Both the position numbers and the translations under genes were made by a program. Positions 1-64,000 of a stretch of DNA of 64,000 nucleotides are shown here, piece after piece (position 1 is the stretch's first letter; the number at the start of each line of letters is the position of its first letter). The stretch covers positions 3,038,001-3,102,000 of the forward strand of contig KB899087.1 in assembly GCA_000378025.1 (NCBI GenBank). The letters are read 5' to 3'. The notes under the pieces were generated by a model, which searched no databases, was not told where the DNA came from, and saw nothing but the letters and a program-made list of their open reading frames with translations. The DNA is from Xanthobacteraceae bacterium 501b. Its GTDB lineage: Bacteria > Pseudomonadota > Alphaproteobacteria > Rhizobiales > Xanthobacteraceae.

Positions 1-189
1 CTGTCCAGGGTGGCCTTCATTGCAAAAGACCTGATGTATGATTACGAAGTAAGGGAGCTATTTACGATTAGAAAGCTGCCACTATACCACAATGGGGAGT
101 TTGACGACATGTTGGCCGCATTAGGGCTACCTCTGCAAGAGTCGCGAAGGAAGCCGCGGCGGCGGAATACCGCTGTCACTGCTAATTAG
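1..189 (+). CDS. 3' end of an unknown gene (partial)
   Basis: An open frame enters from the left edge and stops with TAG at 187-189, giving the last 62 residues of a protein. The tail is charged and very basic near its end (ESRRKPRRR), with an acidic stretch before it (NGEFDDML). Base composition is more AT-rich than the chromosomal genes to the right, which suggests transferred DNA. I do not recognise the family. The next feature is a phage terminase on the opposite strand, so this may belong to the same accessory patch. Confidence 0.5.
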   Translation: MSRVAFIAKDLMYDYEVRELFTIRKLPLYHNGEFDDMLAALGLPLQESRRKPRRRNTAVTAN

Positions 190-482
190 TAGGTTCAGCT
201 TTGTGCAGGCGGTGATTCAGCAGTCCGTTCCGCAAGTGGTGCAGTGAGTTGATCGAAGTGCGCCAAATGAAGGTGATCGTTCTGTAATGTTGGGTTCGTC
301 GGGCCGTAATCGGATGGCATGGTTTCTTCAGCACGAGATTTTCCGTTTCGGAACAGTCGCTCTGCGGATTGATCGTCGATGGGATGAAACAATGCTCGTA
401 TTGAGCGATATCACGCGATTGAGGATGGTAACATAATGATCGCGCACGATCGTATTGTTGCCGGGGATCAATGCTCTGTCCC
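190..482. other. gap between convergent genes, nothing recognised
   Basis: About 290 bases between the end of the partial plus-strand gene and the end of the terminase. The only open frames are short minus-strand ones without a good ribosome site. Composition is AT-richer than the flanking terminase. I see no tRNA, clear terminator or repeat. Confidence 0.4.
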
Positions 483-2369
483 TCACCCCACCCAGCTGGA
501 CCGCACCACGGCCGGCGCCCGGCGTGGCGCCTCCCCATTGCTCTCCCGTCCCACCACCCCAGCCCGCCGCGCCGCCCCCTCCACCTTCCCCACCATCTCC
601 GCCAGGCTCATGCCGGCGGCATAGAGCCCGTGTAGGGCGGCCGTGGCGTAGACGCGGCAGTCGAGGGGCTCATTACGCACGCCAGGGTCCGGCACCCATT
701 CGATGCGGGCGACGCCGCGCGTGTAGCGGCGCACCGGGCGCTCGGCGACAAGGCCGGTGAACCAGAGATAGTCGCGCTCCGCCGGCCAGTGGCATGCGCC
801 GGGGCCGCCATCGTCGATGCGAAGCCGCGAGAGCAGCCCGTGCTTGAGCGTGTCGACGCCGACAATGTGTACCGGGGCGAGGCTGGCGCTGCGCAGCTTG
901 GGCGGGCGCTTTGGCCAGGGCGGCACGCCCGGCCCGCCACGGCCCTTGATCGCCCATATCCGGCGGTTGAGCCGCTCGGCCGAGAACCGCATCACCTGGT
1001 CGGTGCGATGCCCGCCGGAATCGATCGCAACGGCAAGGATGGGAAGATCGGGGATGGCCTTCGGGTGGCGGAAGCGGCGGGCGAGCAGGCGGTCGAGCGC
1101 CGCCCATACCTCGGGGCGCGAGGTGTCGCCGTGCAGGATCTCATAGTCGAGCGACCAGCTGGCTTCGCCCCGGCCCCAGCCGACAAACTCCACCTCAATG
1201 CGATCGTCCTGGGTATCGACCCCGGCGGTGATGACGGCGACGCCCTCGGGCAGCAGCTCGGTCCATGCCGGGTCGCAGGCCAGGCCGCGTGAGGCGAGAC
1301 TGTCCGGCGCCAGCGGCGCCATGTCCCGGTCCTCATAGGCCTCGCCGAGCTTGAGGTTGGTCCATGTCTTCAGCCGGGCCGGGTCGCGCTTCGAGGTGAG
1401 GAAGTCGGCGGCGATCTCGCCCCAGCTCTCGAAGGGCGAATAGAGCGCCGAGAGGTGGAAGCCGGCGGTAAGGCCGTCGCCCTGCGCCGTGGCGCGCCAT
1501 TCGCCCTTGGCCAGCATCGCCGGCTTGTCCGCTTCCTCGATCACCCCGCCGCAGGCCTCGCAGGTGTAGAACGCCTTGCGCGGCTCGCCCTCTGGCCAGG
1601 TCACGCCGCGCCAGCTCAGCGCCTGGTGCGTGCCGCAGTGGGGGCAGGGCACGAAGTAGCGGCGCTGGTCGCTCTCGGCATAGGCCTTCTCGATGCGCGA
1701 TACGCCGGCCTCGGTCGGGGTGGAGATGAGGAAGATCTTGCGGCGCCCCCGGAAGGTCACGGTGCGCTGCACCGCCAGCGCCACCGGGTCGCCCTCGCCA
1801 TCGGCATCCGCCGGGAAGGCGTCCACCTCGTCGAGCACGAGATAGCGGGCCGGGGTGGAGCGCAGGCCCGTGGCGGAGTTGGCGCCGGTCATGATGAGGG
1901 CGCCGCCGGGGAACTCCTTCAGCCCCACCGTATTGCCGGGGTCCTTGGAACGGGCCGGGGCGATGCGCGAGCGCAGCGCGGGCGTGCCCTCGATCAGCGG
2001 CTCGATGCGGGTACGCGAGTTGCGCCGCACCATGTCGATCGAGGGCCACACGGCGAGGATGAGCCCCGGCGCATGCGCCACCCAATAGCCGATGGCGTTG
2101 AGCCCGGCCTCGGTGCCGCCAGTCTGCGCGCCCTTCATCAGCACCACGCGCTCGACGGGCGAGGCGGTGGAGAGGCAATCCATGATCTCGGCGAGATAGG
2201 GCACGCGGGAGGTGCGCCACGGCCCCGGCTCGGCATTGGTGCCCGGCAGGGTGCGGTTGGCGTCCGCCCATTCGGTGACGGTCAGCTGCAGCTCCGGCCG
2301 CAGCCCCCGCCGCCAGGCCGCGTCGACCAGCTCGGCGGTGAGGTCGGCAAGGTCGAGGGCGTCAGTCAT
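483..2369 (-). CDS. phage terminase large subunit, GpA family
   Basis: At 628 residues the protein has the usual length for lambda GpA-type large terminases, the ATPase/nuclease that packages phage DNA. Visible features are a Walker-A-like loop at 78-88 (MKGAQTGGTEA), a Walker B strand at 177-183 (LVLDEVD) followed by an ATPase coupling segment (LISTPTE, 214-220), and a zinc-ribbon-like insert with CPHC at 242-245 and CEAC at 270-273. Acidic residues fitting the nuclease follow in the C-terminal half (AGVDTQDD, VAIDSGG). No small subunit, portal or capsid gene lies nearby, so this looks like a surviving piece of a decayed prophage. Its start overlaps the end of the upstream Imm7-like gene by 8 bases, so the two are probably translated together. 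The reading frame is intact. Confidence 0.9.
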   Translation of the reverse strand: MTDALDLADLTAELVDAAWRRGLRPELQLTVTEWADANRTLPGTNAEPGPWRTSRVPYLAEIMDCLSTASPVERVVLMKGAQTGGTEAGLNAIGYWVAHAPGLILAVWPSIDMVRRNSRTRIEPLIEGTPALRSRIAPARSKDPGNTVGLKEFPGGALIMTGANSATGLRSTPARYLVLDEVDAFPADADGEGDPVALAVQRTVTFRGRRKIFLISTPTEAGVSRIEKAYAESDQRRYFVPCPHCGTHQALSWRGVTWPEGEPRKAFYTCEACGGVIEEADKPAMLAKGEWRATAQGDGLTAGFHLSALYSPFESWGEIAADFLTSKRDPARLKTWTNLKLGEAYEDRDMAPLAPDSLASRGLACDPAWTELLPEGVAVITAGVDTQDDRIEVEFVGWGRGEASWSLDYEILHGDTSRPEVWAALDRLLARRFRHPKAIPDLPILAVAIDSGGHRTDQVMRFSAERLNRRIWAIKGRGGPGVPPWPKRPPKLRSASLAPVHIVGVDTLKHGLLSRLRIDDGGPGACHWPAERDYLWFTGLVAERPVRRYTRGVARIEWVPDPGVRNEPLDCRVYATAALHGLYAAGMSLAEMVGKVEGAARRAGVVGRESNGEAPRRAPAVVRSSWVG

Positions 2370-2850
2370 GGTTCACCGGGAAGTGCTGGTCGAAGAAGGC
2401 ATCCCGACTGCGTTCAATCCGCCCTTTGATCATCCGCATCACCTCGAAGTGCCCTGCGAATGGCGGCTCGTCGTCGCTGTAGAGGTAAGCCACGCCATAG
2501 GTCGCCGGGGCGATGCGGCCGATATCCTCCAGCAGGTGAAGCTGCCGCCGGAGGATGTTCTCCGGGACGTGGTTGCGCTCGAAGTTCAGCGAGGTGATGA
2601 ATCCGTCCGATGTTCCGATGAAGGCGAGGCCATCGCGGATCTTGCGCACGCTCATATCGACGGGGCCGGGCTCCAGCACCCGGATCTCATTGTGGGTGAG
2701 GTGCTTGAAGATACTGTCTTCGACCGACTGCTGCAGCCGCTCGACGAGGGCGCCGCCCCGCTCGATAGGGGCGTATTCCTCGTCGCTGCAGGGCTCGTGA
2801 CCCAGCTTCTGGCCCGGCGCGCTGACAAGCCACATGTGGTAGCTGAACAT
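2362..2850 (-). CDS. Imm7-like immunity protein
   Basis: 162 residues. I chose ATG at 2850 because GGGAG sits a few bases upstream; a longer frame reaches 2898. The start MFSYHMWL and the C-terminal half, with an ATYGVAYLYSDDEP motif and a terminal run of small-acidic-hydrophobic pattern, resemble the Imm7 family of polymorphic-toxin immunity proteins as I remember it (YGxxYxxDDED motif). Such proteins normally neutralise a secreted nuclease-type toxin. No toxin gene is visible nearby. The gene overlaps the terminase start by 8 bases, an unusual pairing. It could instead be an uncharacterised phage protein of similar fold. Confidence 0.5.
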   Translation of the reverse strand: MFSYHMWLVSAPGQKLGHEPCSDEEYAPIERGGALVERLQQSVEDSIFKHLTHNEIRVLEPGPVDMSVRKIRDGLAFIGTSDGFITSLNFERNHVPENILRRQLHLLEDIGRIAPATYGVAYLYSDDEPPFAGHFEVMRMIKGRIERSRDAFFDQHFPVNHD

Positions 2851-2952
2851 CTCGGCTCCCCGGTTCGGCGCGCATGTGCGCGCTGGTGATGCAATCATTG
2901 CTCGTCTCTCCTGGGCACCAATTGACCGTCCGAGACGGTTCTGGGACTACCG

Positions 2953-2989
2953 AAAAGCCGCTGAAACCGTTTGGTTTCGGCGGCTTTTT
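2953..2989 (+). terminator. strong, nearly symmetric hairpin terminator
   Basis: A 16-base arm at 2953-2968 pairs with 2973-2988 with a single U-G wobble, closing a GTTT loop. T residues follow on the plus strand and A residues precede it, so it could terminate transcription in both directions. It lies upstream of the Imm7/terminase pair and insulates that patch from the sugar transporter region. Confidence 0.75.
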
Positions 2990-3137
2990 CGTTGGGCTCG
3001 CTGCGGCGTCAAATCTGTCGCCGTCCCGCGCGATCGATTGGCATGCCGCGGTTCCGCTGGCTTATGTGTCGGCACAGAGCCAGGCCAGCTCACCAGCCGC
3101 CATACTGGTCATCACGCCTTCCGGGGTGGGGAAACGG

Positions 3138-3162
3138 GCCGTTGCACGCTGCGCGCGCGATC
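3138..3162 (+). repeat. direct repeat copy 1
   Basis: A 25-base unit containing GTTGCACGC followed by GCGCGCGATC. A second copy starts 64 bases downstream with two differences. Both lie just past the stop of the HTH gene. Function unknown. Confidence 0.55.
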
Positions 3163-3201
3163 ACGACCGCTGTAGTCCGACGCCATGTGGACTTCCTCCG
3201 G

Positions 3202-3226
3202 CCCGTTGCACGCCGCGCGCGCGATC
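3202..3226 (+). repeat. direct repeat copy 2
   Basis: Second copy of the unit at 3138-3162, with C for T at the middle position and one change at the left end. The 64-base offset is close to six helical turns, so the copies would face the same side of the DNA if bound by a protein. Confidence 0.55.
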
Positions 3227-3334
3227 GGCGTTGCCCGTCGGTGGACGGGCGCCGCCCGCCGCGACGCAGCCGCTTGCGGGTTGAGGCCGCGCACGCAGAG
3301 AGCGGCCCGCGCGGCGCGCGCGGCGTCCTTCCCG

Positions 3335-3660
3335 TCACTCCGCCCTCGGAAGCTCCCGCGACCGATCCGCCAGCCCCTCGACGCCCTCGGCATTGTAGCG
3401 GGCGATCCAGTTTTGCAGGGTGCGGGTGCGGACATGGGCGCCGGCGGCCGCCTCGGCGAGGCTGGCGCCAGCGAGCACATGGGCGACGGCGCGCATGCGC
3501 AGCGAGGCGCGCAGACTGGGCGTCCGGCGGGCGAGCAGTCGCAGCGCGTGGGCGCTGATGTCCGTGCGGACGGCAACCTCATTGCCGGGCCGGCCGGCTC
3601 GGGCGCGCGCCTCCTCCGCCGGGCGCGCCCCGGCCTGTGGGCGGGCATCCGGGGTGGAGG

Positions 3661-3664
<4 letters not shown>
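3335..3664 (-). CDS. small helix-turn-helix protein coupled to ABC ATPase
   Basis: 109 residues, starting with GTG. The start codon overlaps the TGA of the ABC ATPase gene in a GTGA junction, a strong sign of translational coupling. The N-terminal third is low-complexity Ala/Arg-rich. The rest (about residues 35-105) forms a helix-turn-helix with LAEAAAGAHVRTRTLQNWIARY followed by a GLADRSR-type segment, which resembles the N-terminal DNA-binding part of IS630-type transposases and related regulators. No catalytic DDE part is present. It could be a domesticated regulator of the sugar transporter operon or a chance remnant kept by coupling. Confidence 0.6.
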
Positions 3665-5145
<1,481 letters not shown>

Positions 5146-5154
5146 GATCGGTCC

Positions 5155-6186
5155 TCAGATGAAGCGGAGATGAAGTTCTTCGCGATTGAGCAGCGCATTG
5201 GTGCCCACGGCCGCCAGCAGGACGAAGCCGTTGAAAATGTTGCGCGCGGAACTGTCGACGCCGAATTGGGTCATGCCGTTCGACACCATGTAGAGGAAGA
5301 ACACGCCCAGCAGCGTGCCCAGCACGTGCGGCTTGCCCTTGCCCAGGATGGTGGCGCCGAGGAAGACGGCGGCGAAGGCTTCCAGCAGATAGCCCGCGCC
5401 TCCGGTCGGCTGCGCCGAGGACGAGGTGGAAGCGAGGAAGATGCCGGCGATGCCGCAGAACAGCGCGCTGAGCACGAAGCTCGAAATCACCCAGCGATAG
5501 ACGGGAATGCCCGAATAATAGGCCGCCAGCGGGTTGTCGCCCACCGCGTTGATGTAGTGGCCGATGCGCAACCGGTTGGCGATGATGAAGGCGATGATGA
5601 AGAAGACGAACAGGAAGACCGACTTCACCGCGATGAAGCCGTAGCGGCCCTGGCCGAGCCAGCGGAAGAAGTGCTCGTCATAGCCCACCGCCACCTGGTA
5701 ACCGCCGGTCAGATATTGATTGCCGCCTTCGAGCAGAAACATGACGCCGATGGTGCCGACGATCCCCGAAATGCGGAACCACGTCACCAGCACGCCATTG
5801 GCCAGCCCGATCAGCATCGACACCAGCAACGCGACGATGATCGCGGCGGGCGCGCCGAGAACCGGAATGCACAGCGCGCAGACGATCGAGGACGTAGTGA
5901 CGATGGTGCCGATGGAGAGATCGAAGCTTCCCGCCGCCACCACGAAGGTCAAGCCCATGGACAGCAGGGCGCAGGTGAACATCGAGAACAGGATGTTGTT
6001 GATGTTCGACACGGTCAGGAAATAGGGCGAGGCAAAGGAGAACGCCACGGCGACCAGAAGAATGACGAGAATGGTTCCCCACACCCGCAGGAAGCGCACC
6101 AGGGGGTGCGACGTGTCGCGCCCGGCGGCCTCGGAGCGCGAGGGGGACGCGCCCGCGGCGGGGGCCTGCTGCTCAGCTATGGTCAT
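5155..6186 (-). CDS. sugar ABC transporter permease (RbsC type)
   Basis: 343 residues from ATG at 6186, chosen because GAGGA lies just upstream; a longer frame from 6210 lacks a better site. After a short cytoplasmic N-terminus come eight to ten hydrophobic segments, including the family's ILFSMFTCALLSMGLTFV and GSFDLSIGTIV region and a late glycine-rich GKGKPHVLGTLLGV segment. This is the BPD_transp_2 fold of carbohydrate importers. It lies between the binding protein (256-base gap with a hairpin) and the ATPase (9-base gap). Confidence 0.92.
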   Translation of the reverse strand: MTIAEQQAPAAGASPSRSEAAGRDTSHPLVRFLRVWGTILVILLVAVAFSFASPYFLTVSNINNILFSMFTCALLSMGLTFVVAAGSFDLSIGTIVTTSSIVCALCIPVLGAPAAIIVALLVSMLIGLANGVLVTWFRISGIVGTIGVMFLLEGGNQYLTGGYQVAVGYDEHFFRWLGQGRYGFIAVKSVFLFVFFIIAFIIANRLRIGHYINAVGDNPLAAYYSGIPVYRWVISSFVLSALFCGIAGIFLASTSSSAQPTGGAGYLLEAFAAVFLGATILGKGKPHVLGTLLGVFFLYMVSNGMTQFGVDSSARNIFNGFVLLAAVGTNALLNREELHLRFI

Positions 6187-6394
6187 GGTCGTTCCTCTTG
6201 AATCATCCATCCCGGGCCGGGCATCGCGTGGTCGTCACGGACGCCCGATGGATCATGGCGCGCCAGCGCGCCAGGGTGCTCGCGGCGTGACGCGGGCTGC
6301 CGGCCTCTCAGTGCGGGCACCGCGCCCCGGCGATCCGACGGCGGCGCCGGATCGCCTGAAGGGCCGCGCCGCGACGGGCGAGGCCCGGCCCGTG

Positions 6395-6418
6395 CGCGAC
6401 GGCAGTGCTGCCGTCGCG
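6395..6418 (-). terminator. hairpin between binding-protein and permease genes
   Basis: Two perfect 11-base arms (6395-6405 and 6408-6418) lie about 25 bases past the binding-protein stop. No T-run follows, so it is more likely an mRNA-stabilising or partial-attenuation hairpin. Such hairpins commonly keep binding protein more abundant than the membrane subunits in ABC operons. Confidence 0.55.
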
Positions 6419-6441
6419 ACGCGCCTCTCGTTTCCTAGACC

Positions 6442-7554
6442 TCAGCCGCCGAAGGGCTTGAGATAGGCGATGGCGGCGGCGTCCATGGCGCGGATCTCGT
6501 CGAGATATTTGGCGGCGTCCTGCGGCAGGATGGTCGGCACCGGCACGTAATCGACGTTGTTGGGCACCTTCTCGCCACGGCCGAGCTGCAGCGCCAGCTT
6601 GCCGACGCGCTCGCCGATGGTGTGGTAGGGCACATCGGTGGAGAAGACGACGGGCACGTTGCCGGAAGCGATGCCGGCGAGCAGTTGGTCCGAGGTGTAG
6701 TGGTTGTACAGCTTGATGTCGTCGCGGCCCATCTGCTGCATCGCCTGCGCCGCGCCGATGGTGAGGGGCCACCACCAGGACATGAAGGCGGAAATCGAGC
6801 CCGGCTTCGGATTGGCCTGCAGCAGGGCGAGCATGTTGTCGCGGCCCTTCGAGATCTGGTCTTCCGTCGACACCGAGCCGGAGATGAACGGCAGCATCTT
6901 CATGCGCGGCTCATAGGAGGTCATCAGCGACAGCATGTCCGCTTCCTGATCGAACGGCGTGTAGAAGCCGCGCGCTTCGGCGGTCTGGGCGATGGTGCCC
7001 TGGCGACCCAGCATGTTCTGCATGTGGTAGCCGATGGTCATCGCCGTCGCCCAGGTGTTCTCGCTCACCGCCGGCGAATCCTTCACCGTGACGACGAAGC
7101 CGACCGTCTTGATGCCGCGCTTGCGGGCCTCGTCGACGATGTAGGCGGTCTCGGATTCGAGCGAGTAGATGCCAAGCACGAGGACGTTGATGTCGCGGTC
7201 GAGCAGGGCCAGCGCCGAGCTCTGCTCGGAATTCTTCGAGGGCTCGCCGCGCACCGTCACCAGCTCGCCACCACCGTCGGTGACCGTCTGGGCGATCTTC
7301 CAGCAACCGCGCCGCCAGGGCTGGTTGAACGGGCCGTAATTGAGGCCGAGGCCGACGCGGACCTTCGAGCCCTGGGCACGCACGATGCTCGGCATGGCGA
7401 TGCCGGACGCCGCCAGCGTGGCAAAGCCGACGCCGGCGCCGACGCCGCCGAGCAGGCTGCGGCGGGTGACGCCCGACGCGGTGCCCGGGGTCACGTCCGG
7501 TGTTGCTTCGGCGGCCTCGATGGGGGCGCCGTTCTCAGTGTGATGGGTGCTCAT
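6442..7554 (-). CDS. sugar ABC transporter substrate-binding protein, Tat-exported
   Basis: 370 residues from ATG 7554, which has GGGAGGAACA directly upstream. The N-terminus carries a twin-arginine signal (RRSLLGG at 31-37, then a hydrophobic stretch ending before VRAQ). The mature part has the periplasmic-binding-protein type I fold (Peripla_BP_4) with characteristic pieces such as LDRDINVLVLGIYSLES. Export by Tat suggests folding before export. It is the first gene of the 7554-3335 operon, divergent from the GntR regulator. The exact substrate cannot be read from sequence; the nearby lactonase and GMC oxidase suggest a sugar or polyol. Confidence 0.88.
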   Translation of the reverse strand: MSTHHTENGAPIEAAEATPDVTPGTASGVTRRSLLGGVGAGVGFATLAASGIAMPSIVRAQGSKVRVGLGLNYGPFNQPWRRGCWKIAQTVTDGGGELVTVRGEPSKNSEQSSALALLDRDINVLVLGIYSLESETAYIVDEARKRGIKTVGFVVTVKDSPAVSENTWATAMTIGYHMQNMLGRQGTIAQTAEARGFYTPFDQEADMLSLMTSYEPRMKMLPFISGSVSTEDQISKGRDNMLALLQANPKPGSISAFMSWWWPLTIGAAQAMQQMGRDDIKLYNHYTSDQLLAGIASGNVPVVFSTDVPYHTIGERVGKLALQLGRGEKVPNNVDYVPVPTILPQDAAKYLDEIRAMDAAAIAYLKPFGG

Positions 7555-7618
7555 TGTTCCTCCCAATGCGCTCATGGCTGTCGACCGGGCTGTTGCTCAG
7601 CCTCTGGCAGCCGGTATA

Positions 7619-7636
7619 GGGATTATCGATAATCCC
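7619..7636. promoter_or_regulatory. perfect palindrome, probable GntR operator
   Basis: GGGATTATCGATAATCCC is an 18-base perfect palindrome in the 179-base divergent region between the binding protein and the GntR gene. It sits about 65 bases upstream of the transporter start and about 100 upstream of GntR. FCD-type GntR repressors bind such short palindromes, so autoregulation and control of both operons is a reasonable inference. A looser inverted repeat, TTGTC...GACAA, lies nearer the GntR start. Confidence 0.6.
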
Positions 7637-7733
7637 GTCTATAATTTTTTTCATGATGCGCTCGATGTTATTGTCGAGCGAATTGACAACCAGCGGTTCT
7701 TGTCGCTAGCGTCACCGGGCAATGGAGGGTTCG

Positions 7734-8402
7734 ATGCCGTCGTCCCAAGTCATGAGACGGCCCAGCGGTATGGGCGCCGAGGAGATCTACGAGATCCTGC
7801 GCCGCGACATCGCGCTCGGGAGACTGATGCCGCGTCAGCGCCTGGTCGAAAGCGACCTGTGCGAGCGCTTCGGCGCGACCAACCACAATGTCCGCCGCGC
7901 CTTCGACCTGCTCGATCGCATCGGCGTCATTGAGCGCAAGGCCAATCGCGGCGTCGAGGTGCGGGCCCTGTCGGCGCGCGAACTCCAGGACCTCTACGAC
8001 ATCCGCTCCATGCTGCAGGCCGAGGGCGTGCGCCGGCTGGATGTCGAGCGGCTGGACGAGCTGGCCGACCGGCTGACCGTCATCAACACCACCTATGAGC
8101 AGGCGCTTAAGGAGGGCCAGATCGAGGCCGCCGTCGACGCCAACGACCTGTTCCACACCACCCAGTTCGACTACTGCAAGAATGCGGAACTGGCGGCGCT
8201 GCAGCTCAATTATTGGCTGCGCGCCTCGGCCATCATCTCACGCGCGCTGATCGAGCAGGGCTCCTCGCTGAAATCGCTGCAGGATCACTGGGACATCATC
8301 GCCGCCATGCGGGCACGCGACATGGCCCGGCTGGAAGAGCTGACCGTGACCCACATCCGCCCGCCCCTCGCCGCCTATATGCGCGTCTACGGCCTGTACT
8401 GA
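7734..8402 (+). CDS. GntR-family regulator, FCD subfamily
   Basis: 222 residues from ATG 7734, preceded by GGAGGG. An earlier ATG at 7722 is in frame but lies on the ribosome site. The N-terminal winged helix (AEEIYEILRRDIALGRLMPRQRLVE) is typical GntR; the C-terminal alpha-helical FCD domain (DLYDIRSMLQAEGVRR onward) binds a small effector, often a sugar acid. It is divergent from the sugar ABC operon and leads toward the MBL and GMC genes, so it probably represses the whole catabolic set until the effector is present. Confidence 0.9.
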   Translation: MPSSQVMRRPSGMGAEEIYEILRRDIALGRLMPRQRLVESDLCERFGATNHNVRRAFDLLDRIGVIERKANRGVEVRALSARELQDLYDIRSMLQAEGVRRLDVERLDELADRLTVINTTYEQALKEGQIEAAVDANDLFHTTQFDYCKNAELAALQLNYWLRASAIISRALIEQGSSLKSLQDHWDIIAAMRARDMARLEELTVTHIRPPLAAYMRVYGLY

Positions 8403-8527
8403 GCGACGGTCGGCACGGGACAGCGGCACACCCACACGAAGCGCCAGGCGCTTCCAACAAGAACCCGGCGGCGCGGGACGCCTCTCGCGCCGCTGCAATG
8501 AAAATCTCGCTACACGTGGAGGAAGCA

Positions 8528-9313
8528 ATGAGCGACGCCATTCGGCTTTATTTTTTCCAGACCGGACGCATTCGCCAGAAGGAAGTCGACATTAAGCTCG
8601 GCTACGGCCAGGAAGATTTCTTCACGCCCATTCCCTGGTTCTTCATCACCCACCCGCGCGGCAATGTGGTGATCGACGGCGGAACGGCGGTCGAGGCGGC
8701 GCTGGACCCGGAAGGGCACTGGGGCGCGCTGACCAACAAATACTACCCGCTGATGGACCCGGAAGACGGCTGCGTGAACCGGCTGAAGCAGGCCGGCTTC
8801 GATCCGGCGGACGTGAAATACGTCATCCATTCCCACCTGCATCTCGACCATACCGGCGCCTGCGGCAACTTCCCCAACGCCAAGCATATCGTGCAGCGGC
8901 GCGAATATGAGTGGGCGTTCAGCGCCGACTGGTACATGAAGCTCGGCTATGTGATGAAGGACATCCTCAAGCCGGGGATCGAGTGGGAGTTCCTGGAGGA
9001 CGAGGACGGCTTCGACCTCTATGGCGACGGCGTGATCCAGACCTACCAGTCGCCCGGCCACAGCCCCGGCCATCAGTCGATCATGGTCCGCCTGCCCAAT
9101 TCCGGCCCGATCCTGCTCGCCATCGATGCCGCCTACACGTTCGAGCACTGGAACGACAAGTGCCTGCCGGGGGCCCTCACCTCGGCCATCGAGGTCGCCG
9201 CCTCGGTGCGCAAGCTGCGCCGCCTCGCCGAACGGGAAAACGCCATGGTGGTGCCCGGCCATGACCCCGATTCCTGGCCGAGCTTCAAGAAGGCCCCGGA
9301 TTTCTACGACTGA
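8528..9313 (+). CDS. MBL-fold hydrolase, lactonase (AttM/AiiB-like) family
   Basis: 261 residues; ATG 8528 has GTGGAGGAAGC upstream. The metal site is clear: HSHLHLDHTGAC (HxHxDH motif), a later PGHSPGHQS histidine, DAAYTFEH aspartate, and VVPGHDPD. Known members hydrolyse N-acyl homoserine lactones or simple gamma-lactones to hydroxy acids in the cytoplasm. Here it sits between a sugar-acid-type regulator and a GMC oxidoreductase, so opening a sugar-derived lactone fits better than quorum quenching. That last point is inference. Confidence 0.85.
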   Translation: MSDAIRLYFFQTGRIRQKEVDIKLGYGQEDFFTPIPWFFITHPRGNVVIDGGTAVEAALDPEGHWGALTNKYYPLMDPEDGCVNRLKQAGFDPADVKYVIHSHLHLDHTGACGNFPNAKHIVQRREYEWAFSADWYMKLGYVMKDILKPGIEWEFLEDEDGFDLYGDGVIQTYQSPGHSPGHQSIMVRLPNSGPILLAIDAAYTFEHWNDKCLPGALTSAIEVAASVRKLRRLAERENAMVVPGHDPDSWPSFKKAPDFYD

Positions 9314-9544
9314 GCGGCCCGGCCGGGCGCGTCCTTGGGGCGCGTCCTGTCACCCCGTCCCTGCGCCTGCCATTCGCCCCCCTGCGCGCCTCGGCGCATG
9401 GTTCGGCGAGGGCTGCCTGCGCCCGCGCGCCCCGCCCGGTTGACCTGAGCGGGGCGCGGAACCAGCCTGCCGGTGCGCGCCAGAGCGGCGCACACCGAAC
9501 GGTTGTTTCACGCCGAACGGGCAACTCCACTGCGGTCAAGTCCC

Positions 9545-11158
9545 ATGAAGACGACCTACGACTACATCATACTCGGCGGCGGCACGGCGGGCTGCGTGCT
9601 GGCGAACCGTCTGTCGGAAAACGGCCGCCACAGCGTGCTGCTGCTGGAGGCCGGCGGCGAGCCGACCAGCCCGTGGATTCACATTCCCGCCGGCTTCTCC
9701 AAGCTGCTGATCGACGCCAAGTTCAACTGGAAATTCGTCTCGGAGCCCGAGCCGGGCACCGCCGGGCGCTCCATCGCGATTCCGCGCGGCAAGGGCCTTG
9801 GCGGCTCCTCGCTGATCAACGGCATGATCTATGTGCGCGGCCAGCCAGGCGATTTCGACAAATGGGCGCAAGGCGGCGCCTCGGGCTGGAGCTTCGCCGA
9901 TCTCGTGCCCTATTTCCGCAAGGTCGAGGCCTTTGACGGCGCCGAGGGCGAGACGCGCGGGCGCGAGGGCAGGCTGGCGATCACCGAGGTGGCGCTGCGC
10001 CCGCCGCTGGCCGACGCCTTCATCGCCGCCGCCCGGCAGGCCGGCCACGGCCTCAACAGCGACTATAATGACGGCCACCAGGAAGGCTTCGGCTATTACC
10101 AGGCCACCCAGCGCCACGGCCGCCGGGTCTCCGCCAAGACCGCCTATCTCGATCCGGCGCGCGGGCGGCGCAATCTCGACATCGTCACCGGCGCCCATAT
10201 CCTCAAGGTCGATCTTGAGGGCAAGCGGGCGGTCGGCGCGACCTTCCGCCGCCAGGGACAGACGCTCAGCGTGCGCGCGGGGCGCGAGGTCATTCTGTGC
10301 GCCGGCGGCGTGCAGACCCCGCATCTGCTGGAGCTCTCCGGCATCGGAAATCCCCACCTTCTCAAGGCGCTCGGCATTGAGGTGGTGCAGGCGCTGGCCG
10401 GGGTGGGCGAGAACTACCAGGACCATTTCTGCACCCGGATGAACTGGCGGGTCAGCCAGCCGATCACCCTGAACGAACAGTCGCGCGGGGTGCCGCTGGC
10501 GCGCTCTGTGCTGCAGTATTTCACCTCAGGGCGCGGCATTCTCTCGCTCGGCACCGGGCTGGCCTTTGGTTTCATCAAGACGCGGCCGGGCCTCGAAGAC
10601 GCCGACGTGCAGCTCTATTTCATGCATGCGAGCTATGCCGATGCCTCCAAGCGCATTCTCGACCGCCAGCCCGGCATGACGATCGGCGTCAGCCAGCTGC
10701 GGCCGGAAAGCGTCGGCTCCATCCATTCCCGCTCCGCCGACCCGCTGGAGCCCCCGGCCATCCGGCCGAACTTCCTTTCCTCGCAGGTCGATCTCGACAC
10801 GATGCGGCGCGGCATGCAGATGGCCCGCGACATCGTCGACCAGCCGGCGCTTCGCCCCTACGTGACGCATGAGATGAGCCCGGGCGCCGGCTGCCGCAGC
10901 GATGCCGACTGGGACAGTTTCACCCGCACCAACGGGCAGACGATCTACCATGTCAGCGGCACCGCCAAGATGGGCACAGATCCTTCCGCCGTCGTCGATC
11001 CGGCGCTGCGGGTGATCGGGATCGCCGGCCTGCGCGTCGCCGACGCCTCGATCATGCCGGCTATCGTCTCGGGCAATACCCAGGCCGCCGTCTATGTCAT
11101 CGCCGAAAAGGCGGCCGATCTCGTTCTGCGCGACGCCCAAGCAACCGGCGGCAGCTGA
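9545..11158 (+). CDS. GMC-family FAD oxidoreductase
   Basis: 537 residues from ATG 9545; the ribosome site is weak and a longer frame upstream has no better one. FAD-binding GGGTAGCVLA loop at about 11-20, GMC signature 1 region with GKGLGGSSLINGM, signature 2 with GGVQTPHLLELSGIG, and C-terminal catalytic His (HVSGTAKMG) and Asn (GNTQAAVYVIAEKAA). The family includes choline, alcohol and sugar dehydrogenases. With the lactonase upstream it could oxidise an imported sugar or alcohol to an aldehyde or lactone. Confidence 0.9.
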   Translation: MKTTYDYIILGGGTAGCVLANRLSENGRHSVLLLEAGGEPTSPWIHIPAGFSKLLIDAKFNWKFVSEPEPGTAGRSIAIPRGKGLGGSSLINGMIYVRGQPGDFDKWAQGGASGWSFADLVPYFRKVEAFDGAEGETRGREGRLAITEVALRPPLADAFIAAARQAGHGLNSDYNDGHQEGFGYYQATQRHGRRVSAKTAYLDPARGRRNLDIVTGAHILKVDLEGKRAVGATFRRQGQTLSVRAGREVILCAGGVQTPHLLELSGIGNPHLLKALGIEVVQALAGVGENYQDHFCTRMNWRVSQPITLNEQSRGVPLARSVLQYFTSGRGILSLGTGLAFGFIKTRPGLEDADVQLYFMHASYADASKRILDRQPGMTIGVSQLRPESVGSIHSRSADPLEPPAIRPNFLSSQVDLDTMRRGMQMARDIVDQPALRPYVTHEMSPGAGCRSDADWDSFTRTNGQTIYHVSGTAKMGTDPSAVVDPALRVIGIAGLRVADASIMPAIVSGNTQAAVYVIAEKAADLVLRDAQATGGS

Positions 11159-11334
11159 CGCTTCGCGCGACCCGCGAAGCCGCAGCCTGGAGGAAGACAC
11201 GCCACGACACCGACCGCGCAAACCTGCGCGGAACGTGCGTTCACCAAAGACGATCCCGATACGCGGCGGCGCATGGCGTCCGTTTTCCGCGCGGGAGTCG
11301 TGCGCCATCAACAAGCATAGACGGGGGAAGCAAC

Positions 11335-11754
11335 ATGTCGCTGTTATCGGTCACGAACGATGTTGAAACACGCTGGAATGCGGCAGCATCACCGTGGGAT
11401 GCCGCAGCCCTGGCCGATATCTACAATGATGATGCCCTGTTCTTCGGGCTTCTCCCCGAGTTCTTCGTCGGCCGGCGCGCCATCGAGGCGTATTTCTCCC
11501 ATTATGTCGGGCTCTATAGCGGCGTGAGCCTGAGCCTCGTCGATCAGGAAATCCGCGAAATCTCGCCCACCATCGTGGCCGCGCAAGGCTTCGGCGAGAT
11601 CCGCAACACCCATTGCGACGGCCTCGTCGTGTCGTCGCGGGTCCGCACCTCGCTGGTGATGACACGCTCCACCAAGGGCTGGGGCATTAGCCTGCACCAT
11701 TTCTCCCACATTCCCGCCAGCTTCCCCAGAAAGGCACTGCCGGCCGAGGCGTAG
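11335..11754 (+). CDS. NTF2-like (SnoaL/DUF4440-type) protein
   Basis: 139 residues; ATG 11335 follows GGGGGAAGCAAC. The pattern of N-terminal helix with WNAAAS..DAAALADIYNDDALFFG, then GRRAIEAYF and later beta strands, is the NTF2-like alpha+beta barrel used by polyketide cyclases, isomerases and ligand-binding proteins. No catalytic residues can be assigned. It is last in the GntR-led series and separated from the GMC gene by 176 bases containing a short hairpin (11160-11180), so co-transcription is likely but not certain. Confidence 0.7.
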   Translation: MSLLSVTNDVETRWNAAASPWDAAALADIYNDDALFFGLLPEFFVGRRAIEAYFSHYVGLYSGVSLSLVDQEIREISPTIVAAQGFGEIRNTHCDGLVVSSRVRTSLVMTRSTKGWGISLHHFSHIPASFPRKALPAEA

Positions 11755-11820
11755 ACGCGGCTCAAGCGTGATGTCGGCCCCCTCCGGCCGCATACTGCCT
11801 AGGGATGAGTGGATGCGCCC

Positions 11821-12687
11821 TTAGCCGGCGAAGCGGGCGATCCCGGCGGCCAGGCCGTCCATGTCGCGCTCGCGCAGCGCGAACAGCCAGTAGGGCAGCG
11901 GGATCGCCAGGCTGCCGATGCGCGCCACCCTCCCCGCCTCCAGATGGGCGCTGGCCGCCCGCTCGGGCAGCACAGCGAGGTGAAGCCCAGCCCTGAGCAG
12001 CGAGAGCACCGCCGAGGTAGAGGCGAGCCGCAGCTTGGGGCCGAGAAGCCGGCCGGGGTCCAGCCGCTGCGCCGTCAGCCCGGCGGTGATCGTCGGCGTC
12101 AGGTCGCTCTGTTCCCAGACCAGCGGCGCGTGATCGGCCAGCTCGCGCCAGCCGACATCCGCCGGCAGGCGCTGGGCGAGGGTCGGGTGGGCGCAGACGA
12201 TCAGCGTGTCGGCGAAGACGCGGGCGAGCCGGAACTGCGGGTGGCTGGGCATCACATTGGTAATGCCGACATCGGCGCTGCCGCGCATGACCAGGGCGGT
12301 GACGTCGTCCACCCCGGCGCGCAGCAGGCGCAGACCCGGAAAGTCCTCGCCGCCGGCCGCCGTCATCTCCGGCATCCAGTGATCATAGGCATGGCCGGTG
12401 CAGGCGGCGATGGCGAAGGCGTCGAGCGGGCGCCGGCTCTCGATGCGCAGGATGGTCAGTTCCACGTCGCGCAGAATGCGCTCCGCTTCGCTCAGCAGCA
12501 CCTGCCCCGCCTCGGTGAGCACCAGCCGCCGCCCTGTCCGATCAAACAGGGCGACATCGTGCTTTTCCTCCAGCTTCTTGATGCAGACGCTGACGGCCGA
12601 CTGGGTGATGCCGAGCCGCTCGGCGGCATGGGTGAAGCTGCCGTAATGGGCCGCCTCCAGAAAGATCTTCATCTGCTCGAAGGTCAC
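11821..12687 (-). CDS. LysR-family transcriptional regulator
   Basis: 288 residues, standard LysR length. N-terminal winged HTH (FLEAAHYGSFTHAAERLGITQSAVS) followed by a substrate-binding domain. It is divergent from the flavin-dependent monooxygenase cluster, with 445 bases of AT-rich control region between. By the usual LysR layout it should activate 13133-18149 in response to the substrate or to sulfur or nitrogen status. It ends 66 bases from the convergent NTF2-like gene. Confidence 0.9.
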   Translation of the reverse strand: MTFEQMKIFLEAAHYGSFTHAAERLGITQSAVSVCIKKLEEKHDVALFDRTGRRLVLTEAGQVLLSEAERILRDVELTILRIESRRPLDAFAIAACTGHAYDHWMPEMTAAGGEDFPGLRLLRAGVDDVTALVMRGSADVGITNVMPSHPQFRLARVFADTLIVCAHPTLAQRLPADVGWRELADHAPLVWEQSDLTPTITAGLTAQRLDPGRLLGPKLRLASTSAVLSLLRAGLHLAVLPERAASAHLEAGRVARIGSLAIPLPYWLFALRERDMDGLAAGIARFAG

Positions 12688-13132
12688 GCCAACTCTCCGA
12701 TCACGCCAGATCTCCCTCGCCGGCTGTCCCTGTGCCGGATCGCCCGCCCCCCCGGGGCGTGGCGGCCGCGTTCACATTCGGGCCACCCCGTGGGCGCCGC
12801 TGCTGCCAAATCGATCAGCCCGGCGCGGCACGATGAGCCCGACTCATCTTCCTCAACCGGAACGATGATGTCGACGTCGATCCATTAGTAATATTCCGAC
12901 TTCATGAACTGAATATATGGCCGCGCCTGTTCTGCACTTTAGATACTCATCTAACTGACTATTATCGTTCATCTCAGCCCAAATTTTCGGCATTTCATTA
13001 TTTCGGCGCCCGCTTCGCTTTCTTGGCGCACCGCTTGCCATTGAAGGACACAGCGCAGAAGTCGCGAGGGAAGCGGGCGAACCGGGTTCGCCGCCTTCCC
13101 CGCGCCGAGCGCGCGCGTCGCAGGGTGAACGG
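12688..13132. promoter_or_regulatory. divergent control region with two inverted repeats
   Basis: No gene in 445 bases. The middle (about 12880-13010) is clearly AT-rich compared with both sides. It has ATATTC (12891-12896) paired with GAATAT (12911-12916), 14 bases apart, and TTAGAT/ATCTAA around ACTC at 12939-12954, which fits a T-N11-A LysR box. These are candidate operators for the LysR regulator at 11821-12687. Confidence 0.5.
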
Positions 13133-14203
13133 GTGAGTGGACACATGGAAATCGGCATCTGGCTTCCGGTCTATGGCGGATGGCTGCGCTCGCGGGACGC
13201 GCCCACCGGGCCGGACGTGGCCGCCTGCCTCGCCATCGCGCAGCAGGCCGAGGCACTGGGCTTTGATTTTCTCTACGCCTCCGAAAACCTGCTCAACTGC
13301 ATCCATGGCCCGCGCGAAAGCGTCGCCGACGCCTGGACCATCCTCGCCGCCATCGCCGCCGTCACCCACAAGGTCGGGCTGTGCGGCGCGGTGAAGCCGG
13401 GCTTCCGCTCGCCCTTCCTGGTCGCCCGCATGCTCGACACCCTCACCCGCATCTCCGAGCGGCGGCTCGGCATGAACATTGTCTGCGGCTGGTGGCGGGA
13501 GGAATTCGATCTCTCCGGCGTCGACTGGCTCGACCATGATGGCCGTTATGACCGGGCCGCCGAGTTCCTGCGCTCGCTGCACGGGCTGTTCAACCCGCCC
13601 GCCGAGGCAAACGCGGCCGGCGGGACGGAGGAAGCCGGGCTTGGCGAGCCGCCCAATTATGGGCTCGACCCCGCCGCCCTGCCGGAAGTGTGGATCGCCG
13701 GCCATTCCGATCGCGCCATCCGCATGGCGGCGGAGTGGGGGCACTGCCTGTTTCTCAACGGCATGGGCGACGACGACCTCAAGCGGCACATCGACAATGC
13801 CCGCCAGGAGGCCAATCGCTGGGGCCGCGAACTGCTGATCGCCGCCAATGCCTATGTCATCGCCACCGACACGACGGAACAGGCGCGGCAGCGGTGGAAA
13901 TCGGTGGTCGCGCGCCGCAACCCGGACACCATCGCCTTCTTCCGCGAGGTGATCGGCGCCTCGGGCGCGGCCGCCTGGGCCTCGCTGAGCGAGGACCAGA
14001 TGGTCGATTCCAATGCCGGCTTCGAACTCGGGCTGATCGGCTCGTTCGAGGACATCCGCCAGCGTATCCCCCGGCTGGAGGCGCTCGGGGTCAACCGCAT
14101 CGTCTGCCAGTTCGACGACCCGATGCGGGATGCCGGGCCGTTCATGAAGCACGTCATCCGCCCGCTGCGCCTGGCACGGCCGCTGGAAGTTGCCGAGAGA
14201 TAG
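13133..14203 (+). CDS. luciferase-like FMN-dependent monooxygenase (SsuD/RutA-like)
   Basis: 356 residues. GTG 13133 has AGGGTGA upstream; ATG 13145 four codons later is also possible. The protein has the TIM-barrel bacterial-luciferase pattern: IGIWLPVYGGW start, ADAWTILAAIAAVT, VKPGFRSPF, ISERRLGMNIVCGWW and WLDHDGRYDRA, all typical of two-component alkanesulfonate or pyrimidine monooxygenases. These use FMNH2 from a partner flavin reductase, which is encoded next (14353-14853). The substrate is unknown; C-S or C-N bond cleavage is likely from family and context. Confidence 0.82.
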   Translation: MSGHMEIGIWLPVYGGWLRSRDAPTGPDVAACLAIAQQAEALGFDFLYASENLLNCIHGPRESVADAWTILAAIAAVTHKVGLCGAVKPGFRSPFLVARMLDTLTRISERRLGMNIVCGWWREEFDLSGVDWLDHDGRYDRAAEFLRSLHGLFNPPAEANAAGGTEEAGLGEPPNYGLDPAALPEVWIAGHSDRAIRMAAEWGHCLFLNGMGDDDLKRHIDNARQEANRWGRELLIAANAYVIATDTTEQARQRWKSVVARRNPDTIAFFREVIGASGAAAWASLSEDQMVDSNAGFELGLIGSFEDIRQRIPRLEALGVNRIVCQFDDPMRDAGPFMKHVIRPLRLARPLEVAER

Positions 14204-14352
14204 AAATTTATATATTACCTATAGATTATATCTTTAACCTCATGAGGCTTCCCCATGTTCCTCCCCCCGCTCCGCCCCAGCCTGCCCGCCGGCCCCGCCC
14301 TTGCCGCGCCCTGCGGTGCGGGAGTGCCGTGCGACGCCGGGAGGAACGGGCG
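14204..14352 (+). promoter_or_regulatory. AT-rich leader before flavin reductase
   Basis: The first 40 bases (about 14203-14242) are strikingly AT-rich (TTTATATATTACC and TAGATTATATC) in otherwise GC-rich DNA, then the sequence returns to high GC. It may hold a second promoter for the reductase/symporter genes. No hairpin with a T-run is visible, so read-through from the monooxygenase is also possible. Confidence 0.35.
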
Positions 14353-14853
14353 ATGACCGACGATGCCCACGACATCACCCGCGGCTTCAAGGATGTCTTT
14401 AGCCGCCTCGCTTCCGGCGTGTGCGTCGTCTCGTTCTGGCGCGGCGAGAGCGTGCACGGCTTCACCGCGACCTCGGTGACCTCGGTGTCGCTGGCGCCGC
14501 TGCGGGTACTGTTCTGCCTGTCGCGCGGCAGCGACAGCCATGCCTGCCTGCGGCCGGGGCTGCCGGTCGGCATCTCGGTGCTCCATGCCGAGCAACAGGC
14601 CCTGTCCGAGCGCTTCGCCCGCCGCGTCGGCGAGAGCAATGCCTATGGCGATATCCGCCTGTCCCCGGTCATCCGCCACGCCCCGGTGCTCGATGGCGCC
14701 ATCGGACAGATCGCGGCGCGCGTGGCGGAAATCATCCCCTCGGGCGACCACTCCATCGTGCTGTGCGACGTCACCGACGCGCACGCATCCAGCGATGGCG
14801 AACCACTTCTCTACTGCAAGAGAACCTACCACCGCCTTCACCACAGCCTCTAA
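14353..14853 (+). CDS. flavin reductase (HpaC/SsuE-type FMN reductase)
   Basis: 166 residues; ATG 14353 follows GGGAGGAACGGGCG. The flavin-reductase-like fold is seen in FSRLASGVCVVSF, VHGFTATSVTSVSLAP and PVGISVLHAEQQALSERFA, ending in CKRTYHRL. It would reduce FMN with NAD(P)H and pass FMNH2 to the luciferase-like enzymes on either side. Two monooxygenases and one reductase in one cluster suggest the reductase serves both. Confidence 0.88.
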   Translation: MTDDAHDITRGFKDVFSRLASGVCVVSFWRGESVHGFTATSVTSVSLAPLRVLFCLSRGSDSHACLRPGLPVGISVLHAEQQALSERFARRVGESNAYGDIRLSPVIRHAPVLDGAIGQIAARVAEIIPSGDHSIVLCDVTDAHASSDGEPLLYCKRTYHRLHHSL

Positions 14854-14872
14854 ACCTGCGGAGAATATCGCA

Positions 14873-16372
14873 ATGGACAAATCACTATTTGCGTCTATGC
14901 CGAGTCTCACGCCGACGCTCGGCTTCGCCTCGATGATCGGGCTGGGGCTGTTCTCGCTGGCGCTTTCCTACGCGGTGAAACTGCTGCTCGTGCGCAACAC
15001 GCACGACTTCATCATCGCCGACCGGCGCGTCGGCTTCGGCTTCGGCGTCGCTTCCGTCATCTCGGTCTGGACCTGGGCCATGGCGGTGATGATGAGCTCG
15101 GCCATGACCTTCCAATGGGGTCTGTCCGGCCTGTTCTGGTTCGTGGTGCCCAACGGCCTCGCTGTCATGGCGATGATCCCGTTCGCGCGGGTGCTGCGCA
15201 AGAACATGCCCGAGGGCTACACGATCTCGGAATTCATCCAGTACCGCTTCTCGAAGTCCAAGGTGGCCACCGGCATCGTCACGCTGACGATGATCTTCGG
15301 CATCGTGCTGGAGATCCTGATCAACCTGAAGGGCACCTCGCTCGTCGTCTCCACCGTGTTTGGCATCGATTGGCGGGTGGCGACCGTGGTCGGCATCGTC
15401 TGCGTGCTCACCTATTCCTATTTCGGCGGGCTGTGGACCAGCGTGATGACCGGCACGCTCAACACGCTGATGATCACCGTGCCGGCGGCGATCGTCGTCG
15501 CGGCGGTGTTCGCCACCGTTCCGGGCGGCGCCGATGCGGTGTTCGGCGCGGTGAACACGGCCGGGCCGGAATATCTCTCGGTGCTGCGCCCCGAGGCGGC
15601 GGCGGGCTTCGGCATCACCCTCGCCTTCGGCCTGCTGGCGGCCACCGTCTCCGACCAGACCTTCTGGCAGAAGGTGTGGGCGATCAAGAGCCGCGATGTC
15701 GGCCGCACCTTCCTCTGGGCCGGTGCGCTGTTTTACCCGATCCCGATCTGCCTCGGCATGCTGGGCCTGGTCGGCATCGCCTATGGGCTGACGCCGGCCG
15801 ATTTCGGCGGCGACATCGCGGCGGTGGGGCCCTACATCGTCTCCCATATCGGGCTGCCGCTGACCCTCGTGCTGCTCTATGTGCTCGTCATCCTCGCCGC
15901 CTGTTACTCCACCATTGACGGCGCCTCCTCGGCCCTGTCGTCGATCGTCGCGGTGGACATCGTGAAGCGCTATTTCCCCAGCGTCTCCGAGCGGCTGCTG
16001 TTCCCGATCACCAAGATCTCGGTGCTGCTGGGCGGCCTCGTCGCCACCATCATCGTGCTGTCGGGCGTCGACTTCACCACGCTGGTGCTCACCACCTACG
16101 CCCTCAAGACCTCGATCCTGCTGCCCCTCGTCTTCGCCATTCTGTGGCCGCGGACCAACACGCTCGGCTTTGTCGGCGGCATCGTCGCCTCCATCGCCAT
16201 CGGCATGCCGATCTATGAATGGGTCGGGGAACTGGCGGGCACGCTTTCCATCGTCGCCATTGGCGGGCTCACCGTGGTCGTGTTCGGCATGCTGGGCGGC
16301 AAGGATTTCGACGTCACCAGCCTGCGCCGCGTGCGCGACGAGATCGCCAGCCCGGTTCCGAGCGCCGAGTGA
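14873..16372 (+). CDS. sodium:solute symporter (SSS family)
   Basis: 499 residues with 12-13 hydrophobic segments. ATG 14873 starts 19 bases after the reductase stop, with GGAG upstream. Family features include an N-terminal LALSYAVKLLLVRNTHDFIIADRRVG, the FIQYRFSKSK region and the DQTFWQKVWAIKS cytoplasmic loop, close to urea/amino-acid/proline SSS carriers. It most likely imports the substrate oxidised by the flanking monooxygenases. The small membrane protein downstream may be a partner. Confidence 0.88.
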   Translation: MDKSLFASMPSLTPTLGFASMIGLGLFSLALSYAVKLLLVRNTHDFIIADRRVGFGFGVASVISVWTWAMAVMMSSAMTFQWGLSGLFWFVVPNGLAVMAMIPFARVLRKNMPEGYTISEFIQYRFSKSKVATGIVTLTMIFGIVLEILINLKGTSLVVSTVFGIDWRVATVVGIVCVLTYSYFGGLWTSVMTGTLNTLMITVPAAIVVAAVFATVPGGADAVFGAVNTAGPEYLSVLRPEAAAGFGITLAFGLLAATVSDQTFWQKVWAIKSRDVGRTFLWAGALFYPIPICLGMLGLVGIAYGLTPADFGGDIAAVGPYIVSHIGLPLTLVLLYVLVILAACYSTIDGASSALSSIVAVDIVKRYFPSVSERLLFPITKISVLLGGLVATIIVLSGVDFTTLVLTTYALKTSILLPLVFAILWPRTNTLGFVGGIVASIAIGMPIYEWVGELAGTLSIVAIGGLTVVVFGMLGGKDFDVTSLRRVRDEIASPVPSAE

Positions 16373-16440
16373 GACAGGCCGCGCCGCCGCGCCGGAACGC
16401 CGCGCGGCGGCTGTCACCCAACCCCCAGGAAGGATCGAAC

Positions 16441-16731
16441 ATGTACACGCTCATTGTCGTCCTCGGTATCGCGGCGGCTCTCCTGTTCCTCGCCGGCTTC
16501 TCGCGCGGTCTGCGCAACGCGGTTCTTGAATACAGGCGCGGCAAGCCGGAGCCGACCGAGGTCCCGGACTATAATTATGTCGGCGTGGCCGCCGTCTCGG
16601 TCGTGCTGTCGGCAGGCTTCATCGCGCTCGCCGGTGTCGCCCCGATGTGGATCTATGCCGGGCCGCTTTTGGTGCTGGGCACCGCCGCCGGCATCGGGAT
16701 TGCCTTCTTCGTCGAGCGCCCGAGCGTCTGA
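16441..16731 (+). CDS. small membrane protein, possible symporter partner
   Basis: 96 residues; ATG 16441 has AGGAAGGATCGAAC upstream. Hydrophobic segments lie at about 3-20, 47-66 and 70-90, with a short charged loop (EYRRGKPEPTEVPDYNY) between the first two. It follows the SSS symporter by 68 bases, in the same direction, and precedes the second monooxygenase. I do not recognise a named family. A small subunit of the transporter is a reasonable guess from position only. Confidence 0.6.
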   Translation: MYTLIVVLGIAAALLFLAGFSRGLRNAVLEYRRGKPEPTEVPDYNYVGVAAVSVVLSAGFIALAGVAPMWIYAGPLLVLGTAAGIGIAFFVERPSV

Positions 16732-16820
16732 CGCCGGGCACCCGCCCCTCCGACAAGTGCGCATGGCCGTCACCCCACGGCCATGCCCGTTTCATGACCT
16801 TCCAGGCGCGAGGCCCGACC

Positions 16821-18149
16821 ATGACGACAGCGACCAAGAAGCACGCCCATCTTCTCGGCTTCATCCAGCACGGCGTGAACAGCCACGCCACCGGCATGTG
16901 GCGGCACGCGCGCGACAAGGTTGAATGGAACTTCGCACGCCCGGAATACTGGCAGCACATGGCGCGGACCATGGAGCGCGGCCTGTTCGACGCCATGTTC
17001 ATCGCCGACGAACTGGCGCCCTACAACACCCATGAGGACAGTTCCGACGCCATCGTGAAATGGGCGGTGCAATGCCCGACCCACGAGCCCTCGACCATCG
17101 TGCCGATCATCACCGGGGCGACAAAACATCTCGGCGTCGGGGTCACACTGTCCACCGCCTTCGAGCACCCCTATTCAATGTGCCGGCGGCTCTCCAGCCT
17201 CGATCACCTCTCCTCCGGCCGGGTGGCGTGGAACATCGTCTCTTCCTATTCCAAGAGCGAATGGGACGCCTATGGCCAGCCCATGACCGACCGCAGCGGG
17301 CGCTATGAGCGGCTCGAAGAATATATGGAGCTTTGCTACAAGCTCTGGGACTCCTGGGAGCCCGGCGCCATCATTGCCGACAAGGCGAGCGGCATCTATG
17401 CCGACCCGGACAAGGTGAAGGTCGTCTCCCACGAGGGAAAATACTACAAGTGCAATGGCCGGCATTTCTGCGCGCCCTCGCCGCAGGGTCGGCCGGTGCT
17501 CTGGCAGGCCGGTTCCTCCGGCCAGGGGCGCGACTTCGCCGCCAAGCATGCCGAGGCGATCTTCGCCGTGCATCCCAATGTCGAGCGGATGAAGGGCTAC
17601 GCCAGCGATCTCAATGAGCGCCTGTCGGGAAAGTACAACCGCGCCCCCGGTTCGGTGAAGCTGATCTATGGCCTGCAGACCGTGGTGGCGGAAACCCGCA
17701 GCGAGGCGCAGGAGAAATATGAGCGCATCCGCGCCTGCATCCCGCCCGAGGGCGCGCTGGCCTGGATGTCCGGCCATTTCGGCCTCGACTTCTCCAAATT
17801 CGCGCCCGACGCCATCGTGCAGAACATCGAGGTGCCCGGCATTCAGGGCCTGTTCGATTCGATCATCTACGCCAAGGGCGGCGCGCCGGTCACGGTGAAG
17901 GAGGCGGCGATGATCTATGCGCAGGGCATGGGCATGCCGGTCGCCATCGGCACGGCGGCCGACATCGCCGACCAGATCGAGCACTATATGGACGAGGGCG
18001 GCGCCGACGGCTTCATGCTGGCCGCCACCTACACGCCGGGCTGCTTCGAGGAGTTCGTCGATCTCGTGGTGCCGGAACTGCAGCGGCGCGGCCGGCTGCG
18101 CACCCGCTATCAGGGAACGACGCTGCGCGAGAACCTGCTCGAAAACTAA
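16821..18149 (+). CDS. NtaA/SnaA/DszA/DmoA-type FMN-dependent monooxygenase
   Basis: 442 residues from ATG 16821 (another in-frame ATG at 16794 is possible). The sequence matches the long luciferase-like subfamily: GVNSHATGMWRH, FDAMFIADELAPYN, HLSSGRVAWNIVSSYS, RYERLEEYMELCYKLWDSWE and RPVLWQAGSSGQGRDFAAKHAEAIF. Known members act on nitrilotriacetate, dibenzothiophene sulfone or dimethyl sulfide, each needing a separate flavin reductase (here 14353-14853). The precise substrate cannot be told from sequence. Confidence 0.88.
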   Translation: MTTATKKHAHLLGFIQHGVNSHATGMWRHARDKVEWNFARPEYWQHMARTMERGLFDAMFIADELAPYNTHEDSSDAIVKWAVQCPTHEPSTIVPIITGATKHLGVGVTLSTAFEHPYSMCRRLSSLDHLSSGRVAWNIVSSYSKSEWDAYGQPMTDRSGRYERLEEYMELCYKLWDSWEPGAIIADKASGIYADPDKVKVVSHEGKYYKCNGRHFCAPSPQGRPVLWQAGSSGQGRDFAAKHAEAIFAVHPNVERMKGYASDLNERLSGKYNRAPGSVKLIYGLQTVVAETRSEAQEKYERIRACIPPEGALAWMSGHFGLDFSKFAPDAIVQNIEVPGIQGLFDSIIYAKGGAPVTVKEAAMIYAQGMGMPVAIGTAADIADQIEHYMDEGGADGFMLAATYTPGCFEEFVDLVVPELQRRGRLRTRYQGTTLRENLLEN

Positions 18150-18168
18150 GCGCCGGAAGGACCAGACC

Positions 18169-19461
18169 TCACCGTAGCAGCAGCGACGCCCCCGCCGCCA
18201 GCAGGGCGAGGGCGCTCGCGCCGGCCAAGGCGAGCGCGAAGGCCCGCGTGCCCATAAGGCCGGCATAGGCCACCTTGGCCAGCATGTTGGCGAGAACGGC
18301 AAGGCCGAGCGCCCGCGCCGCCACGGCGGGATCGAGCGTCGGCAGCATGCCGGCCACCGTCACCGTCACCGCGTCGACATCGGCCAGCCCGGCCAGCGCC
18401 GAGGCGGCATAGAGCCCGCCATCACCCCAGAGCTGGCTCGCCACCCGCGCCGCGAAGGCCACGCCGACCAGCAGCAGCGCCATCTTGAACACCGAGGCGA
18501 GGTCGAACGGGTTGCTCGGCTCGGGTTTGCCTGGCGCGGCCGTGTTCGGCTCGGGGTTCGCCGCCTGCACCGGAGAACTGGCACGCGCCAGCAGCAGCGC
18601 GCCGGCGAACATCGCGGCCGCGCCGGCCGCCAGCGGCAGCAGCAGACGCTCCGCCAGCGAGGGCAGCACAGCCACCACGAGGAATCCGGTCCGCAGCAGC
18701 GACACGCCGCCGGCGCTGACCGCCCCGGCCGCCAGCGCCCGCACGGCGGGGCTCTGCCGCGAGCGGCGGGCATTGGCGATGGTGGTGGCGGTGGACGAGA
18801 TCAGCCCGCCAATGGTGCCGGCGACCAGCTCGCCGCGCGTCGCTCCCAACAGCCGCACGGCGATGTAGCCGCAGAAGGAAATCGCCGCGAGCACGATGGC
18901 CATGATGAGGATCTTGGCCGGCGAGACGCCGCCGAACGGCCCGATCGGTTCCGTCGGCACGATGGGGCGCAGCACGAAGGCGAGCGTCAACAGGATGAGG
19001 GCCGAGCGCAGTTCCACCCAGCGCAGCCGCCGGATCGCCCGGTGCAGGAATTCCCGGCTGGCGAGGATCACCGCCAGCACCACCCCGCCAGCCGAGGCGA
19101 GCATCGTGTCGCCGATCAGCGCCAGCGCCCCCAGCGCGAAGGTCAGCATCGCCGCCACGACAGCCGTGGCGCTGAAGCGGTGCTCGGCGACGCCCTCACG
19201 GTACTGGAACAGCGCGAACACCGCCGTCAGCGTGACCAGAAACCCCACCAGGACGAGGCCCGGCAGCGCGCCGGGTTGGGCCAGCAGGTGCTCCAGCAGC
19301 CCGGCAAGGCCGCCCAGCATGCCGATGAGGGTGTAGGTGCGGATGCCGGCGGTGCGGGAGCCCTCGTCCTCGTCGCGCTCGCGCCAGTGGCGTTCCACCC
19401 CCACCAGCGCGCCGATGGCGATTGCCAGGGCCATGCGCTGCAGGATTTCCATCTCGTCCAC
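18169..19461 (-). CDS. MgtC/SapB-DUF4010 membrane protein
   Basis: 430 residues from GTG 19461, which has GAGGT upstream; ATG 19452 three codons later is an alternative. The first ~140 residues match the MgtC/SapB membrane domain (ALAIAIGALVGVERHWRER, AGIRTYTLIGMLGGL), and the rest matches DUF4010 (GEFLHRA-like helix, LVAGTIGGLISSTATTIA, LADVDAVTVTVA). About a dozen hydrophobic segments. Function in this fused form is not established; MgtC domains have been linked to magnesium stress. It converges on the monooxygenase gene with a 19-base gap. Confidence 0.85.
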   Translation of the reverse strand: MDEMEILQRMALAIAIGALVGVERHWRERDEDEGSRTAGIRTYTLIGMLGGLAGLLEHLLAQPGALPGLVLVGFLVTLTAVFALFQYREGVAEHRFSATAVVAAMLTFALGALALIGDTMLASAGGVVLAVILASREFLHRAIRRLRWVELRSALILLTLAFVLRPIVPTEPIGPFGGVSPAKILIMAIVLAAISFCGYIAVRLLGATRGELVAGTIGGLISSTATTIANARRSRQSPAVRALAAGAVSAGGVSLLRTGFLVVAVLPSLAERLLLPLAAGAAAMFAGALLLARASSPVQAANPEPNTAAPGKPEPSNPFDLASVFKMALLLVGVAFAARVASQLWGDGGLYAASALAGLADVDAVTVTVAGMLPTLDPAVAARALGLAVLANMLAKVAYAGLMGTRAFALALAGASALALLAAGASLLLR

Positions 19462-19646
19462 GGCACGACCTCGCGCACATGCGGCCCTGCGGCCGCCCGC
19501 CGGACTATCCGCCCGAGGCAGGCCCTCCCACAAGGAGGAGCACTACGCACGGGGCCCCAGTTGCCCCCGCGCGATGGCCTCGACAGTTCAGCCCGTTTGC
19601 GCCATGTCCTGCGGCGGCGCTGCAAGGGGTCCGCGAGGGAAGCGTG

Positions 19647-20375
19647 ATGCGATTTCAGTTGAGGACTGCGGCGGGACGCGGGCTCGGGCTGCGGCACCTG
19701 CTGTGCGCCGGCCTTGTCGTCGCCTTCGCCGGCCTGCCGGCCCGCGCCGAGGAGACGCCGGCCTGGCCGGACAATGCCGACAGCCGCCTCGCGGCGCTGG
19801 CGCTGGTGCAGACGCTCAATGCCGATCTGCTCAGCCATGCCAGCGCCACGCTGACGCTGGACCGCTGGTGCGCCGCCCATCGCCTCGCCGACAAGCCGAT
19901 CATCGTCGCCGACCGGGTGCGGGGGCAGGACAAGCCGGCGGGCGCGGAGATCCGTGCCCTGCTCAAGGTCGATGCGCAGGAGCCGGTGCGCTACCGCCGG
20001 GTGCAACTGCGCTGCGGCGACAAGGTGCTCTCAGAAGCCGACAACTGGTATCTCCCCGCCCGGCTGACCGCCGCCATGAACGAGACGCTGGAGACCACCG
20101 ACACCTCCTTCGGCCGGGTGGTGAAGCCGCTCGACTTCCGCCGCACCACGCTGGCGTCGCGCCTGCTGTGGCAGCCACTGCCCGAGGGCTGGGCGATGGG
20201 CGCGAAGCTGCCGCCGCCCGGCCCCGGCGCGCTCGCGATGCCGGCCTTCCTGCTGGAGCACCGGGCGGTGCTGACGCTGCCGGACGGCACCCCGTTCAGC
20301 GCCCTGGTGGAGAGCTATACACGGCAGGTTCTGGCCTTCCCCCCGCCCGTCGGCCCGCCCGGCGTCGCCGAGTGA
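19647..20375 (+). CDS. secreted chorismate-lyase-like protein
   Basis: 242 residues; ATG 19647 has CGAGGGAAGC upstream. A cleavable signal peptide is evident (RHLLCAGLVVAFAGLPARAEE). The mature part includes LAALALVQTLNADLLSH, RYRRVQLRCGDKVLSEADNWY and TDTSFGRVVKPLDF, a pattern I associate with the chorismate lyase/UTRA fold. UbiC normally works in the cytoplasm in ubiquinone synthesis; an exported version is odd and may bind rather than convert ligand. Assignment to the fold is moderate, function unknown. Confidence 0.6.
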   Translation: MRFQLRTAAGRGLGLRHLLCAGLVVAFAGLPARAEETPAWPDNADSRLAALALVQTLNADLLSHASATLTLDRWCAAHRLADKPIIVADRVRGQDKPAGAEIRALLKVDAQEPVRYRRVQLRCGDKVLSEADNWYLPARLTAAMNETLETTDTSFGRVVKPLDFRRTTLASRLLWQPLPEGWAMGAKLPPPGPGALAMPAFLLEHRAVLTLPDGTPFSALVESYTRQVLAFPPPVGPPGVAE

Positions 20376-20390
20376 GCCAACGCCGAAGCC

Positions 20391-20897
20391 TCAGAAAGCG
20401 CCGAGATAGTCCATCTTGCCCACAGGCACGCCCTCGTGGCGCAGGATGTCGTAGGCGGTGGTGACGTGGAAGAAGAAGTTCGGCAGCGCGAAGGTCAGCA
20501 GATAGCTCGACCCGACGAAGTGCCGCTCGCCGCGCCGGGACTTCTGAACAATCTCGCGCGTCTCGCTGCCCTTGAAATCGGCCGGGTTGACGCTGGCGAG
20601 ATAGTCCAGCGTCGCGGCGATGCGCTGGTGCAGTTCCTCGAAGCTGGTCTCGGTGTCGGGGAAGCTCGGCCCGGTGGTGCCGGTCAGGCGCGCGGCGGCG
20701 AATTTGGCGGAATCGCACGCGCTCTGGATCTGGCCGGTCAGCGGGAACATGTCCGGGGCGAGCCGCGCGGCCGCCAGCTCGCCAAGATCGATGCCGGCGG
20801 CCGCGGCGTGCTCCTCGCCCTTGCGCAGAAGCGCGTCGAGATTGCCCAGCGCGCGCTGGAAGACGGGAACGGAGGCGTCAAACATGGACAGCGACAT
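20391..20897 (-). CDS. DUF1993 family protein
   Basis: 168 residues from ATG 20897, which has GGAGACTTCC upstream; a longer frame to 20915 exists. All-helical, with the family pattern SMFDASVPVFQRALGNLDALL at the start, DMFPLTGQIQSACDSAK, and FFFHVTTAYDILRHEGVPVGKMDYLG at the end. DUF1993 proteins resemble DinB-type four-helix metal enzymes, but no function is established. It converges with the chorismate-lyase-like gene with a 15-base gap. Confidence 0.88.
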   Translation of the reverse strand: MSLSMFDASVPVFQRALGNLDALLRKGEEHAAAAGIDLGELAAARLAPDMFPLTGQIQSACDSAKFAAARLTGTTGPSFPDTETSFEELHQRIAATLDYLASVNPADFKGSETREIVQKSRRGERHFVGSSYLLTFALPNFFFHVTTAYDILRHEGVPVGKMDYLGAF

Positions 20898-20984
20898 GGA
20901 AGTCTCCAATTTCAAGCGGACAGGATAAGATCGTACACGCTATATCCTCGTCCTGTGACATCGGAAAGCGTGGCGGCCGAAACG

Positions 20985-21016
20985 AAAAACCCCGGCTCGG
21001 AGGACCGGCCGGGGTT
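20985..21016 (-). terminator. trxA rho-independent terminator
   Basis: On the minus strand a nine-base arm AACCCCGGC pairs with GCCGGGGTT (21008-21016 with 20988-20996), followed by a T-run. It starts about 27 bases after the trxA stop and would end transcripts coming from addA/trxA. Confidence 0.85.
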
Positions 21017-21042
21017 GATCGGGATCAGGTGAAAGCGGGCGA

Positions 21043-21363
21043 TCAGATCGCGCTGTTCACCCATTGCAGCATCTTCGCCTTCGGCGCCGCGCCGACCTGG
21101 CGCGAGGCCAGCTGGCCGTCCTTGAACAGCAGCAGGGTCGGGATCGACATGATGCCGTACTTCGAGGCCGTCGCCGGATTCTCGTCGACGTTCAGCTTGA
21201 CGATCTTCACCTTGTCGCCGAGTTCGCCCGCCATTTCGTCGAGAACCGGGGCGACCATGCGGCAGGGCCCGCACCATTCAGCCCAGAAATCGACGATGAC
21301 GGGAGCGGAGGAGTTCAGCACGTCGGACTCGAAGCTCTGGTCCGAAACCTTTTCGACGCCCAT
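21043..21363 (-). CDS. trxA: thioredoxin
   Basis: 106 residues, the standard length. WCGPC redox centre at 30-34, preceded by VIVDFWAE, and the cis-proline loop SIPTLLLF at about 73-80. Reduces protein disulfides in the cytoplasm, being recharged by thioredoxin reductase. It lies 81 bases downstream of addA on the same strand, a conserved neighbour order in Hyphomicrobiales. It has AGGTG upstream and probably its own promoter in the gap. Confidence 0.96.
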
Positions 21364-21444
21364 TGGACACCTTTCACGAATCTAGGAAATTCAGGAAGTT
21401 GAGGCTGAAAGTAGGTAGCCGCCCCCCGGTGCGTCAAGGCGGCG

Positions 21445-24400
21445 TCACCCCAACGTGACACTTTCCACCGCGCTCTCCAGCGCGGTGCCGTCGAGAGTGT
21501 GGACAAGCGGACCGGCGGTGTAGACCAGCAATGCCCGCACTTGCTTGCGTGGGAATAGCTTTCCCAGCAGCCGGGCGTAGAGCGCGACCTGCCGGATATG
21601 CGCCTGCGGCAGGGCAGATGCGACGGCCGGGACGTGCCGGTCGGTCTTGAAATCGGCGATCAGCACCAGCCCCTCGCCGACGCTCAGCCGGTCGATGCGG
21701 CCGGAAACCGGCGTTCCGTCCTCCAATTCGCCGGCCAGCGGCACCTCGCCAAGGCTGCCGGGCGCAAACAGGGCGGCGAGTTCGGGCAAAGCGAGCGTGC
21801 CCAGCGCCTCGGCCAGCAATTCCTCGCGCGCCGCCTCCGGCCAGTCGGAGCTTGAGGCCAGCAGCCGGCGGCCCGGCTCAGCCCGCGCCGCGCCCGGCAG
21901 CGGCGCCAGCGCCGCCATCAGCCGGTGCAGCAGGTCGCCGCGCTCCAGCGCCCGCGCCATGGGACCGGTGGGGGTAGGCGCGAAGACATCGGCGGCAGAG
22001 GGGCGCAGGCTGGCCCGCGCCAGCGGCTCGATCACCGGGCGCGCCAGAAGCCGCGCCAGCGCCCGCTCCTGCGCCTCCAGCGGCGCGGCGACGGGGGCCG
22101 GCAGCGCCACTGCGGGGGTGGCATCCGTGCCGCCGCGCCAGCGCAGCACCGTGCCGGCGAAACCGGTGGCGGGGTGCTCGGCCGCTTCCGGCTCCAGCGC
22201 CCCGCGCACGAGGTCGTACCAGCACTCGGCCGGGCGCTGGCGCGCGCCATCCGCCCCGCACAGCACCAGCGCGGTCTCGGCGCGGGTGAGCGCGACATAG
22301 AGCAGGCGGCGATACTCGTCCTGCTGGGCGTCGTCGCCGCGCTGGCGGGCCGCCGCCATGGCGGGGGTGTCGCCCTTCTTGGCCGGGGCGTGCAGCGCCA
22401 CGCGGCGCCCATCGCTGAGCTCGACGCGCAGCAGCCCGGCGGAGCGGCGGGTCATCGGCCCGGAAGTGGTGTCGGCGAGCAGGACATAGGGCGCTTCCAG
22501 CCCCTTGGCACCGTGCACGGTCATCACCCGCACCTCGTCGCGCCCGGCCTCCATGTCGCGCTTGGCCTCAGCACCGCCGCGCCGCAGAAAGGCGAGGAAT
22601 CCGGCGAGCGAGGGCGCCTCCAGGCTCTCATAGGACCGTGCCAGCGCCAGCATCTCGTCGAGCGCGTCCGCCGCCTCCGGCCCCAGCCGGGCGAGCATGG
22701 CGGCACGGCCGCGCTCGCGCCCGAGCACGCGGGTGTAGAAATCGAACGGCCGCAGCCGACGCGCCTCCTCGCGCAGCCGTGCAAGCCGCCCGGCGGCCGC
22801 GGCCCATTTCGGGTTCTCCCCGGCGCGGGCGGCCAGCACCTTTTCCAGCAAACCGTCGCGGCCGGGCGCCAGCGCCATCAGGTCGGTGTCGTCAAAGCCG
22901 AAGAGCGGGCTTTTCAGCACGCTGGCCAGCGCCAGTTCGTCGTCGCGCGCCAGCAGCGCGTCGCCCAGCGCCATCAGGTCCATGACGGCGATATGCTCGG
23001 CCACGACCAGCCGGTCCGCGCCCGCCACCGCGACGCGCGCCTGCTTGAGCTCGCGGATGATCGAGGTGAACAGCCCGTCGCGCCGGCGCACCAGAATCAA
23101 AAAGTCGCCCGGCCGGGCTGGGCGCGTGCCGTGCCGCCCGGTGACGGGAAAGCCCTCACTGATCCGCGCGGCGATATGGGCGGCGATCTTCTTCGCCAGC
23201 CTTCCCTTGGGGTCGTCGGCGCCGGGCGCGTCGAGCGGGCGCTGCCAGGCGTCGACATCCACCTTCTCGCTCGGCACTTCCGGCTCCCACATCTCCACCA
23301 GCGCCGGCAGGGCGGCGTGGATGGGGGCATGCACCGGCGGCTTGGCCTCGGCGGAAAGGCCGCGATAGGAGGCCTCGCGGCCGAACACCGCGTCCACCGC
23401 CTCCAATATGCCCGGCGCCGAGCGGAAGGAGTGCTGCAGCTCCACATGCACGAAGCCGGCGCCGCCCGCCGCCTCGAACTCGCGGCGCACCGTGTCGAAG
23501 CGGCGGGGATCGGCGCCCTGGAAAGAGAAAATCGACTGCTTCTCATCGCCGACCACGAACAGCGTGCGCGGCAGAGCGCTGTCCACGCCCCCGCCCTCGC
23601 GCGCGCCCATGCCGGCGAAGAACTCGGCGACCAGCGGGCGGATCACCTCCCATTGCTCCGGGCTGGTGTCCTGCGCCTCGTCCAGCAGCACATGGTCGAT
23701 GCCCTGGTCGAGCTTGTAATGCACCCAGGCCGAGGCGCCCGAGGCCAGCAGCCGCCGCGCCGCGTCGACCAGATCGGCGAAGTCGAGCACGCCGCGCACC
23801 GCCTTGGCCCTGACATAGCGCCGCGCCGCCTCGCGGCCGAGGATCAGCACCGCCCGGCTGCGCTCGAAGGCGCGGGCGGCGGCGAGTTCGCGCGCCAGCG
23901 GGGCGATGCGGTCGCGCTCGGTGATCAGCTGGGGGTATTTCGCCCGCGCCGCCGCATTGCCGAACTGGCCGTCGGCATAGGGCTCGCCATCCTCCTTCAG
24001 GAACACGCCGGCATAGGCCTCGGCCACCGCCTCGTCGGGAGCCAGCGCTGCAGCGCGCAGGCCCTGCCCGCGCTTGCCGCAATTGCCGCCCTCAAGGATG
24101 AGCGCCTCCGCCAGTCCGATCCACGCCCCGCGCGGGATCAGCGCGCCCTCGATGATCGCCCGCTCGATGTCGCGGGATGCCACCGGCGCGTCGAGCCCGA
24201 CGGCGCGGGCCAGATCCTCGTCGCTGGCCTCCAGCGCCGGCGCGTCGGCCACCAACTCCTTGAGCAGGTCGCTGATGCCGGTGTCGGAGGTCAGGCCGAC
24301 AATCAGCGCCAGCGCCTGGCCGAGATCGCTCGCCGGCGCCCCGGCCGCCTGCAGCACCACCTCCGCCCGCACCCGGGCCAGGAGTTCCAGCCGCGCGGCT

Positions 24401-24870
24401 TCTTCCAGTTCGCCAAAGCCGGCCGGCACCCCGGCCTCAAAGGGGAAGGCGTGCAGCAGCGCGCCGCAAAAGGCGTGGATGGTCTGGATCTTCAGCCCGC
24501 CCGGCGTTTCCAGCGCCTGCGCGAACAGGCGCCGCGCCTGCGCCCGGCGCAGTGAATCCGGCTCGCCGCCATCGGTCTTGAGGATTTCCGCGTCGAGCGC
24601 TTCATCGTCCAGCGTGGTCCACTTGCGCAACTCGCCCAGCACCCGGTTGGCCATGTTGGCGGCGGCCGCCTTGGTATAGGTGAGGCACAAAATGCGCCCC
24701 GGCTTCACGCCGCGCATCAACAGGCGGATCACCCGGCGCGCCAGCACATGGGTCTTGCCCGAGCCGGCATTGGCCGACACCCAGGCCGAGAACATCGGGT
24801 CGGAGGCGGAGGTCTGCAGCACGGTCGCCGCCCGCAGCGCGCCGGGGGCGAGGTCGGTGATGTCGCTCAT
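21445..24870 (-). CDS. addA: double-strand break repair helicase/nuclease subunit AddA
   Basis: 1141 residues from ATG 24870, which overlaps the addB stop as ATGA. UvrD-type helicase motifs: Walker A ANAGSGKTHVL near residue 33, VLLDEAQDTSPEQW (motif II), FVVGDEKQSIFSFQGADP (motif III), VMTVHGAKGLEAPYVLL and RLLYVALTRAE (motifs V-VI). A C-terminal PD-(D/E)XK nuclease carries GRIDRLS and LIADFKTDR. With AddB it resects DNA ends for RecA-dependent repair. Confidence 0.95.
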   Translation of the reverse strand: MSDITDLAPGALRAATVLQTSASDPMFSAWVSANAGSGKTHVLARRVIRLLMRGVKPGRILCLTYTKAAAANMANRVLGELRKWTTLDDEALDAEILKTDGGEPDSLRRAQARRLFAQALETPGGLKIQTIHAFCGALLHAFPFEAGVPAGFGELEEAARLELLARVRAEVVLQAAGAPASDLGQALALIVGLTSDTGISDLLKELVADAPALEASDEDLARAVGLDAPVASRDIERAIIEGALIPRGAWIGLAEALILEGGNCGKRGQGLRAAALAPDEAVAEAYAGVFLKEDGEPYADGQFGNAAARAKYPQLITERDRIAPLARELAAARAFERSRAVLILGREAARRYVRAKAVRGVLDFADLVDAARRLLASGASAWVHYKLDQGIDHVLLDEAQDTSPEQWEVIRPLVAEFFAGMGAREGGGVDSALPRTLFVVGDEKQSIFSFQGADPRRFDTVRREFEAAGGAGFVHVELQHSFRSAPGILEAVDAVFGREASYRGLSAEAKPPVHAPIHAALPALVEMWEPEVPSEKVDVDAWQRPLDAPGADDPKGRLAKKIAAHIAARISEGFPVTGRHGTRPARPGDFLILVRRRDGLFTSIIRELKQARVAVAGADRLVVAEHIAVMDLMALGDALLARDDELALASVLKSPLFGFDDTDLMALAPGRDGLLEKVLAARAGENPKWAAAAGRLARLREEARRLRPFDFYTRVLGRERGRAAMLARLGPEAADALDEMLALARSYESLEAPSLAGFLAFLRRGGAEAKRDMEAGRDEVRVMTVHGAKGLEAPYVLLADTTSGPMTRRSAGLLRVELSDGRRVALHAPAKKGDTPAMAAARQRGDDAQQDEYRRLLYVALTRAETALVLCGADGARQRPAECWYDLVRGALEPEAAEHPATGFAGTVLRWRGGTDATPAVALPAPVAAPLEAQERALARLLARPVIEPLARASLRPSAADVFAPTPTGPMARALERGDLLHRLMAALAPLPGAARAEPGRRLLASSSDWPEAAREELLAEALGTLALPELAALFAPGSLGEVPLAGELEDGTPVSGRIDRLSVGEGLVLIADFKTDRHVPAVASALPQAHIRQVALYARLLGKLFPRKQVRALLVYTAGPLVHTLDGTALESAVESVTLG

Positions 24871-27800
24871 TCCTCGCCCTCCCCGCCGGTCGACCATTCC
24901 TTCGCCCGCGCCAGATGGTCATAATCGCCATAGCGCCCGCCGAACATCGGCCGGGCCAGCGAGGCATAGCCGCGCGAGGGGTTCTCGAAGGCGGCGATCA
25001 GCGTCTGCAGCCGCGCCAGCGTGTCGGTGGCGAGGCCGGCGGCGGTTGTGTCCTTGTCCACCGCGCTCACCTCCTTCACCTCCGCCGTGCCGAGCCTGAC
25101 ATAGACCAGCGCGGCGGCCTCCTCGCCCGGCACATCGGGGAAGCACCCCTGCGCCGCCATCGCCGCCTCCAGCGGCAGCTGCGGGGAATAATGCACCGCC
25201 GTCTGCTTGGCGGTCGGCACCGCGCCGGTCTTGAAGTCGAGAATGGCGAGGCCACCCTCGGCGAGTTGCTCGATCCGGTCGGCGCGTCCGGTCAGAGTGA
25301 AGCGCCCGTCGGCGAGCGGCAGCCTGCCATATTGCTCGGCCAGCACGCGGCGGGTGCGCTCCCGGCGGGTGCGCTCCCAGCCGATCACCCGCGGCACCAG
25401 CCGGGCAAAGCGCGCCCACCACAGCGCGTGCTCGGCGGGAAACTGCTGCAGCGGCGCGAAGGCGGCGCGCCCATAGTCCAGCAGCACCGTCTCGGCGTTC
25501 GCCGGCAGCCCCTCGGGAAAGGCCTGCGCGAAGGTGCCGAGCGCGTCATGGATGGCGCTGCCGCGCTCCCCCGCGCCCGGCGCCTCGTCGAGCCCATCCA
25601 GCGGGGAAAGGCGCAGCACATGGCGGGCATAGATGGTGTAGGGGTCGCGCAGCCAGGTCTCGATCTCGGTGACGCTGAGCTGCTTGGGGCGCAGCGCCAC
25701 GGGCGGCGCCGGTTCCGGCCGGGTGATACGGGCGGCCGGTGGTTCTTCCTCGATGAAGCCGGCGAGGCGGCGCAGGCGGTCGCCGCGCCCTATCGCCGCT
25801 TTCCAGCGTGCTTCCCCGCTCACCGCCGCGAGGCGCTGGAGAAAGCGCGAGGGCACGGTCGGCGCCCCGCCGAGCTTGCGCGGATAGGACAGCACCAGCT
25901 CCGGCGCGCCGCAGCCCTGCGCGAAATCATGGGCGGAGAGGCCGATCCGCCGCTCCGGCGCCTCCAGCCCCAGCGCCGCGCGCATCGGTCGGCTGAGCCA
26001 GGGGTCGGCGCGCACCGCGTTCGGCCAAGTCTGCTCGACGAGGCCCGCCAGCACCACGAGGTCGACGCCGACAAGCCGCGCTTCCAAGGGACCCAGAATG
26101 CGCAGCCGCGCGCCGGGCAGCAGCGGCGGGCGCACCGGCTGGCTGGAGAGCAGCAGCACCAGTGCGGCGGCATAATCCGCCAGCGTCATATCAGGCGCGT
26201 GCGCGGCGCCCTCCACCAGCGCCTCGAACGCATGGGCCAGCTCGGCCAGTGCCGTCGCCTCGGCGGGAGAGTCGATCTCCGGCCCTCCGGCTTCCGGCCC
26301 GCTCCACGCCGCCGCGATGGCCGCACGGTGCGCCTCCAGCAGGGTGGCGAAAGGGTGCTCGCCCTCCCCCAGCGCCAGCAGCGGGGCGAGGCCGTCCGCG
26401 ATCTGCCGCGCCAGCGCGTCGGCCAGCGCCCGCCGCTCCTCGCCGATCGACGCGCGCGGATCGCGCGGGTGAAAATCGCGCGGGTTGAAAATCGCCGCCG
26501 CCTCGGTCAGCCCCTGCGCCCCCGCCGCCGGGCGAGGGCCGCGCAGCACCATCATCTCAAGCGCGTCGGCGCCGGCGTCGAGCGTGGCGCGGGCGAGCCC
26601 GAAGCGGGCGAGCGGGTGGCGCAGTAGGGCGGAGAGCGGCAGCGGCGCCAGCGCGTCGCGGCAGGCATCCGCCACCAGCCGGGCGAAGCGGCCGGGGCCG
26701 CTCTCCGACAAAGGCTCGCCGGCGGAATCGTCGATGGCGACCTCGAAGCGCAGCAGCTCGGCCGTCACCCGCCGGGCGAGGTCGCGGTCGGGGGTGATCA
26801 GCGCGCCGGTACGGCCCGGCATCTCCAGCACCTCGCGCAAAGCGAGCGCGATGGCGAGCGCCTCCTCGCGCGCATCCTCGGCCTCGATCACGCTCACATC
26901 GGCCAGCGCCGCGTCGATGGCGGCGGGGCTCAGCCGGTCGGAAAGGGTGGCCCATTGCTCGGTGGAGGCGACCGGGCGCAACGCCTCGGAGAGCAGCCTT
27001 TCGCGCCCATGCGCGGCCGGCGGCGCCAGTTCGCGCACGGCGTCGCGGGGCACGCGCATATGGCGCTGGAGCAGCAGCGCGAGGCCGTATTGCGGGTGGC
27101 TCGGCGCGCTCGCCGCCTCGTCCGTCAGCGCCTCCCAAGAGCGCGCGTCGAGGGTGAAATCGAGGCCGGGCAAGACGACCGCGCCGCGCGGCAGATGGGC
27201 GATGGTGGCGAGCAGCCGGGCGGTGGCCGGCATCGAGCCGGTCGAGCCGGCGGCGATGACCGGCCCGCCCTCGGGCAGGCTCGCCAGCCGCTCGGATTCG
27301 GCGGCGATCAGCTGGTCGCGGCGCACGCTGGCATCGACGCAGCCCTCCGCCTCCAGGAAGGCGGGCCAGAAGTCGCGGGCGATCTTGAGGAAGTCGAGCG
27401 CCATGTCCCAGTAGCGGTCGTGCTCGCCCGGCACCAGCGCGTCCAGCCGCTCCCACGGCACTTCCTGCGCCGCCATCTCGTCGATCAGCCGCGCCAGCTC
27501 GTCGGCCAGCGCGAATTCCGCCCCCGGCCCAGCGGCAACCGCGACACGTCCGTCCTGCCCCGCCAGCGCCCGGCGCCAGGCGCGGATGAGACTGGCCAGC
27601 GCCAGCCGGCGGGTGGTCGGCGGCACCTGGCGCGGCGGGTCGGTGTAGCTCTCGGCGAAGGCCAGCGCGTCCTCGTCGACATCGCCGACCGGCACGATGC
27701 GCGGCAGCAGCGTCACCCCCGCCCCCATGCGCTGGCGCAGCGCCTCGGCCAGCAGGCGCCCGGCGCGGCGGGTCGGCAAAAACACGGTGGCGGTGGCCAG

Positions 27801-27956
27801 AAGCAGCGGATCGCCGCGCGGCGCGAAGCCCGGAACGAGGTCGCCATCGAGCAGCGCATCCGCCAGTACAGCAACGAAGGGAGCGGAGGGCGGAATGGAG
27901 AACAGCTGGGGGCCACGGCGCTGCGCGTCAGGCGACAGCTGCGCGTCAGAGGTCAT
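24867..27956 (-). CDS. addB: double-strand break repair subunit AddB
   Basis: 1029 residues from ATG 27956, with GGAG six bases upstream; a longer frame overlaps the nucleotidyltransferase. An inactivated helicase-like N-terminal half (FLPTRRAGRLLAEALRQR) is followed by the C-terminal nuclease (SVTEIETWLRDPYTIYARHVL, ERGSAIHDAL, GRADRIEQ, LAILDFKTG). Few cysteines are present at the end, so the iron-sulfur cluster of Bacillus AddB appears absent, as is usual in alphaproteobacteria to my knowledge. Coupled to addA by an ATGA junction. Confidence 0.93.
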   Translation of the reverse strand: MTSDAQLSPDAQRRGPQLFSIPPSAPFVAVLADALLDGDLVPGFAPRGDPLLLATATVFLPTRRAGRLLAEALRQRMGAGVTLLPRIVPVGDVDEDALAFAESYTDPPRQVPPTTRRLALASLIRAWRRALAGQDGRVAVAAGPGAEFALADELARLIDEMAAQEVPWERLDALVPGEHDRYWDMALDFLKIARDFWPAFLEAEGCVDASVRRDQLIAAESERLASLPEGGPVIAAGSTGSMPATARLLATIAHLPRGAVVLPGLDFTLDARSWEALTDEAASAPSHPQYGLALLLQRHMRVPRDAVRELAPPAAHGRERLLSEALRPVASTEQWATLSDRLSPAAIDAALADVSVIEAEDAREEALAIALALREVLEMPGRTGALITPDRDLARRVTAELLRFEVAIDDSAGEPLSESGPGRFARLVADACRDALAPLPLSALLRHPLARFGLARATLDAGADALEMMVLRGPRPAAGAQGLTEAAAIFNPRDFHPRDPRASIGEERRALADALARQIADGLAPLLALGEGEHPFATLLEAHRAAIAAAWSGPEAGGPEIDSPAEATALAELAHAFEALVEGAAHAPDMTLADYAAALVLLLSSQPVRPPLLPGARLRILGPLEARLVGVDLVVLAGLVEQTWPNAVRADPWLSRPMRAALGLEAPERRIGLSAHDFAQGCGAPELVLSYPRKLGGAPTVPSRFLQRLAAVSGEARWKAAIGRGDRLRRLAGFIEEEPPAARITRPEPAPPVALRPKQLSVTEIETWLRDPYTIYARHVLRLSPLDGLDEAPGAGERGSAIHDALGTFAQAFPEGLPANAETVLLDYGRAAFAPLQQFPAEHALWWARFARLVPRVIGWERTRRERTRRVLAEQYGRLPLADGRFTLTGRADRIEQLAEGGLAILDFKTGAVPTAKQTAVHYSPQLPLEAAMAAQGCFPDVPGEEAAALVYVRLGTAEVKEVSAVDKDTTAAGLATDTLARLQTLIAAFENPSRGYASLARPMFGGRYGDYDHLARAKEWSTGGEGEE

Positions 27957-27994
27957 GCGCGCGCTCCACGGGGCATCGGGGGGCGGGCACGGCG

Positions 27995-28714
27995 TCAGTC
28001 CTTCGAGCGCGCAATGGCCTCTTCGGCCTCGGCGATGGCCTCCGGCGTGCCGACATGCATCCACACCCCTTCCATGCGCTGGCCATAAAGCCGGCCGGCC
28101 TCGGCGGCGCGGCGGAACAGTCGGCTCAGCGAGAAGGCGCCCTCCGGCACGTCGCGGAAGATACCGGGGGAAACCACCGCCGCGCCAGCATAGACGAAAG
28201 GCACGGTAAGGCGTTCCGGCCGGGGAGTGAGGCGGCCCTCGCCGTCCATCAGGAAATCGCCGCGCCCTTCATAGCCGATGGAGATCACGGCCGGCGCCAG
28301 CAGCAGGCAGATGTCCATCAGCGCGGGGTCGAAGCGGGCGGCGAGCGTCGGCAGGTTCGGGCGGATGCCCTCGATCCAGATCGTGTCGGCATTGACGACG
28401 AAGAACGGGTCGGACCCGAGCAGCGGCAGCGCCCGGGCGATGCCGCCGCCAGTCTCCAGCAGGGCGTCGCGCTCGTCGGAGAGCACGATGCGCGGCCGGG
28501 TGCGGGAGGCCAGATGGCGCTCCAGCAGGTCGGCATGGGCGTGCAGGTTGACCACGGCGGTCGTGACGCCGGCCGCGTCCAGCCGGTCGAGCGCGACGTC
28601 GATCAGCGTTCGTCCATTAACTTCGACCATCGGCTTGGGCAGGCGATCGGTGATCGGGCGCATGCGCGTGCCGAGGCCGGCGGCGAGCACCATGGCAGTG
28701 GTGATGGCGGTCAT
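27995..28714 (-). CDS. murU: N-acetylmuramate-1-phosphate uridylyltransferase-like (MurU)
   Basis: 239 residues with the nucleotidyltransferase fold: MVLAAGLGTRMRPITDRLPKPM at the start (GxGTRM loop and Lys), and a metal-binding VNADTIWI. Known MurU makes UDP-MurNAc from MurNAc-1-phosphate in a peptidoglycan recycling bypass. The start overlaps the stop of the TsaE-AmgK gene as ATGA; AmgK is the kinase that feeds MurU, which supports the call. A generic sugar-1-phosphate nucleotidyltransferase remains possible. Confidence 0.82.
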   Translation of the reverse strand: MTAITTAMVLAAGLGTRMRPITDRLPKPMVEVNGRTLIDVALDRLDAAGVTTAVVNLHAHADLLERHLASRTRPRIVLSDERDALLETGGGIARALPLLGSDPFFVVNADTIWIEGIRPNLPTLAARFDPALMDICLLLAPAVISIGYEGRGDFLMDGEGRLTPRPERLTVPFVYAGAAVVSPGIFRDVPEGAFSLSRLFRRAAEAGRLYGQRMEGVWMHVGTPEAIAEAEEAIARSKD

Positions 28715-30396
28715 GAACGGCCGGGCTCGTTCGACGTGGGAGACGCGGGGGACGGCGCGGACGGCGCCGAAGAGGGGGCGGCCGGCGCTTTGGCCGCGAC
28801 GGGAAACACCGCCGGCCGCACGCCGGGCGGCAGCCGCGAGGTGCCCGGCGCCGGCACATGGTCCTTGTACCAGCTCGCCAGCCCGCCGAGTTCGGGGAAG
28901 GACAGGCAGCGCTGGAGATAGCCCCAGATGCGCGGTAGGTGGGCGAGATAGACCGGCTTGCGGTCGCGCTGGTTCAGCCGGGCGAAGATGCCGAGGATCT
29001 TGGTGGCGCGCTGGGCGCCCATCACCGCATAGGAGGCGGCGAAGCCCTTGGTGTCGAAGGAGGCATCGCCCGCCCGGCGCGCCTTCACATAGCGGGTGAG
29101 CAAGGCGAGCTCGAGCGCTTCGGGCACGTCCACCCGCGCATCCTGCGCCAGCGAGACGAGGTCATAGGCGGCCGGGCCCATTACCGCGTCCTGGAAGTCC
29201 AGAAGGCCGACCCGTGCCAGCCCGGCGCGCTCGGGCAGCCACATCAGGTTCGGCGAATGATAGTCGCGCAGCACCCACACCGGCTTCTGCGCCAGCGAGG
29301 GCGCCAGCGCCGCCGCCCAGAGCTGGCGGAAGGAGCGGTGGGCGTCCGGCGACACCCGTGTGCCGGCATGGGGCAGGTACCAGTCGAGCAGCAGTTCAAC
29401 CTCGATCATCATCGCGTCGAGATCATAGGGCGGCAGGCGGTGGTCGAGGCCAGTGGTGACGGAGACCGTCGACGGCAGGTCCTGCCCGTGCAGCGCCGCC
29501 AGCACGTCGACCGCGAGTTCGTAGCGCTCCGCCACCGGCGCCGGCGGCGTGCCTTCCAGCACGCCCTCGCGGCCGAGATCCTCGATCACAAGCAGGCCGG
29601 CATCGAGATCGCCGCCATAGATCGCCGGCGCCGAGAAGCCGCGCGCCCGCAGCGCCCGCGCCATGGCTACAAAGGGCTTCACGTCCTCGGCGAGATGGGC
29701 GATGGCGCTATAGGGCTTGCCGCCGCGCACTGGCGGGCCGTCGGCGCGGCGCGGCGAATTCATCAGTACGGCGTTGCGCTTGGCGCCGATCAGCCGCTCA
29801 TAGCTGCGGGCGGAAGCGTCGCCCTGCAGGAAACGGCGCTGCGCCGGGCCGAAGCCCACCTGGTCGATCAGCGCCCGGATCGCCTTCATGCGGTAGAGCC
29901 CGCCCGCCATCCGTCCATAGCCGAACAGGCGCACCCGGCGCATCTTCTCGGCGCCCTCGGCGGGAAGGGTGATGTGCACTTCCATCCGGTCCGGCTGCAG
30001 CACGGCGCCCTCGGCGCGCTCGGCCCATTCCACCAGCGTCACCGCCCCGTCGGTCTGTTCGGTCCAGCCCAGCTCATCCAGCTCGGACGGATCGCCGAGG
30101 CGGTAGAGATCGGCATGCACCACGCGGTGGCGCGGCAGGTCGTAGGTCTGCATCAGGGTGAAGGTGGGGCTCGGCACTTCGAGGTTCGAATCGCCAGCGA
30201 GTTCGCGGATGATCGCCCGCGCCAGCGTGGTCTTGCCAGCGCCGAGATCGCCGCCGAGCGTCACCAGGTCGCCCGGCCGCAGCAGGGCGGCGAGGTCCAT
30301 GGCGAGCCGCCCGGTGGCGGTCTCGTCCGGCAGCACGACGTCCCAGTGCGCCACCGGCGAGGTGGGAACGGAACCCGTGTTGCGGCTGTCGATCAT
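28711..30396 (-). CDS. TsaE-AmgK fusion (tRNA t6A ATPase + sugar kinase)
   Basis: 561 residues in two parts. Residues 1-160 are TsaE, the ATPase for tRNA threonylcarbamoyl-adenosine synthesis, with Walker A GGDLGAGKTT, SPTFTLMQTY, HADLYRL and LVEWAER. Residues about 175-515 are an aminoglycoside-phosphotransferase-type kinase like AmgK, with LLVIEDLG, catalytic RDYHSPNLMW and LLDFQDAVMGP. The C-terminal ~45 residues are Pro/Ala-rich. The fusion of an essential tRNA enzyme to a wall-sugar kinase is recurrent in this order. It starts 4 bases after the kinase gene upstream. Confidence 0.9.
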   Translation of the reverse strand: MIDSRNTGSVPTSPVAHWDVVLPDETATGRLAMDLAALLRPGDLVTLGGDLGAGKTTLARAIIRELAGDSNLEVPSPTFTLMQTYDLPRHRVVHADLYRLGDPSELDELGWTEQTDGAVTLVEWAERAEGAVLQPDRMEVHITLPAEGAEKMRRVRLFGYGRMAGGLYRMKAIRALIDQVGFGPAQRRFLQGDASARSYERLIGAKRNAVLMNSPRRADGPPVRGGKPYSAIAHLAEDVKPFVAMARALRARGFSAPAIYGGDLDAGLLVIEDLGREGVLEGTPPAPVAERYELAVDVLAALHGQDLPSTVSVTTGLDHRLPPYDLDAMMIEVELLLDWYLPHAGTRVSPDAHRSFRQLWAAALAPSLAQKPVWVLRDYHSPNLMWLPERAGLARVGLLDFQDAVMGPAAYDLVSLAQDARVDVPEALELALLTRYVKARRAGDASFDTKGFAASYAVMGAQRATKILGIFARLNQRDRKPVYLAHLPRIWGYLQRCLSFPELGGLASWYKDHVPAPGTSRLPPGVRPAVFPVAAKAPAAPSSAPSAPSPASPTSNEPGRS

Positions 30397-30400
30397 CGCT

Positions 30401-33076
30401 CTACTCCGCCGCGTCCCGGCCGGCGTCCGCCGCGCGGGGGAAGGTGCAGGTGACGAGCGTACCCCCGCCCGGCGCCGCGCTCAGGCTCACTGTACCGCCA
30501 TGCAGCGCCACCAGCGAGCGCACGATGGAGAGGCCGAGCCCGACGCCGCGATGGCGCGAGCCGGCGGTGTGGCTCTCGAAGCGGTCGAACACCCGCGCGC
30601 CGATTTCCGGCGGGATGCCCGGCCCGGTGTCGCGCACGCGGAACACCACCTTGTCGTCCCGCCGCTCGGCCGCGAGCGTGATGGTGGAGCCCTCGGGCGC
30701 GAAGCCGACGGCATTGGAAAGCAGGTTGTACAGCACCTGCCGCACCCGCTTGCCGTCCGCACGGAAGGTGCCGGCGGCCGGCGGCAGTTCGATGGAGAGG
30801 CGAATGCCGCCCTCGGCGAGGCGGTCGCGCACCCCTTCCGCCGCCGCCTCCATCGCCGCGCGCAGATCGACCTCGCCCAATTCCAGCGTCATCGCGCCGG
30901 CGTCGATGGTGGCGAGGTCGAGAATGTCGTTGATGATCGCCAGCAGCGCCGCGCTACTCTCGGTGATGTGGTTCACATAGGCGCGCTGCTTGGGGTTGAG
31001 CGGACCGATGCCGGTGTCGTCCAGCAGCTGGGCGAAGCCGATGATCGTCGTCAGCGGCGAGCGCAGCTCATAGGAGACATGGCCGACAAAAGTGCTCTTG
31101 AGGTGGTCGGCGGCGACCAGCGCCTCGTTGCGCTCCACCAGCGCGCGCTCGACCTGCACGCTGTCGGTGATGTCGCGCAGCGTCACCAGCGTGCCGCCAT
31201 CCGGCAGCGGCTGGGTGGAACCGTCGAGAATGATGCCGTCGCTGCGCTCCATGCGGAACTCGGTCGGCACCCTCGCCTCGATGCCGGTGACGGCGGCACG
31301 CAGCCTTGGCCACACTGTGCCGTCGGCGGTCAGCCGACGGCAGGCCTCGGCCACCGCGTCGATATGGGGATGGGCGCCAAGCGCGGCCTTGTCGAGCTTC
31401 CACAGCTGCCGGAAAGCGGAATTGGAGAGGCCGAGCCGCCCGTCGCTGCCGAACACCGCCACCGCCTCGGCCAGCGCGTCCAGCGTCTCGCTCTGGATGC
31501 GGGTGAGCGAGTTGAAGCGGCTTTCCAGCGCCAGGCGCTCGGTCACCTCGTCGAACAGATAGGTGACGCCGCCCTCGGGGTTCGGGGCGGTAACGACGCG
31601 CAGCGTGCGCCCGCCCGGCAAATGCCACCAGTGCTCGCGCGGCTCGATGGCGCGGTAGGCGCCATGCAGATCCTCGCGCCAGACGCGGAAATCCGCCTGT
31701 TCCGGCAGGCGCCGCGCCGCCCGCAGCCGGTCGAGCACCGCGCCGTCGGTCGGCCGGTCGTCGAGAAAGGCGGCGTCGAGCTCGAACAGGCTGGCATAGG
31801 CGGCATTGTGGAACACCAGCCGCTGGTCGGCGCCGAAGATCGCCACGGCGGTGGCCAGCTGGTCGAGCGTGCGGCGATGGGCGCCGACGACATGGGCGAG
31901 CTCGGCCCGCACCGTCTCGGCCTCGGTGGCGTCGAGCGCGATGCCGGCGGCGCCGCCGCCAACAGGCACTTCCAGCACGTCGCGCACCTGCCGCGTGCCG
32001 GCGATCACGACCGGCAGGCGCGCCTTGAAGGGCTGGCTGTCCGCGTGCAGCGCCTGCGCCCGGGTCCGGGTCTGCCGGTCGAGCAGCGACAGGTCGCGCT
32101 GGGTCGCGTCATGGCCGTCGCGCGCTTCCACCGCATGGGCGTAGGCGGCATTGCTCCAGCGCAGCTTTCCGTCCTCGCCCCCGACCCAGACCGGGGCGGG
32201 CAGCGCCTCCAGCAGCGCGCGCAGCGCCGAGGTCTCGTCGTCAAGCGCGCGATAGGCGGCCTCAAGCCGCGCCTGGTCGAGCCGCACGCCGGTAATGTCG
32301 CGCAGCCGCAGCACCACGGCCGAGCCGACGGGCCGCCCCTCCGCCTCGACGAAGCGGCCATCCTGCGTCGCCAGCGTGGCGGTGAGTGGCGCGCCGCGGG
32401 CCCGCAGCCGATCCACCGCCGCCTCGATCTCGCCCGCCGAGGCCGGGCTGAGCCAGACGCCAAAGGCGAGGATGCGCGCGGGGGCGGCGACGCCGGTGAA
32501 GGCGGGGGTGTTACCGATGATCTCCGGCTCCGCAGCGGGATCGCGCCAGACCACGACGATCTGCGGCTCGGCCATCAAGAGGGCCCGCGCCTCGTCGATC
32601 TGCGCTTCCAGCCGGGCGATCTCGCCAAACGCCTCCGCCTCGCGGCGCAGCGACTGCCGGCGGTAGCGCAAATGCACGATGGCGGTGGTGGCGGCGAAGA
32701 CGATGAGGCCGACGACGAGGGCTAGCCCGATCAGCGCGCTCGGGTCCTGCACCGCCAACACGGCGAACAGCCCGTCGGCGGCGGGCTGCCCGGCGGGCTG
32801 GGCCTGTGCGGCAGACTGGGCTTGGACGGGAAGGTTGTGGACGGCAAGGCCGAAGCTGGCCACACCCGCGACCTTGGCCGGCGGGGCGGCAAGAACGCGC
32901 GCCATCTGGCGGGCAAGGCGCCTCAGCAGACGCGCGGCGCGGCGTCGCCACTGGCGCGGGGCCAGGCGGTCAACAAAGCGGCCGACAAAGCTGGGAACCG
33001 GGCGTGAACCACCGGCGGCGCGCGCGTTGGCGCGCCAGCCGTCTTCTGTCCCGCCCTTGCCGGCCGGATGCGCCAT
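30401..33076 (-). CDS. DivL-like PAS sensor kinase with Tyr at the phospho-site
   Basis: 891 residues from ATG 33076 (GGGGAGG upstream; a GTG at 33139 is an alternative). An N-terminal basic segment, one membrane helix (ALIGLALVVGLIVFAATTAIV), several PAS domains, then HisKA and ATPase domains. The acceptor box reads HVSYELRSPL with tyrosine (about Y669) where histidine is normal (SHELR). The ATPase part is intact: NLLSNAV, DTGPGIPP, VFDRF, GVGLGLSIV. Tyr here is the hallmark of DivL, a cell-cycle regulator of CckA/CtrA. The gene order with tsaE, addB and addA also fits. Confidence 0.85.
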   Translation of the reverse strand: MAHPAGKGGTEDGWRANARAAGGSRPVPSFVGRFVDRLAPRQWRRRAARLLRRLARQMARVLAAPPAKVAGVASFGLAVHNLPVQAQSAAQAQPAGQPAADGLFAVLAVQDPSALIGLALVVGLIVFAATTAIVHLRYRRQSLRREAEAFGEIARLEAQIDEARALLMAEPQIVVVWRDPAAEPEIIGNTPAFTGVAAPARILAFGVWLSPASAGEIEAAVDRLRARGAPLTATLATQDGRFVEAEGRPVGSAVVLRLRDITGVRLDQARLEAAYRALDDETSALRALLEALPAPVWVGGEDGKLRWSNAAYAHAVEARDGHDATQRDLSLLDRQTRTRAQALHADSQPFKARLPVVIAGTRQVRDVLEVPVGGGAAGIALDATEAETVRAELAHVVGAHRRTLDQLATAVAIFGADQRLVFHNAAYASLFELDAAFLDDRPTDGAVLDRLRAARRLPEQADFRVWREDLHGAYRAIEPREHWWHLPGGRTLRVVTAPNPEGGVTYLFDEVTERLALESRFNSLTRIQSETLDALAEAVAVFGSDGRLGLSNSAFRQLWKLDKAALGAHPHIDAVAEACRRLTADGTVWPRLRAAVTGIEARVPTEFRMERSDGIILDGSTQPLPDGGTLVTLRDITDSVQVERALVERNEALVAADHLKSTFVGHVSYELRSPLTTIIGFAQLLDDTGIGPLNPKQRAYVNHITESSAALLAIINDILDLATIDAGAMTLELGEVDLRAAMEAAAEGVRDRLAEGGIRLSIELPPAAGTFRADGKRVRQVLYNLLSNAVGFAPEGSTITLAAERRDDKVVFRVRDTGPGIPPEIGARVFDRFESHTAGSRHRGVGLGLSIVRSLVALHGGTVSLSAAPGGGTLVTCTFPRAADAGRDAAE

Positions 33077-33221
33077 CCGCGCCCGCCTCCCCTTGCCGAC
33101 TGCCGCCCTCCGGCAGGCGCCCCGCCCATGGCGAGGCACCGAATCAACGCGACTTTATCGAAGCCGGAGTCGCACTAGAAGGGCCGGGGCCGCGCTACAC
33201 AGGCCAAGGATCAAAGTCCGG

Positions 33222-34202
<981 letters not shown>

Positions 34203-34299
34203 GGGTGCCTCCAGCAAGCGGGCCGGCAAACTGGCGCGGCCCGTCAGTAGCGAATTGTTCTTCAACGAACGGTTTTCGCTGGCAGGGCTAACATATTCA

Positions 34300-34312
34300 C
34301 GACTCAAAGTCG
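34300..34312. promoter_or_regulatory. short inverted repeat upstream of cysK
   Basis: CGACTCAAAGTCG, two five-base arms around CAA, in the AT-rich 132-base gap between the Rrf2 gene and cysK. Its place suggests an operator for the Rrf2 protein, but the arms are short and no second copy was seen. Confidence 0.35.
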
Positions 34313-34334
34313 AGAAAACAAATTATCTACAAAA

Positions 34335-34778
34335 TCAAATGGTGAAATCGATGCCCTCGGGCATGCCCTTGCGCAGCGTGTTTTGCGCGGCGGCGCGGCA
34401 GAGGTCTTCCACCGTCACCGCGTCCAGCGCCGCCTCGAAGGCACGCTCCGCCTCGGCCACCGCCGGCTGCACGATATCGCGGACGATGGGGGGGAAGGCA
34501 TCCAGCGCCTCCTCGCTCTCGGCCTCGACCACGCGCACCACTTCCGCCACCGTGATCCGCCGCCGCTCGCGCGCCAGCTCATAGCCGCCGCGCGGGCCGC
34601 GCACGCCCTTCAGCACCCCGGCGTGAACGAGGGCCTGCAGCACCGGCTCGAGATGGCGGGGCGGCAATTCGTGCCGCGCGGCGAGCGCCTTGGCCGCCAC
34701 CGGCATGCCGCGGGCGTGCAGCGCGACGTCGACGACGGCGGCGATGGCGAGGAGGCTTTTATCGGAGAGGCGCGGCAT
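34335..34778 (-). CDS. Rrf2-family regulator without Fe-S cysteines
   Basis: 147 residues. Winged helix (LLAIAAVVDVALHARGMPVAAKALA, then LPPRHLEPVLQALVHAGVLKGVRGPRGGYEL) is classic Rrf2. Only one cysteine is present (VEDLCRAAA), so the three-Cys iron-sulfur site of IscR/NsrR is missing. This is like CymR of Bacillus, which controls cysteine metabolism through CysK. Direct neighbourhood with cysK fits that role by inference. Confidence 0.88.
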   Translation of the reverse strand: MPRLSDKSLLAIAAVVDVALHARGMPVAAKALAARHELPPRHLEPVLQALVHAGVLKGVRGPRGGYELARERRRITVAEVVRVVEAESEEALDAFPPIVRDIVQPAVAEAERAFEAALDAVTVEDLCRAAAQNTLRKGMPEGIDFTI

Positions 34779-34787
34779 GGCTCTTGG

Positions 34788-35261
34788 CTAGCGCGATATT
34801 TGCCGGCCGTCGAGCCCCGTGGAGCCAAATCCACCTTCTCCCCGCGTTGTTTCCTCCAAATTCCCGACCTCAACCAGATGAATGTGCGTCACCGGCGCCA
34901 CCACCATCTGGGCGATGCGCTGGCCGCGCTCCAGCACCACCGGTTCAGGGCCGAGATTGACCAGGATCACCTTCACCTCGCCGCGATAGTCGGAATCGAC
35001 CGTGCCCGGCGCATTCAGCACCGTCAGCCCCTGCTTGAGCGCGAGGCCGGAGCGCGGGCGCACCTGCGCCTCGAACCCTTCCGGCAGCGCCAGCGCCAGC
35101 CCGGTCGGCACAGCCGCGCGGGCGAGCGGGGCGAGCGTCAGCGTCTCGCCCTCCGCCAGCGCCGCCATCAGATCGAGCCCGGCCGAGCCCTGTGTGGCAT
35201 AGGCGGGAAGCGGCAGGCCCTCGCCATGTGGCAGCACGCGGACAGCAACCTCGATACTCAT
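34788..35261 (-). CDS. dut: dUTP diphosphatase
   Basis: 157 residues, homotrimeric dUTPase type. The five motifs are present: [39 protein letters not shown] and the C-terminal [10 protein letters not shown] arm. Removes dUTP and makes dUMP for thymidylate synthesis. ATG overlaps the coaBC stop as ATGA and has GGGAGAG upstream. Confidence 0.96.
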
Positions 35262-36487
35262 GATTCACTCTCCCTCTCGCCCAGCGCGGCGGCAATGCGG
35301 GCGATCAGCCGCGCGGCGACCTCCGCCTTCGAGGCGCGTGGCCAGGCCTCGCTGCCCTCGGCGGTGATCAGATGCACTTCGTTGGTGTCGCCGCCCATCA
35401 CCCCGCCGGGAATGCCGCTATGGGCGGAGACATCATTGGCGACGATCCAGTCGCAGCCCTTGCGGGCGCGCTTGGCCTGCGCATAGGCCACCACATTCTG
35501 CGTCTCCGCCGCGAAGCCGATGACGAGGCGCGGCCGGCCGCTGGTGCGGTGCGCGATGGTGGCGAGGATGTCGGGGTTCTCGGTCAGCGCCAGCGGCGGC
35601 AGCGCGCCACCATCCTTCTTCATCTTCTCCGGCGCCTCGCTCGCGGCGCGCCAGTCGGCCACCGCAGCGGCGAAGATGGCGACATCGGCCGGCAACGCGG
35701 TCTCCACCGCCGCCAGCATGTCGCGCGCGCTTTCCACCGGGCGCAGCGTGACGCCGGGCGGCGCGGGCAGGTTCACCGGCCCGCTCACCAGCGTCACCCG
35801 CGCCCCGGCCCGCGCGGCGGCGGCGGCGATGGCGTGGCCCTGCTTGCCGGAGGAACGGTTGGCGATATAGCGCACCGGGTCGATCGGCTCATGCGTCGGG
35901 CCTGACGTGACAAGCACATGCCGCCCGCTCAGCGGCCCGCCGGCCGCCAGCATCGCCTCGACAGTGGCGACGATCTCCAGCGGCTCGGCCATGCGCCCTG
36001 CCCCGTCCTCGCCGCGCTCGGCCATGGCGCCGGCATTGGGCCCGACAAAACGGACCCCGTCGGCGGCCAGCTGCGCCGCGTTGCGGCGGGTGGCGACATT
36101 CGCCCACATGGCCGGGTTCATCGCCGGAGCGAGAAGCACGGGCCGCGTGTTCGCCAGCAGCACGGCGGAAGCGAGGTCGTCGGCGAGGCCATGCGCCATC
36201 TTCGCCATAAGATCGGCGGTGGCGGGCGCCACAATGAGAAGGTCCGCCTCGCGCGACAGGCGGATATGGCCGATATCCTGCTCCGCCTCGCGGTCGAACA
36301 GCTCGGTGAAGACGCGGTCATGGCTCAGCGCCCCGGCCGCCAGCGGGGTGATGAAATGCTGCGCGGCTGATGTCATCACCACCCGCACCGACGCGCCGCG
36401 CTCTTTCAGCCGGCGGATCAGGTCGAGGCTCTTATAGGCGGCGATGCCGCCGCCGATGATGAGCAGAAGGCGCTTGTCCTCAAGCAT
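35258..36487 (-). CDS. coaBC: bifunctional CoaBC (PPC synthetase/decarboxylase)
   Basis: 409 residues. The N-terminal CoaC flavoprotein part has [16 protein letters not shown] and an APAMNPAMW loop. The C-terminal CoaB part begins near [19 protein letters not shown] and has [12 protein letters not shown]. It converts phosphopantothenate and cysteine to phosphopantetheine in CoA synthesis. It is followed by dut (overlapping). Confidence 0.95.
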
Positions 36488-36575
36488 GGCGTTCCCCGGG
36501 CCCGGATCGGGACATTCCGGCGTTCATACAGCCAAACGCCGATTCGGCCGAAGGGCAACCGCGAACATGCTGAAC

Positions 36576-36609
36576 GCCCGCCGCCGGCAGGAGGACACCG
36601 GCGGCGGGC
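36576..36609 (-). terminator. GC-rich hairpin after the haem protein gene
   Basis: Perfect 12-base arms (36576-36587 and 36598-36609) with a 10-base loop, 8 bases after the 36617 stop on the minus strand. There is no T-run, so termination may be partial; it separates the haem protein from coaBC. Confidence 0.6.
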
Positions 36610-36616
36610 GCGCATC

Positions 36617-38164
36617 TTAGCGCGCGAACTGAAAACGTGTCGGTGTGGGCGTGGCGAGGCTCGGCAGGAAGCTGAAATCGGACGGCGTCGTGTTATCCAC
36701 CAGCGTCGCCGCGCGGTGGCAGCCGATGCAGGAACCGACGCCGCCGGAGGCGGTGGGCTGGGTGTTGTTCTGGATGTAGGTTTCCAGCGTCGCGTTGGAG
36801 AGCAGGCCCGGCACGGCGTCGCTGGGATAGGGCGCGAGGTAGGTTTCCAGGCCGGCGCCCCATTGGGTGCCGACGAGCTGGTAATTGGCCAGCGGCGAGC
36901 CGGCGAGCGCCTTTTGCCATTGCTGGTTGAGCGCCACCGTCAGACTGTAAATCTGCCAGCAGCGCACCACCTGCGGGCCGGAATAAAGCGTGCGCGCGCC
37001 CACGCTCACCGGCTGGACATAGCCCTTGGCGTAGGGCTGGGCCGGGTTCCAGACGAAGTTGGGCAGGGTGGACAAGGGCGTGGGAGGAACGTTGGTCGTG
37101 GCGCTGGTGGACGGGACGAAATAGGACGCCGCTGCGGCGCTCGGCGCCGCGCCGCAGGAGGGCTGGTTGAGGTTCGCGCACCCGACCGGAGCGGTCGGGT
37201 CACAAGCCGCCGGTGCCAGCGGGGCGTTATCGACATGCTCGAAGGTGGACCAGATCCATTCGGGCAGCAGATTTTTGTTCGTTGCATAGTCGGGATTGCG
37301 TTGCACGATATGCATGCCGACCATGCCCACCGTCACCGTGGCGCAGATCGGCTGGGTATTGCTCACAAGGTCCGGCGCCACCGCCAGCAGCACGTTCTGG
37401 GTGATGTAGCGGCTCGCATCGTCAGTCGCCCCCAGGACACGCCAGGCGATCTTCAGCTCCATGGAGCCGCGCGCGCCCTGCGGGTCGGTGGAAGAGGCGG
37501 TGAAAGCGACGCTGTTGCCGGCCGCGACGAAGTTCGTCTGCCCCGCGACGGTGAGTAGCGTGTTGAGCAGGTTGCCGTCCGGCGCCGCGAGATAGGCGAT
37601 CTCGGTGACGTTGAGCCGCCGCTCATAGAGCGTCCAATTGCCGTTGATGTCGATCAGCGGCACATCGGTGGAGGCTTGATAATAGTCGTCATTCTTCTGG
37701 GAAGGGTTGCCCTTGCCGTCGCTGCCGATGGAAATGACCGGCAGGCCCGACGGATTGGCGCAGGAGGCCTGCACCGGCGAATTGCCGAACACGCGGTTCA
37801 CCTTCGCCCATGTCTGCCACACGCGGACGCCGGCGGCGCTGAGGCCGGTGGCGGCAGGGGCGGATTCAGTGCCGGCGATCCAGTTGAGCCCGACGAAGCT
37901 CTGCCACGACATGTTGTCGAACGGTGTCTGCGAATCGCCGGCGCTGCTCGTGGGCAATTGCCCGATGATGCCGCTGTAGCCGACCTTGTTGCCGAGCGAT
38001 GGGTCCGGCCCGATATAGGCCGGGATGATCGCGCAGGGCGCGCTGGTGCCATTGGCGCAGAACTGCGCCGCCGGCACATAGGGCGACTGGCTGTAGGCGT
38101 ATTGCGCGGCGGCGGTGGTGAGGCCTACCGCTCCGGCGAGGCACAGCATGGTGAGGGCACGCAT
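36617..38164 (-). CDS. secreted protein with single C-terminal haem c motif
   Basis: 515 residues from ATG 38164, which has GGGGAGAAGG upstream. A signal peptide is clear (RALTMLCLAGAVGLTTAAAQYA). One CxxCH haem-binding motif occurs near the C-terminus (SCIGCHRAA). The long middle part (MSWQSFVGLNWIAG, WIWSTFEHVDN and a Ser/Thr/Pro-rich linker) looks like large periplasmic single-haem proteins of unknown role. It is set between ubiB and coaBC, which are usually neighbours, and so looks inserted. It has its own terminator. Confidence 0.75.
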   Translation of the reverse strand: MRALTMLCLAGAVGLTTAAAQYAYSQSPYVPAAQFCANGTSAPCAIIPAYIGPDPSLGNKVGYSGIIGQLPTSSAGDSQTPFDNMSWQSFVGLNWIAGTESAPAATGLSAAGVRVWQTWAKVNRVFGNSPVQASCANPSGLPVISIGSDGKGNPSQKNDDYYQASTDVPLIDINGNWTLYERRLNVTEIAYLAAPDGNLLNTLLTVAGQTNFVAAGNSVAFTASSTDPQGARGSMELKIAWRVLGATDDASRYITQNVLLAVAPDLVSNTQPICATVTVGMVGMHIVQRNPDYATNKNLLPEWIWSTFEHVDNAPLAPAACDPTAPVGCANLNQPSCGAAPSAAAASYFVPSTSATTNVPPTPLSTLPNFVWNPAQPYAKGYVQPVSVGARTLYSGPQVVRCWQIYSLTVALNQQWQKALAGSPLANYQLVGTQWGAGLETYLAPYPSDAVPGLLSNATLETYIQNNTQPTASGGVGSCIGCHRAATLVDNTTPSDFSFLPSLATPTPTRFQFAR

Positions 38165-38275
38165 GGTCCTTCTCCCCGCAAAGGTTGCAGGGAGTAGCAT
38201 TACACCATTGTAACCCAGTTCGCAGCCTAAAGTTGCACAGGTCCGATTACGCAATCCGGCCTGAGGCGATCGGCT

Positions 38276-39844
38276 TCAGAACAGCATCTGTATCAGGATC
38301 AGCCCGGCGATCGCCCACAGAGCCAGCGTCATCCAGCGATTGCCCCGCCCCTCGGCGCGGCCGATGGCGTCGGTGGTGGCGGGCGAGAGGGTCAGGCCGT
38401 CGCGGGTGGCGGCGTCGAGCTGGGCGGCGATGCGCTGGCCATGGGCGATGAGTTCCGGCAGGGTCTGCAGCGAGCGACCCACCGCCCCGATGCCGGTCGC
38501 CACCTCCTCGATCCGCCCGGCCGGGCCGAGATTGCGCTCGATCCAGGCGCGTACCACAGGCTCGGCGGTCTTCCACATGTCGAGCTGCGGGTCGAGATTG
38601 CGGGCGACGCCCTCCACCACCACCATGGTCTTCTGCAGCAGCAGCAGTTCGGGCCTTGTCTGCATGTCGAACAGCGCCGTCACCTCGAACAGCAGGGTCA
38701 ACAGCTTGGCCATGGAAATCTGGTCGGCGCGTCGTGAATAGATCGGCTCGCCAATGGCACGGATCGCCTGGGCGAAATCCTCCACGGAGTGGTGCGGGGG
38801 GACATAGCCGGCCTCGAAATGCACCTGCGCCGTGCGCAGCCAGTCGCGGGTGATGAAGCCGAACAGGATTTCGGCGAGGAAGCGCCGCTCCTTGTGCCCG
38901 AGCCGGCCCATAATGCCGCAATCCACCGCCACCAGCTTGCCGTCGGGATCGATGAACAGATTGCCGGGATGCATGTCGGCGTGGAAGAAGCCGTCGCGCA
39001 GCGCGTGGCGCAGGAAGGACTGCATCACGATGCGCCCGAGCTGCGGCAGGTCGTGCCCGGCGGCGCGCAGCGCCTCCAGATTGTTCAGCTTGATGCCGTC
39101 CACCCATTCGGTGGTCAGCACCTCGCGCCCGGTGCGGTCCCAGTCCACCGCCGGCACGCGGAAATCGGGATCCTCGGCGGTGTTCTGCGCCAGTTCGGAC
39201 ATGGCGGCCGCTTCCAGCCGCAGGTCCATCTCCATCGACACCGAGCGGGCGAGCGTGTCCACCACCGCCACCAGCCGCAGCCGCTTGCCCTCCGGCGAGG
39301 AGCTCTCGCCGAGCCGGGCGGCGCGGTAGAAGGAGGAGAGGTCGATGCGGAAGCGCCGCTGCACGTCCGGGCGCAGCACCTTCACCGCCACGCGGCGCGC
39401 CGTGCCGTCGGCCTCGATCACCTCGGCCTGATGCACCTGCGCGATCGAGGCGGCGGCCAGCGGCAGGTCGAGCCTGGCATAGACCGCGCTCACCGGCCGG
39501 TCGAACGTGCGGGCGATGGTCGCCTCCGCCACCTCCTGCGGAAAGGGCGGCATGCGGTCCTGCAGCAGTTCCAGGTCGCGCGCCAGCTGCGGGCCGACCA
39601 CATCCGGCCGCGTGGCGAGGAACTGGCCGAGCTTCACATAGGACGGGCCGAGCCGGGACAGCGCGGCGCCGAGCCGGGCGGCGCTGGAGGCCGGGCCGCG
39701 CCGCTCGATCAGCCCGGCGAGCGCAAACAGCGGCTCGGAGCCGGGCGGGCGCACGCCGGGGTCGATGCGCGAGGCGACGCCCTCGCGCGCCATCACGAAG
39801 CCGGCACGGGCGAGGCGTAGATAATCACCGAGGGGAGTGGCCAC
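38276..39844 (-). CDS. ubiB: UbiB ubiquinone-biosynthesis kinase-like protein
   Basis: 522 residues. ABC1/UbiB atypical kinase features: LGPSYVKLGQFLATRPD (KxGQ motif), AAASIAQVHQAEV (Ala-rich loop), VAVKVLRPDVQ (Lys), FHADMHPGNLF and VAVDCGIMGRL. Two hydrophobic C-terminal stretches, the last ending LWAIAGLILIQMLF, fit membrane anchoring. Supports the ring hydroxylation steps of ubiquinone synthesis. Starts 4 bases after ubiE stops. Confidence 0.94.
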   Translation of the reverse strand: MATPLGDYLRLARAGFVMAREGVASRIDPGVRPPGSEPLFALAGLIERRGPASSAARLGAALSRLGPSYVKLGQFLATRPDVVGPQLARDLELLQDRMPPFPQEVAEATIARTFDRPVSAVYARLDLPLAAASIAQVHQAEVIEADGTARRVAVKVLRPDVQRRFRIDLSSFYRAARLGESSSPEGKRLRLVAVVDTLARSVSMEMDLRLEAAAMSELAQNTAEDPDFRVPAVDWDRTGREVLTTEWVDGIKLNNLEALRAAGHDLPQLGRIVMQSFLRHALRDGFFHADMHPGNLFIDPDGKLVAVDCGIMGRLGHKERRFLAEILFGFITRDWLRTAQVHFEAGYVPPHHSVEDFAQAIRAIGEPIYSRRADQISMAKLLTLLFEVTALFDMQTRPELLLLQKTMVVVEGVARNLDPQLDMWKTAEPVVRAWIERNLGPAGRIEEVATGIGAVGRSLQTLPELIAHGQRIAAQLDAATRDGLTLSPATTDAIGRAEGRGNRWMTLALWAIAGLILIQMLF

Positions 39845-39848
39845 GGCG

Positions 39849-40643
39849 CTAGATCCGCACGCCGGAATGCAGCGCGACGATGCCGCCGGTGAGCGGCTGC
39901 CATGCCACGCGCTTGAACCCCGCCTCGCGCATCAGCTCGGCGAACGCTTCCGGCGGGGGAAATTTGCGGATCGATTCGACGAGGTACTGGTAGGACTCGG
40001 CGTCGCCCGTCACCAGCTTGCCCATGCCGGGAATCAGCTTGAACGAATAGGTGTCGTAAATGGCATCGAGCCCCGGGACGTCGACGCGGGAGAATTCCAG
40101 CACGAAGCAGCGCCCGCCGGGCTTCAGCACGCGGCGCATCTCGGCAAGCGCCTTGTCCATGCGCGGCACGTTGCGAATGCCGAAGGCGACGGTGGCGGCA
40201 TCAAAACTCTTGTCGGCGAAGGGCAGTTCTTCGGCATTGGCCTCGACGAATTCAACCCGTTCGGCAAGGCCGAGCCCCTGCGCCCGCTCGCGCCCGACGC
40301 CGAGCATGCCGCCATTAATGTCGGCCACGACCGCGCGCGTGCCCGGCCCGCCGGCTTCCACCGTGCGGAAGGACACGTCGCCGGTGCCGCCGGCCACATC
40401 CAGCAGACGGAAGCTTCGGTCGCTCTTCGGCGGGCGCAGGCGCGAGACCAGAAGGTCCTTCCACACCCGGTGCAGGCCCATCGACATCAGGTCGTTCATC
40501 AGGTCGTAGCGGCGCGCCACCGAGTGGAACACCTCGTCGACCATGCGCTGCTTCTCGCCGAGCGGCACGGTGCGGAAGCCGAAATGGGTGTCGGCGCTGG
40601 CGGCGTCGCCAAATGTGTCCCCGACCTGTGTGTCCACAGCCAT
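39849..40643 (-). CDS. ubiE: UbiE C-methyltransferase
   Basis: 264 residues from ATG 40643 (GGGAGC upstream; the longer frame to 40736 is less likely). SAM motif [14 protein letters not shown], and the UbiE signatures [14 protein letters not shown] and [17 protein letters not shown]. Methylates the ubiquinone (and possibly menaquinone) ring. First gene of the ubiE-ubiB pair. Confidence 0.95.
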
Positions 40644-40792
40644 TTGCTCGCGGCTCCCGCGTTCGATCCGAATTCGGGCCGGACCATAGCGGAGAGCCCG
40701 CGCGCCTCCAAGCCGCCGGCCGGGCCCCTCAAACAACCCAGCCCTGCGCGCGGCACTCCCCGCGCGCGTCCCGGCGAATCAGTCCCGCCCTC

Positions 40793-41269
40793 TCACGGGC
40801 AGCGGACATAGACCATGGTGCCGTAGCGGCCGGCGACTTCCGGATCCATCCATTTGAGCACCAGCACCTGGCCGTCGAAGCGCAGCACTTCGCGGTCCGA
40901 GCGCGCGCCCGGCGGCTCGTCCGGCAGGCCGATATAGATCGGGCCGTTGCCGACCTGCTTCGACACCACTTCGGAGGGCTGGGCGTCGTCGGCCAGATAC
41001 ATCATGAAGCCGCCGGAAGGGCCGGCATTGATGATGTAGGGCTGGCGGCAGCCCTGGCGGGCCTGCGCCTCGGTGCGGGCGGCGTCCTCCGGCCGGTGAT
41101 AGGCGGCAAGGCCCCATTTGCCCATCACCTGCTGCGCCGAGATCGGCGAGGTAAACTGGGGCCGCGGCGGCTCGACCGGCCGGGGCGGCGGCGGGGAGGC
41201 GCAGCCGGCGAGCAATGCGGCGAGGGTGGCGACAAAGGCCAGGCGGGCAACACAGCGAGACACGTTCAT
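40793..41269 (-). CDS. small lipoprotein of unknown function
   Basis: 158 residues with a lipoprotein signal ending in LLAGCAS, then a proline-rich linker (PPPPRPVEPPRPQ). The mature domain (ISAQQVMGKWGLAAYH, later LRFDGQVLVLKWM and a final YVRCP) has a lipocalin-like or protease-inhibitor-like beta pattern, but I cannot name the family. The final cysteine and an inner one (RQGCRQP) may form a disulfide in the periplasm. Confidence 0.75.
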   Translation of the reverse strand: MNVSRCVARLAFVATLAALLAGCASPPPPRPVEPPRPQFTSPISAQQVMGKWGLAAYHRPEDAARTEAQARQGCRQPYIINAGPSGGFMMYLADDAQPSEVVSKQVGNGPIYIGLPDEPPGARSDREVLRFDGQVLVLKWMDPEVAGRYGTMVYVRCP

Positions 41270-41469
41270 AGAGCACTCCGGAACGGAAGGCTGGCGGGCG
41301 GACAGTCACGGATCAAGCGCGGGCCTGCCATTTCAGATCCATGTATCGGGCATAATGAATGGTCTTTACGCCAGATGACCAGCCGAACATAGTCCGCCCG
41401 CGCCCCGCCGTCGAACTCTCCCAGCCTTCCCGGCGAGAAAATGGACCGCGCCGGGCCGGAGTGAACGAC

Positions 41470-41988
41470 GTGACCGATTTCCTGATCCGGCCGGCGACCG
41501 ATGCGGATGGCGATGCCATCGCCGCGCTGATCGCCGCCGCCTTTGCCGAATATGAGGGCTGCGTGTTCGACCGCGCCGCCGAATTCCCCGAGCTGGACGC
41601 CATCGCCAGCCATTTCAACGCGCGCGGCGGCACAATCTGGGTCGCCGAGGATGAGGGCGGCGTCATCGGCTCGATGGCGCTGGCCCCCACGAGCGACCCC
41701 GACGCCCCGCCGGGCGGGCTGGAGATCTTCAAGGTCTATGTGGCGCGCGCGGCCCGCCGGCGCGGCATCGCCCGCGCGCTGTTCGCCACCGCGCTTGAGG
41801 CGGCCCACACGGCCGGCGCGCCGGAAATCCGGCTGTGGACGGACACACGCTTTACCGACGCGCACCGCTTCTATGAGCGCTGCGGCTTCAGCCGGCAGGG
41901 TCCGGCGCGCGAATGCCACGACCTTTCCGCCACCTGGGACTATTCCTACCGCCTGCCCCTCGCGGCGGCCGGAACGCGCGAAGGCTGA
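41470..41988 (+). CDS. GNAT N-acetyltransferase
   Basis: 172 residues from GTG 41470, chosen because GGAG lies eight bases upstream; the longer frame to 41359 has none. Acetyl-CoA site VYVARAARRRGIARALF (R/QxxGxA) at about 92-108, followed by DTRFTDAHRFYERCGF, the typical C-terminal GNAT strand-helix. Substrate unknown. It is followed 5 bases later by the EamA exporter, so the two are likely an operon. Confidence 0.88.
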   Translation: MTDFLIRPATDADGDAIAALIAAAFAEYEGCVFDRAAEFPELDAIASHFNARGGTIWVAEDEGGVIGSMALAPTSDPDAPPGGLEIFKVYVARAARRRGIARALFATALEAAHTAGAPEIRLWTDTRFTDAHRFYERCGFSRQGPARECHDLSATWDYSYRLPLAAAGTREG

Positions 41989-41993
41989 TCCCC

Positions 41994-42908
41994 ATGTGGC
42001 AGGCAACCCTTCGACGCGCCGTTCTCAACGGCCCCGCGCTGGTGACCATCGCCGCCATCGGCATTCTGTCGATCATGGACGGCATCATCAAATATGTGGC
42101 GGCCACCCACGGCACCGGGCAGATCGCGATGCTGCGCTATGCCGTCGGCGCACTGGCGGCGGGCGCGGTATTCGCCGCCTGCCGCACGCCGCTGCCCGGC
42201 CCGTCCATGCTGCGTCCGCATCTCTGGCGCTCGGTGCTGGTGTCGATCACCGCCCTCACCTTCTTCTATTCGCTCTCCGTGCTGCAGCTGGCGGTGGCGC
42301 TGGCGCTGTCCTTCACCTCGCCTTTGTTCATCGCCCTGTTCGCCGCGCTGTTCCTCGGCGAGCGGCCCGGCAAGTCCATCCTGCTCGCGCTCGGCCTCGG
42401 CTTTGCCGGCGTGCTGGTGGTGCTGTGGAACGAGCTGGACATCGGCGCCGGCGGCAGCCTCGCCAACGGGCCGGGCATCGCCGCCGCTTTGGTCGCGGCC
42501 GTCACCTATGCGCTGGCCATGGTGACGCTGAAGAGCCGGGCGGCGCGCGACCCGATTCCCACCATCGTGCTGCTGCAGAACGCCTTCGCCTGCGTGCTGG
42601 TGACGCCGCTCGGCGCCTGGCAGTGGACGCCGGTGACCTCGGGGGAGATGGGGCTGTTCGTGCTCATCGGCGTGCTCGGCACGGCGGGGCATCTGTGCAT
42701 GGCCTGGGCCTATGGGCGGGCGGATGCCAGCCGGCTCGGCGTGTTCGAATACACCGCCTTCCTTTGGGCGCTGGTGATCGGGCTGGTGGCGTTCAGCGAG
42801 ATTCCCTCCCCCAGCACGCTCGCCGGCGCCGGGCTCATCGCCGGCGGCGCGCTGATCGCCACCCGGCGCAGCCGGCTGCGCGAGGCGGAGGTCGAGGTCG
42901 GCCCCTGA
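41994..42908 (+). CDS. EamA/DMT-family exporter
   Basis: 304 residues, ten hydrophobic segments in two EamA repeats (DGIIKYVAATHGTGQIAMLRYAVG near the start; GVFEYTAFLWALVIGL late in repeat 2). Such carriers export amino acids, purines or other metabolites. Start ATG 41994 is 5 bases after the acetyltransferase stop. Confidence 0.88.
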   Translation: MWQATLRRAVLNGPALVTIAAIGILSIMDGIIKYVAATHGTGQIAMLRYAVGALAAGAVFAACRTPLPGPSMLRPHLWRSVLVSITALTFFYSLSVLQLAVALALSFTSPLFIALFAALFLGERPGKSILLALGLGFAGVLVVLWNELDIGAGGSLANGPGIAAALVAAVTYALAMVTLKSRAARDPIPTIVLLQNAFACVLVTPLGAWQWTPVTSGEMGLFVLIGVLGTAGHLCMAWAYGRADASRLGVFEYTAFLWALVIGLVAFSEIPSPSTLAGAGLIAGGALIATRRSRLREAEVEVGP

Positions 42909-42920
42909 CCGGTCATCCCC

Positions 42921-42943
42921 GGCGCGGGGCTGGACCCCGCGCC
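42921..42943 (+). terminator. GC hairpin after the exporter gene
   Basis: GGCGCGGGG and CCCCGCGCC form a perfect nine-base stem with a five-base loop, 12 bases past the stop. No T-run follows. The setting GTCATCCCC...GCAAGACG looks like a dispersed palindromic element common in alphaproteobacteria. Confidence 0.45.
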
Positions 42944-43051
42944 GCAAGACGATAGGTTAGGCCGCCAAACGCCCCTCGACGCCCCCAACGTCGACGCCCG
43001 CCCTTGATGCCCCTTCGACGCTGCCCTCGTCGATCCACCCGGAGTTCTGCG

Positions 43052-44278
43052 ATGCGCCCGACCCAGCGCCTGCGCGCGGCCCTGTTCAGCGCCGCGACCC
43101 TCGCCGCCGCGCTCATCTCGCCGGCCCTCTCCCCGGCGACGGCCGCCGAGCCGATCCGCATCGGCGAACTCAACAGCTACAAGGCGCAGGCGGCCTTCCT
43201 CGATCCCTATCGCAAGGGCATGGAGCTGGCGCTGAAGGAGATCAACGCCGCGGGTGGGGTGATCGGGCGCCCGCTCGAACTCGTCTCGCGCGACGATGGC
43301 GGCAATCCGGGCGATGCGGTGCGCGTCGCCACCGAATTGCTGACGCGTGACAAGGTGGACCTCCTCACCGGCACCTTCCTCTCCCATGTCGGGCTGGCGG
43401 TGGCCGATCTCGCCAAGCGGCGAAAAGTGTTTTTCCTCGCCGCCGAGCCGCTGACCGACAAGCTGACCTGGGCCGACGGCAACCGCTACACTTTCCGCCT
43501 GCGCCCCTCCACCTATATGCAAGTGGCCATGCTGATGCCGGAGGCGGTGAAGGCCAACCGCAAGCGCTGGGCGATTGTCTATCCCAATTACGAGTACGGC
43601 CAGTCGGCCGCCGAGACCTTCAAGCGGCTGCTCAAGGCGGCGCAGCCGGATGTCGAATTCGTCGCCGAGCAGGCCACCCCGCTCGGCAAGATCGATGCCG
43701 GCCCGGTGGCGCAGGCCATCGCCGACGCCAAGCCCGATGCCGTGTTCAACGTGCTGTTCGCCGCCGACCTCGCCCGCTTCGTGCGCGAGGCCAATACCCG
43801 CCGGGCGCTGGAAGGCACCTTCGTCGTCAGCCTCCTCTCGGGCGAGCCGGAATATCTCGACCCGCTGAAGGAGGAGGCGCCGATTGGCTGGGTTGTCACC
43901 GGCTATCCCTGGTATGCGATCACGATCCCCGCGCACCAGAAATTCCTTGATGCCTACCGCGCCGCCTATGACGACTATCCGCGCCTTGGCTCCATCGTCG
44001 GCTACGCCACCATAAAGTCCCTCGCCGCCGGCATCGCCAAGGCCGGCAGCACCGACACGGAGAAGCTGGTCGACGCCTTCGAGGGGCTGGAGGTGGACGG
44101 GCCGTTCGGCCCCTTCGTCTACCGCGCCAGCGACCACCAGGCGACGATGGGGGCCTTTGTCGGCACGCTGGCGGTGAAGCACGGGCGCGGCATCATGCTT
44201 GACCCCGTCTATGTCGACGGCGCCAGCGTCCTGCCCTCAGACGCCGACGTATTGAAGCTGCGACCGGCGGCGAACTGA
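43052..44278 (+). CDS. branched-chain-type ABC substrate-binding protein
   Basis: 408 residues from ATG 43052 (CGGAG upstream). Signal peptide ending SPATAAE, then IRIGELNSYKAQAAFLDPYRKGMELALKEINAAGGVIGRPLEL and the LVSRDDGGNPGDAVRVATELL pattern of Peripla_BP_6 proteins. Family members bind amino acids, urea or amides. First gene of a four-gene transport operon. Confidence 0.9.
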   Translation: MRPTQRLRAALFSAATLAAALISPALSPATAAEPIRIGELNSYKAQAAFLDPYRKGMELALKEINAAGGVIGRPLELVSRDDGGNPGDAVRVATELLTRDKVDLLTGTFLSHVGLAVADLAKRRKVFFLAAEPLTDKLTWADGNRYTFRLRPSTYMQVAMLMPEAVKANRKRWAIVYPNYEYGQSAAETFKRLLKAAQPDVEFVAEQATPLGKIDAGPVAQAIADAKPDAVFNVLFAADLARFVREANTRRALEGTFVVSLLSGEPEYLDPLKEEAPIGWVVTGYPWYAITIPAHQKFLDAYRAAYDDYPRLGSIVGYATIKSLAAGIAKAGSTDTEKLVDAFEGLEVDGPFGPFVYRASDHQATMGAFVGTLAVKHGRGIMLDPVYVDGASVLPSDADVLKLRPAAN

Positions 44279-44302
44279 GCCGGCGGCAGGCGGGAAGACG
44301 CG

Positions 44303-46189
44303 ATGTCGTTTGAGTCGCTGCTGTTCCAGGCGGTCAACGGCTTCGCCTCGGCCTCCGGCCTGTTCCTCGTCGCGGCGGGACTGTCGATCATCTTCGGCGT
44401 CACCCGCATCGTGAACATGGCGCATGGCTCCTTCTACATGCTGGGGCTCTACCTCGCCGTGACGCTGGCGCCGCTGCTGGGCGCGACCTTCGGCGGCGCG
44501 CTGGGATTCTGGGGCGGCATTCTCGGGGCCGCGCTGGTGACGGCGGCGCTCGGCGCGCTGGTGGAGGTGGTGCTGCTGCGGCGCATCTATGCCGCGCCCG
44601 AACTCTACCAGCTGCTCGCCACCTTCGCCCTGCTGCTCATCGTCAACGACGCCACCCTCTATCTCTGGGGGCCCGAGGACATTCTCGGGCCGCAGGCGCC
44701 GGGGCTGTCGGGGGCGGTGGAGTTCCTGGGCCGCCGGCTGCCGGAATACGACATCTTCCTCGCTCTGATCGGCCCTCTCGTGCTTCTCGGGCTGCATCTC
44801 CTGCTGAAACGCACCCGTTTCGGCCGTCTGATCCGGGCGGCGACGCAGGACCGCGAAATGGTCGCGGCGCTGGGCATCAATGAGGCGCTGCTGTTCACCG
44901 CCGTCTTCGCGCTGGGCACCGGCATCGCCGGCTTCGGCGGCGCGCTGCAGATGGCGCGCGAACCCGCCAACCTCGCCCTGGACCTCTCCGTGCTGGGCGA
45001 CGCCTTCGTCGTGGTTGTGGTCGGCGGCATGGGCTCGATCCGCGGCGCCTATGTCGCCGCCCTGCTGGTGGCGGAGGTGAAGGCGCTGTGCACCGCACTG
45101 GGTCTGGTGGAGGTCGGCGGCTTCACCTTCAACATGTCGCGGCTGACCCTGGTGGCGGAGTTCCTCGTCATGGCGGTGGTGCTGGTGGTGCGCCCGCATG
45201 GCCTGTTCGGCCGGCCGCAGCCGGCGCAGGCCCGGCGCGGGGAAGCCGAGGCGCCGCTGGTGCCGCTCGGCCGGACGGGCCGTCTCATCGTGCTGGCGGC
45301 GCTGGTGTTTTTCGCTGGCATTCCCCTGCTCGGCGCCGTCGCCAGCTACGCCCCGGTGCTGGCGCTCGACATGGTGATCGCCGCGCTGTTCGCCGCCTCG
45401 CTGCATCTGCTCATGGGCCCCGGCGGCCTCGCCTCCTTCGGCCACGCCGCCTATTTCGGCCTCGGCGCCTATGGCACCGCCTATGCCGCCACCGTGCTCG
45501 GCCTGCCGACGCCGCTGGCTTTCGCCGTCGGCATGGCAACGGCAGCGGCCGGCGCCGTGCTGTTCGGCTGGTTCTGCGTGCGGCTGGAAGGCGTGTATTT
45601 CGCCATGCTGACCCTGGCCTTCGCGCAGATCGTGTGGTCGATCGCCCATCAATGGGAAGAGGTCACGGGCGGCTCGAACGGGCTGTTCGGCGTCTGGCCC
45701 GACCCGCCCTTCGACAGCGCCAACGGGCTCTATCTCGCCGCGCTGGGCGTGACCGTGTTGGGTCTCGTTCTCATCCGGCGGCTGGTCTTCGCGCCCTTCG
45801 GCCTCGCTCTGCGGGCGGCGCGGGACTCACGCCTGCGGGCGGAAGCCTCTGGCATTGCAGTGGAAAAGGTGCGCTGGCTCGCCTTTGCCATTGCCGGCAC
45901 GCTGTGCGGCGCGGCGGGCGGGCTGTTCGCCTTCGCCAAGGGCTCGATCTCGCCGGAAGCGATCTCGGTCGGACGCTCGATAGACGGGCTGGTGATGGTG
46001 CTGCTCGGCGGCGTGCACTCGCTGATGGGGCCGCTCCTCGGCGCCGGCGGCCTCACCTTGCTGCAGGACATGGTGATGCGCGAGAGCCCCTATTGGCGCG
46101 GTCTGCTCGGCCTGATCATCCTCCTCATCGTCCTCCTGTTCCCCTCCGGATTGGCCGCCGGATTGCCTCGCAAACGGGGGGCGCCATGA
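44303..46189 (+). CDS. fused LivH-LivM permease
   Basis: 628 residues in two permease halves. Residues 1-295 are LivH-like (GLSIIFGVTRIVNMAHGSFYMLG, GLVALGINEALLFTAVF-type loop). Residues about 320-620 are LivM-like (LLMGPGGLASFGHAAYFGLGAY, GLALRAARDSRLRAEASGI). The two are joined by a charged linker (QARRGEAEAPLVPLGRTGR). The halves are usually separate genes. LivG begins in an ATGA overlap. Confidence 0.92.
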   Translation: MSFESLLFQAVNGFASASGLFLVAAGLSIIFGVTRIVNMAHGSFYMLGLYLAVTLAPLLGATFGGALGFWGGILGAALVTAALGALVEVVLLRRIYAAPELYQLLATFALLLIVNDATLYLWGPEDILGPQAPGLSGAVEFLGRRLPEYDIFLALIGPLVLLGLHLLLKRTRFGRLIRAATQDREMVAALGINEALLFTAVFALGTGIAGFGGALQMAREPANLALDLSVLGDAFVVVVVGGMGSIRGAYVAALLVAEVKALCTALGLVEVGGFTFNMSRLTLVAEFLVMAVVLVVRPHGLFGRPQPAQARRGEAEAPLVPLGRTGRLIVLAALVFFAGIPLLGAVASYAPVLALDMVIAALFAASLHLLMGPGGLASFGHAAYFGLGAYGTAYAATVLGLPTPLAFAVGMATAAAGAVLFGWFCVRLEGVYFAMLTLAFAQIVWSIAHQWEEVTGGSNGLFGVWPDPPFDSANGLYLAALGVTVLGLVLIRRLVFAPFGLALRAARDSRLRAEASGIAVEKVRWLAFAIAGTLCGAAGGLFAFAKGSISPEAISVGRSIDGLVMVLLGGVHSLMGPLLGAGGLTLLQDMVMRESPYWRGLLGLIILLIVLLFPSGLAAGLPRKRGAP

Positions 46190-46956
46190 GCGTGCCCGTG
46201 CTGGAAATCTCAGCGCTGACAAAGCATTATGGCGGCGTGCACGCGCTGGACGGCGTGAGCTTCTCCATCGCCCGCGGCGAATTGCTGGCGCTGATCGGAC
46301 CCAACGGTGCCGGCAAGTCGACCTGCTTCAACATTATCAACGGCCAGCTGCGGCCGGATTCGGGATGGGTGCGCCTCGCCGGACGCGATATTACCGGCCT
46401 CGCGCCGCGCCGCATCGCCCGACTAGGCGTGGGCCGGACCTTCCAGATCGCCACCGTCTTCGCCTCGATGACCGCGCTGGAAAATGTGCAGATGGCGCTG
46501 ATCGCCGCGCGCGGGCAGGTCTTCGGGCTCTGGTCGCCAGCGCGCCGCATGGGACGCGAGGACGCGCTCGCGCTTCTGGAACAGACCGGCATGGCGGCAC
46601 TGGCCGAACGACCGGCCGCCACCCTCGCCTATGGCGATGTGAAGCGGCTCGAACTCGCCATGGCGCTGGCCGGCGACCCCGCCCTGCTGCTGATGGACGA
46701 ACCCACCGCCGGCATGTCGAGTGGTGAGCGGCAGGCGATGATCGCGCTGGTGCGCCAGCTCACCCGCGCGCGCGGCCTCGCCGTGCTGTTCACCGAGCAT
46801 GCGATGGACGTGGTTTTCGGCCATGCCGACCGGGTGGTGGTGCTGGCGCGCGGCCGTCTCATCGCGAATGGCAGCGTCGAGGCGGTGCAGGGCGACCCGG
46901 CGGTGCGCCAGGCCTATCTCGGCGGCGCTCCCTCCTCCTTGAGCGAGGCACCATGA
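46186..46956 (+). CDS. branched-chain-type ABC ATPase LivG
   Basis: 256 residues; ATG 46186 overlaps the permease stop. Walker A GPNGAGKST, GRTFQIATVFASMTALENVQ (LivG-type), signature region LAYGDVKRLELAMAL, Walker B LLLMDEPTAGM, and TEHAMDVVF switch His. One of the two ATPase subunits of the importer. Confidence 0.92.
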   Translation: MSVPVLEISALTKHYGGVHALDGVSFSIARGELLALIGPNGAGKSTCFNIINGQLRPDSGWVRLAGRDITGLAPRRIARLGVGRTFQIATVFASMTALENVQMALIAARGQVFGLWSPARRMGREDALALLEQTGMAALAERPAATLAYGDVKRLELAMALAGDPALLLMDEPTAGMSSGERQAMIALVRQLTRARGLAVLFTEHAMDVVFGHADRVVVLARGRLIANGSVEAVQGDPAVRQAYLGGAPSSLSEAP

Positions 46957-47693
46957 GTGCGCGTCTTCCCCTGCTTGAGATCGATGGCCTCGACGCCTGG
47001 TATGGCGAGGCGCAGATACTGTTCGGTCTTTCGCTTCAGGTCGCGACGGGCGAAGCGGTGGCGCTGGTCGGGCGCAACGGCGCCGGCAAATCCACCACGA
47101 TGAAGGCGATCATGGGCCTTGTGCGCCGACGGGCCAACAGACTGGCCTTTGACGGCAGCGATCTCGCGGCGCTTCCTACCCATGCCATCGCCCGTCTCGG
47201 TATCGGCTATGTGCCGGAAGATCGCCGGATCTTCGCCGAGCTCACCGTGCGGGAAAATCTCGATCTCGGCCGCCGCCCGCGCCCACCCGGCGCAACCCTG
47301 CCGGACTGGTCGATGGACGCAGTTTTCGATCTCTTCCCCCAGCTTGCCGACATGCGCGCGCGCCTCGGCGGACAGATGTCCGGCGGCGAGCAGCAAATGC
47401 TGGCGGTGGCCCGTGTGCTTGTCGGCAATCCGGCGCTTCTGCTGCTCGACGAGCCCTCGGAAGGAGTGGCGCCGATTGTCGTGGAGCACATGACCCGTGC
47501 GCTCTTGCGGCTGAAGGCGGGCGGCCTTTCCCTGCTCATCTCCGAGCAAAGTTCGGATCTATGCGCGGCGATCTGCGACCGGGCCTATCACATCGAGCAA
47601 GGGGAACTGCGCGGGCACGGTCCGATGAGCGCACGGGCGCCAGATATTCCACCAAATGCACAGGCGGCACCACCGACCACATCCCCCCTCTGA
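46953..47693 (+). CDS. branched-chain-type ABC ATPase LivF
   Basis: 246 residues; ATG overlaps the livG stop. Walker A GRNGAGKSTT, IGYVPEDRRIFAELTVRENL (LivF-type), signature MSGGEQQMLAVARVL, Walker B LLLLDEPSEG, switch in ISEQSSD, where Gln-Ser replaces the usual His-containing loop. The C-terminal tail is Pro/Ala-rich. Confidence 0.92.
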   Translation: MSARLPLLEIDGLDAWYGEAQILFGLSLQVATGEAVALVGRNGAGKSTTMKAIMGLVRRRANRLAFDGSDLAALPTHAIARLGIGYVPEDRRIFAELTVRENLDLGRRPRPPGATLPDWSMDAVFDLFPQLADMRARLGGQMSGGEQQMLAVARVLVGNPALLLLDEPSEGVAPIVVEHMTRALLRLKAGGLSLLISEQSSDLCAAICDRAYHIEQGELRGHGPMSARAPDIPPNAQAAPPTTSPL

Positions 47694-47760
47694 CAATTTG
47701 CATTTGCGAGCCGGCTGGGTTGTGCTCTCATAGCTTGCGGTATTGGGGGAGGTTGCGGTC

Positions 47761-48222
47761 ATGAACAGGGGCGGTTCGGACCAGCCGGACGGCGCCGGTG
47801 GCGAAGGCGGCGACGCCTATCGGCTCGACGAGCAGGTGGGCTTTCTGCTCCGCGTCGCCAGCCAGCGCCATACCGCACTTTTCACCGCGCGCATGATCGA
47901 GGGTTTGACCCCACCGCAATTCGCCACCCTTGCGAAGCTGCGAGAAATTGGCCCCTGCTCGCAGAACCATTTGGGGCGACTGATCCATCTCGACGCCGCG
48001 ACCATAAAGGGCGTGGTCGACCGGCTGCAGGCCCGCGCGCTGCTGGTCATCGCCGACGACCCGCTCGACCGGCGCCGCCGCGCCGTCGACCTCTCCGTTC
48101 GCGGCCGCGAGGTCACCGACGCCGCCGTTCTTGTCGCCCGGGACATCTCCACCGCAACGCTCGAAGCACTCACCGCCCCCGAACGCGAACAAGCCTTGCG
48201 GCTGCTGCGCAAGCTCAGCTGA
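47761..48222 (+). CDS. MarR-family regulator
   Basis: 153 residues from ATG 47761, with GGGAGG upstream. Winged helix LTPPQFATLAKLREIGPCSQNHLGRLI then DAATIKGVVDRLQARALL with the D-R-R wing (DDPLDRRRRAVDLS). It follows the ABC operon by 67 bases in the same direction and converges with the racemase gene. It may control one or both from a phenolic or carboxylic effector; inference only. Confidence 0.88.
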   Translation: MNRGGSDQPDGAGGEGGDAYRLDEQVGFLLRVASQRHTALFTARMIEGLTPPQFATLAKLREIGPCSQNHLGRLIHLDAATIKGVVDRLQARALLVIADDPLDRRRRAVDLSVRGREVTDAAVLVARDISTATLEALTAPEREQALRLLRKLS

Positions 48223-48228
48223 GGCCGA

Positions 48229-48969
48229 TCAACTGCCCGAAGGAGCAAAATCGGCCAGCCGGCCGCTATAGGCCTTGGCACGCGGCGCGGCATAGGCCCC
48301 GCTCTTCGAGGTGACGAGGCCGACCCGCACCAGCCCCTCGGCCAGCGCCACCGCGCTCGCCACGCCGTCGATGACAGGCACGCCATGCGCCTCGCCCAGC
48401 GCGCGGGCGAGATCGGCCATGCCGGCACAGCCGAGCACGATGGCGTCCGCCCGGTCCTCGCGCACCGCACGGCCGATTTCCTCGGAGATGCGGGCGTGCG
48501 CATCGGAGGCGGGGTCCTCCAGCTCCAGCACCGCCACTTCCGAGGCCCGCACACCGGCGCAGCGCCGTTCGAGCCCCGAGCGCAGCAGGTTGGCCTCGAT
48601 GACGGGGATGGAGCGCGACAGCGTCGTCACCACGCTGAAGCGATGGGCAATGAGGCTGGCGAAATGGAACCCCGCCTCACCGATGCCGACCACGGGCGCG
48701 CGGGCGAGGCTGCGGGCGGCATCAAGCCCGGTATCGTCGAAACAGGCGATGATGTGGGCATCGACGCCCAAAGCCTCCGCCTGCGCGATGGCCGCCAGCA
48801 GGCCGGGCAAGGCGAGGGCGTCGTCGTAGTGACCTTCGATCGAGGCCGGCCCCATCGTCGACGTCGCCGCGACGATCTCCGTTCCCGGCGCCGCCACCGC
48901 CCGCGCCGCCGCCGCGATCTTCTCGGTCATGGAGCGGGTGGTGTTCGGATTGACGAGATGGATGCGCAA
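48229..48969 (-). CDS. Asp/Glu (hydantoin-type) racemase
   Basis: 246 residues with a TTG start at 48969 (MRIHLVNPNTTRSMT is the normal family start; there is no good ribosome site, which leaves the start somewhat open). Two catalytic cysteines fit the racemase pair: HIIACFDDTG and IVLGCAGMADL. Hydantoin, allantoin and maleate members share this fold. With an amide-type ABC importer next door, racemisation of a hydantoin-like nitrogen compound is plausible. Confidence 0.82.
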   Translation of the reverse strand: MRIHLVNPNTTRSMTEKIAAAARAVAAPGTEIVAATSTMGPASIEGHYDDALALPGLLAAIAQAEALGVDAHIIACFDDTGLDAARSLARAPVVGIGEAGFHFASLIAHRFSVVTTLSRSIPVIEANLLRSGLERRCAGVRASEVAVLELEDPASDAHARISEEIGRAVREDRADAIVLGCAGMADLARALGEAHGVPVIDGVASAVALAEGLVRVGLVTSKSGAYAAPRAKAYSGRLADFAPSGS

Positions 48970-48985
48970 GGAGAAAGCCCGGGAA

Positions 48986-49777
48986 TTAGGTGAATCCGCA
49001 GACTTTTCTAGCACGACCCCGCATGCCGAGGGAACACATGCAGGCGCCTTCCCAGGCTGAGGCGCCGCCTTCGCTTTGCCTCCCGAGGACCTGCCGCAGC
49101 GACTTTTCGATCTGGCCGCCGCAATAGGCGGTGCCGTAGAGCTCGAACGATTTCTGCCGCAGCGCCGCAAGCGCAGGCACGGCCGCCACTCGCCGCGTCA
49201 GAGCCGCAAGGCAGGGCGCATGCGTCTCCAGCAATTCCTGGATGACCGGGAACCGGTCGCTCATGGTCGACCACAAGGTGCTGGTGACGATATCGGCCAC
49301 ACCGGGCTCGGCCGTGCCGAGCAGATAGCCACGTTCCTCGGTGAGGCCATAGCGAAGGCCGGTCGCCTCCCAGATCGTCATCCAGTGAACCAGCCGGGGG
49401 ATGAAGTCCTCCCACTTCGTCGGGGTCCACATCTGCCGCCCCCCGTCCAGCGTCACTTCGTCCAGCACGTCATTGGCGTCAATAACCACTTTCACCGTCA
49501 GGGCCCGCCGCCCCGCCTCATTCCCGATGAGTCCAAGCGTCTCGCCGAGATAGAGGGCGATGGCCGGCATCTGCGACAGGGCAAGGCCGGAACGGCGCTC
49601 AACGAGAACCGGCGGCCCCATGAAGGCGACCGGCTGACGCGCGGGCGGGCACTGCATCAGCGCCTCGATCTCGTCCGCCCCGTGCTCGTCCCAGCTCTTG
49701 CCGGCATAGGCCATAAGGGCGCGGATGAACTGACCGCGAAACGGGACCGGCCAGTAATAGAAATCATAGTCGCTCAC
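48986..49777 (-). CDS. glutathione S-transferase-like protein
   Basis: 263 residues from GTG 49777 (AAGGAG upstream; the ATG at 49906 is unlikely). Thioredoxin-like N-terminus (DYDFYYWPVPFRGQFIRALMAYAG, then PVLVERRSGLALSQMPAIALYLGE) and an all-helical C-terminal domain with GVADIVTSTLWSTM. The usual catalytic Ser/Cys/Tyr is not obvious. Stops 16 bases before the racemase start, so likely one operon. It is the last chromosomal gene before the prophage. Confidence 0.82.
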   Translation of the reverse strand: MSDYDFYYWPVPFRGQFIRALMAYAGKSWDEHGADEIEALMQCPPARQPVAFMGPPVLVERRSGLALSQMPAIALYLGETLGLIGNEAGRRALTVKVVIDANDVLDEVTLDGGRQMWTPTKWEDFIPRLVHWMTIWEATGLRYGLTEERGYLLGTAEPGVADIVTSTLWSTMSDRFPVIQELLETHAPCLAALTRRVAAVPALAALRQKSFELYGTAYCGGQIEKSLRQVLGRQSEGGASAWEGACMCSLGMRGRARKVCGFT

Positions 49778-49988
49778 TACCAGGGCTCCTTCGGTACGGT
49801 CCCCTCGCATAAACCCGCGGAACAGGCGTCGGTTCGACCGGACAGAGCCCCGCAAGCACGCCGGACCAATGCGTATAGATGGAGGGTAGGGGAAAGACAC
49901 CGACATGCCCGGTCATGCGACGCTTCGCATGGCCACTGCCGCCGCCAGACGTCGAGCGAGGCGGAGCGGCTCCATGCTGCAAAGAGAG

Positions 49989-50005
49989 TGGCTGGGGCGG
50001 GAGGA
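49989..50005 (-). other. attachment-site core: 3' end of tRNA-Gln
   Basis: On the minus strand TCCTCCCGCCCCAGCCA equals the T-arm end, acceptor strand, discriminator G and CCA of bacterial tRNA-Gln (whose 5' end is TGGGGCG). The rest of the tRNA is absent, so this is the displaced 3' fragment left on the host side, with the element to its right and the integrase immediately following. Confidence 0.7.
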
Positions 50006-50068
50006 CACTCCGATTCTACCTCTAGAACCCATATTCTATAAGGAAATCATTGCATTGGTGTAGCCGAT

Positions 50069-50091
50069 GGGTGTATTTGGTGGGTGTATTT
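50069..50091 (+). repeat. GGGTGTATTT tandem repeat upstream of the integrase
   Basis: GGGTGTATTT occurs at 50069-50078 and 50082-50091, 13 bases apart, in the AT-richer leader before the integrase. It may be an arm-type integrase binding site or an operator. The rest of the 345-base gap (49778-50122) holds the attachment core and nothing else recognised. Confidence 0.45.
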
Positions 50092-50122
50092 TCTTTCCCC
50101 AGCCACCCATTCGGAGCCCTCC

Positions 50123-51496
50123 ATGCGCTATGACCGAACGCATCTTGAGCAGCATCGGCGGCAATGGCGCGTCCGTATCGCGGTGCCCAAGGACATCCGA
50201 GCGACAATCGGTAAGCCCCATATCGTGGTGTCCTTGGGCACGGAGAGTCTGTCCGAAGCCGCCCGGTTGAAACACGCGGTCATCGCTGAAATCCGGCAGA
50301 CATTCGAGGAAGCGAGAGGCAGAGGTGTGAAGGCTCGGGATAGCCGCTTGCAGGAGGCTCTTCGCTGGAAGACCACTGAGGTGCTCGGGGACGTGCCCGA
50401 GGAAGAACGTGAGGGCCTCCTACGGGACCTGATTTATCAGCGCGCGGAGGCGATTGAAGCGAGCGATGGAGAGGCGGCCGCTGTCGAGTTCGCTTCTGTC
50501 GCGACGGGCGTCGCCACGCCTTTCCTGCCGCTGGTTGATCCGTGGCTTGATGAGCGGATCAGCATGAAGGCCCGGCAGAAGCACGACTACCGGCGCGCCA
50601 TCACCAAGTTCGCGGCCTTCTGCTCCGCGATTGAGGACGTGACCCGGCGCAAGGCAGGGCAGTACGTCACGGAGCACTTCACTCAGAAGGGCATCCATCC
50701 GAGGACGATCAACAAGGATGTGTCCTGCCTGTCCTCTTTTTGGCGATGGCTGGAGAAGCGCGGGTATGTCGAAGGCGACAATCCTTGGCGCGGACAGGGG
50801 GTAAACGAGCGAGACCTAGAGGTGGTGGCGACCACCAAGCGCCCCTTCACCGACGACGAGATAACGACCCTCATCAAGGGCACGGAACCTGCGACGATGC
50901 TGGGTGATGCCATCCGCATCGCCGCACTGTCAGGAATGAGGGTCTCGGAGATAGCGAAGCTGCGTGTGAAGGACGTGCGGGACGGCCTCTTCCACGTGCT
51001 CGACGCGAAAACCAAGGCTGGGAACCGCTTCGTTCCCATCCATCCCCTAACCGCCCCCCTCGTGACCGCGCGGACGGACGGAAAGGCACCCGAAGACCGC
51101 CTCTTCAGCGAGCTTCCGGCCATCAAGGAAGGCAGTGCCATCGAGCCCGGACAGGCCATCACCAAGCACTTCGGCCGCCTCAGGACGGCCCTCAAAGTGG
51201 ACGAGAAAGCCCCCGGCGCGCGCCAGAGCAATATCGACTTCCACTCCTTCCGCCGCTGGTTCATCACAAAGGCAGAGATGGCCGGACAGCCCCCGCACAT
51301 CATCTCCAGCGTGGTCGGACACGCCCGGCAGGGGATGACGCTGGGGACCTATTCAGGCGGCCCTAGTGTGAACCAGTTGCGGGCCTGCGTGGAGGCCGTG
51401 CAGTTCCCGAAGGAGAAGGAACGCCGTAAAGGGGGCGGCGCGACTGCCGAGGGCGAGCACGATATTCATGAACCCCGTGAGGACCAACATCAGTGA
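50123..51496 (+). CDS. phage tyrosine integrase
   Basis: 457 residues from ATG 50123 (GGAG six bases upstream; the frame runs to 50084). The catalytic set is complete: Arg273 (SGMRVSE), His374-x-x-Arg377 (HSFR), His400 (GHAR) and Tyr410 (GTYSGG). An N-terminal SAM-like core-binding part at about 150-230 and a basic DNA-arm domain before it. Located next to the tRNA-Gln fragment, it should catalyse integration of the element there. Confidence 0.93.
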   Translation: MRYDRTHLEQHRRQWRVRIAVPKDIRATIGKPHIVVSLGTESLSEAARLKHAVIAEIRQTFEEARGRGVKARDSRLQEALRWKTTEVLGDVPEEEREGLLRDLIYQRAEAIEASDGEAAAVEFASVATGVATPFLPLVDPWLDERISMKARQKHDYRRAITKFAAFCSAIEDVTRRKAGQYVTEHFTQKGIHPRTINKDVSCLSSFWRWLEKRGYVEGDNPWRGQGVNERDLEVVATTKRPFTDDEITTLIKGTEPATMLGDAIRIAALSGMRVSEIAKLRVKDVRDGLFHVLDAKTKAGNRFVPIHPLTAPLVTARTDGKAPEDRLFSELPAIKEGSAIEPGQAITKHFGRLRTALKVDEKAPGARQSNIDFHSFRRWFITKAEMAGQPPHIISSVVGHARQGMTLGTYSGGPSVNQLRACVEAVQFPKEKERRKGGGATAEGEHDIHEPREDQHQ

Positions 51497-51527
51497 TGCC
51501 CCGTCGTTCGCCTTCTTTGCATTCCGA

Positions 51528-52088
51528 TCAGTGACAGCCTGAATTGCTTAAAAGCGGCAACAAGTCTCCGTATCCCCATACCAATGGGCCAACGGCACCT
51601 ATGAGCGGCAATACGAAATATGGGTTGGACAGCGACAGGCGTTGCACGGGGCCACCGCTCAGATAGCCGTTAGGTTCGTGCCACTCAATGCAAGCGTAGA
51701 GAGCAGCCGCAGCAAACACGACAATTGCGCCTCCCCGCTGGAAATTTACGCTACATTCTGTGTTTAAAGCCCATACTACATGTACGGATAATGCAATCGT
51801 GCTAATCCAAAACGCCACGCGGGGCGCGAGGTAATTTACGGCCTTTCGCTTCATCCATGGGTACGTATCCGGCCGCATCCATTCCTTGACCACCTTGAAG
51901 GAAAGACCGAGCGTGAATGTAGCCTCGTGGGGTATCTTGGGATGCTTCACGTTGTTCACTTCCCGCATCCGCCCAGCGGGGAACCCATTTTCCACCGTGT
52001 TGTGCTCATGGGTAATATACCTCGCCAAACTCAAGCTGCCACAACACGAGCCTATGAAGACCACCCTCGGGGTTTCTCCCTGAGACAT
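51528..52088 (-). CDS. membrane protein of unknown function
   Basis: 186 residues; ATG 52088 overlaps the upstream stop as TGATG, indicating coupling. A soluble N-terminal ~85 residues (VVFIGSCCGSLSLARYITHEHN) are followed by two or three hydrophobic segments (FWISTIALSVHVVWA, IVVFAAAALYACIEW, YFVLPLIGAVGPLVWG). Composition is AT-richer than the neighbours. No family recognised; a superinfection-exclusion role is possible but unproven. Confidence 0.6.
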   Translation of the reverse strand: MSQGETPRVVFIGSCCGSLSLARYITHEHNTVENGFPAGRMREVNNVKHPKIPHEATFTLGLSFKVVKEWMRPDTYPWMKRKAVNYLAPRVAFWISTIALSVHVVWALNTECSVNFQRGGAIVVFAAAALYACIEWHEPNGYLSGGPVQRLSLSNPYFVLPLIGAVGPLVWGYGDLLPLLSNSGCH

Positions 52089-52666
52089 CACCTCCAGCTT
52101 GTCGCCTCCGCCCACTCCCGAGCCTCCTTCCGCTGCTTCGCCTGAACGCCCCGATACCGGCTGACGAGCTGCTGGGTGACATCAAGGATGACGGCCATGT
52201 CCTCTTGCGTCAGCCTCGGGAAATGGTCCGACAACCAGCACACGGCCTCCTGCACCGGCATATTCTCCCGACCACTGGACACCTGAAACTCCCTGAGGGC
52301 CGCCCCGGTCACCGCTACGGGTCCCCGCCCTCCCCGGTGGTTCAGCTTCGCGAGGGCATCAGCCCACCGCTCACGGAGCCATGCCTGCCCTGCCGGGCTG
52401 ATGACATCGAAGGGCGCGGCACCCTTCCTCCGTGGCTCGATCCGTCTCCCGAGCCCCTGCCGAACGGCCCAGGACGACATGCGGTGCCGCTGATGCGTCC
52501 CGCCGCCTTCGACACCCACGAAGTCCAGCTCACGCAGGACGGAGCGGACCTTCCGAGGGCCAACGCCCATGGCCTGCCCAAACTCCGTGACCGTGATCCA
52601 GTCGCCCTTGTTGATGGTGATGAGTTCGCCCGTGCGGCGGTCGAGAATTTCTTCCGTGTAGATCAA
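52088..52666 (-). CDS. phage winged-helix DNA-binding protein
   Basis: 192 residues with a TTG start at 52666 (GGAG upstream). Residues 18-50 (INKGDWITVTEFGQAMGVGPRKVRSVLREL) form a clear HTH. A second helical part lies near LTQEDMAVILDVTQQLVSRY, itself an HTH-like pattern. It lies downstream of the two T3/T7-like promoters at 52960-53040, so it should be expressed by phage polymerase if they function. A replication or regulatory role is likely; no named family. Confidence 0.65.
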   Translation of the reverse strand: MIYTEEILDRRTGELITINKGDWITVTEFGQAMGVGPRKVRSVLRELDFVGVEGGGTHQRHRMSSWAVRQGLGRRIEPRRKGAAPFDVISPAGQAWLRERWADALAKLNHRGGRGPVAVTGAALREFQVSSGRENMPVQEAVCWLSDHFPRLTQEDMAVILDVTQQLVSRYRGVQAKQRKEAREWAEATSWR

Positions 52667-52959
52667 GGCATGTGTCTCCGTTCCCGCGCCGCAGTGAGGG
52701 CGAGCGGGTGTAGGCGGCCGGCAAGGGCCGCTCTGGTGGCTGTGATGGTGAGGTGAAGGCGCCCCGAGGCCGCGATGAGGGGGGCCGTGAGGGGCACGCG
52801 AGGGGACCGTTGGGCCGCCTCAAAAATAGATAGACGCCCCCTCACACGCCCACGAACGAATATCCCCGCGAGGCCCTTGGCGGGTCCGGGTTGAGGTCGT
52901 TCATGTTGTGCGAGGGGGCGCTTAGGGGCGGCAGGGAGTCGGCCCTGCGCTGGCCTCGG

Positions 52960-52985
52960 GTCTTCCTATAGTGGGGGCTTAGCGG
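52960..52985 (-). promoter_or_regulatory. T3/T7-like phage promoter copy A
   Basis: Minus strand: CTAAGCCCCCACTATAGGAAGA. The CACTATAGG core with G-G start and purine leader matches T7/SP6 promoters; the CTAA upstream part matches T3-type promoters and the three other copies here. It points toward the gene at 52088-52666. Confidence 0.6.
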
Positions 52986-53016
52986 CCCTCCACGCGGCGC
53001 CCTGAGGTCGCTGGGG

Positions 53017-53040
53017 GCTTCCTATAGTGAGGGGTTGGCC
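53017..53040 (-). promoter_or_regulatory. T3/T7-like phage promoter copy B
   Basis: Minus strand: CCAACCCCTCACTATAGGAAG. The 11-mer CTCACTATAGG is identical to the T7 late promoter core (-9 to +2), and AACCC before it matches T3. Initiation would be near 53022. Copy A lies 56 bases downstream. Confidence 0.65.
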
Positions 53041-53059
53041 GGGCATCGCGCCGGCCGGC

Positions 53060-53515
53060 TCACTCCTCCCAAGGCAGCCCTTCAGCCGGGGCTTCCGGGG
53101 CCACTTCGGCCACCGGCTTGGGCTTCCGCTTCGGGGCGCCGTTCTCCATCACGACCGCCATCCACGGGCCGAAGGTCTTCACCTTCTTCGCGGCGGCACC
53201 CGCCACCAGTTCGTCCAGCCCGGCGCGGGTGAGGAAGGTGGCTTTGGAGAAGGTTGGCTCCGGGCGACCCTCCGTGGTGTCAAAGTCCTCGCGGGTGAGC
53301 GTGATGCGGTTCGCATCGGAGACCTTGAGGCCCGCGAGGATGGGCCGAGCGCCGTTCGGGGGCTTCGGGGTGTAGCCGATGGCAAGGAGGACATCGTGCG
53401 CCATGAGCATGCGGCCGTGGGCGGGGTGCCGGGTGGCCCGGATGGTCTTTCCCTCGAACCGCAAGGCGGCGAGGATGGGGGACGTAGGGGCGTGCGCAGG
53501 GGTGGCATCGGTCAT
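53060..53515 (-). CDS. Bro-N domain phage protein (antirepressor-like)
   Basis: 151 residues. The pattern LRFEGKTIRATRHPAHGRMLMAHDVLLAIGY and the later TFLTRAGLDELVAGAAAKKVKTFGPWM correspond to the N-terminal Bro domain found in phage antirepressors and DNA-binding proteins. The C-terminal 30 residues are Pro/Ala/Glu-rich with no second domain. It reads leftward into the promoter region at 52960-53040. Confidence 0.68.
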   Translation of the reverse strand: MTDATPAHAPTSPILAALRFEGKTIRATRHPAHGRMLMAHDVLLAIGYTPKPPNGARPILAGLKVSDANRITLTREDFDTTEGRPEPTFSKATFLTRAGLDELVAGAAAKKVKTFGPWMAVVMENGAPKRKPKPVAEVAPEAPAEGLPWEE

Positions 53516-53535
53516 GATGCGGTGGTCTCTTTTTT

Positions 53536-54033
53536 GTGGGGCGGGTGGAAGTGGAAGAGCTGGACGACAATGAAGAGCTGAGTTTGGTCATTCCGCTCAG
53601 GCTGAAGGCGGCAATCGCGGATGCCCTCAATCTTCACGGGCACTTAGAAAACCTAGCAGTGGAGCTTCTCTGGACGCTCAATTCGCCATCCGAGAAAGCG
53701 ATGAAGAGCATCGCCAATAATACGCCGAACAGGAATTTCGCCGCCCTAAGGGAGGCTATTGAAGCACGTGGCGGGCCCGTCCCGGACGGCATGTGGAATA
53801 CCCTCGCGCAGCTTCGCAAGGACCGGAATTTGATCGCGCACGGGCATTGGTCTGTCGTGCGCGGAAATGAGCCGCACGTGGTTTGGCGACAGTTTGAAAT
53901 GGGGAATGCCGAGACGGCCGTAGCAGTCGGCTACCCCTATGAACGGTTCGCATGGTTCATGCGGAATGCAATTCAGTTTGTCCGCATGTTTGCGGACCTA
54001 AAGCGCCACCTCGACGACGATATGTCCTCATAG
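53536..54033 (+). CDS. HEPN-like protein (RNLIAH motif)
   Basis: 165 residues from GTG 53536; starts at 53545 or 53551 are also possible and no ribosome site decides. It is mostly helical. The segment LRKDRNLIAHGHWSV carries RNLIAH, the R-x4-H motif of HEPN domains, many of which are RNases in toxin or abortive-infection systems. AT-richer than its neighbours. It is transcribed away from the Bro-N gene, with only 20 bases between them. Confidence 0.62.
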   Translation: MGRVEVEELDDNEELSLVIPLRLKAAIADALNLHGHLENLAVELLWTLNSPSEKAMKSIANNTPNRNFAALREAIEARGGPVPDGMWNTLAQLRKDRNLIAHGHWSVVRGNEPHVVWRQFEMGNAETAVAVGYPYERFAWFMRNAIQFVRMFADLKRHLDDDMSS

Positions 54034-54084
54034 GTATGCCCTAGCGTACACCTCTCGGAGGCCCTGAAACTCCGTCCGCTGGGG

Positions 54085-54113
54085 TTGACATCGAGTCTGC
54101 GTACATCTTATCT
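54085..54113 (+). promoter_or_regulatory. sigma70-type promoter for the serine recombinase
   Basis: TTGACA at 54085-54090, a 17-base spacer and TTATCT at 54108-54113, an unusually good bacterial promoter for this GC-rich DNA. It lies 35 bases before the recombinase start. TCTGCG-ACATC occurs twice in and just after it (54095 and 54111), a possible operator. Confidence 0.6.
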
Positions 54114-54147
54114 GCGGACATCACCCTTGCCGACACCGGAGAGGCCG

Positions 54148-54786
54148 ATGTCCACCATCCTCTACGCCCGCGTCTCGACTGCCGACCAAACCCTCAGCCA
54201 CCAGCGCACGCACGCCGAAGCGGCCGGCTACAGCTTCGACATGGTGATTGCCGATGACGGCGTGTCGGGCGTCTCCGTGCCCCTCAGGGAGCGCCCCGAG
54301 GGCCGGAGGCTGTTCGACGTGCTGCGCTCCGGGGACACGCTCGTGGTCCGCTGGGTGGACCGCCTCGGGCGCAACTACGCCGATGTCACCGAGACCATCC
54401 GCGAGTTCATGCGCCGGGGCGTGGTGGTGAAGACCATCATCAACGCCATGACCTTCGACGGGGCCACCAAGGACCCCGTGCAGATGGCCGTGAGAGACGC
54501 CCTGATAGGCTTCATGGCGGCCACTGCTCAGGCGCAGGCAGAGGCGACCAAGGAGGCGCAGAAGGCCGGCATCGCCCACGCCAAGGCCGCTGAGGGGGCG
54601 ACGAAGTACAAGGGGCGGAAGCCGACCTTCAGCCGGGAGCAGTTCACCCGCGTGGCTGAGATGCTGGCGCAGGGCGCGGGTGTGAGCGACGTGTCGAAAC
54701 ACACGGGCCTCACCCGACAGACGGTCTACCGGATCAAGGACGACCCGGCCGGACAGGCGAAGGCGCTGGAGGCATGGGGCCTCTGA
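54148..54786 (+). CDS. serine recombinase (resolvase/invertase)
   Basis: 212 residues from ATG 54148 (GGAGAGG upstream). Catalytic N-terminus with ILYARVSTADQTLSHQ, whose Ser is the nucleophile, then GVSGVSVPLRERPEGRRL, DTLVVRWVDRLGRNYADV, and a C-terminal HTH (FTRVAEMLAQGAGVSDVSKHTGLTRQTVYRI). It may invert a segment or resolve multimers; no obvious paired recombination sites were seen nearby. Its end overlaps the convergent VanZ-like gene by 53 bases. Confidence 0.92.
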   Translation: MSTILYARVSTADQTLSHQRTHAEAAGYSFDMVIADDGVSGVSVPLRERPEGRRLFDVLRSGDTLVVRWVDRLGRNYADVTETIREFMRRGVVVKTIINAMTFDGATKDPVQMAVRDALIGFMAATAQAQAEATKEAQKAGIAHAKAAEGATKYKGRKPTFSREQFTRVAEMLAQGAGVSDVSKHTGLTRQTVYRIKDDPAGQAKALEAWGL

Positions 54787-55201
54787 GGCGGGGCAGGCTG
54801 CCGAGGCGCTCGCTGTACTGCCGGCGCCCATAGCTGATGATGCGGGCCGCCACCGTGCCCATGAGGAGGCCGGCAAGCGCCCCTCCACCGCTCATGAGGA
54901 AGTCGCTCCATGTGGTGGAGCGGCCGGGCGAGAGCTGCTGAAGCACCTCCATGAGCCCGCCAAGGCCGACCAAGGCGAGACCCGCGAGCATCAGCACCGC
55001 GCCCCTGCCTCGGAAAGCGAGCGCCATCAGACCACCCGTGCCCCAATAGGCGATGAAGTGGTCGGTGCCATCGGGAATGCCCGTGCGCGGCATCTCCTGA
55101 GCGGGAAGCAGGGAGAGAACCACGATGATGAAGACGCACGCGAACGCCGCTGCATAGAGGAGACGATTGACGGCGGGCGGCACGGGGGCGGGTTTGCTCA
55201 T
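54734..55201 (-). CDS. VanZ-like membrane protein
   Basis: 155 residues from ATG 55201 (ATG 55219 also possible). Four hydrophobic segments with the VanZ pattern TDHFIAYWGTGGLMALAF, GGLMEVLQQLSPGRSTTWSDFLMSGGGALAGLL. In other bacteria VanZ modestly alters teicoplanin resistance; in phage its role is unknown, perhaps a cell-envelope change. The Pro/Arg-rich tail overlaps the recombinase end. Confidence 0.78.
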   Translation of the reverse strand: MSKPAPVPPAVNRLLYAAAFACVFIIVVLSLLPAQEMPRTGIPDGTDHFIAYWGTGGLMALAFRGRGAVLMLAGLALVGLGGLMEVLQQLSPGRSTTWSDFLMSGGGALAGLLMGTVAARIISYGRRQYSERLGSLPRLRGPMPPAPSPVRPGRP

Positions 55202-55589
55202 GCCTGCCGCATACAACATCGCCTCACCGAATGCAGGGCGACGCTCATCACAAGGACCGGAGCTATCGCCGTCTCTCCTAGCCGGTGGGAGCGCCTCTGA
55301 GACGGGGTTGATGGTGGGGGCCATCTCCGAGAACCCTCTCCGGCCGGCATGAGCGCCCCATAGGCAGGAACCTTCCCTCCCTATACTGGACCCGTAAGGC
55401 CTCGCTCGGGGGACGCGCACGCGCGCTCTCTAGGGACGGCTCTGCTCCATATACAGGAGGCATAATTTCCGATGAGAAATAAGTGGGTTATGAGTGGTGC
55501 CTGTTTCGGGCTCGTTGAGTTGCTCAAGGTGATGGTCTCGCGGTTTGCCGAGGTCTATTACCCGCGCCCGCAACACGGCCAGAAATGAT
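55202..55589. other. gap holding a small ORF and a promoter-like element
   Basis: About 390 bases between VanZ and the DUF2293-like gene. The minus strand at 55372-55399 contains CAGTATAGGGAGGG, a weaker likeness to the phage promoters upstream of VanZ. A plus-strand 38-codon frame lies at 55472-55588. Nothing else recognised. Confidence 0.35.
55472..55588 (+). CDS. possible 38-residue small protein
   Basis: ATG 55472 follows AGGAGG by 11 bases, longer than ideal. The peptide (MRNKWVMSGACFGLVELLKVMVSRF, then a Tyr/Pro-rich end) is amphipathic and basic. It lies opposite the surrounding minus-strand genes. Could be a real small phage protein or chance. Confidence 0.3.
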   Translation: MRNKWVMSGACFGLVELLKVMVSRFAEVYYPRPQHGQK

Positions 55590-56102
55590 CTAGGCCGGCT
55601 TCTGCCGCTCCAGCCATCCCCTCAGATACTCAGCAATGGCCGCGTTCTGCGTAGCGATGACGCCCGCATTGTCCTTCCGCTTGCCCTTCTTCCGGCGCCG
55701 CTCCCTGAGCTGCCTGCGGAGCTGGACATAGCCCTCATCGGTCTCAGCCGAGCCCTGCCGCCAGCGGTTCGCCATGTCCTCCACCTCCTGCGCCACGACC
55801 ATCCGGGCCTCCTCGCGCGTGAGCCCCTCATTGCCGCCGTTGATCCGCAAGAGGCGCTCATAGTCCGTGCATTCGTGCCGCACGTAGTTGCTCACGAGAA
55901 TGCCTGCGACTTCCCCGAGGCGACCGTAATGGCCCTTGTTCCGGGCGCGTCTGAGTATCCTGCGGCGCGTCCTGTAGCCCGCTGAAGGGTACATGGCAGC
56001 GAGATAGGTGCGGAGCTGGTCGAGAAACGCTTCGCGCTGCTCGGGGGTGGGCTCGGTCGGCGCGCGTTGGGGCTGGGCTTCGGCTGGCGTGTCGGGTGTC
56101 AT
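55590..56102 (-). CDS. DUF2293-like phage protein
   Basis: 170 residues. The core VSNYVRHECTDYERLLRINGG followed by LTREEARMVVAQEVEDMANRW matches the pattern of DUF2293 (RHxxTxYxxLL...AR..V). The tail is highly basic (RRQLRERRRKKGKRKD). A nucleic-acid role is likely from charge. No function is established. Confidence 0.6.
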   Translation of the reverse strand: MTPDTPAEAQPQRAPTEPTPEQREAFLDQLRTYLAAMYPSAGYRTRRRILRRARNKGHYGRLGEVAGILVSNYVRHECTDYERLLRINGGNEGLTREEARMVVAQEVEDMANRWRQGSAETDEGYVQLRRQLRERRRKKGKRKDNAGVIATQNAAIAEYLRGWLERQKPA

Positions 56103-56439
56103 GATGCCCGCGAGGATGCCGCGCGAGGCGGTTCCGAGGAAGGCGCTCAGGGCGAGTCAGATTGACTCACCAGCGGCCGGGAGCGGCGTTCGGCAGAGTG
56201 TGGGGCGGCGGGACTGAGCGGCCATGTAGGGGCCTCGCGGGGGCGCCCGTGAAGGGGACGGAATGCGGGACTGAAGGCCCCCGAGGGGGGAATCGCGGCT
56301 TTGTTCTATTTCAGATGGGCGCACGAATTTTACCAAGGAAATATTTTGGTCACCACCGGAGCCGGGAGGCGTTAGCGAGAGGCGACCTGACAATCGGAAA
56401 CTAAACCTACAGAAACCTACAATAAAATACGAACTAATA
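56103..56439. other. composition boundary, no gene
   Basis: The left part to about 56320 is high-GC phage DNA with G-rich runs; from about 56320 the sequence turns abruptly AT-rich, marking the left edge of the kinase cassette. No ribosome sites with good open frames. Confidence 0.45.
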
Positions 56440-56628
56440 CTAATTTTTAGGTTTCCACTTGATCGAATTGCGTGATGAACGAAAATCCAAATGTTGGCCA
56501 TCTATGATCGGAGAGATAAAGAACGGACTTCTCTTATCTATTATAGGCGCAGAGGTATCTCGCGCGCGCCTCTGTGCGGAGACAGCGCGCTTTTTGTATA
56601 GAGCTGGGTCGTTTCGGACCTTAGTCAT
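56440..56628 (-). CDS. small basic ORF coupled to the kinase gene
   Basis: 62 residues; ATG 56628 overlaps the kinase TGA as TGATG. Sequence is basic and polar (ALYKKRAVSAQRRARDT...KWKPKN) with no known domain. The junction suggests coupled translation, but it may be chance in AT-rich DNA. Confidence 0.35.
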   Translation of the reverse strand: MTKVRNDPALYKKRAVSAQRRARDTSAPIIDKRSPFFISPIIDGQHLDFRSSRNSIKWKPKN

Positions 56629-57665
56629 CAGTTTTCTTTCAGAACTCTCTTAATCGCGGCCTTCGGCATGCTTGCCTTGCAAAACTCCCTCTTTTGCCTT
56701 GGCGTCCCGCCGTGAGCGCATGAGGTAAACGTCGTCGAGCCATCTGCGTTCACGACAAATCGCTTCTCGGTTCCGTTCTCTCTCTTAACCCATATCCTTC
56801 TAACGGGGTCTGGCACCGGCCTCCAATCAAAACATTGGTCGACCTCCGCAAGCGCATTGGCCACCTTAAGGGCAGACGGAAAGCGGTTGGCCGGAACTGG
56901 ATCGAGGCACTTGATGATCACGCGCTGAAGCTTCTGCGGAACATGCTCGCCAAAGGCCGCGCGATCCGGGAATGTCCCTGCTGTGATGGCGCGCGCCAAC
57001 CCTGCTCTATCGAGGCCCGCAGTTCCATCGAAGGAGGCAAACTGCCTATAAAATTCTTCGTTGCCGTTGATCATGCGATAGAGGGTCAAGCCAACTTGAT
57101 AAATGTCGAACAGCAGATTGTATGGCGGCCCTGCCACCACCTCTGGAGGCGCCATACGAATATAAAGCTTGTCGGGAGCTGCGTGCCCAAGCTCCATTTG
57201 TTTGGCGAGGCCGAAATCGGAAAGAAGCGCCTCGCCTCTATTAGAAAGAAGGATGTTATCTGGCTTTATATCGAAGTGAATTAGACCCTTCGAATGTATG
57301 TTGTGCAACCCGCTCAACAGTTGACAGCCAAGCCGTATAACTTCCCTTACGGTCAAACGCCCACTCGACATCAGGCCCTTTACAGAGCCACGCCGATAGA
57401 ATGGCATAGCTATATAGATGTTGCTCGCATCCTCGCACGCGTAATGAATTTGAACCACGTTCTGATGCGCAGTCGCATATAGATTTCGTGCCTCAGAAAA
57501 GAACTCGTCGGCATTTATCATTTTTGACTTAGAGATGGTTTTCATGACGATATCAACGCCAAGCTGAGCGTCATAAACCAGATGTGTCGTCGAGTTTCTC
57601 CCGTCCGCACCAATTTCACGTATTTCTCGGAAGGAAAGCTCAGCGCGCTTGTACGGCTTAAGCAT
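56628..57665 (-). CDS. Hanks-type Ser/Thr protein kinase
   Basis: 345 residues. Kinase subdomains are visible: VMKTISK with Lys42 for ATP, catalytic loop HFDIKPDN (Asp132), DFGLAK at 150-154, APPEV (APE) and PFYRRGSVKGLM hinge. The glycine loop is poor (IGADGRNSTTH). The C-terminal ~70 residues form a small extra domain with several Cys (FTSCAHGG, REFCKAS) of unknown role. Start overlaps the upstream gene's stop by 8 bases. AT-rich codon usage unlike the neighbours indicates transfer. Phage-borne kinases can act in abortive infection (Stk2 is a known example elsewhere). Confidence 0.88.
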   Translation of the reverse strand: MLKPYKRAELSFREIREIGADGRNSTTHLVYDAQLGVDIVMKTISKSKMINADEFFSEARNLYATAHQNVVQIHYACEDASNIYIAMPFYRRGSVKGLMSSGRLTVREVIRLGCQLLSGLHNIHSKGLIHFDIKPDNILLSNRGEALLSDFGLAKQMELGHAAPDKLYIRMAPPEVVAGPPYNLLFDIYQVGLTLYRMINGNEEFYRQFASFDGTAGLDRAGLARAITAGTFPDRAAFGEHVPQKLQRVIIKCLDPVPANRFPSALKVANALAEVDQCFDWRPVPDPVRRIWVKRENGTEKRFVVNADGSTTFTSCAHGGTPRQKREFCKASMPKAAIKRVLKEN

Positions 57666-58113
57666 TGACTGCCCCCATAGCGCAGAGAATTGCTTCTCGC
57701 TCGACGGAGGACAACGCCCCCCAATTCTCTACTCCCGGATCAGTGACGCCTTCAATCATTGGCTTTAACTCAGTCCTTCTGAGACTGAGTTTAGCTGCAA
57801 TAGAAGAGATGTGACCGACATAAAAGGTCTCTAATTCGCTGCTGGCAAATGCCTCTTTAATGACACCCTCGATTTCGATACGAAGGATGCTAGGGTTTCT
57901 AGCGTTTGGCTCTGCCGCTCGAATCCCTGCTCGGGAAATACGATACTCTCTCAATATGTCCAATAAATTGCTCCTGACATATTTAAGAGCATCTGGGACT
58001 TCAAATGCAGCAGGGATTATTATCTGCTCCACACTCTCGATGGCCTGCGCCTCTGAGTCGTATACCGCGAAGACCACGCCAGTCGGCGCTACTCTTATGC
58101 CAATTGTGTGCAT
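57658..58113 (-). CDS. partner protein of the kinase, possible RNase-H-like fold
   Basis: 151 residues from ATG 58113 (GGGGGT upstream). The start IGIRVAPTGVVFAVYDSE recalls the first two strands of RNase-H/RuvC-like folds, followed by an alternating alpha-beta pattern (YRISRAGIRAAEPNARN, ETFYVGHISSIAAKLSL). Acidic catalytic residues are not clearly conserved, so enzymatic activity is doubtful. It overlaps the kinase start by 8 bases. The pair forms one AT-rich operon. No named family. Confidence 0.5.
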   Translation of the reverse strand: MHTIGIRVAPTGVVFAVYDSEAQAIESVEQIIIPAAFEVPDALKYVRSNLLDILREYRISRAGIRAAEPNARNPSILRIEIEGVIKEAFASSELETFYVGHISSIAAKLSLRRTELKPMIEGVTDPGVENWGALSSVEREAILCAMGAVNA

Positions 58114-58173
58114 GATACCCCCAACCGTGGAAGGGATGTTTGCTACTTTTCCATCGGCAATCAAGGTGCAATT

Positions 58174-58263
58174 TTGACTGCGCTCAACTTCGAAGCGGGT
58201 AAGGTGCTCCAGCCAGAAAAGGCCGCCACTGCACAGCGCGTACGCCTCCTGCGCCCGCGCTGA
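58174..58263 (+). pseudogene. 3' remnant of a plus-strand gene
   Basis: From about 58174 the plus strand reads 29 codons of GC-rich coding character (ALNFEAGKVLQPEKAATAQ then RVRLLRPR) to TGA 58261, followed at once by a good terminator. No start exists upstream because the AT-rich cassette begins there. It looks like the tail of a gene cut by insertion of the kinase cassette. Confidence 0.4.
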
Positions 58264-58265
58264 TT

Positions 58266-58304
58266 CCCCAAGGCAGCGCTTTCACACCGCCTTGGGGTCT
58301 TTTT
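58266..58304 (+). terminator. rho-independent terminator, plus strand
   Basis: CCCCAAGGC (58266-58274) pairs with GCCTTGGGG (58289-58297), followed by TCTTTTT. Three bases after the TGA of the plus-strand remnant. It also lies just past the end of the giant virion gene on the other strand, where its T-run would not act. Confidence 0.8.
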
Positions 58305-58314
58305 CATCCCGCTC

Positions 58315-61300
58315 TCACCGCCCCTTCGGCGCGAAGTCGGGAAGGTCGCGGGACATGGCGCCGAACAGCATCACCATGGGCAAGGTGTTCTGCCAAATGA
58401 GCGGCCGGAGGATATCCCGTATCTCGCCACGCGACATGCGGCGGTCATCCGCCAAGGCGGCCATCAGCGCCCGCATAGCCTTCGGGATGTCGTCCGCGAG
58501 GCCAGTGGTGGGGTTACCGAACCAGAGGTCCGAGGTCTGGTCGGTGGAACGGCTGTTGAAGACGCCCGGCTGCCCGAAGGCGCGCGCGAAGGTGTCCACC
58601 AGAAGCGGCAGAAGCGCCGTCATTCCCGTCCGCTGAAGGCCGCCCATCGCGATGCCCTGAAGGGACAGGCGTTCCTCAAGCTGCTTCTCGGAGAGCATCG
58701 GCGCGTTCGCCACCGTCTGCGCGATATGACCGAGCTGCCCCGCCACCATTGTGCCGAGGAACATGGACATGCTCTCGCGGTCCCTCCAGTGCATGGCGTG
58801 GAGCATCTGCTTGGAGTGGGCCGCGACGACGAAGGTGCGGAACTGGAGCACCGTGGCTGCCACCGGGTGAGACATCCACGGCGCGAGGAGGCCGGGGCTG
58901 TTCGTCATCACCATGCGGCTGCCCTGCACATGCACCGCGCGTTCAAAGTGCGCGGCGGCCTCAAGGTCATCCCACTGGTCCAGATTGAGCCGCGCCAGTT
59001 TGAAGGAAGAACCGTCCTTCAAGGTCCGGTGCTTCTTTATCTGGTTCAGAACCCGCTCTGCCATGGCGTCCGTCAGTCCCATCTTGCGGAGCCGCTCCAC
59101 CGGCACCGTGATTTCCCCCGAGGCCGCGCGAGAGAACCAGTGCACCACCGCAGAGGTGGACCAGCGGTGCAGCCATGTGTTCATGGCGTTGAGCCCTGAT
59201 ATCTCCATGGTGGCCCGCTTGGCCGCCCCAAGGGCTCTCTCTACGCGCACCATGAGGGGGCTGCGGTCGAAGGCCGTTCCGAACTCCCCTTCGGTGGACA
59301 GATTCCAGTCGCCAGCCGTGCGGATGCGCTCGGCACCGCGCCCGAAGACGCCCTCCAGCTCAGCCGCGAACTCGTCCTTGAGTTTGCCTGTGCGGACATC
59401 TCTCAGGAGCGCCCGCAAGCTCGGCATGCTGGACATGGCCGCCTTGAAGCCGGAGGAGAAGATGGCACCCACCTCGGGGAACTGAGCGAACCCGATCTGC
59501 CCCGCGACACGGACGAAGCCGTATTCGCGCCACAGCCGGAGCCACTGCGCATAGGCCGCGCTATGGTCGTGCAGGGGAACGCCCGCCGCGCTCTTATGGA
59601 GATATTCGATGCGCCGCTGGTCCTTCACCAAGGCGGCCTGCGGCTGGTCTATTTCATCCGCAACGGCGGCCATCTTCTGTAGATAGTGCTCCAGCTTCCC
59701 CGGCCCCGCGAGGCCGTCAATGAGAAGATGCCGCTGCCCCTCCACCACCTTCTCGACGAGCACCTGAGACAGGGCAACATGGCCGGCCATCTGATGGTTA
59801 TAGGACGCCATCAGCTTGCCGATGTCCTCCTCAAGGAGCAATTCCCCGATGGTGGTCTCAAGGCCATCCGGCATCCTGATGCGGAGCCCCTCATCCAGAA
59901 GGACGCGGTGCTTGGCACGGGTGACGGAGCCCCTGTCCACCGGCCGTGCCATCGTCGCCATGACGTTCTCGATGGCCTCCGGGTCCACGCCGGGGATGTC
60001 GTGCAGGGCCGCGCGAAGGCCCTCAAGGTCATTCGAGAAGAGCCCGTCCGCCGCGCGCGCCTCCATCCCACGGGCCACCTTGCGGTGCGTGGTGAGCCAT
60101 CCCCGGCTGATAGCGTGGAGCGCCTTCGGGTCGATATCGGGCTGAGCTTGGCGCATCGCTGCGGCAAACGCATCGGCCACCCCGTTATGCCCGTAGCGGC
60201 GCAGGGCGTCCCCGAGCTTGGTGTGGGAGATGACACGGTTCACATAGTTGGGCAGGGATGGCACCGTGGGGTCGAAGCCGGGGACCGGACGGCGCTGTCC
60301 GGGGAGACCTATGGCGCGGCCGGGGTCCACCGCGAGGGTGTGATAGTCGTCATACCATCTGCCCACGTCCTTCACGGCCTTCAGCACCTCCGGGTCGAAG
60401 GTGCGGGTGGGGTCCTGATTGCGCCGCGCGCGGGTGACTTCCTTCTGGAACTCCACGCGCGCTTTCTCGCGCGCGAAAGGACCAAGCCCGCGTGCATCGG
60501 CCCACGCCTTCAGATGCGGCTCAATGGCAAGCGCGCGGCGCGTGTCCATGACCTGCTGGAGCCGTGCGCGCTCCTGCGTGGCACTCCACAGGGCCGGGAC
60601 ATCCTTGTCCAGATTGCCCGTGCCGTCTTCCCCTAGGGCGTTTCCGAGCATGCGGGTAAGCTGGTTCTCGGAAGCCTTGGTCCGGCCGGTAGCATCGAAG
60701 CGCACGGGTGCCATGCCGGTCTTCGGGGCGTTCGTTCCATCAGCAAGGCGGATGAAGTCGTTGGCGTCCTGAGCAAGGGGCACCTGTTCTATGCCCTGAG
60801 CGGCGCCCACGGAGCTGTCCTTCGGCCGCAGGGGCTCCACGCCGTACTTGGCCTCCGTCTTCTCCACCGCCTCCTTCGAGGTTTCACGAATAACCTGCGC
60901 TTCGGGTGCCATGTGCGGCATCTTGCTCAGCGCGCCGAAAGCCGCCCCCATGAACGCTCCACCGGCGCCCGCGAGGAGCACCGCGTCCCACTCCGGGTTC
61001 GGCTTGAGGTTCTCCTCCACGCCCGCGAGGCCGGCATTGACCGCCGCCCCGGCCACCCCCGCGCTGAGGACACGCTGCATGCGGGAGAGCTTGGTGCCCC
61101 ACATGATGGCGTTGCCGGTGCCTGCCGTGGCGACACCCACGCCGATGCCGATAGGGTCCCCGATGGCGGCGCCTACGGAGAGCAGAGCGCCCGTGATGCC
61201 GGCCTCGGAGAGTGTCCGCTGCCGGTCCATCTGAGCGAGCAGCTCGCGCCGGATCGAGTCCGCTTGATCGGCCGAATACGCGTTCTCAAAGGCCCGCCAC

Positions 61301-61962
61301 CGGTCGCTCGGGATGCCCTGAGTGAGGGCCTTGAGGCGCTCATCGGTCATCTGGAAGTCGGGGTCATCGGGCAGGAGCCACGGCTTGGTGACGAGCCACC
61401 CGGTGAGGGAATGCTCGCGCGCCGCTGCCATGGCGGTTTCCCCGATACCTGGCCCCGGAGCGGCCTCAGCCGCCATCTGCTCGGGCACCGTGATGGGCCG
61501 CGTGGGGGAACGGTCGGCAACGGTGATGTCCTGCCCGCCAAGGAGGGCCGCAGCCTTGGCCTTATGGTCCGCCATCTGCGTTTCCACCTTGTCCCTGACG
61601 GTGCCCGGAGCGCCACCAGCGGCGGCGTCTGAGCGGTCGTAGAGCCCCACCCCGCCCGCGTTGATGGCGCTGTAGATATCGAGGAGGCCCATGCCGGGCT
61701 TCACCCCGGCGTCCTTCAGATAGCGCTCAGCGGCCTCTACCTGCGCCGTGATGGGCATGTCCTGCGTCACGCCGTACTTGGCGCGCTGCGGCTCGCCCCA
61801 CTGTATGAGGCCGCGATGCTCGCCCCATTTGGTGGTGGGGCCTTTCTTCCACGGGTCGAAGGTGCCGCCCGTCTCGTAGGACATCGCCGTAGCGAGGTGG
61901 ATAGGCTCCACCCCGAGGCGCTTGGAGGACGCGCGGATGGCGTCTGCGAGTTCGGTGTTCAT
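58315..61962 (-). CDS. giant internal virion protein with transglycosylase-like N-terminus
   Basis: 1215 residues if it starts at ATG 61962; ATG 62013 is in frame but lies two bases after a terminator T-run. The N-terminus (ATAMSYETGGTFDPW, with Glu30 as candidate catalytic residue, then HRGLIQWGEPQRAKYGV) resembles a lysozyme/lytic-transglycosylase fold. The long helical remainder (about 250-1200) with Ala/Gly-rich membrane-like segments (VGVATAGTGNAIMWG) fits DNA-ejection proteins such as T7 gp16 (about 1300 residues with an N-terminal transglycosylase). This is the clearest structural gene of the prophage. Confidence 0.82.
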   Translation of the reverse strand: MNTELADAIRASSKRLGVEPIHLATAMSYETGGTFDPWKKGPTTKWGEHRGLIQWGEPQRAKYGVTQDMPITAQVEAAERYLKDAGVKPGMGLLDIYSAINAGGVGLYDRSDAAAGGAPGTVRDKVETQMADHKAKAAALLGGQDITVADRSPTRPITVPEQMAAEAAPGPGIGETAMAAAREHSLTGWLVTKPWLLPDDPDFQMTDERLKALTQGIPSDRWRAFENAYSADQADSIRRELLAQMDRQRTLSEAGITGALLSVGAAIGDPIGIGVGVATAGTGNAIMWGTKLSRMQRVLSAGVAGAAVNAGLAGVEENLKPNPEWDAVLLAGAGGAFMGAAFGALSKMPHMAPEAQVIRETSKEAVEKTEAKYGVEPLRPKDSSVGAAQGIEQVPLAQDANDFIRLADGTNAPKTGMAPVRFDATGRTKASENQLTRMLGNALGEDGTGNLDKDVPALWSATQERARLQQVMDTRRALAIEPHLKAWADARGLGPFAREKARVEFQKEVTRARRNQDPTRTFDPEVLKAVKDVGRWYDDYHTLAVDPGRAIGLPGQRRPVPGFDPTVPSLPNYVNRVISHTKLGDALRRYGHNGVADAFAAAMRQAQPDIDPKALHAISRGWLTTHRKVARGMEARAADGLFSNDLEGLRAALHDIPGVDPEAIENVMATMARPVDRGSVTRAKHRVLLDEGLRIRMPDGLETTIGELLLEEDIGKLMASYNHQMAGHVALSQVLVEKVVEGQRHLLIDGLAGPGKLEHYLQKMAAVADEIDQPQAALVKDQRRIEYLHKSAAGVPLHDHSAAYAQWLRLWREYGFVRVAGQIGFAQFPEVGAIFSSGFKAAMSSMPSLRALLRDVRTGKLKDEFAAELEGVFGRGAERIRTAGDWNLSTEGEFGTAFDRSPLMVRVERALGAAKRATMEISGLNAMNTWLHRWSTSAVVHWFSRAASGEITVPVERLRKMGLTDAMAERVLNQIKKHRTLKDGSSFKLARLNLDQWDDLEAAAHFERAVHVQGSRMVMTNSPGLLAPWMSHPVAATVLQFRTFVVAAHSKQMLHAMHWRDRESMSMFLGTMVAGQLGHIAQTVANAPMLSEKQLEERLSLQGIAMGGLQRTGMTALLPLLVDTFARAFGQPGVFNSRSTDQTSDLWFGNPTTGLADDIPKAMRALMAALADDRRMSRGEIRDILRPLIWQNTLPMVMLFGAMSRDLPDFAPKGR

Positions 61963-62015
61963 GGCGATGTTCAGGGGCTCGTTAGGCGGTCGCGAGGGGG
62001 ACCGGCCGGACATAG

Positions 62016-62048
62016 AAAAGCCCCCGCTCCGGGTGTCTGAACGGGGGC
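62016..62048 (-). terminator. minus-strand terminator before the virion gene
   Basis: On the minus strand GCCCCCG pairs with CGGGGGC (15-base loop), followed by TTTTCT. It ends transcripts of the 62087-62584 gene, and lies directly before the large virion gene, which would then need read-through or phage polymerase. Confidence 0.7.
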
Positions 62049-62086
62049 GGGAGGGGCGGCGGATAGATGGCCGGCGACGGTAATCT

Positions 62087-62584
62087 TTACTCGTCGATGC
62101 TGAAGCCAAACTCCCCACTCGTGTCAGGCAGATCATCTTGCAATTCCGGAAGCTCAACCAGAGCATCCAGCATCACCTCTAGAGCGCAACCAAAGCGGCG
62201 ATGGGGGTGGGGTCCCCTTCTTCCGCCAGACGACGCGTCGACACGGCCTTCTAGCGCCTCGCCACAACCAGTTAGCGCCGGCCGCTCGCACAACTGATGC
62301 CAAGCATCGTAGATCTTCTGCACCTCTGAGAACCTAGTCGAAGGAGGCATGTCCGACAACATCGCGCGGAAATTTGTAAGGTCGTTGAGCAGGTTATCAA
62401 CCTCCGCAATAGCCTCTTTCCTGTATTCAGACACCCACCACTCAACCGTTATACCGTCATTCATTTCATCGAATTTGGTGGAGGCGCTGCCATTCGGACT
62501 CATTTTGGAGGCTAATCCACGACCATCCGCCGACCGGCCATTCGTCGATGTAAAAGGTAGGATGTCATTCACGCGCGCGACCAT
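62087..62584 (-). CDS. hypothetical protein, possible moron gene
   Basis: 165 residues from ATG 62584 (AAGG upstream, weak; an in-frame Met at codon 28 is possible). Mixed acidic-helical sequence with VEWWVSEYRKEAIAEVDNLLNDL. AT-richer than the flanking genes. It has its own terminator (62016-62048) and the tandem phage promoters upstream (62667-62765). No family recognised. Confidence 0.55.
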   Translation of the reverse strand: MVARVNDILPFTSTNGRSADGRGLASKMSPNGSASTKFDEMNDGITVEWWVSEYRKEAIAEVDNLLNDLTNFRAMLSDMPPSTRFSEVQKIYDAWHQLCERPALTGCGEALEGRVDASSGGRRGPHPHRRFGCALEVMLDALVELPELQDDLPDTSGEFGFSIDE

Positions 62585-62666
62585 AATTTGATACCTTATA
62601 TCTGTTCTGCGGGAGTTGGGCAGAGACGAAAGACGCCCGCCACGACCACCGAAGGGTTCGGCAGGG

Positions 62667-62708
62667 GGCGGGCGAATGATCCGTAATTGCGATAGTGAGG
62701 GGTTAGCT
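62667..62708 (-). promoter_or_regulatory. T3/T7-like promoter repeat, copy C
   Basis: 42-base unit; minus strand reads AGCTAACCCCTCACTATCGC then AATTACGG. CTAACCCCTCACTAT is shared with copy D and nearly with A and B. The start region has CGC instead of AGG, so initiation would differ. Copy D follows at 57 bases. Confidence 0.6.
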
Positions 62709-62723
62709 CGACAGGGCCGGCGA

Positions 62724-62765
62724 GGCGGGCGATTGATCCGTAATCGCGATAGTGAGGGGTTAGCC
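62724..62765 (-). promoter_or_regulatory. T3/T7-like promoter repeat, copy D
   Basis: Second unit, differing from copy C at three positions over 42 bases. Both point leftward to the 62087-62584 gene and the giant virion gene. A 12-base gap separates it from the small membrane protein stop. Confidence 0.6.
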
Positions 62766-62776
62766 GCAAACCGTTG

Positions 62777-62959
62777 TCAGCGAACGATTTGCACCAGCAC
62801 GCTCACGGCTCCGAACCATGGCAGGATGAGCGACAGCACGACGCCCAAGAGCCAGCCCTTCGCGCCCCAAAAGATCATCCCGAGGGGCGCGCTGGCGATG
62901 TAGCCGAGCACGAGGACGCATGCCCCGAAGGACCCGAGGCGTTCCATGAGGTCCCTCAT
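62777..62959 (-). CDS. small two-helix membrane protein, holin-like
   Basis: 60 residues from ATG 62959 (GGAG seven bases upstream). Two hydrophobic segments (FGACVLVLGYIASAPLGMIFWG and LLGVVLSLILPWFGAVSVLV) with a short charged N-terminus. Starts 3 bases after the stop of the upstream gene, on the same strand. Size and topology fit a holin or other phage membrane protein, but nothing proves it. Confidence 0.5.
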   Translation of the reverse strand: MRDLMERLGSFGACVLVLGYIASAPLGMIFWGAKGWLLGVVLSLILPWFGAVSVLVQIVR

Positions 62960-62961
62960 GT

Positions 62962-63783
62962 TCACGCTCCAGCGGCTGCGGGGCGTTCAGCGAGGCGGCG
63001 CTCTACCTCAGCCTCAAGGGCCGCCTCTTCGGCCACCTTCCGCTCAGCCTCGCGCGCCACATAAAGCCGCACCATTTCCTCGTGGTCGCTCGCCTTCGTC
63101 GCCCACGCGCGTGCCTTCGTATCCAATTGCTCCGGCCATATCTTCCACGCGAGGCGCAGGGCAAGGCGTTTCAGCCGCCACCGGAAGGGGTTAGTGAGGG
63201 CGGTAAGAAGCGCCACAAAGAGCAGGATGGCGATGAGCAGCGGCAAGCCGAGAACGAGCCACGGCACAGAGGCAGCCAGTCGCGCCGCGCGGGGCCAGTG
63301 ATAGGCCGGCTCCGAGAGGTCGGCTTGGATCGTCGCGCGCCCGCATCCAATCTCAATGGAGCCCGCCCGTTGAAGGTCGAGCGAGAAGAAATCACGCCAC
63401 GTCATGCCGGCTGATTGCCGGTAGAAGTTCCAGTCGAAGAAGGCCCCGCCGATAAGCGGCAGGGTCACGGACACCCCAAGCCGTTGCGGAGGCGGGCACG
63501 TGGCGGCAATGTAGGCCCCCCGCTCATCGGCACTGAGGAACGACCATGGGCGCTGAAGCAGGAGATGGAGGCGTCCGGCGCGAAGCTCCAAATCGCCCCT
63601 ACCGTCGCTCCAGCAATCAAAGAAGTGCCCCTCAGCCGTCGGCCACCACTCGGCCACAACGCCACCGATGCCCGGTATGCGCAGGGATAGATGCTCAAAC
63701 CAGCGCCCACGGGGGGCCGGGCCTTCCGCCTTATGGGGCTGTTCGGTGGTGGCAGGGGCATCGGAGGCGGCGGAGGAGGTCAT
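62962..63783 (-). CDS. phage membrane-anchored hypothetical protein
   Basis: 273 residues from ATG 63783 (AAAGGG upstream; a start at 63867 is possible). A soluble N-terminal domain with WWPTAEGHFFDCWSDGRGDLELR, one long hydrophobic segment (VPWLVLGLPLLIAILLFVALLTAL) and a C-terminal coiled coil rich in Ala/Glu/Arg (AEEAALEAEVERRLAERP). No family recognised. It is followed by the holin-like gene. Confidence 0.65.
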   Translation of the reverse strand: MTSSAASDAPATTEQPHKAEGPAPRGRWFEHLSLRIPGIGGVVAEWWPTAEGHFFDCWSDGRGDLELRAGRLHLLLQRPWSFLSADERGAYIAATCPPPQRLGVSVTLPLIGGAFFDWNFYRQSAGMTWRDFFSLDLQRAGSIEIGCGRATIQADLSEPAYHWPRAARLAASVPWLVLGLPLLIAILLFVALLTALTNPFRWRLKRLALRLAWKIWPEQLDTKARAWATKASDHEEMVRLYVAREAERKVAEEAALEAEVERRLAERPAAAGA

Positions 63784-63902
63784 CGTTAATGAGCCCTTTA
63801 TGGAGACGTGAGGGCACCTGAGTAATGGCGTCGAGAATCTGCCGTCCAACGAGTTTTTGGAATCCATCCGCCATTTGGATTCACGATGCTGATGGATCGA
63901 AA

Positions 63903-64000
63903 TCAGCTCCCCACCGTGCTCCTCCCGCTGCCGCCGCCCTCGATCTGCTCCAGAACCCGCCTCCCCGCCTTGGTGAGGTGTATCGCCACCGCCCGGCCAT
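63903..64000 (-). CDS. 3' end of a winged-helix regulator (partial)
   Basis: The minus strand reads an open frame from the window edge to TGA 63903-63905: AVAIHLTKAGRRVLEQIEGG then GSGRSTVGS. The I-x-LTxxGxxxLxxI pattern is the wing and following helix of MarR/PadR-type regulators. Only about 32 codons are visible. Confidence 0.5.
   Translation of the reverse strand, partial: GRAVAIHLTKAGRRVLEQIEGGGSGRSTVGS

Follow-up and report, generated by a model that had tools for sequence, protein, structure and literature searches.

Textbooks present phage T7 as the model of a self-sufficient lytic phage. Its tandem-promoter region, with two promoters 75 bp apart just after the polymerase gene, is a replication origin. 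Small integrative elements such as P4, PICI and PLE depend on the genes of another phage. Judging by the title of a 1990 study by Chung and Hinkle, the T7 replication origin and the concatemer junction reportedly suffice for packaging into transducing particles. In T3 and T7, polymerase pausing at the concatemer junction is described as starting packaging (PMC3276506). Although the original prediction for the locus studied here called a temperate phage with T7-style transcription unusual, temperate T7-like phages are already published, among them Pseudomonas phage LUZ100, described as such in PMC10134795. The Streptomyces satellites Mulch and Flayer, in the account given by PMC10690885, are likewise small integrative elements dependent on another phage's genes. 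Our search of the open-access literature found no satellite of a T7-like phage.

The locus lies in the genome of strain 501b, which is an Ancylobacter, and was analysed as a window of 64,000 nucleotides with position 1 at its first letter; other genomes, loci and contigs carry our G, L and C numbers. Four T3/T7-like promoters in two tandem pairs had been predicted on the minus strand. All four were found in place, with start-to-start spacings of 56 and 57 bp, and all point in one direction. Genes were called with a simple script, not a standard annotator. Promoter coordinates below run from −17 to +6, bits refer to a matrix from the G015 prophage, and a slash marks a start or a boundary.

49989-50005, no strand: attL-like 17-bp repeat TGGCTGGGGCGGGAGGA; its partner, the tRNA-Gln 3′ end at 68276-68292 (L001:4276-4292), lies outside the window
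50123-51496, plus: tyrosine integrase (Pfam Phage_integrase 1e-9; phrog_1 8e-41)
52088-52666, minus: DNA-binding-like protein, encoded downstream of the late-type pair (phrog_57 at E 7e-4; nothing matched in Pfam)
52823-52876, minus: site Y, resembling a T7-type terminal repeat at its right boundary, GTCT/ATCTATTTTT
52961-52983, minus: late-type T7-like promoter, 22.6 bits, ...CACTATA/GGAAG
53017-53039, minus: late-type T7-like promoter, 21.8 bits, ...CACTATA/GGAAG
53060-53515, minus: conserved family protein, no function assigned, 81% identity in G017 and 86% in G014; its end is about 20 bp short of the late-type promoters
54148-54786, plus: serine resolvase/invertase (Pfam Resolvase 3e-26)
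55377-55395, minus: motif B, ACGGGTCC[A/T]GTATAGGGAG, one of three copies in the element, the others at 64331 and 65535
55590-56102, minus: DUF2293 protein, conserved in G001, G014 and G017
56285-56330, minus: site X, resembling a T7-type terminal repeat at its left boundary, AAAATTCGTGCGCCCA/TCTGAAAT, 25 nt, CCCCCC
56628-57665, minus: serine/threonine protein kinase (phrog_2361 7e-62)
57658-58164, minus: RuvC-like resolvase (phrog_3875 1e-32)
58315-62013, minus: gp16-type internal virion protein (IVP), 1232 aa (phrog_342 3e-135; 56% identity to the G015 phage protein)
62685-62707, minus: middle-type T7-like promoter, 25.1 bits, GCTAACCCCTCACTATC/GC
62742-62764, minus: middle-type T7-like promoter, 27.3 bits, GCTAACCCCTCACTATC/GC
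62777-62959, minus: small conserved protein, encoded immediately upstream of the middle promoters, 59% identity in G017 and 76% in G001
62962-63783, minus: conserved family protein, no function assigned, 37-41% identity in partial matches to G017 and G001

The promoter-like sites are confined to this element. Allowing one mismatch at most, the pattern CTAACNCCYCACTATNG (17 bases) matches four times in the 5.1-Mb genome, each time inside the element (reversed control, 0), and the chromosome does not hold equally many matches elsewhere. Within the window, CCCTCACTAT with at most one mismatch gave eight matches against 1.47 expected, a count reached by 0 of 100 shuffles, and three of the eight are exact and within the element; a looser 13-base pattern with two mismatches was unspecific (44 genome matches against 42 for its control). 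Across 30 Ancylobacter genomes, CTAACNCCYCACTATNG at the same tolerance matched 16 times (501b four, G017 four, G001 one, G014 one, G015 six), in every case inside an element of the 501b family or the G015 prophage. Among 391 genomes of the bacterial family 24 hold a match, and those outside Ancylobacter, one or two per genome, look like background. The strict promoter form A had no exact match in viral contigs. A matrix from the six G015 prophage sites alone ranked the four 501b sites as the top four in 124 kb, with the next at 12.2 bits, and 20 shuffles of the 124 kb yielded a single match of at least 18 bits. A T3 promoter matrix, run on the same 124 kb, ranked three of the sites 2nd, 4th and 5th and left the fourth outside the top eight; it was dropped as an arbiter, being too T3-specific to decide.

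A 17-bp repeat of the tRNA-Gln 3′ end stands at 49989-50005 and again at 68276-68292, and the element therefore measures 18.3 kb, its right part reaching 4.3 kb beyond the window. Similarity of the left flank to genome G026 stops at 50005; on the tRNA side 51 nt are shared before the two diverge, no tRNA was called at that place in G026, and no clean empty att site was recovered. No P4-like or PICI-like hallmark genes were named when the called proteins were scanned with PHROG and Pfam. The protein at 52088-52666 bears at best a weak likeness to a terminase small subunit; its G018 homologue contains a stop, a single-protein scan of viral contigs gave no relatives, and its AlphaFold model (mean pLDDT 51) was too poor for a fold search. 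The protein at 53060-53515 has matches in seven of the 391 family genomes, every one of them Ancylobacter. To the right of the window, a transcription-factor-like gene (L001:1005-1436, plus strand) combines an Rnk N-terminus with a GreA/GreB C-terminal domain.

The prediction also held that the element encodes its own single-subunit RNA polymerase, to be sought right of position 64000. No T7-type polymerase was found there, where the element ends at 68292, and the G015 polymerase had no match in the whole 501b genome; the promoter likeness and its confinement to an integrated element stand, and the polymerase of its own does not. Across the 30 genus genomes the G015 polymerase matched G015 only (29 without, 501b included), the polymerase of Mesorhizobium phage Lo5R7ANS had no match in 84 kb, and a search with Pfam PF00940 came back empty, as did its controls. 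With 20 Lo5R7ANS proteins as queries, one, the gp16-type IVP, was matched in the element; the queries gave no match there for DNA polymerase, primase, large terminase, capsid, portal or tail tube. A self-sufficient temperate T7-like phage was rejected because no polymerase gene was found in the element, one protein in 20 was matched and the element is bounded at 18.3 kb. No helper is resident in the 501b genome.

Another Ancylobacter, G015, holds a complete T7-like prophage with integrase and polymerase, matching 19 of the 20 Lo5R7ANS proteins. Its six motif sites lie on one strand. One precedes the polymerase gene by about 20 bp, and the rest are between the middle and late blocks. All six have C at position −8, where three of the four 501b sites have T, and for this reason the G015 prophage is a relative and not the helper of the 501b element. 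Between its capsid and tail-tube genes lie two insertion-sequence-like genes (L031, 44537-45684). Lo5R7ANS (L012) carries a motif, AATAGGGCCTCTACTAG, three times (12983, 22928 and 44998), once just after the polymerase gene, which is possibly the promoter of its own polymerase.

Related elements were found in G001 (presumably A. koreensis; a contig end cuts the element), G017 (which we take to be A. amanitiformis) and G014, and share genes and gene order with that of 501b. Pieces or broken copies are present in G018, G002 and G008, and decayed copies in G004 and G024; G008 has in addition a more distant element that carries IVP and gp15-like genes. Repeats of att type place the G017 element (17.7 kb) at tRNA-Leu, the G014 element (11.0 kb) at tRNA-Thr and the distant G008 element (19.7 kb) at tRNA-Ala. 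The layout of the promoters recurs as well: pairs spaced 57 and 59 bp follow the small gene (62777-62959) by about 10 bp in 501b and G017, another gene lies between the homologue of the small gene and the promoter in G001, and promoters lie 20-35 bp after gene 53060-53515 in 501b, G017 and G014. The pieces in G018, G002 and G008 (contig C40) contain no promoter site of at least 13 bits by the G015 matrix. The G014 element has no IVP, and its SSB gene shares 82% identity with the one in G015.

G017 (L023:16921-18192) and G014 (L042:3997-5340) carry, downstream of the late promoter, a phrog_4756 gene (no function assigned) with 63% mutual identity, in which motifs like those of a small family-A polymerase (DYGQ..., HDGL) were noticed by eye. 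This gene is absent from the 501b element, where 52088-52666 occupies its place, and the AlphaFold model of the G017 protein (mean pLDDT 40) was too poor for a fold search. The G017 element also has a gene pair (L023:14545-15161) that by eye resembles a Phd/Doc-type toxin-antitoxin module.

In the IVP tree, 501b and G017 group with a support of 100, G001 joins at 88, and the G015 phage stands beside them. The dN/dS values are 0.27-0.40 among the three elements and 0.34-0.36 against the G015 phage; the protein is intact and under purifying selection in all three. As a single-protein query against viral and genome contigs the IVP found no relatives, and an alignment of four IVPs as query recovered them. 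Two Mesorhizobium loci (L049, L050) have an IVP but, within 10 kb of it, no neighbouring capsid, tail-tube or terminase gene, and no promoter-like repeat was recognised in these elements; an Aminobacter IVP (L051) sits isolated among chromosomal genes. The combination of IVP, integrase and resolvase without such neighbours occurs at L049, L050 and G008 contig C27 (about 356-376 kb), and these elements are possibly further satellite lineages.

Two further sites resemble the ends of T7-type DNA. Site X lies in a block upstream of the DUF2293 gene that is conserved in 501b, G001, G014 and partly G017, and the core of this block matches the G015 prophage downstream of its large terminase gene. The left boundary reads aaaatctgagtgacta/TCTCACAG in T7, 25 nt before CCCCC (T3 likewise 25), and its look-alike in 501b reads aaaattcgtgcgccca/TCTGAAAT, 25 nt before CCCCCC; the spacing is 26 nt in G017, 26 in Rhizobium phage Pasto and 32 in Lo5R7ANS, the two phages fitting X in part, with other start letters too. 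A regular expression for X, composed after the sites were known, gave six matches in 580 kb (501b, G001, G014, G017, G018 and the G015 phage), two in ten shuffles and none in 91 other loci (1.66 Mb). A genus-wide X pattern, which misses 501b, found nine distinct places against four for its control: five known sites, two new decayed satellites (G004, G024) and two chance-like places. RNA folding of site X gave nothing above shuffles.

At the right boundary, T7, T3 and Pasto have CCCT/ATCTGTT and 501b has GTCT/ATCTATT, which is similar only, and Lo5R7ANS does not fit Y. The short form of Y is weak alone (12 matches in 580 kb; 18 in ten shuffles). The longer GTCTATCNNTTTT occurs in the 580 kb once each in 501b, G017, G014 and G015, and nowhere else. 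X and Y are 3.5 kb apart in 501b, against 255 bp in G015, where they delimit a predicted repeat; the annotated terminal repeats measure 160 bp in T7, 231 in T3, 246 in Lo5R7ANS and 271 in Pasto. The nearest late start, its promoter upstream, is 134 bp from Y in 501b, 120 bp in G017 and 134 bp in G014.

Taken together, the G015-like promoters found nowhere else in the genome, the lack of matches to polymerase, replication, capsid, tail and large-terminase genes, the conserved family layout and the X look-alike lead us to read the 501b element, with a probability of about 0.72, as an integrative satellite of temperate T7-like phages that uses the polymerase and packaging of a helper. It is small, bounded by att repeats and equipped with an integrase, and it recurs, is under selection and lacks a full phage gene set, as satellites do. 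The element would most likely be mobilised in particles of a T7-like helper, since promoters and a DNA-end signal are present and no polymerase, capsid or terminase gene was found.

In this reading, the element would rest in tRNA-Gln until infection by, or induction of, a T7-like phage. The polymerase of this helper would then fire the middle promoters, ahead of the IVP block, and the late promoters beside site Y. After excision, helper proteins would copy the DNA, with priming perhaps at the tandem promoters, and a pause of the polymerase at the terminal-repeat sites would allow cutting and packaging by the helper terminase. The satellite IVP would enter the particle and favour or adapt the ejection of satellite DNA. 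Promoters and junction would thus form a small set of signals for use of a T7-like helper.

An improbable alternative is that the element is a decayed temperate T7-like prophage, which lost polymerase, replication and most structural genes and kept promoters, IVP and terminal-repeat site as leftovers. Decay of this kind would suit the G015 prophage counterparts of all three, the visibly broken copies in G002, G004, G018 and G024, and the lone Aminobacter IVP; yet the same non-phage genes and promoter positions are kept in separate tRNA genes, the IVP remains intact under purifying selection in three elements, G014 keeps a phage SSB gene where others have the IVP, and integrase and att repeats are intact in 501b, G017 and G014. 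We give a little less credence still to an infection-triggered defence island, in which the promoters would sense an incoming T7-like polymerase and switch on blocking genes (IVP interference, kinase, resolvases). Such promoters would answer phage polymerase alone, and the toxin-antitoxin-like pair of G017 and the kinase and RuvC-like protein between IVP and DUF2293 in 501b would fit, but this explanation leaves site X unexplained; defence island and satellite can also be compatible. That the sites are operators or other repeated binding sites instead of phage-polymerase promoters is very improbable: the middling ranks under the T3 matrix speak for it, but the sites share the 17-nt layout of annotated T3 promoters, and the same sites stand in a T7-like prophage, just ahead of its polymerase gene and ahead of the middle and late blocks, on one strand.

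A weaker fifth promoter had been suggested at 55372-55399. This is not the same motif and instead is a minus-strand copy of a separate repeated site, motif B. With at most one mismatch, motif B occurs at eight places in the 30 genus genomes, three in 501b and five in G001, G014 and G002 (one mismatched); at three mismatches the control outnumbers the pattern. Seven of the eight run along the main genes, and the G014 copy at 25354 runs opposite. Viral contigs gave no exact match, and hence no phage with the site. A tentative and rather doubtful extension of the satellite reading is that two specificities are at work, promoter set A answering to G015-like helpers, and a second, unsampled T7-like polymerase reading motif B (17 nt before +1, with a TATA/GGGAG start). 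Late promoters 120-134 bp before a putative pause and cleavage site might let helper transcription mark satellite DNA for packaging, with the element's own gp16-type protein loaded into the helper particle.

If the satellite reading is true, a satellite can parasitise a T7-like phage chiefly through copies of the phage's polymerase promoters and DNA-end signal, and promoter, junction and IVP are each amenable to well-known T7 biochemistry. The same reading may also explain the Mesorhizobium IVPs that lack other T7-type genes. We know of no use of T7-type promoters together with a T7 concatemer junction by P4, PICI, PLE, Mulch or Flayer. The 501b element has integrase, T7-type promoters, gp16-type IVP and sequences similar to terminal-repeat boundaries in common with Lo5R7ANS, Pasto, LUZ100 and the G015 prophage, but unlike these temperate T7-like phages it appears to lack polymerase, replication, head, tail and large-terminase genes. 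Whereas T7-transduced DNA was a laboratory plasmid, the 501b element is chromosomal and has its own integrase and conserved genes.
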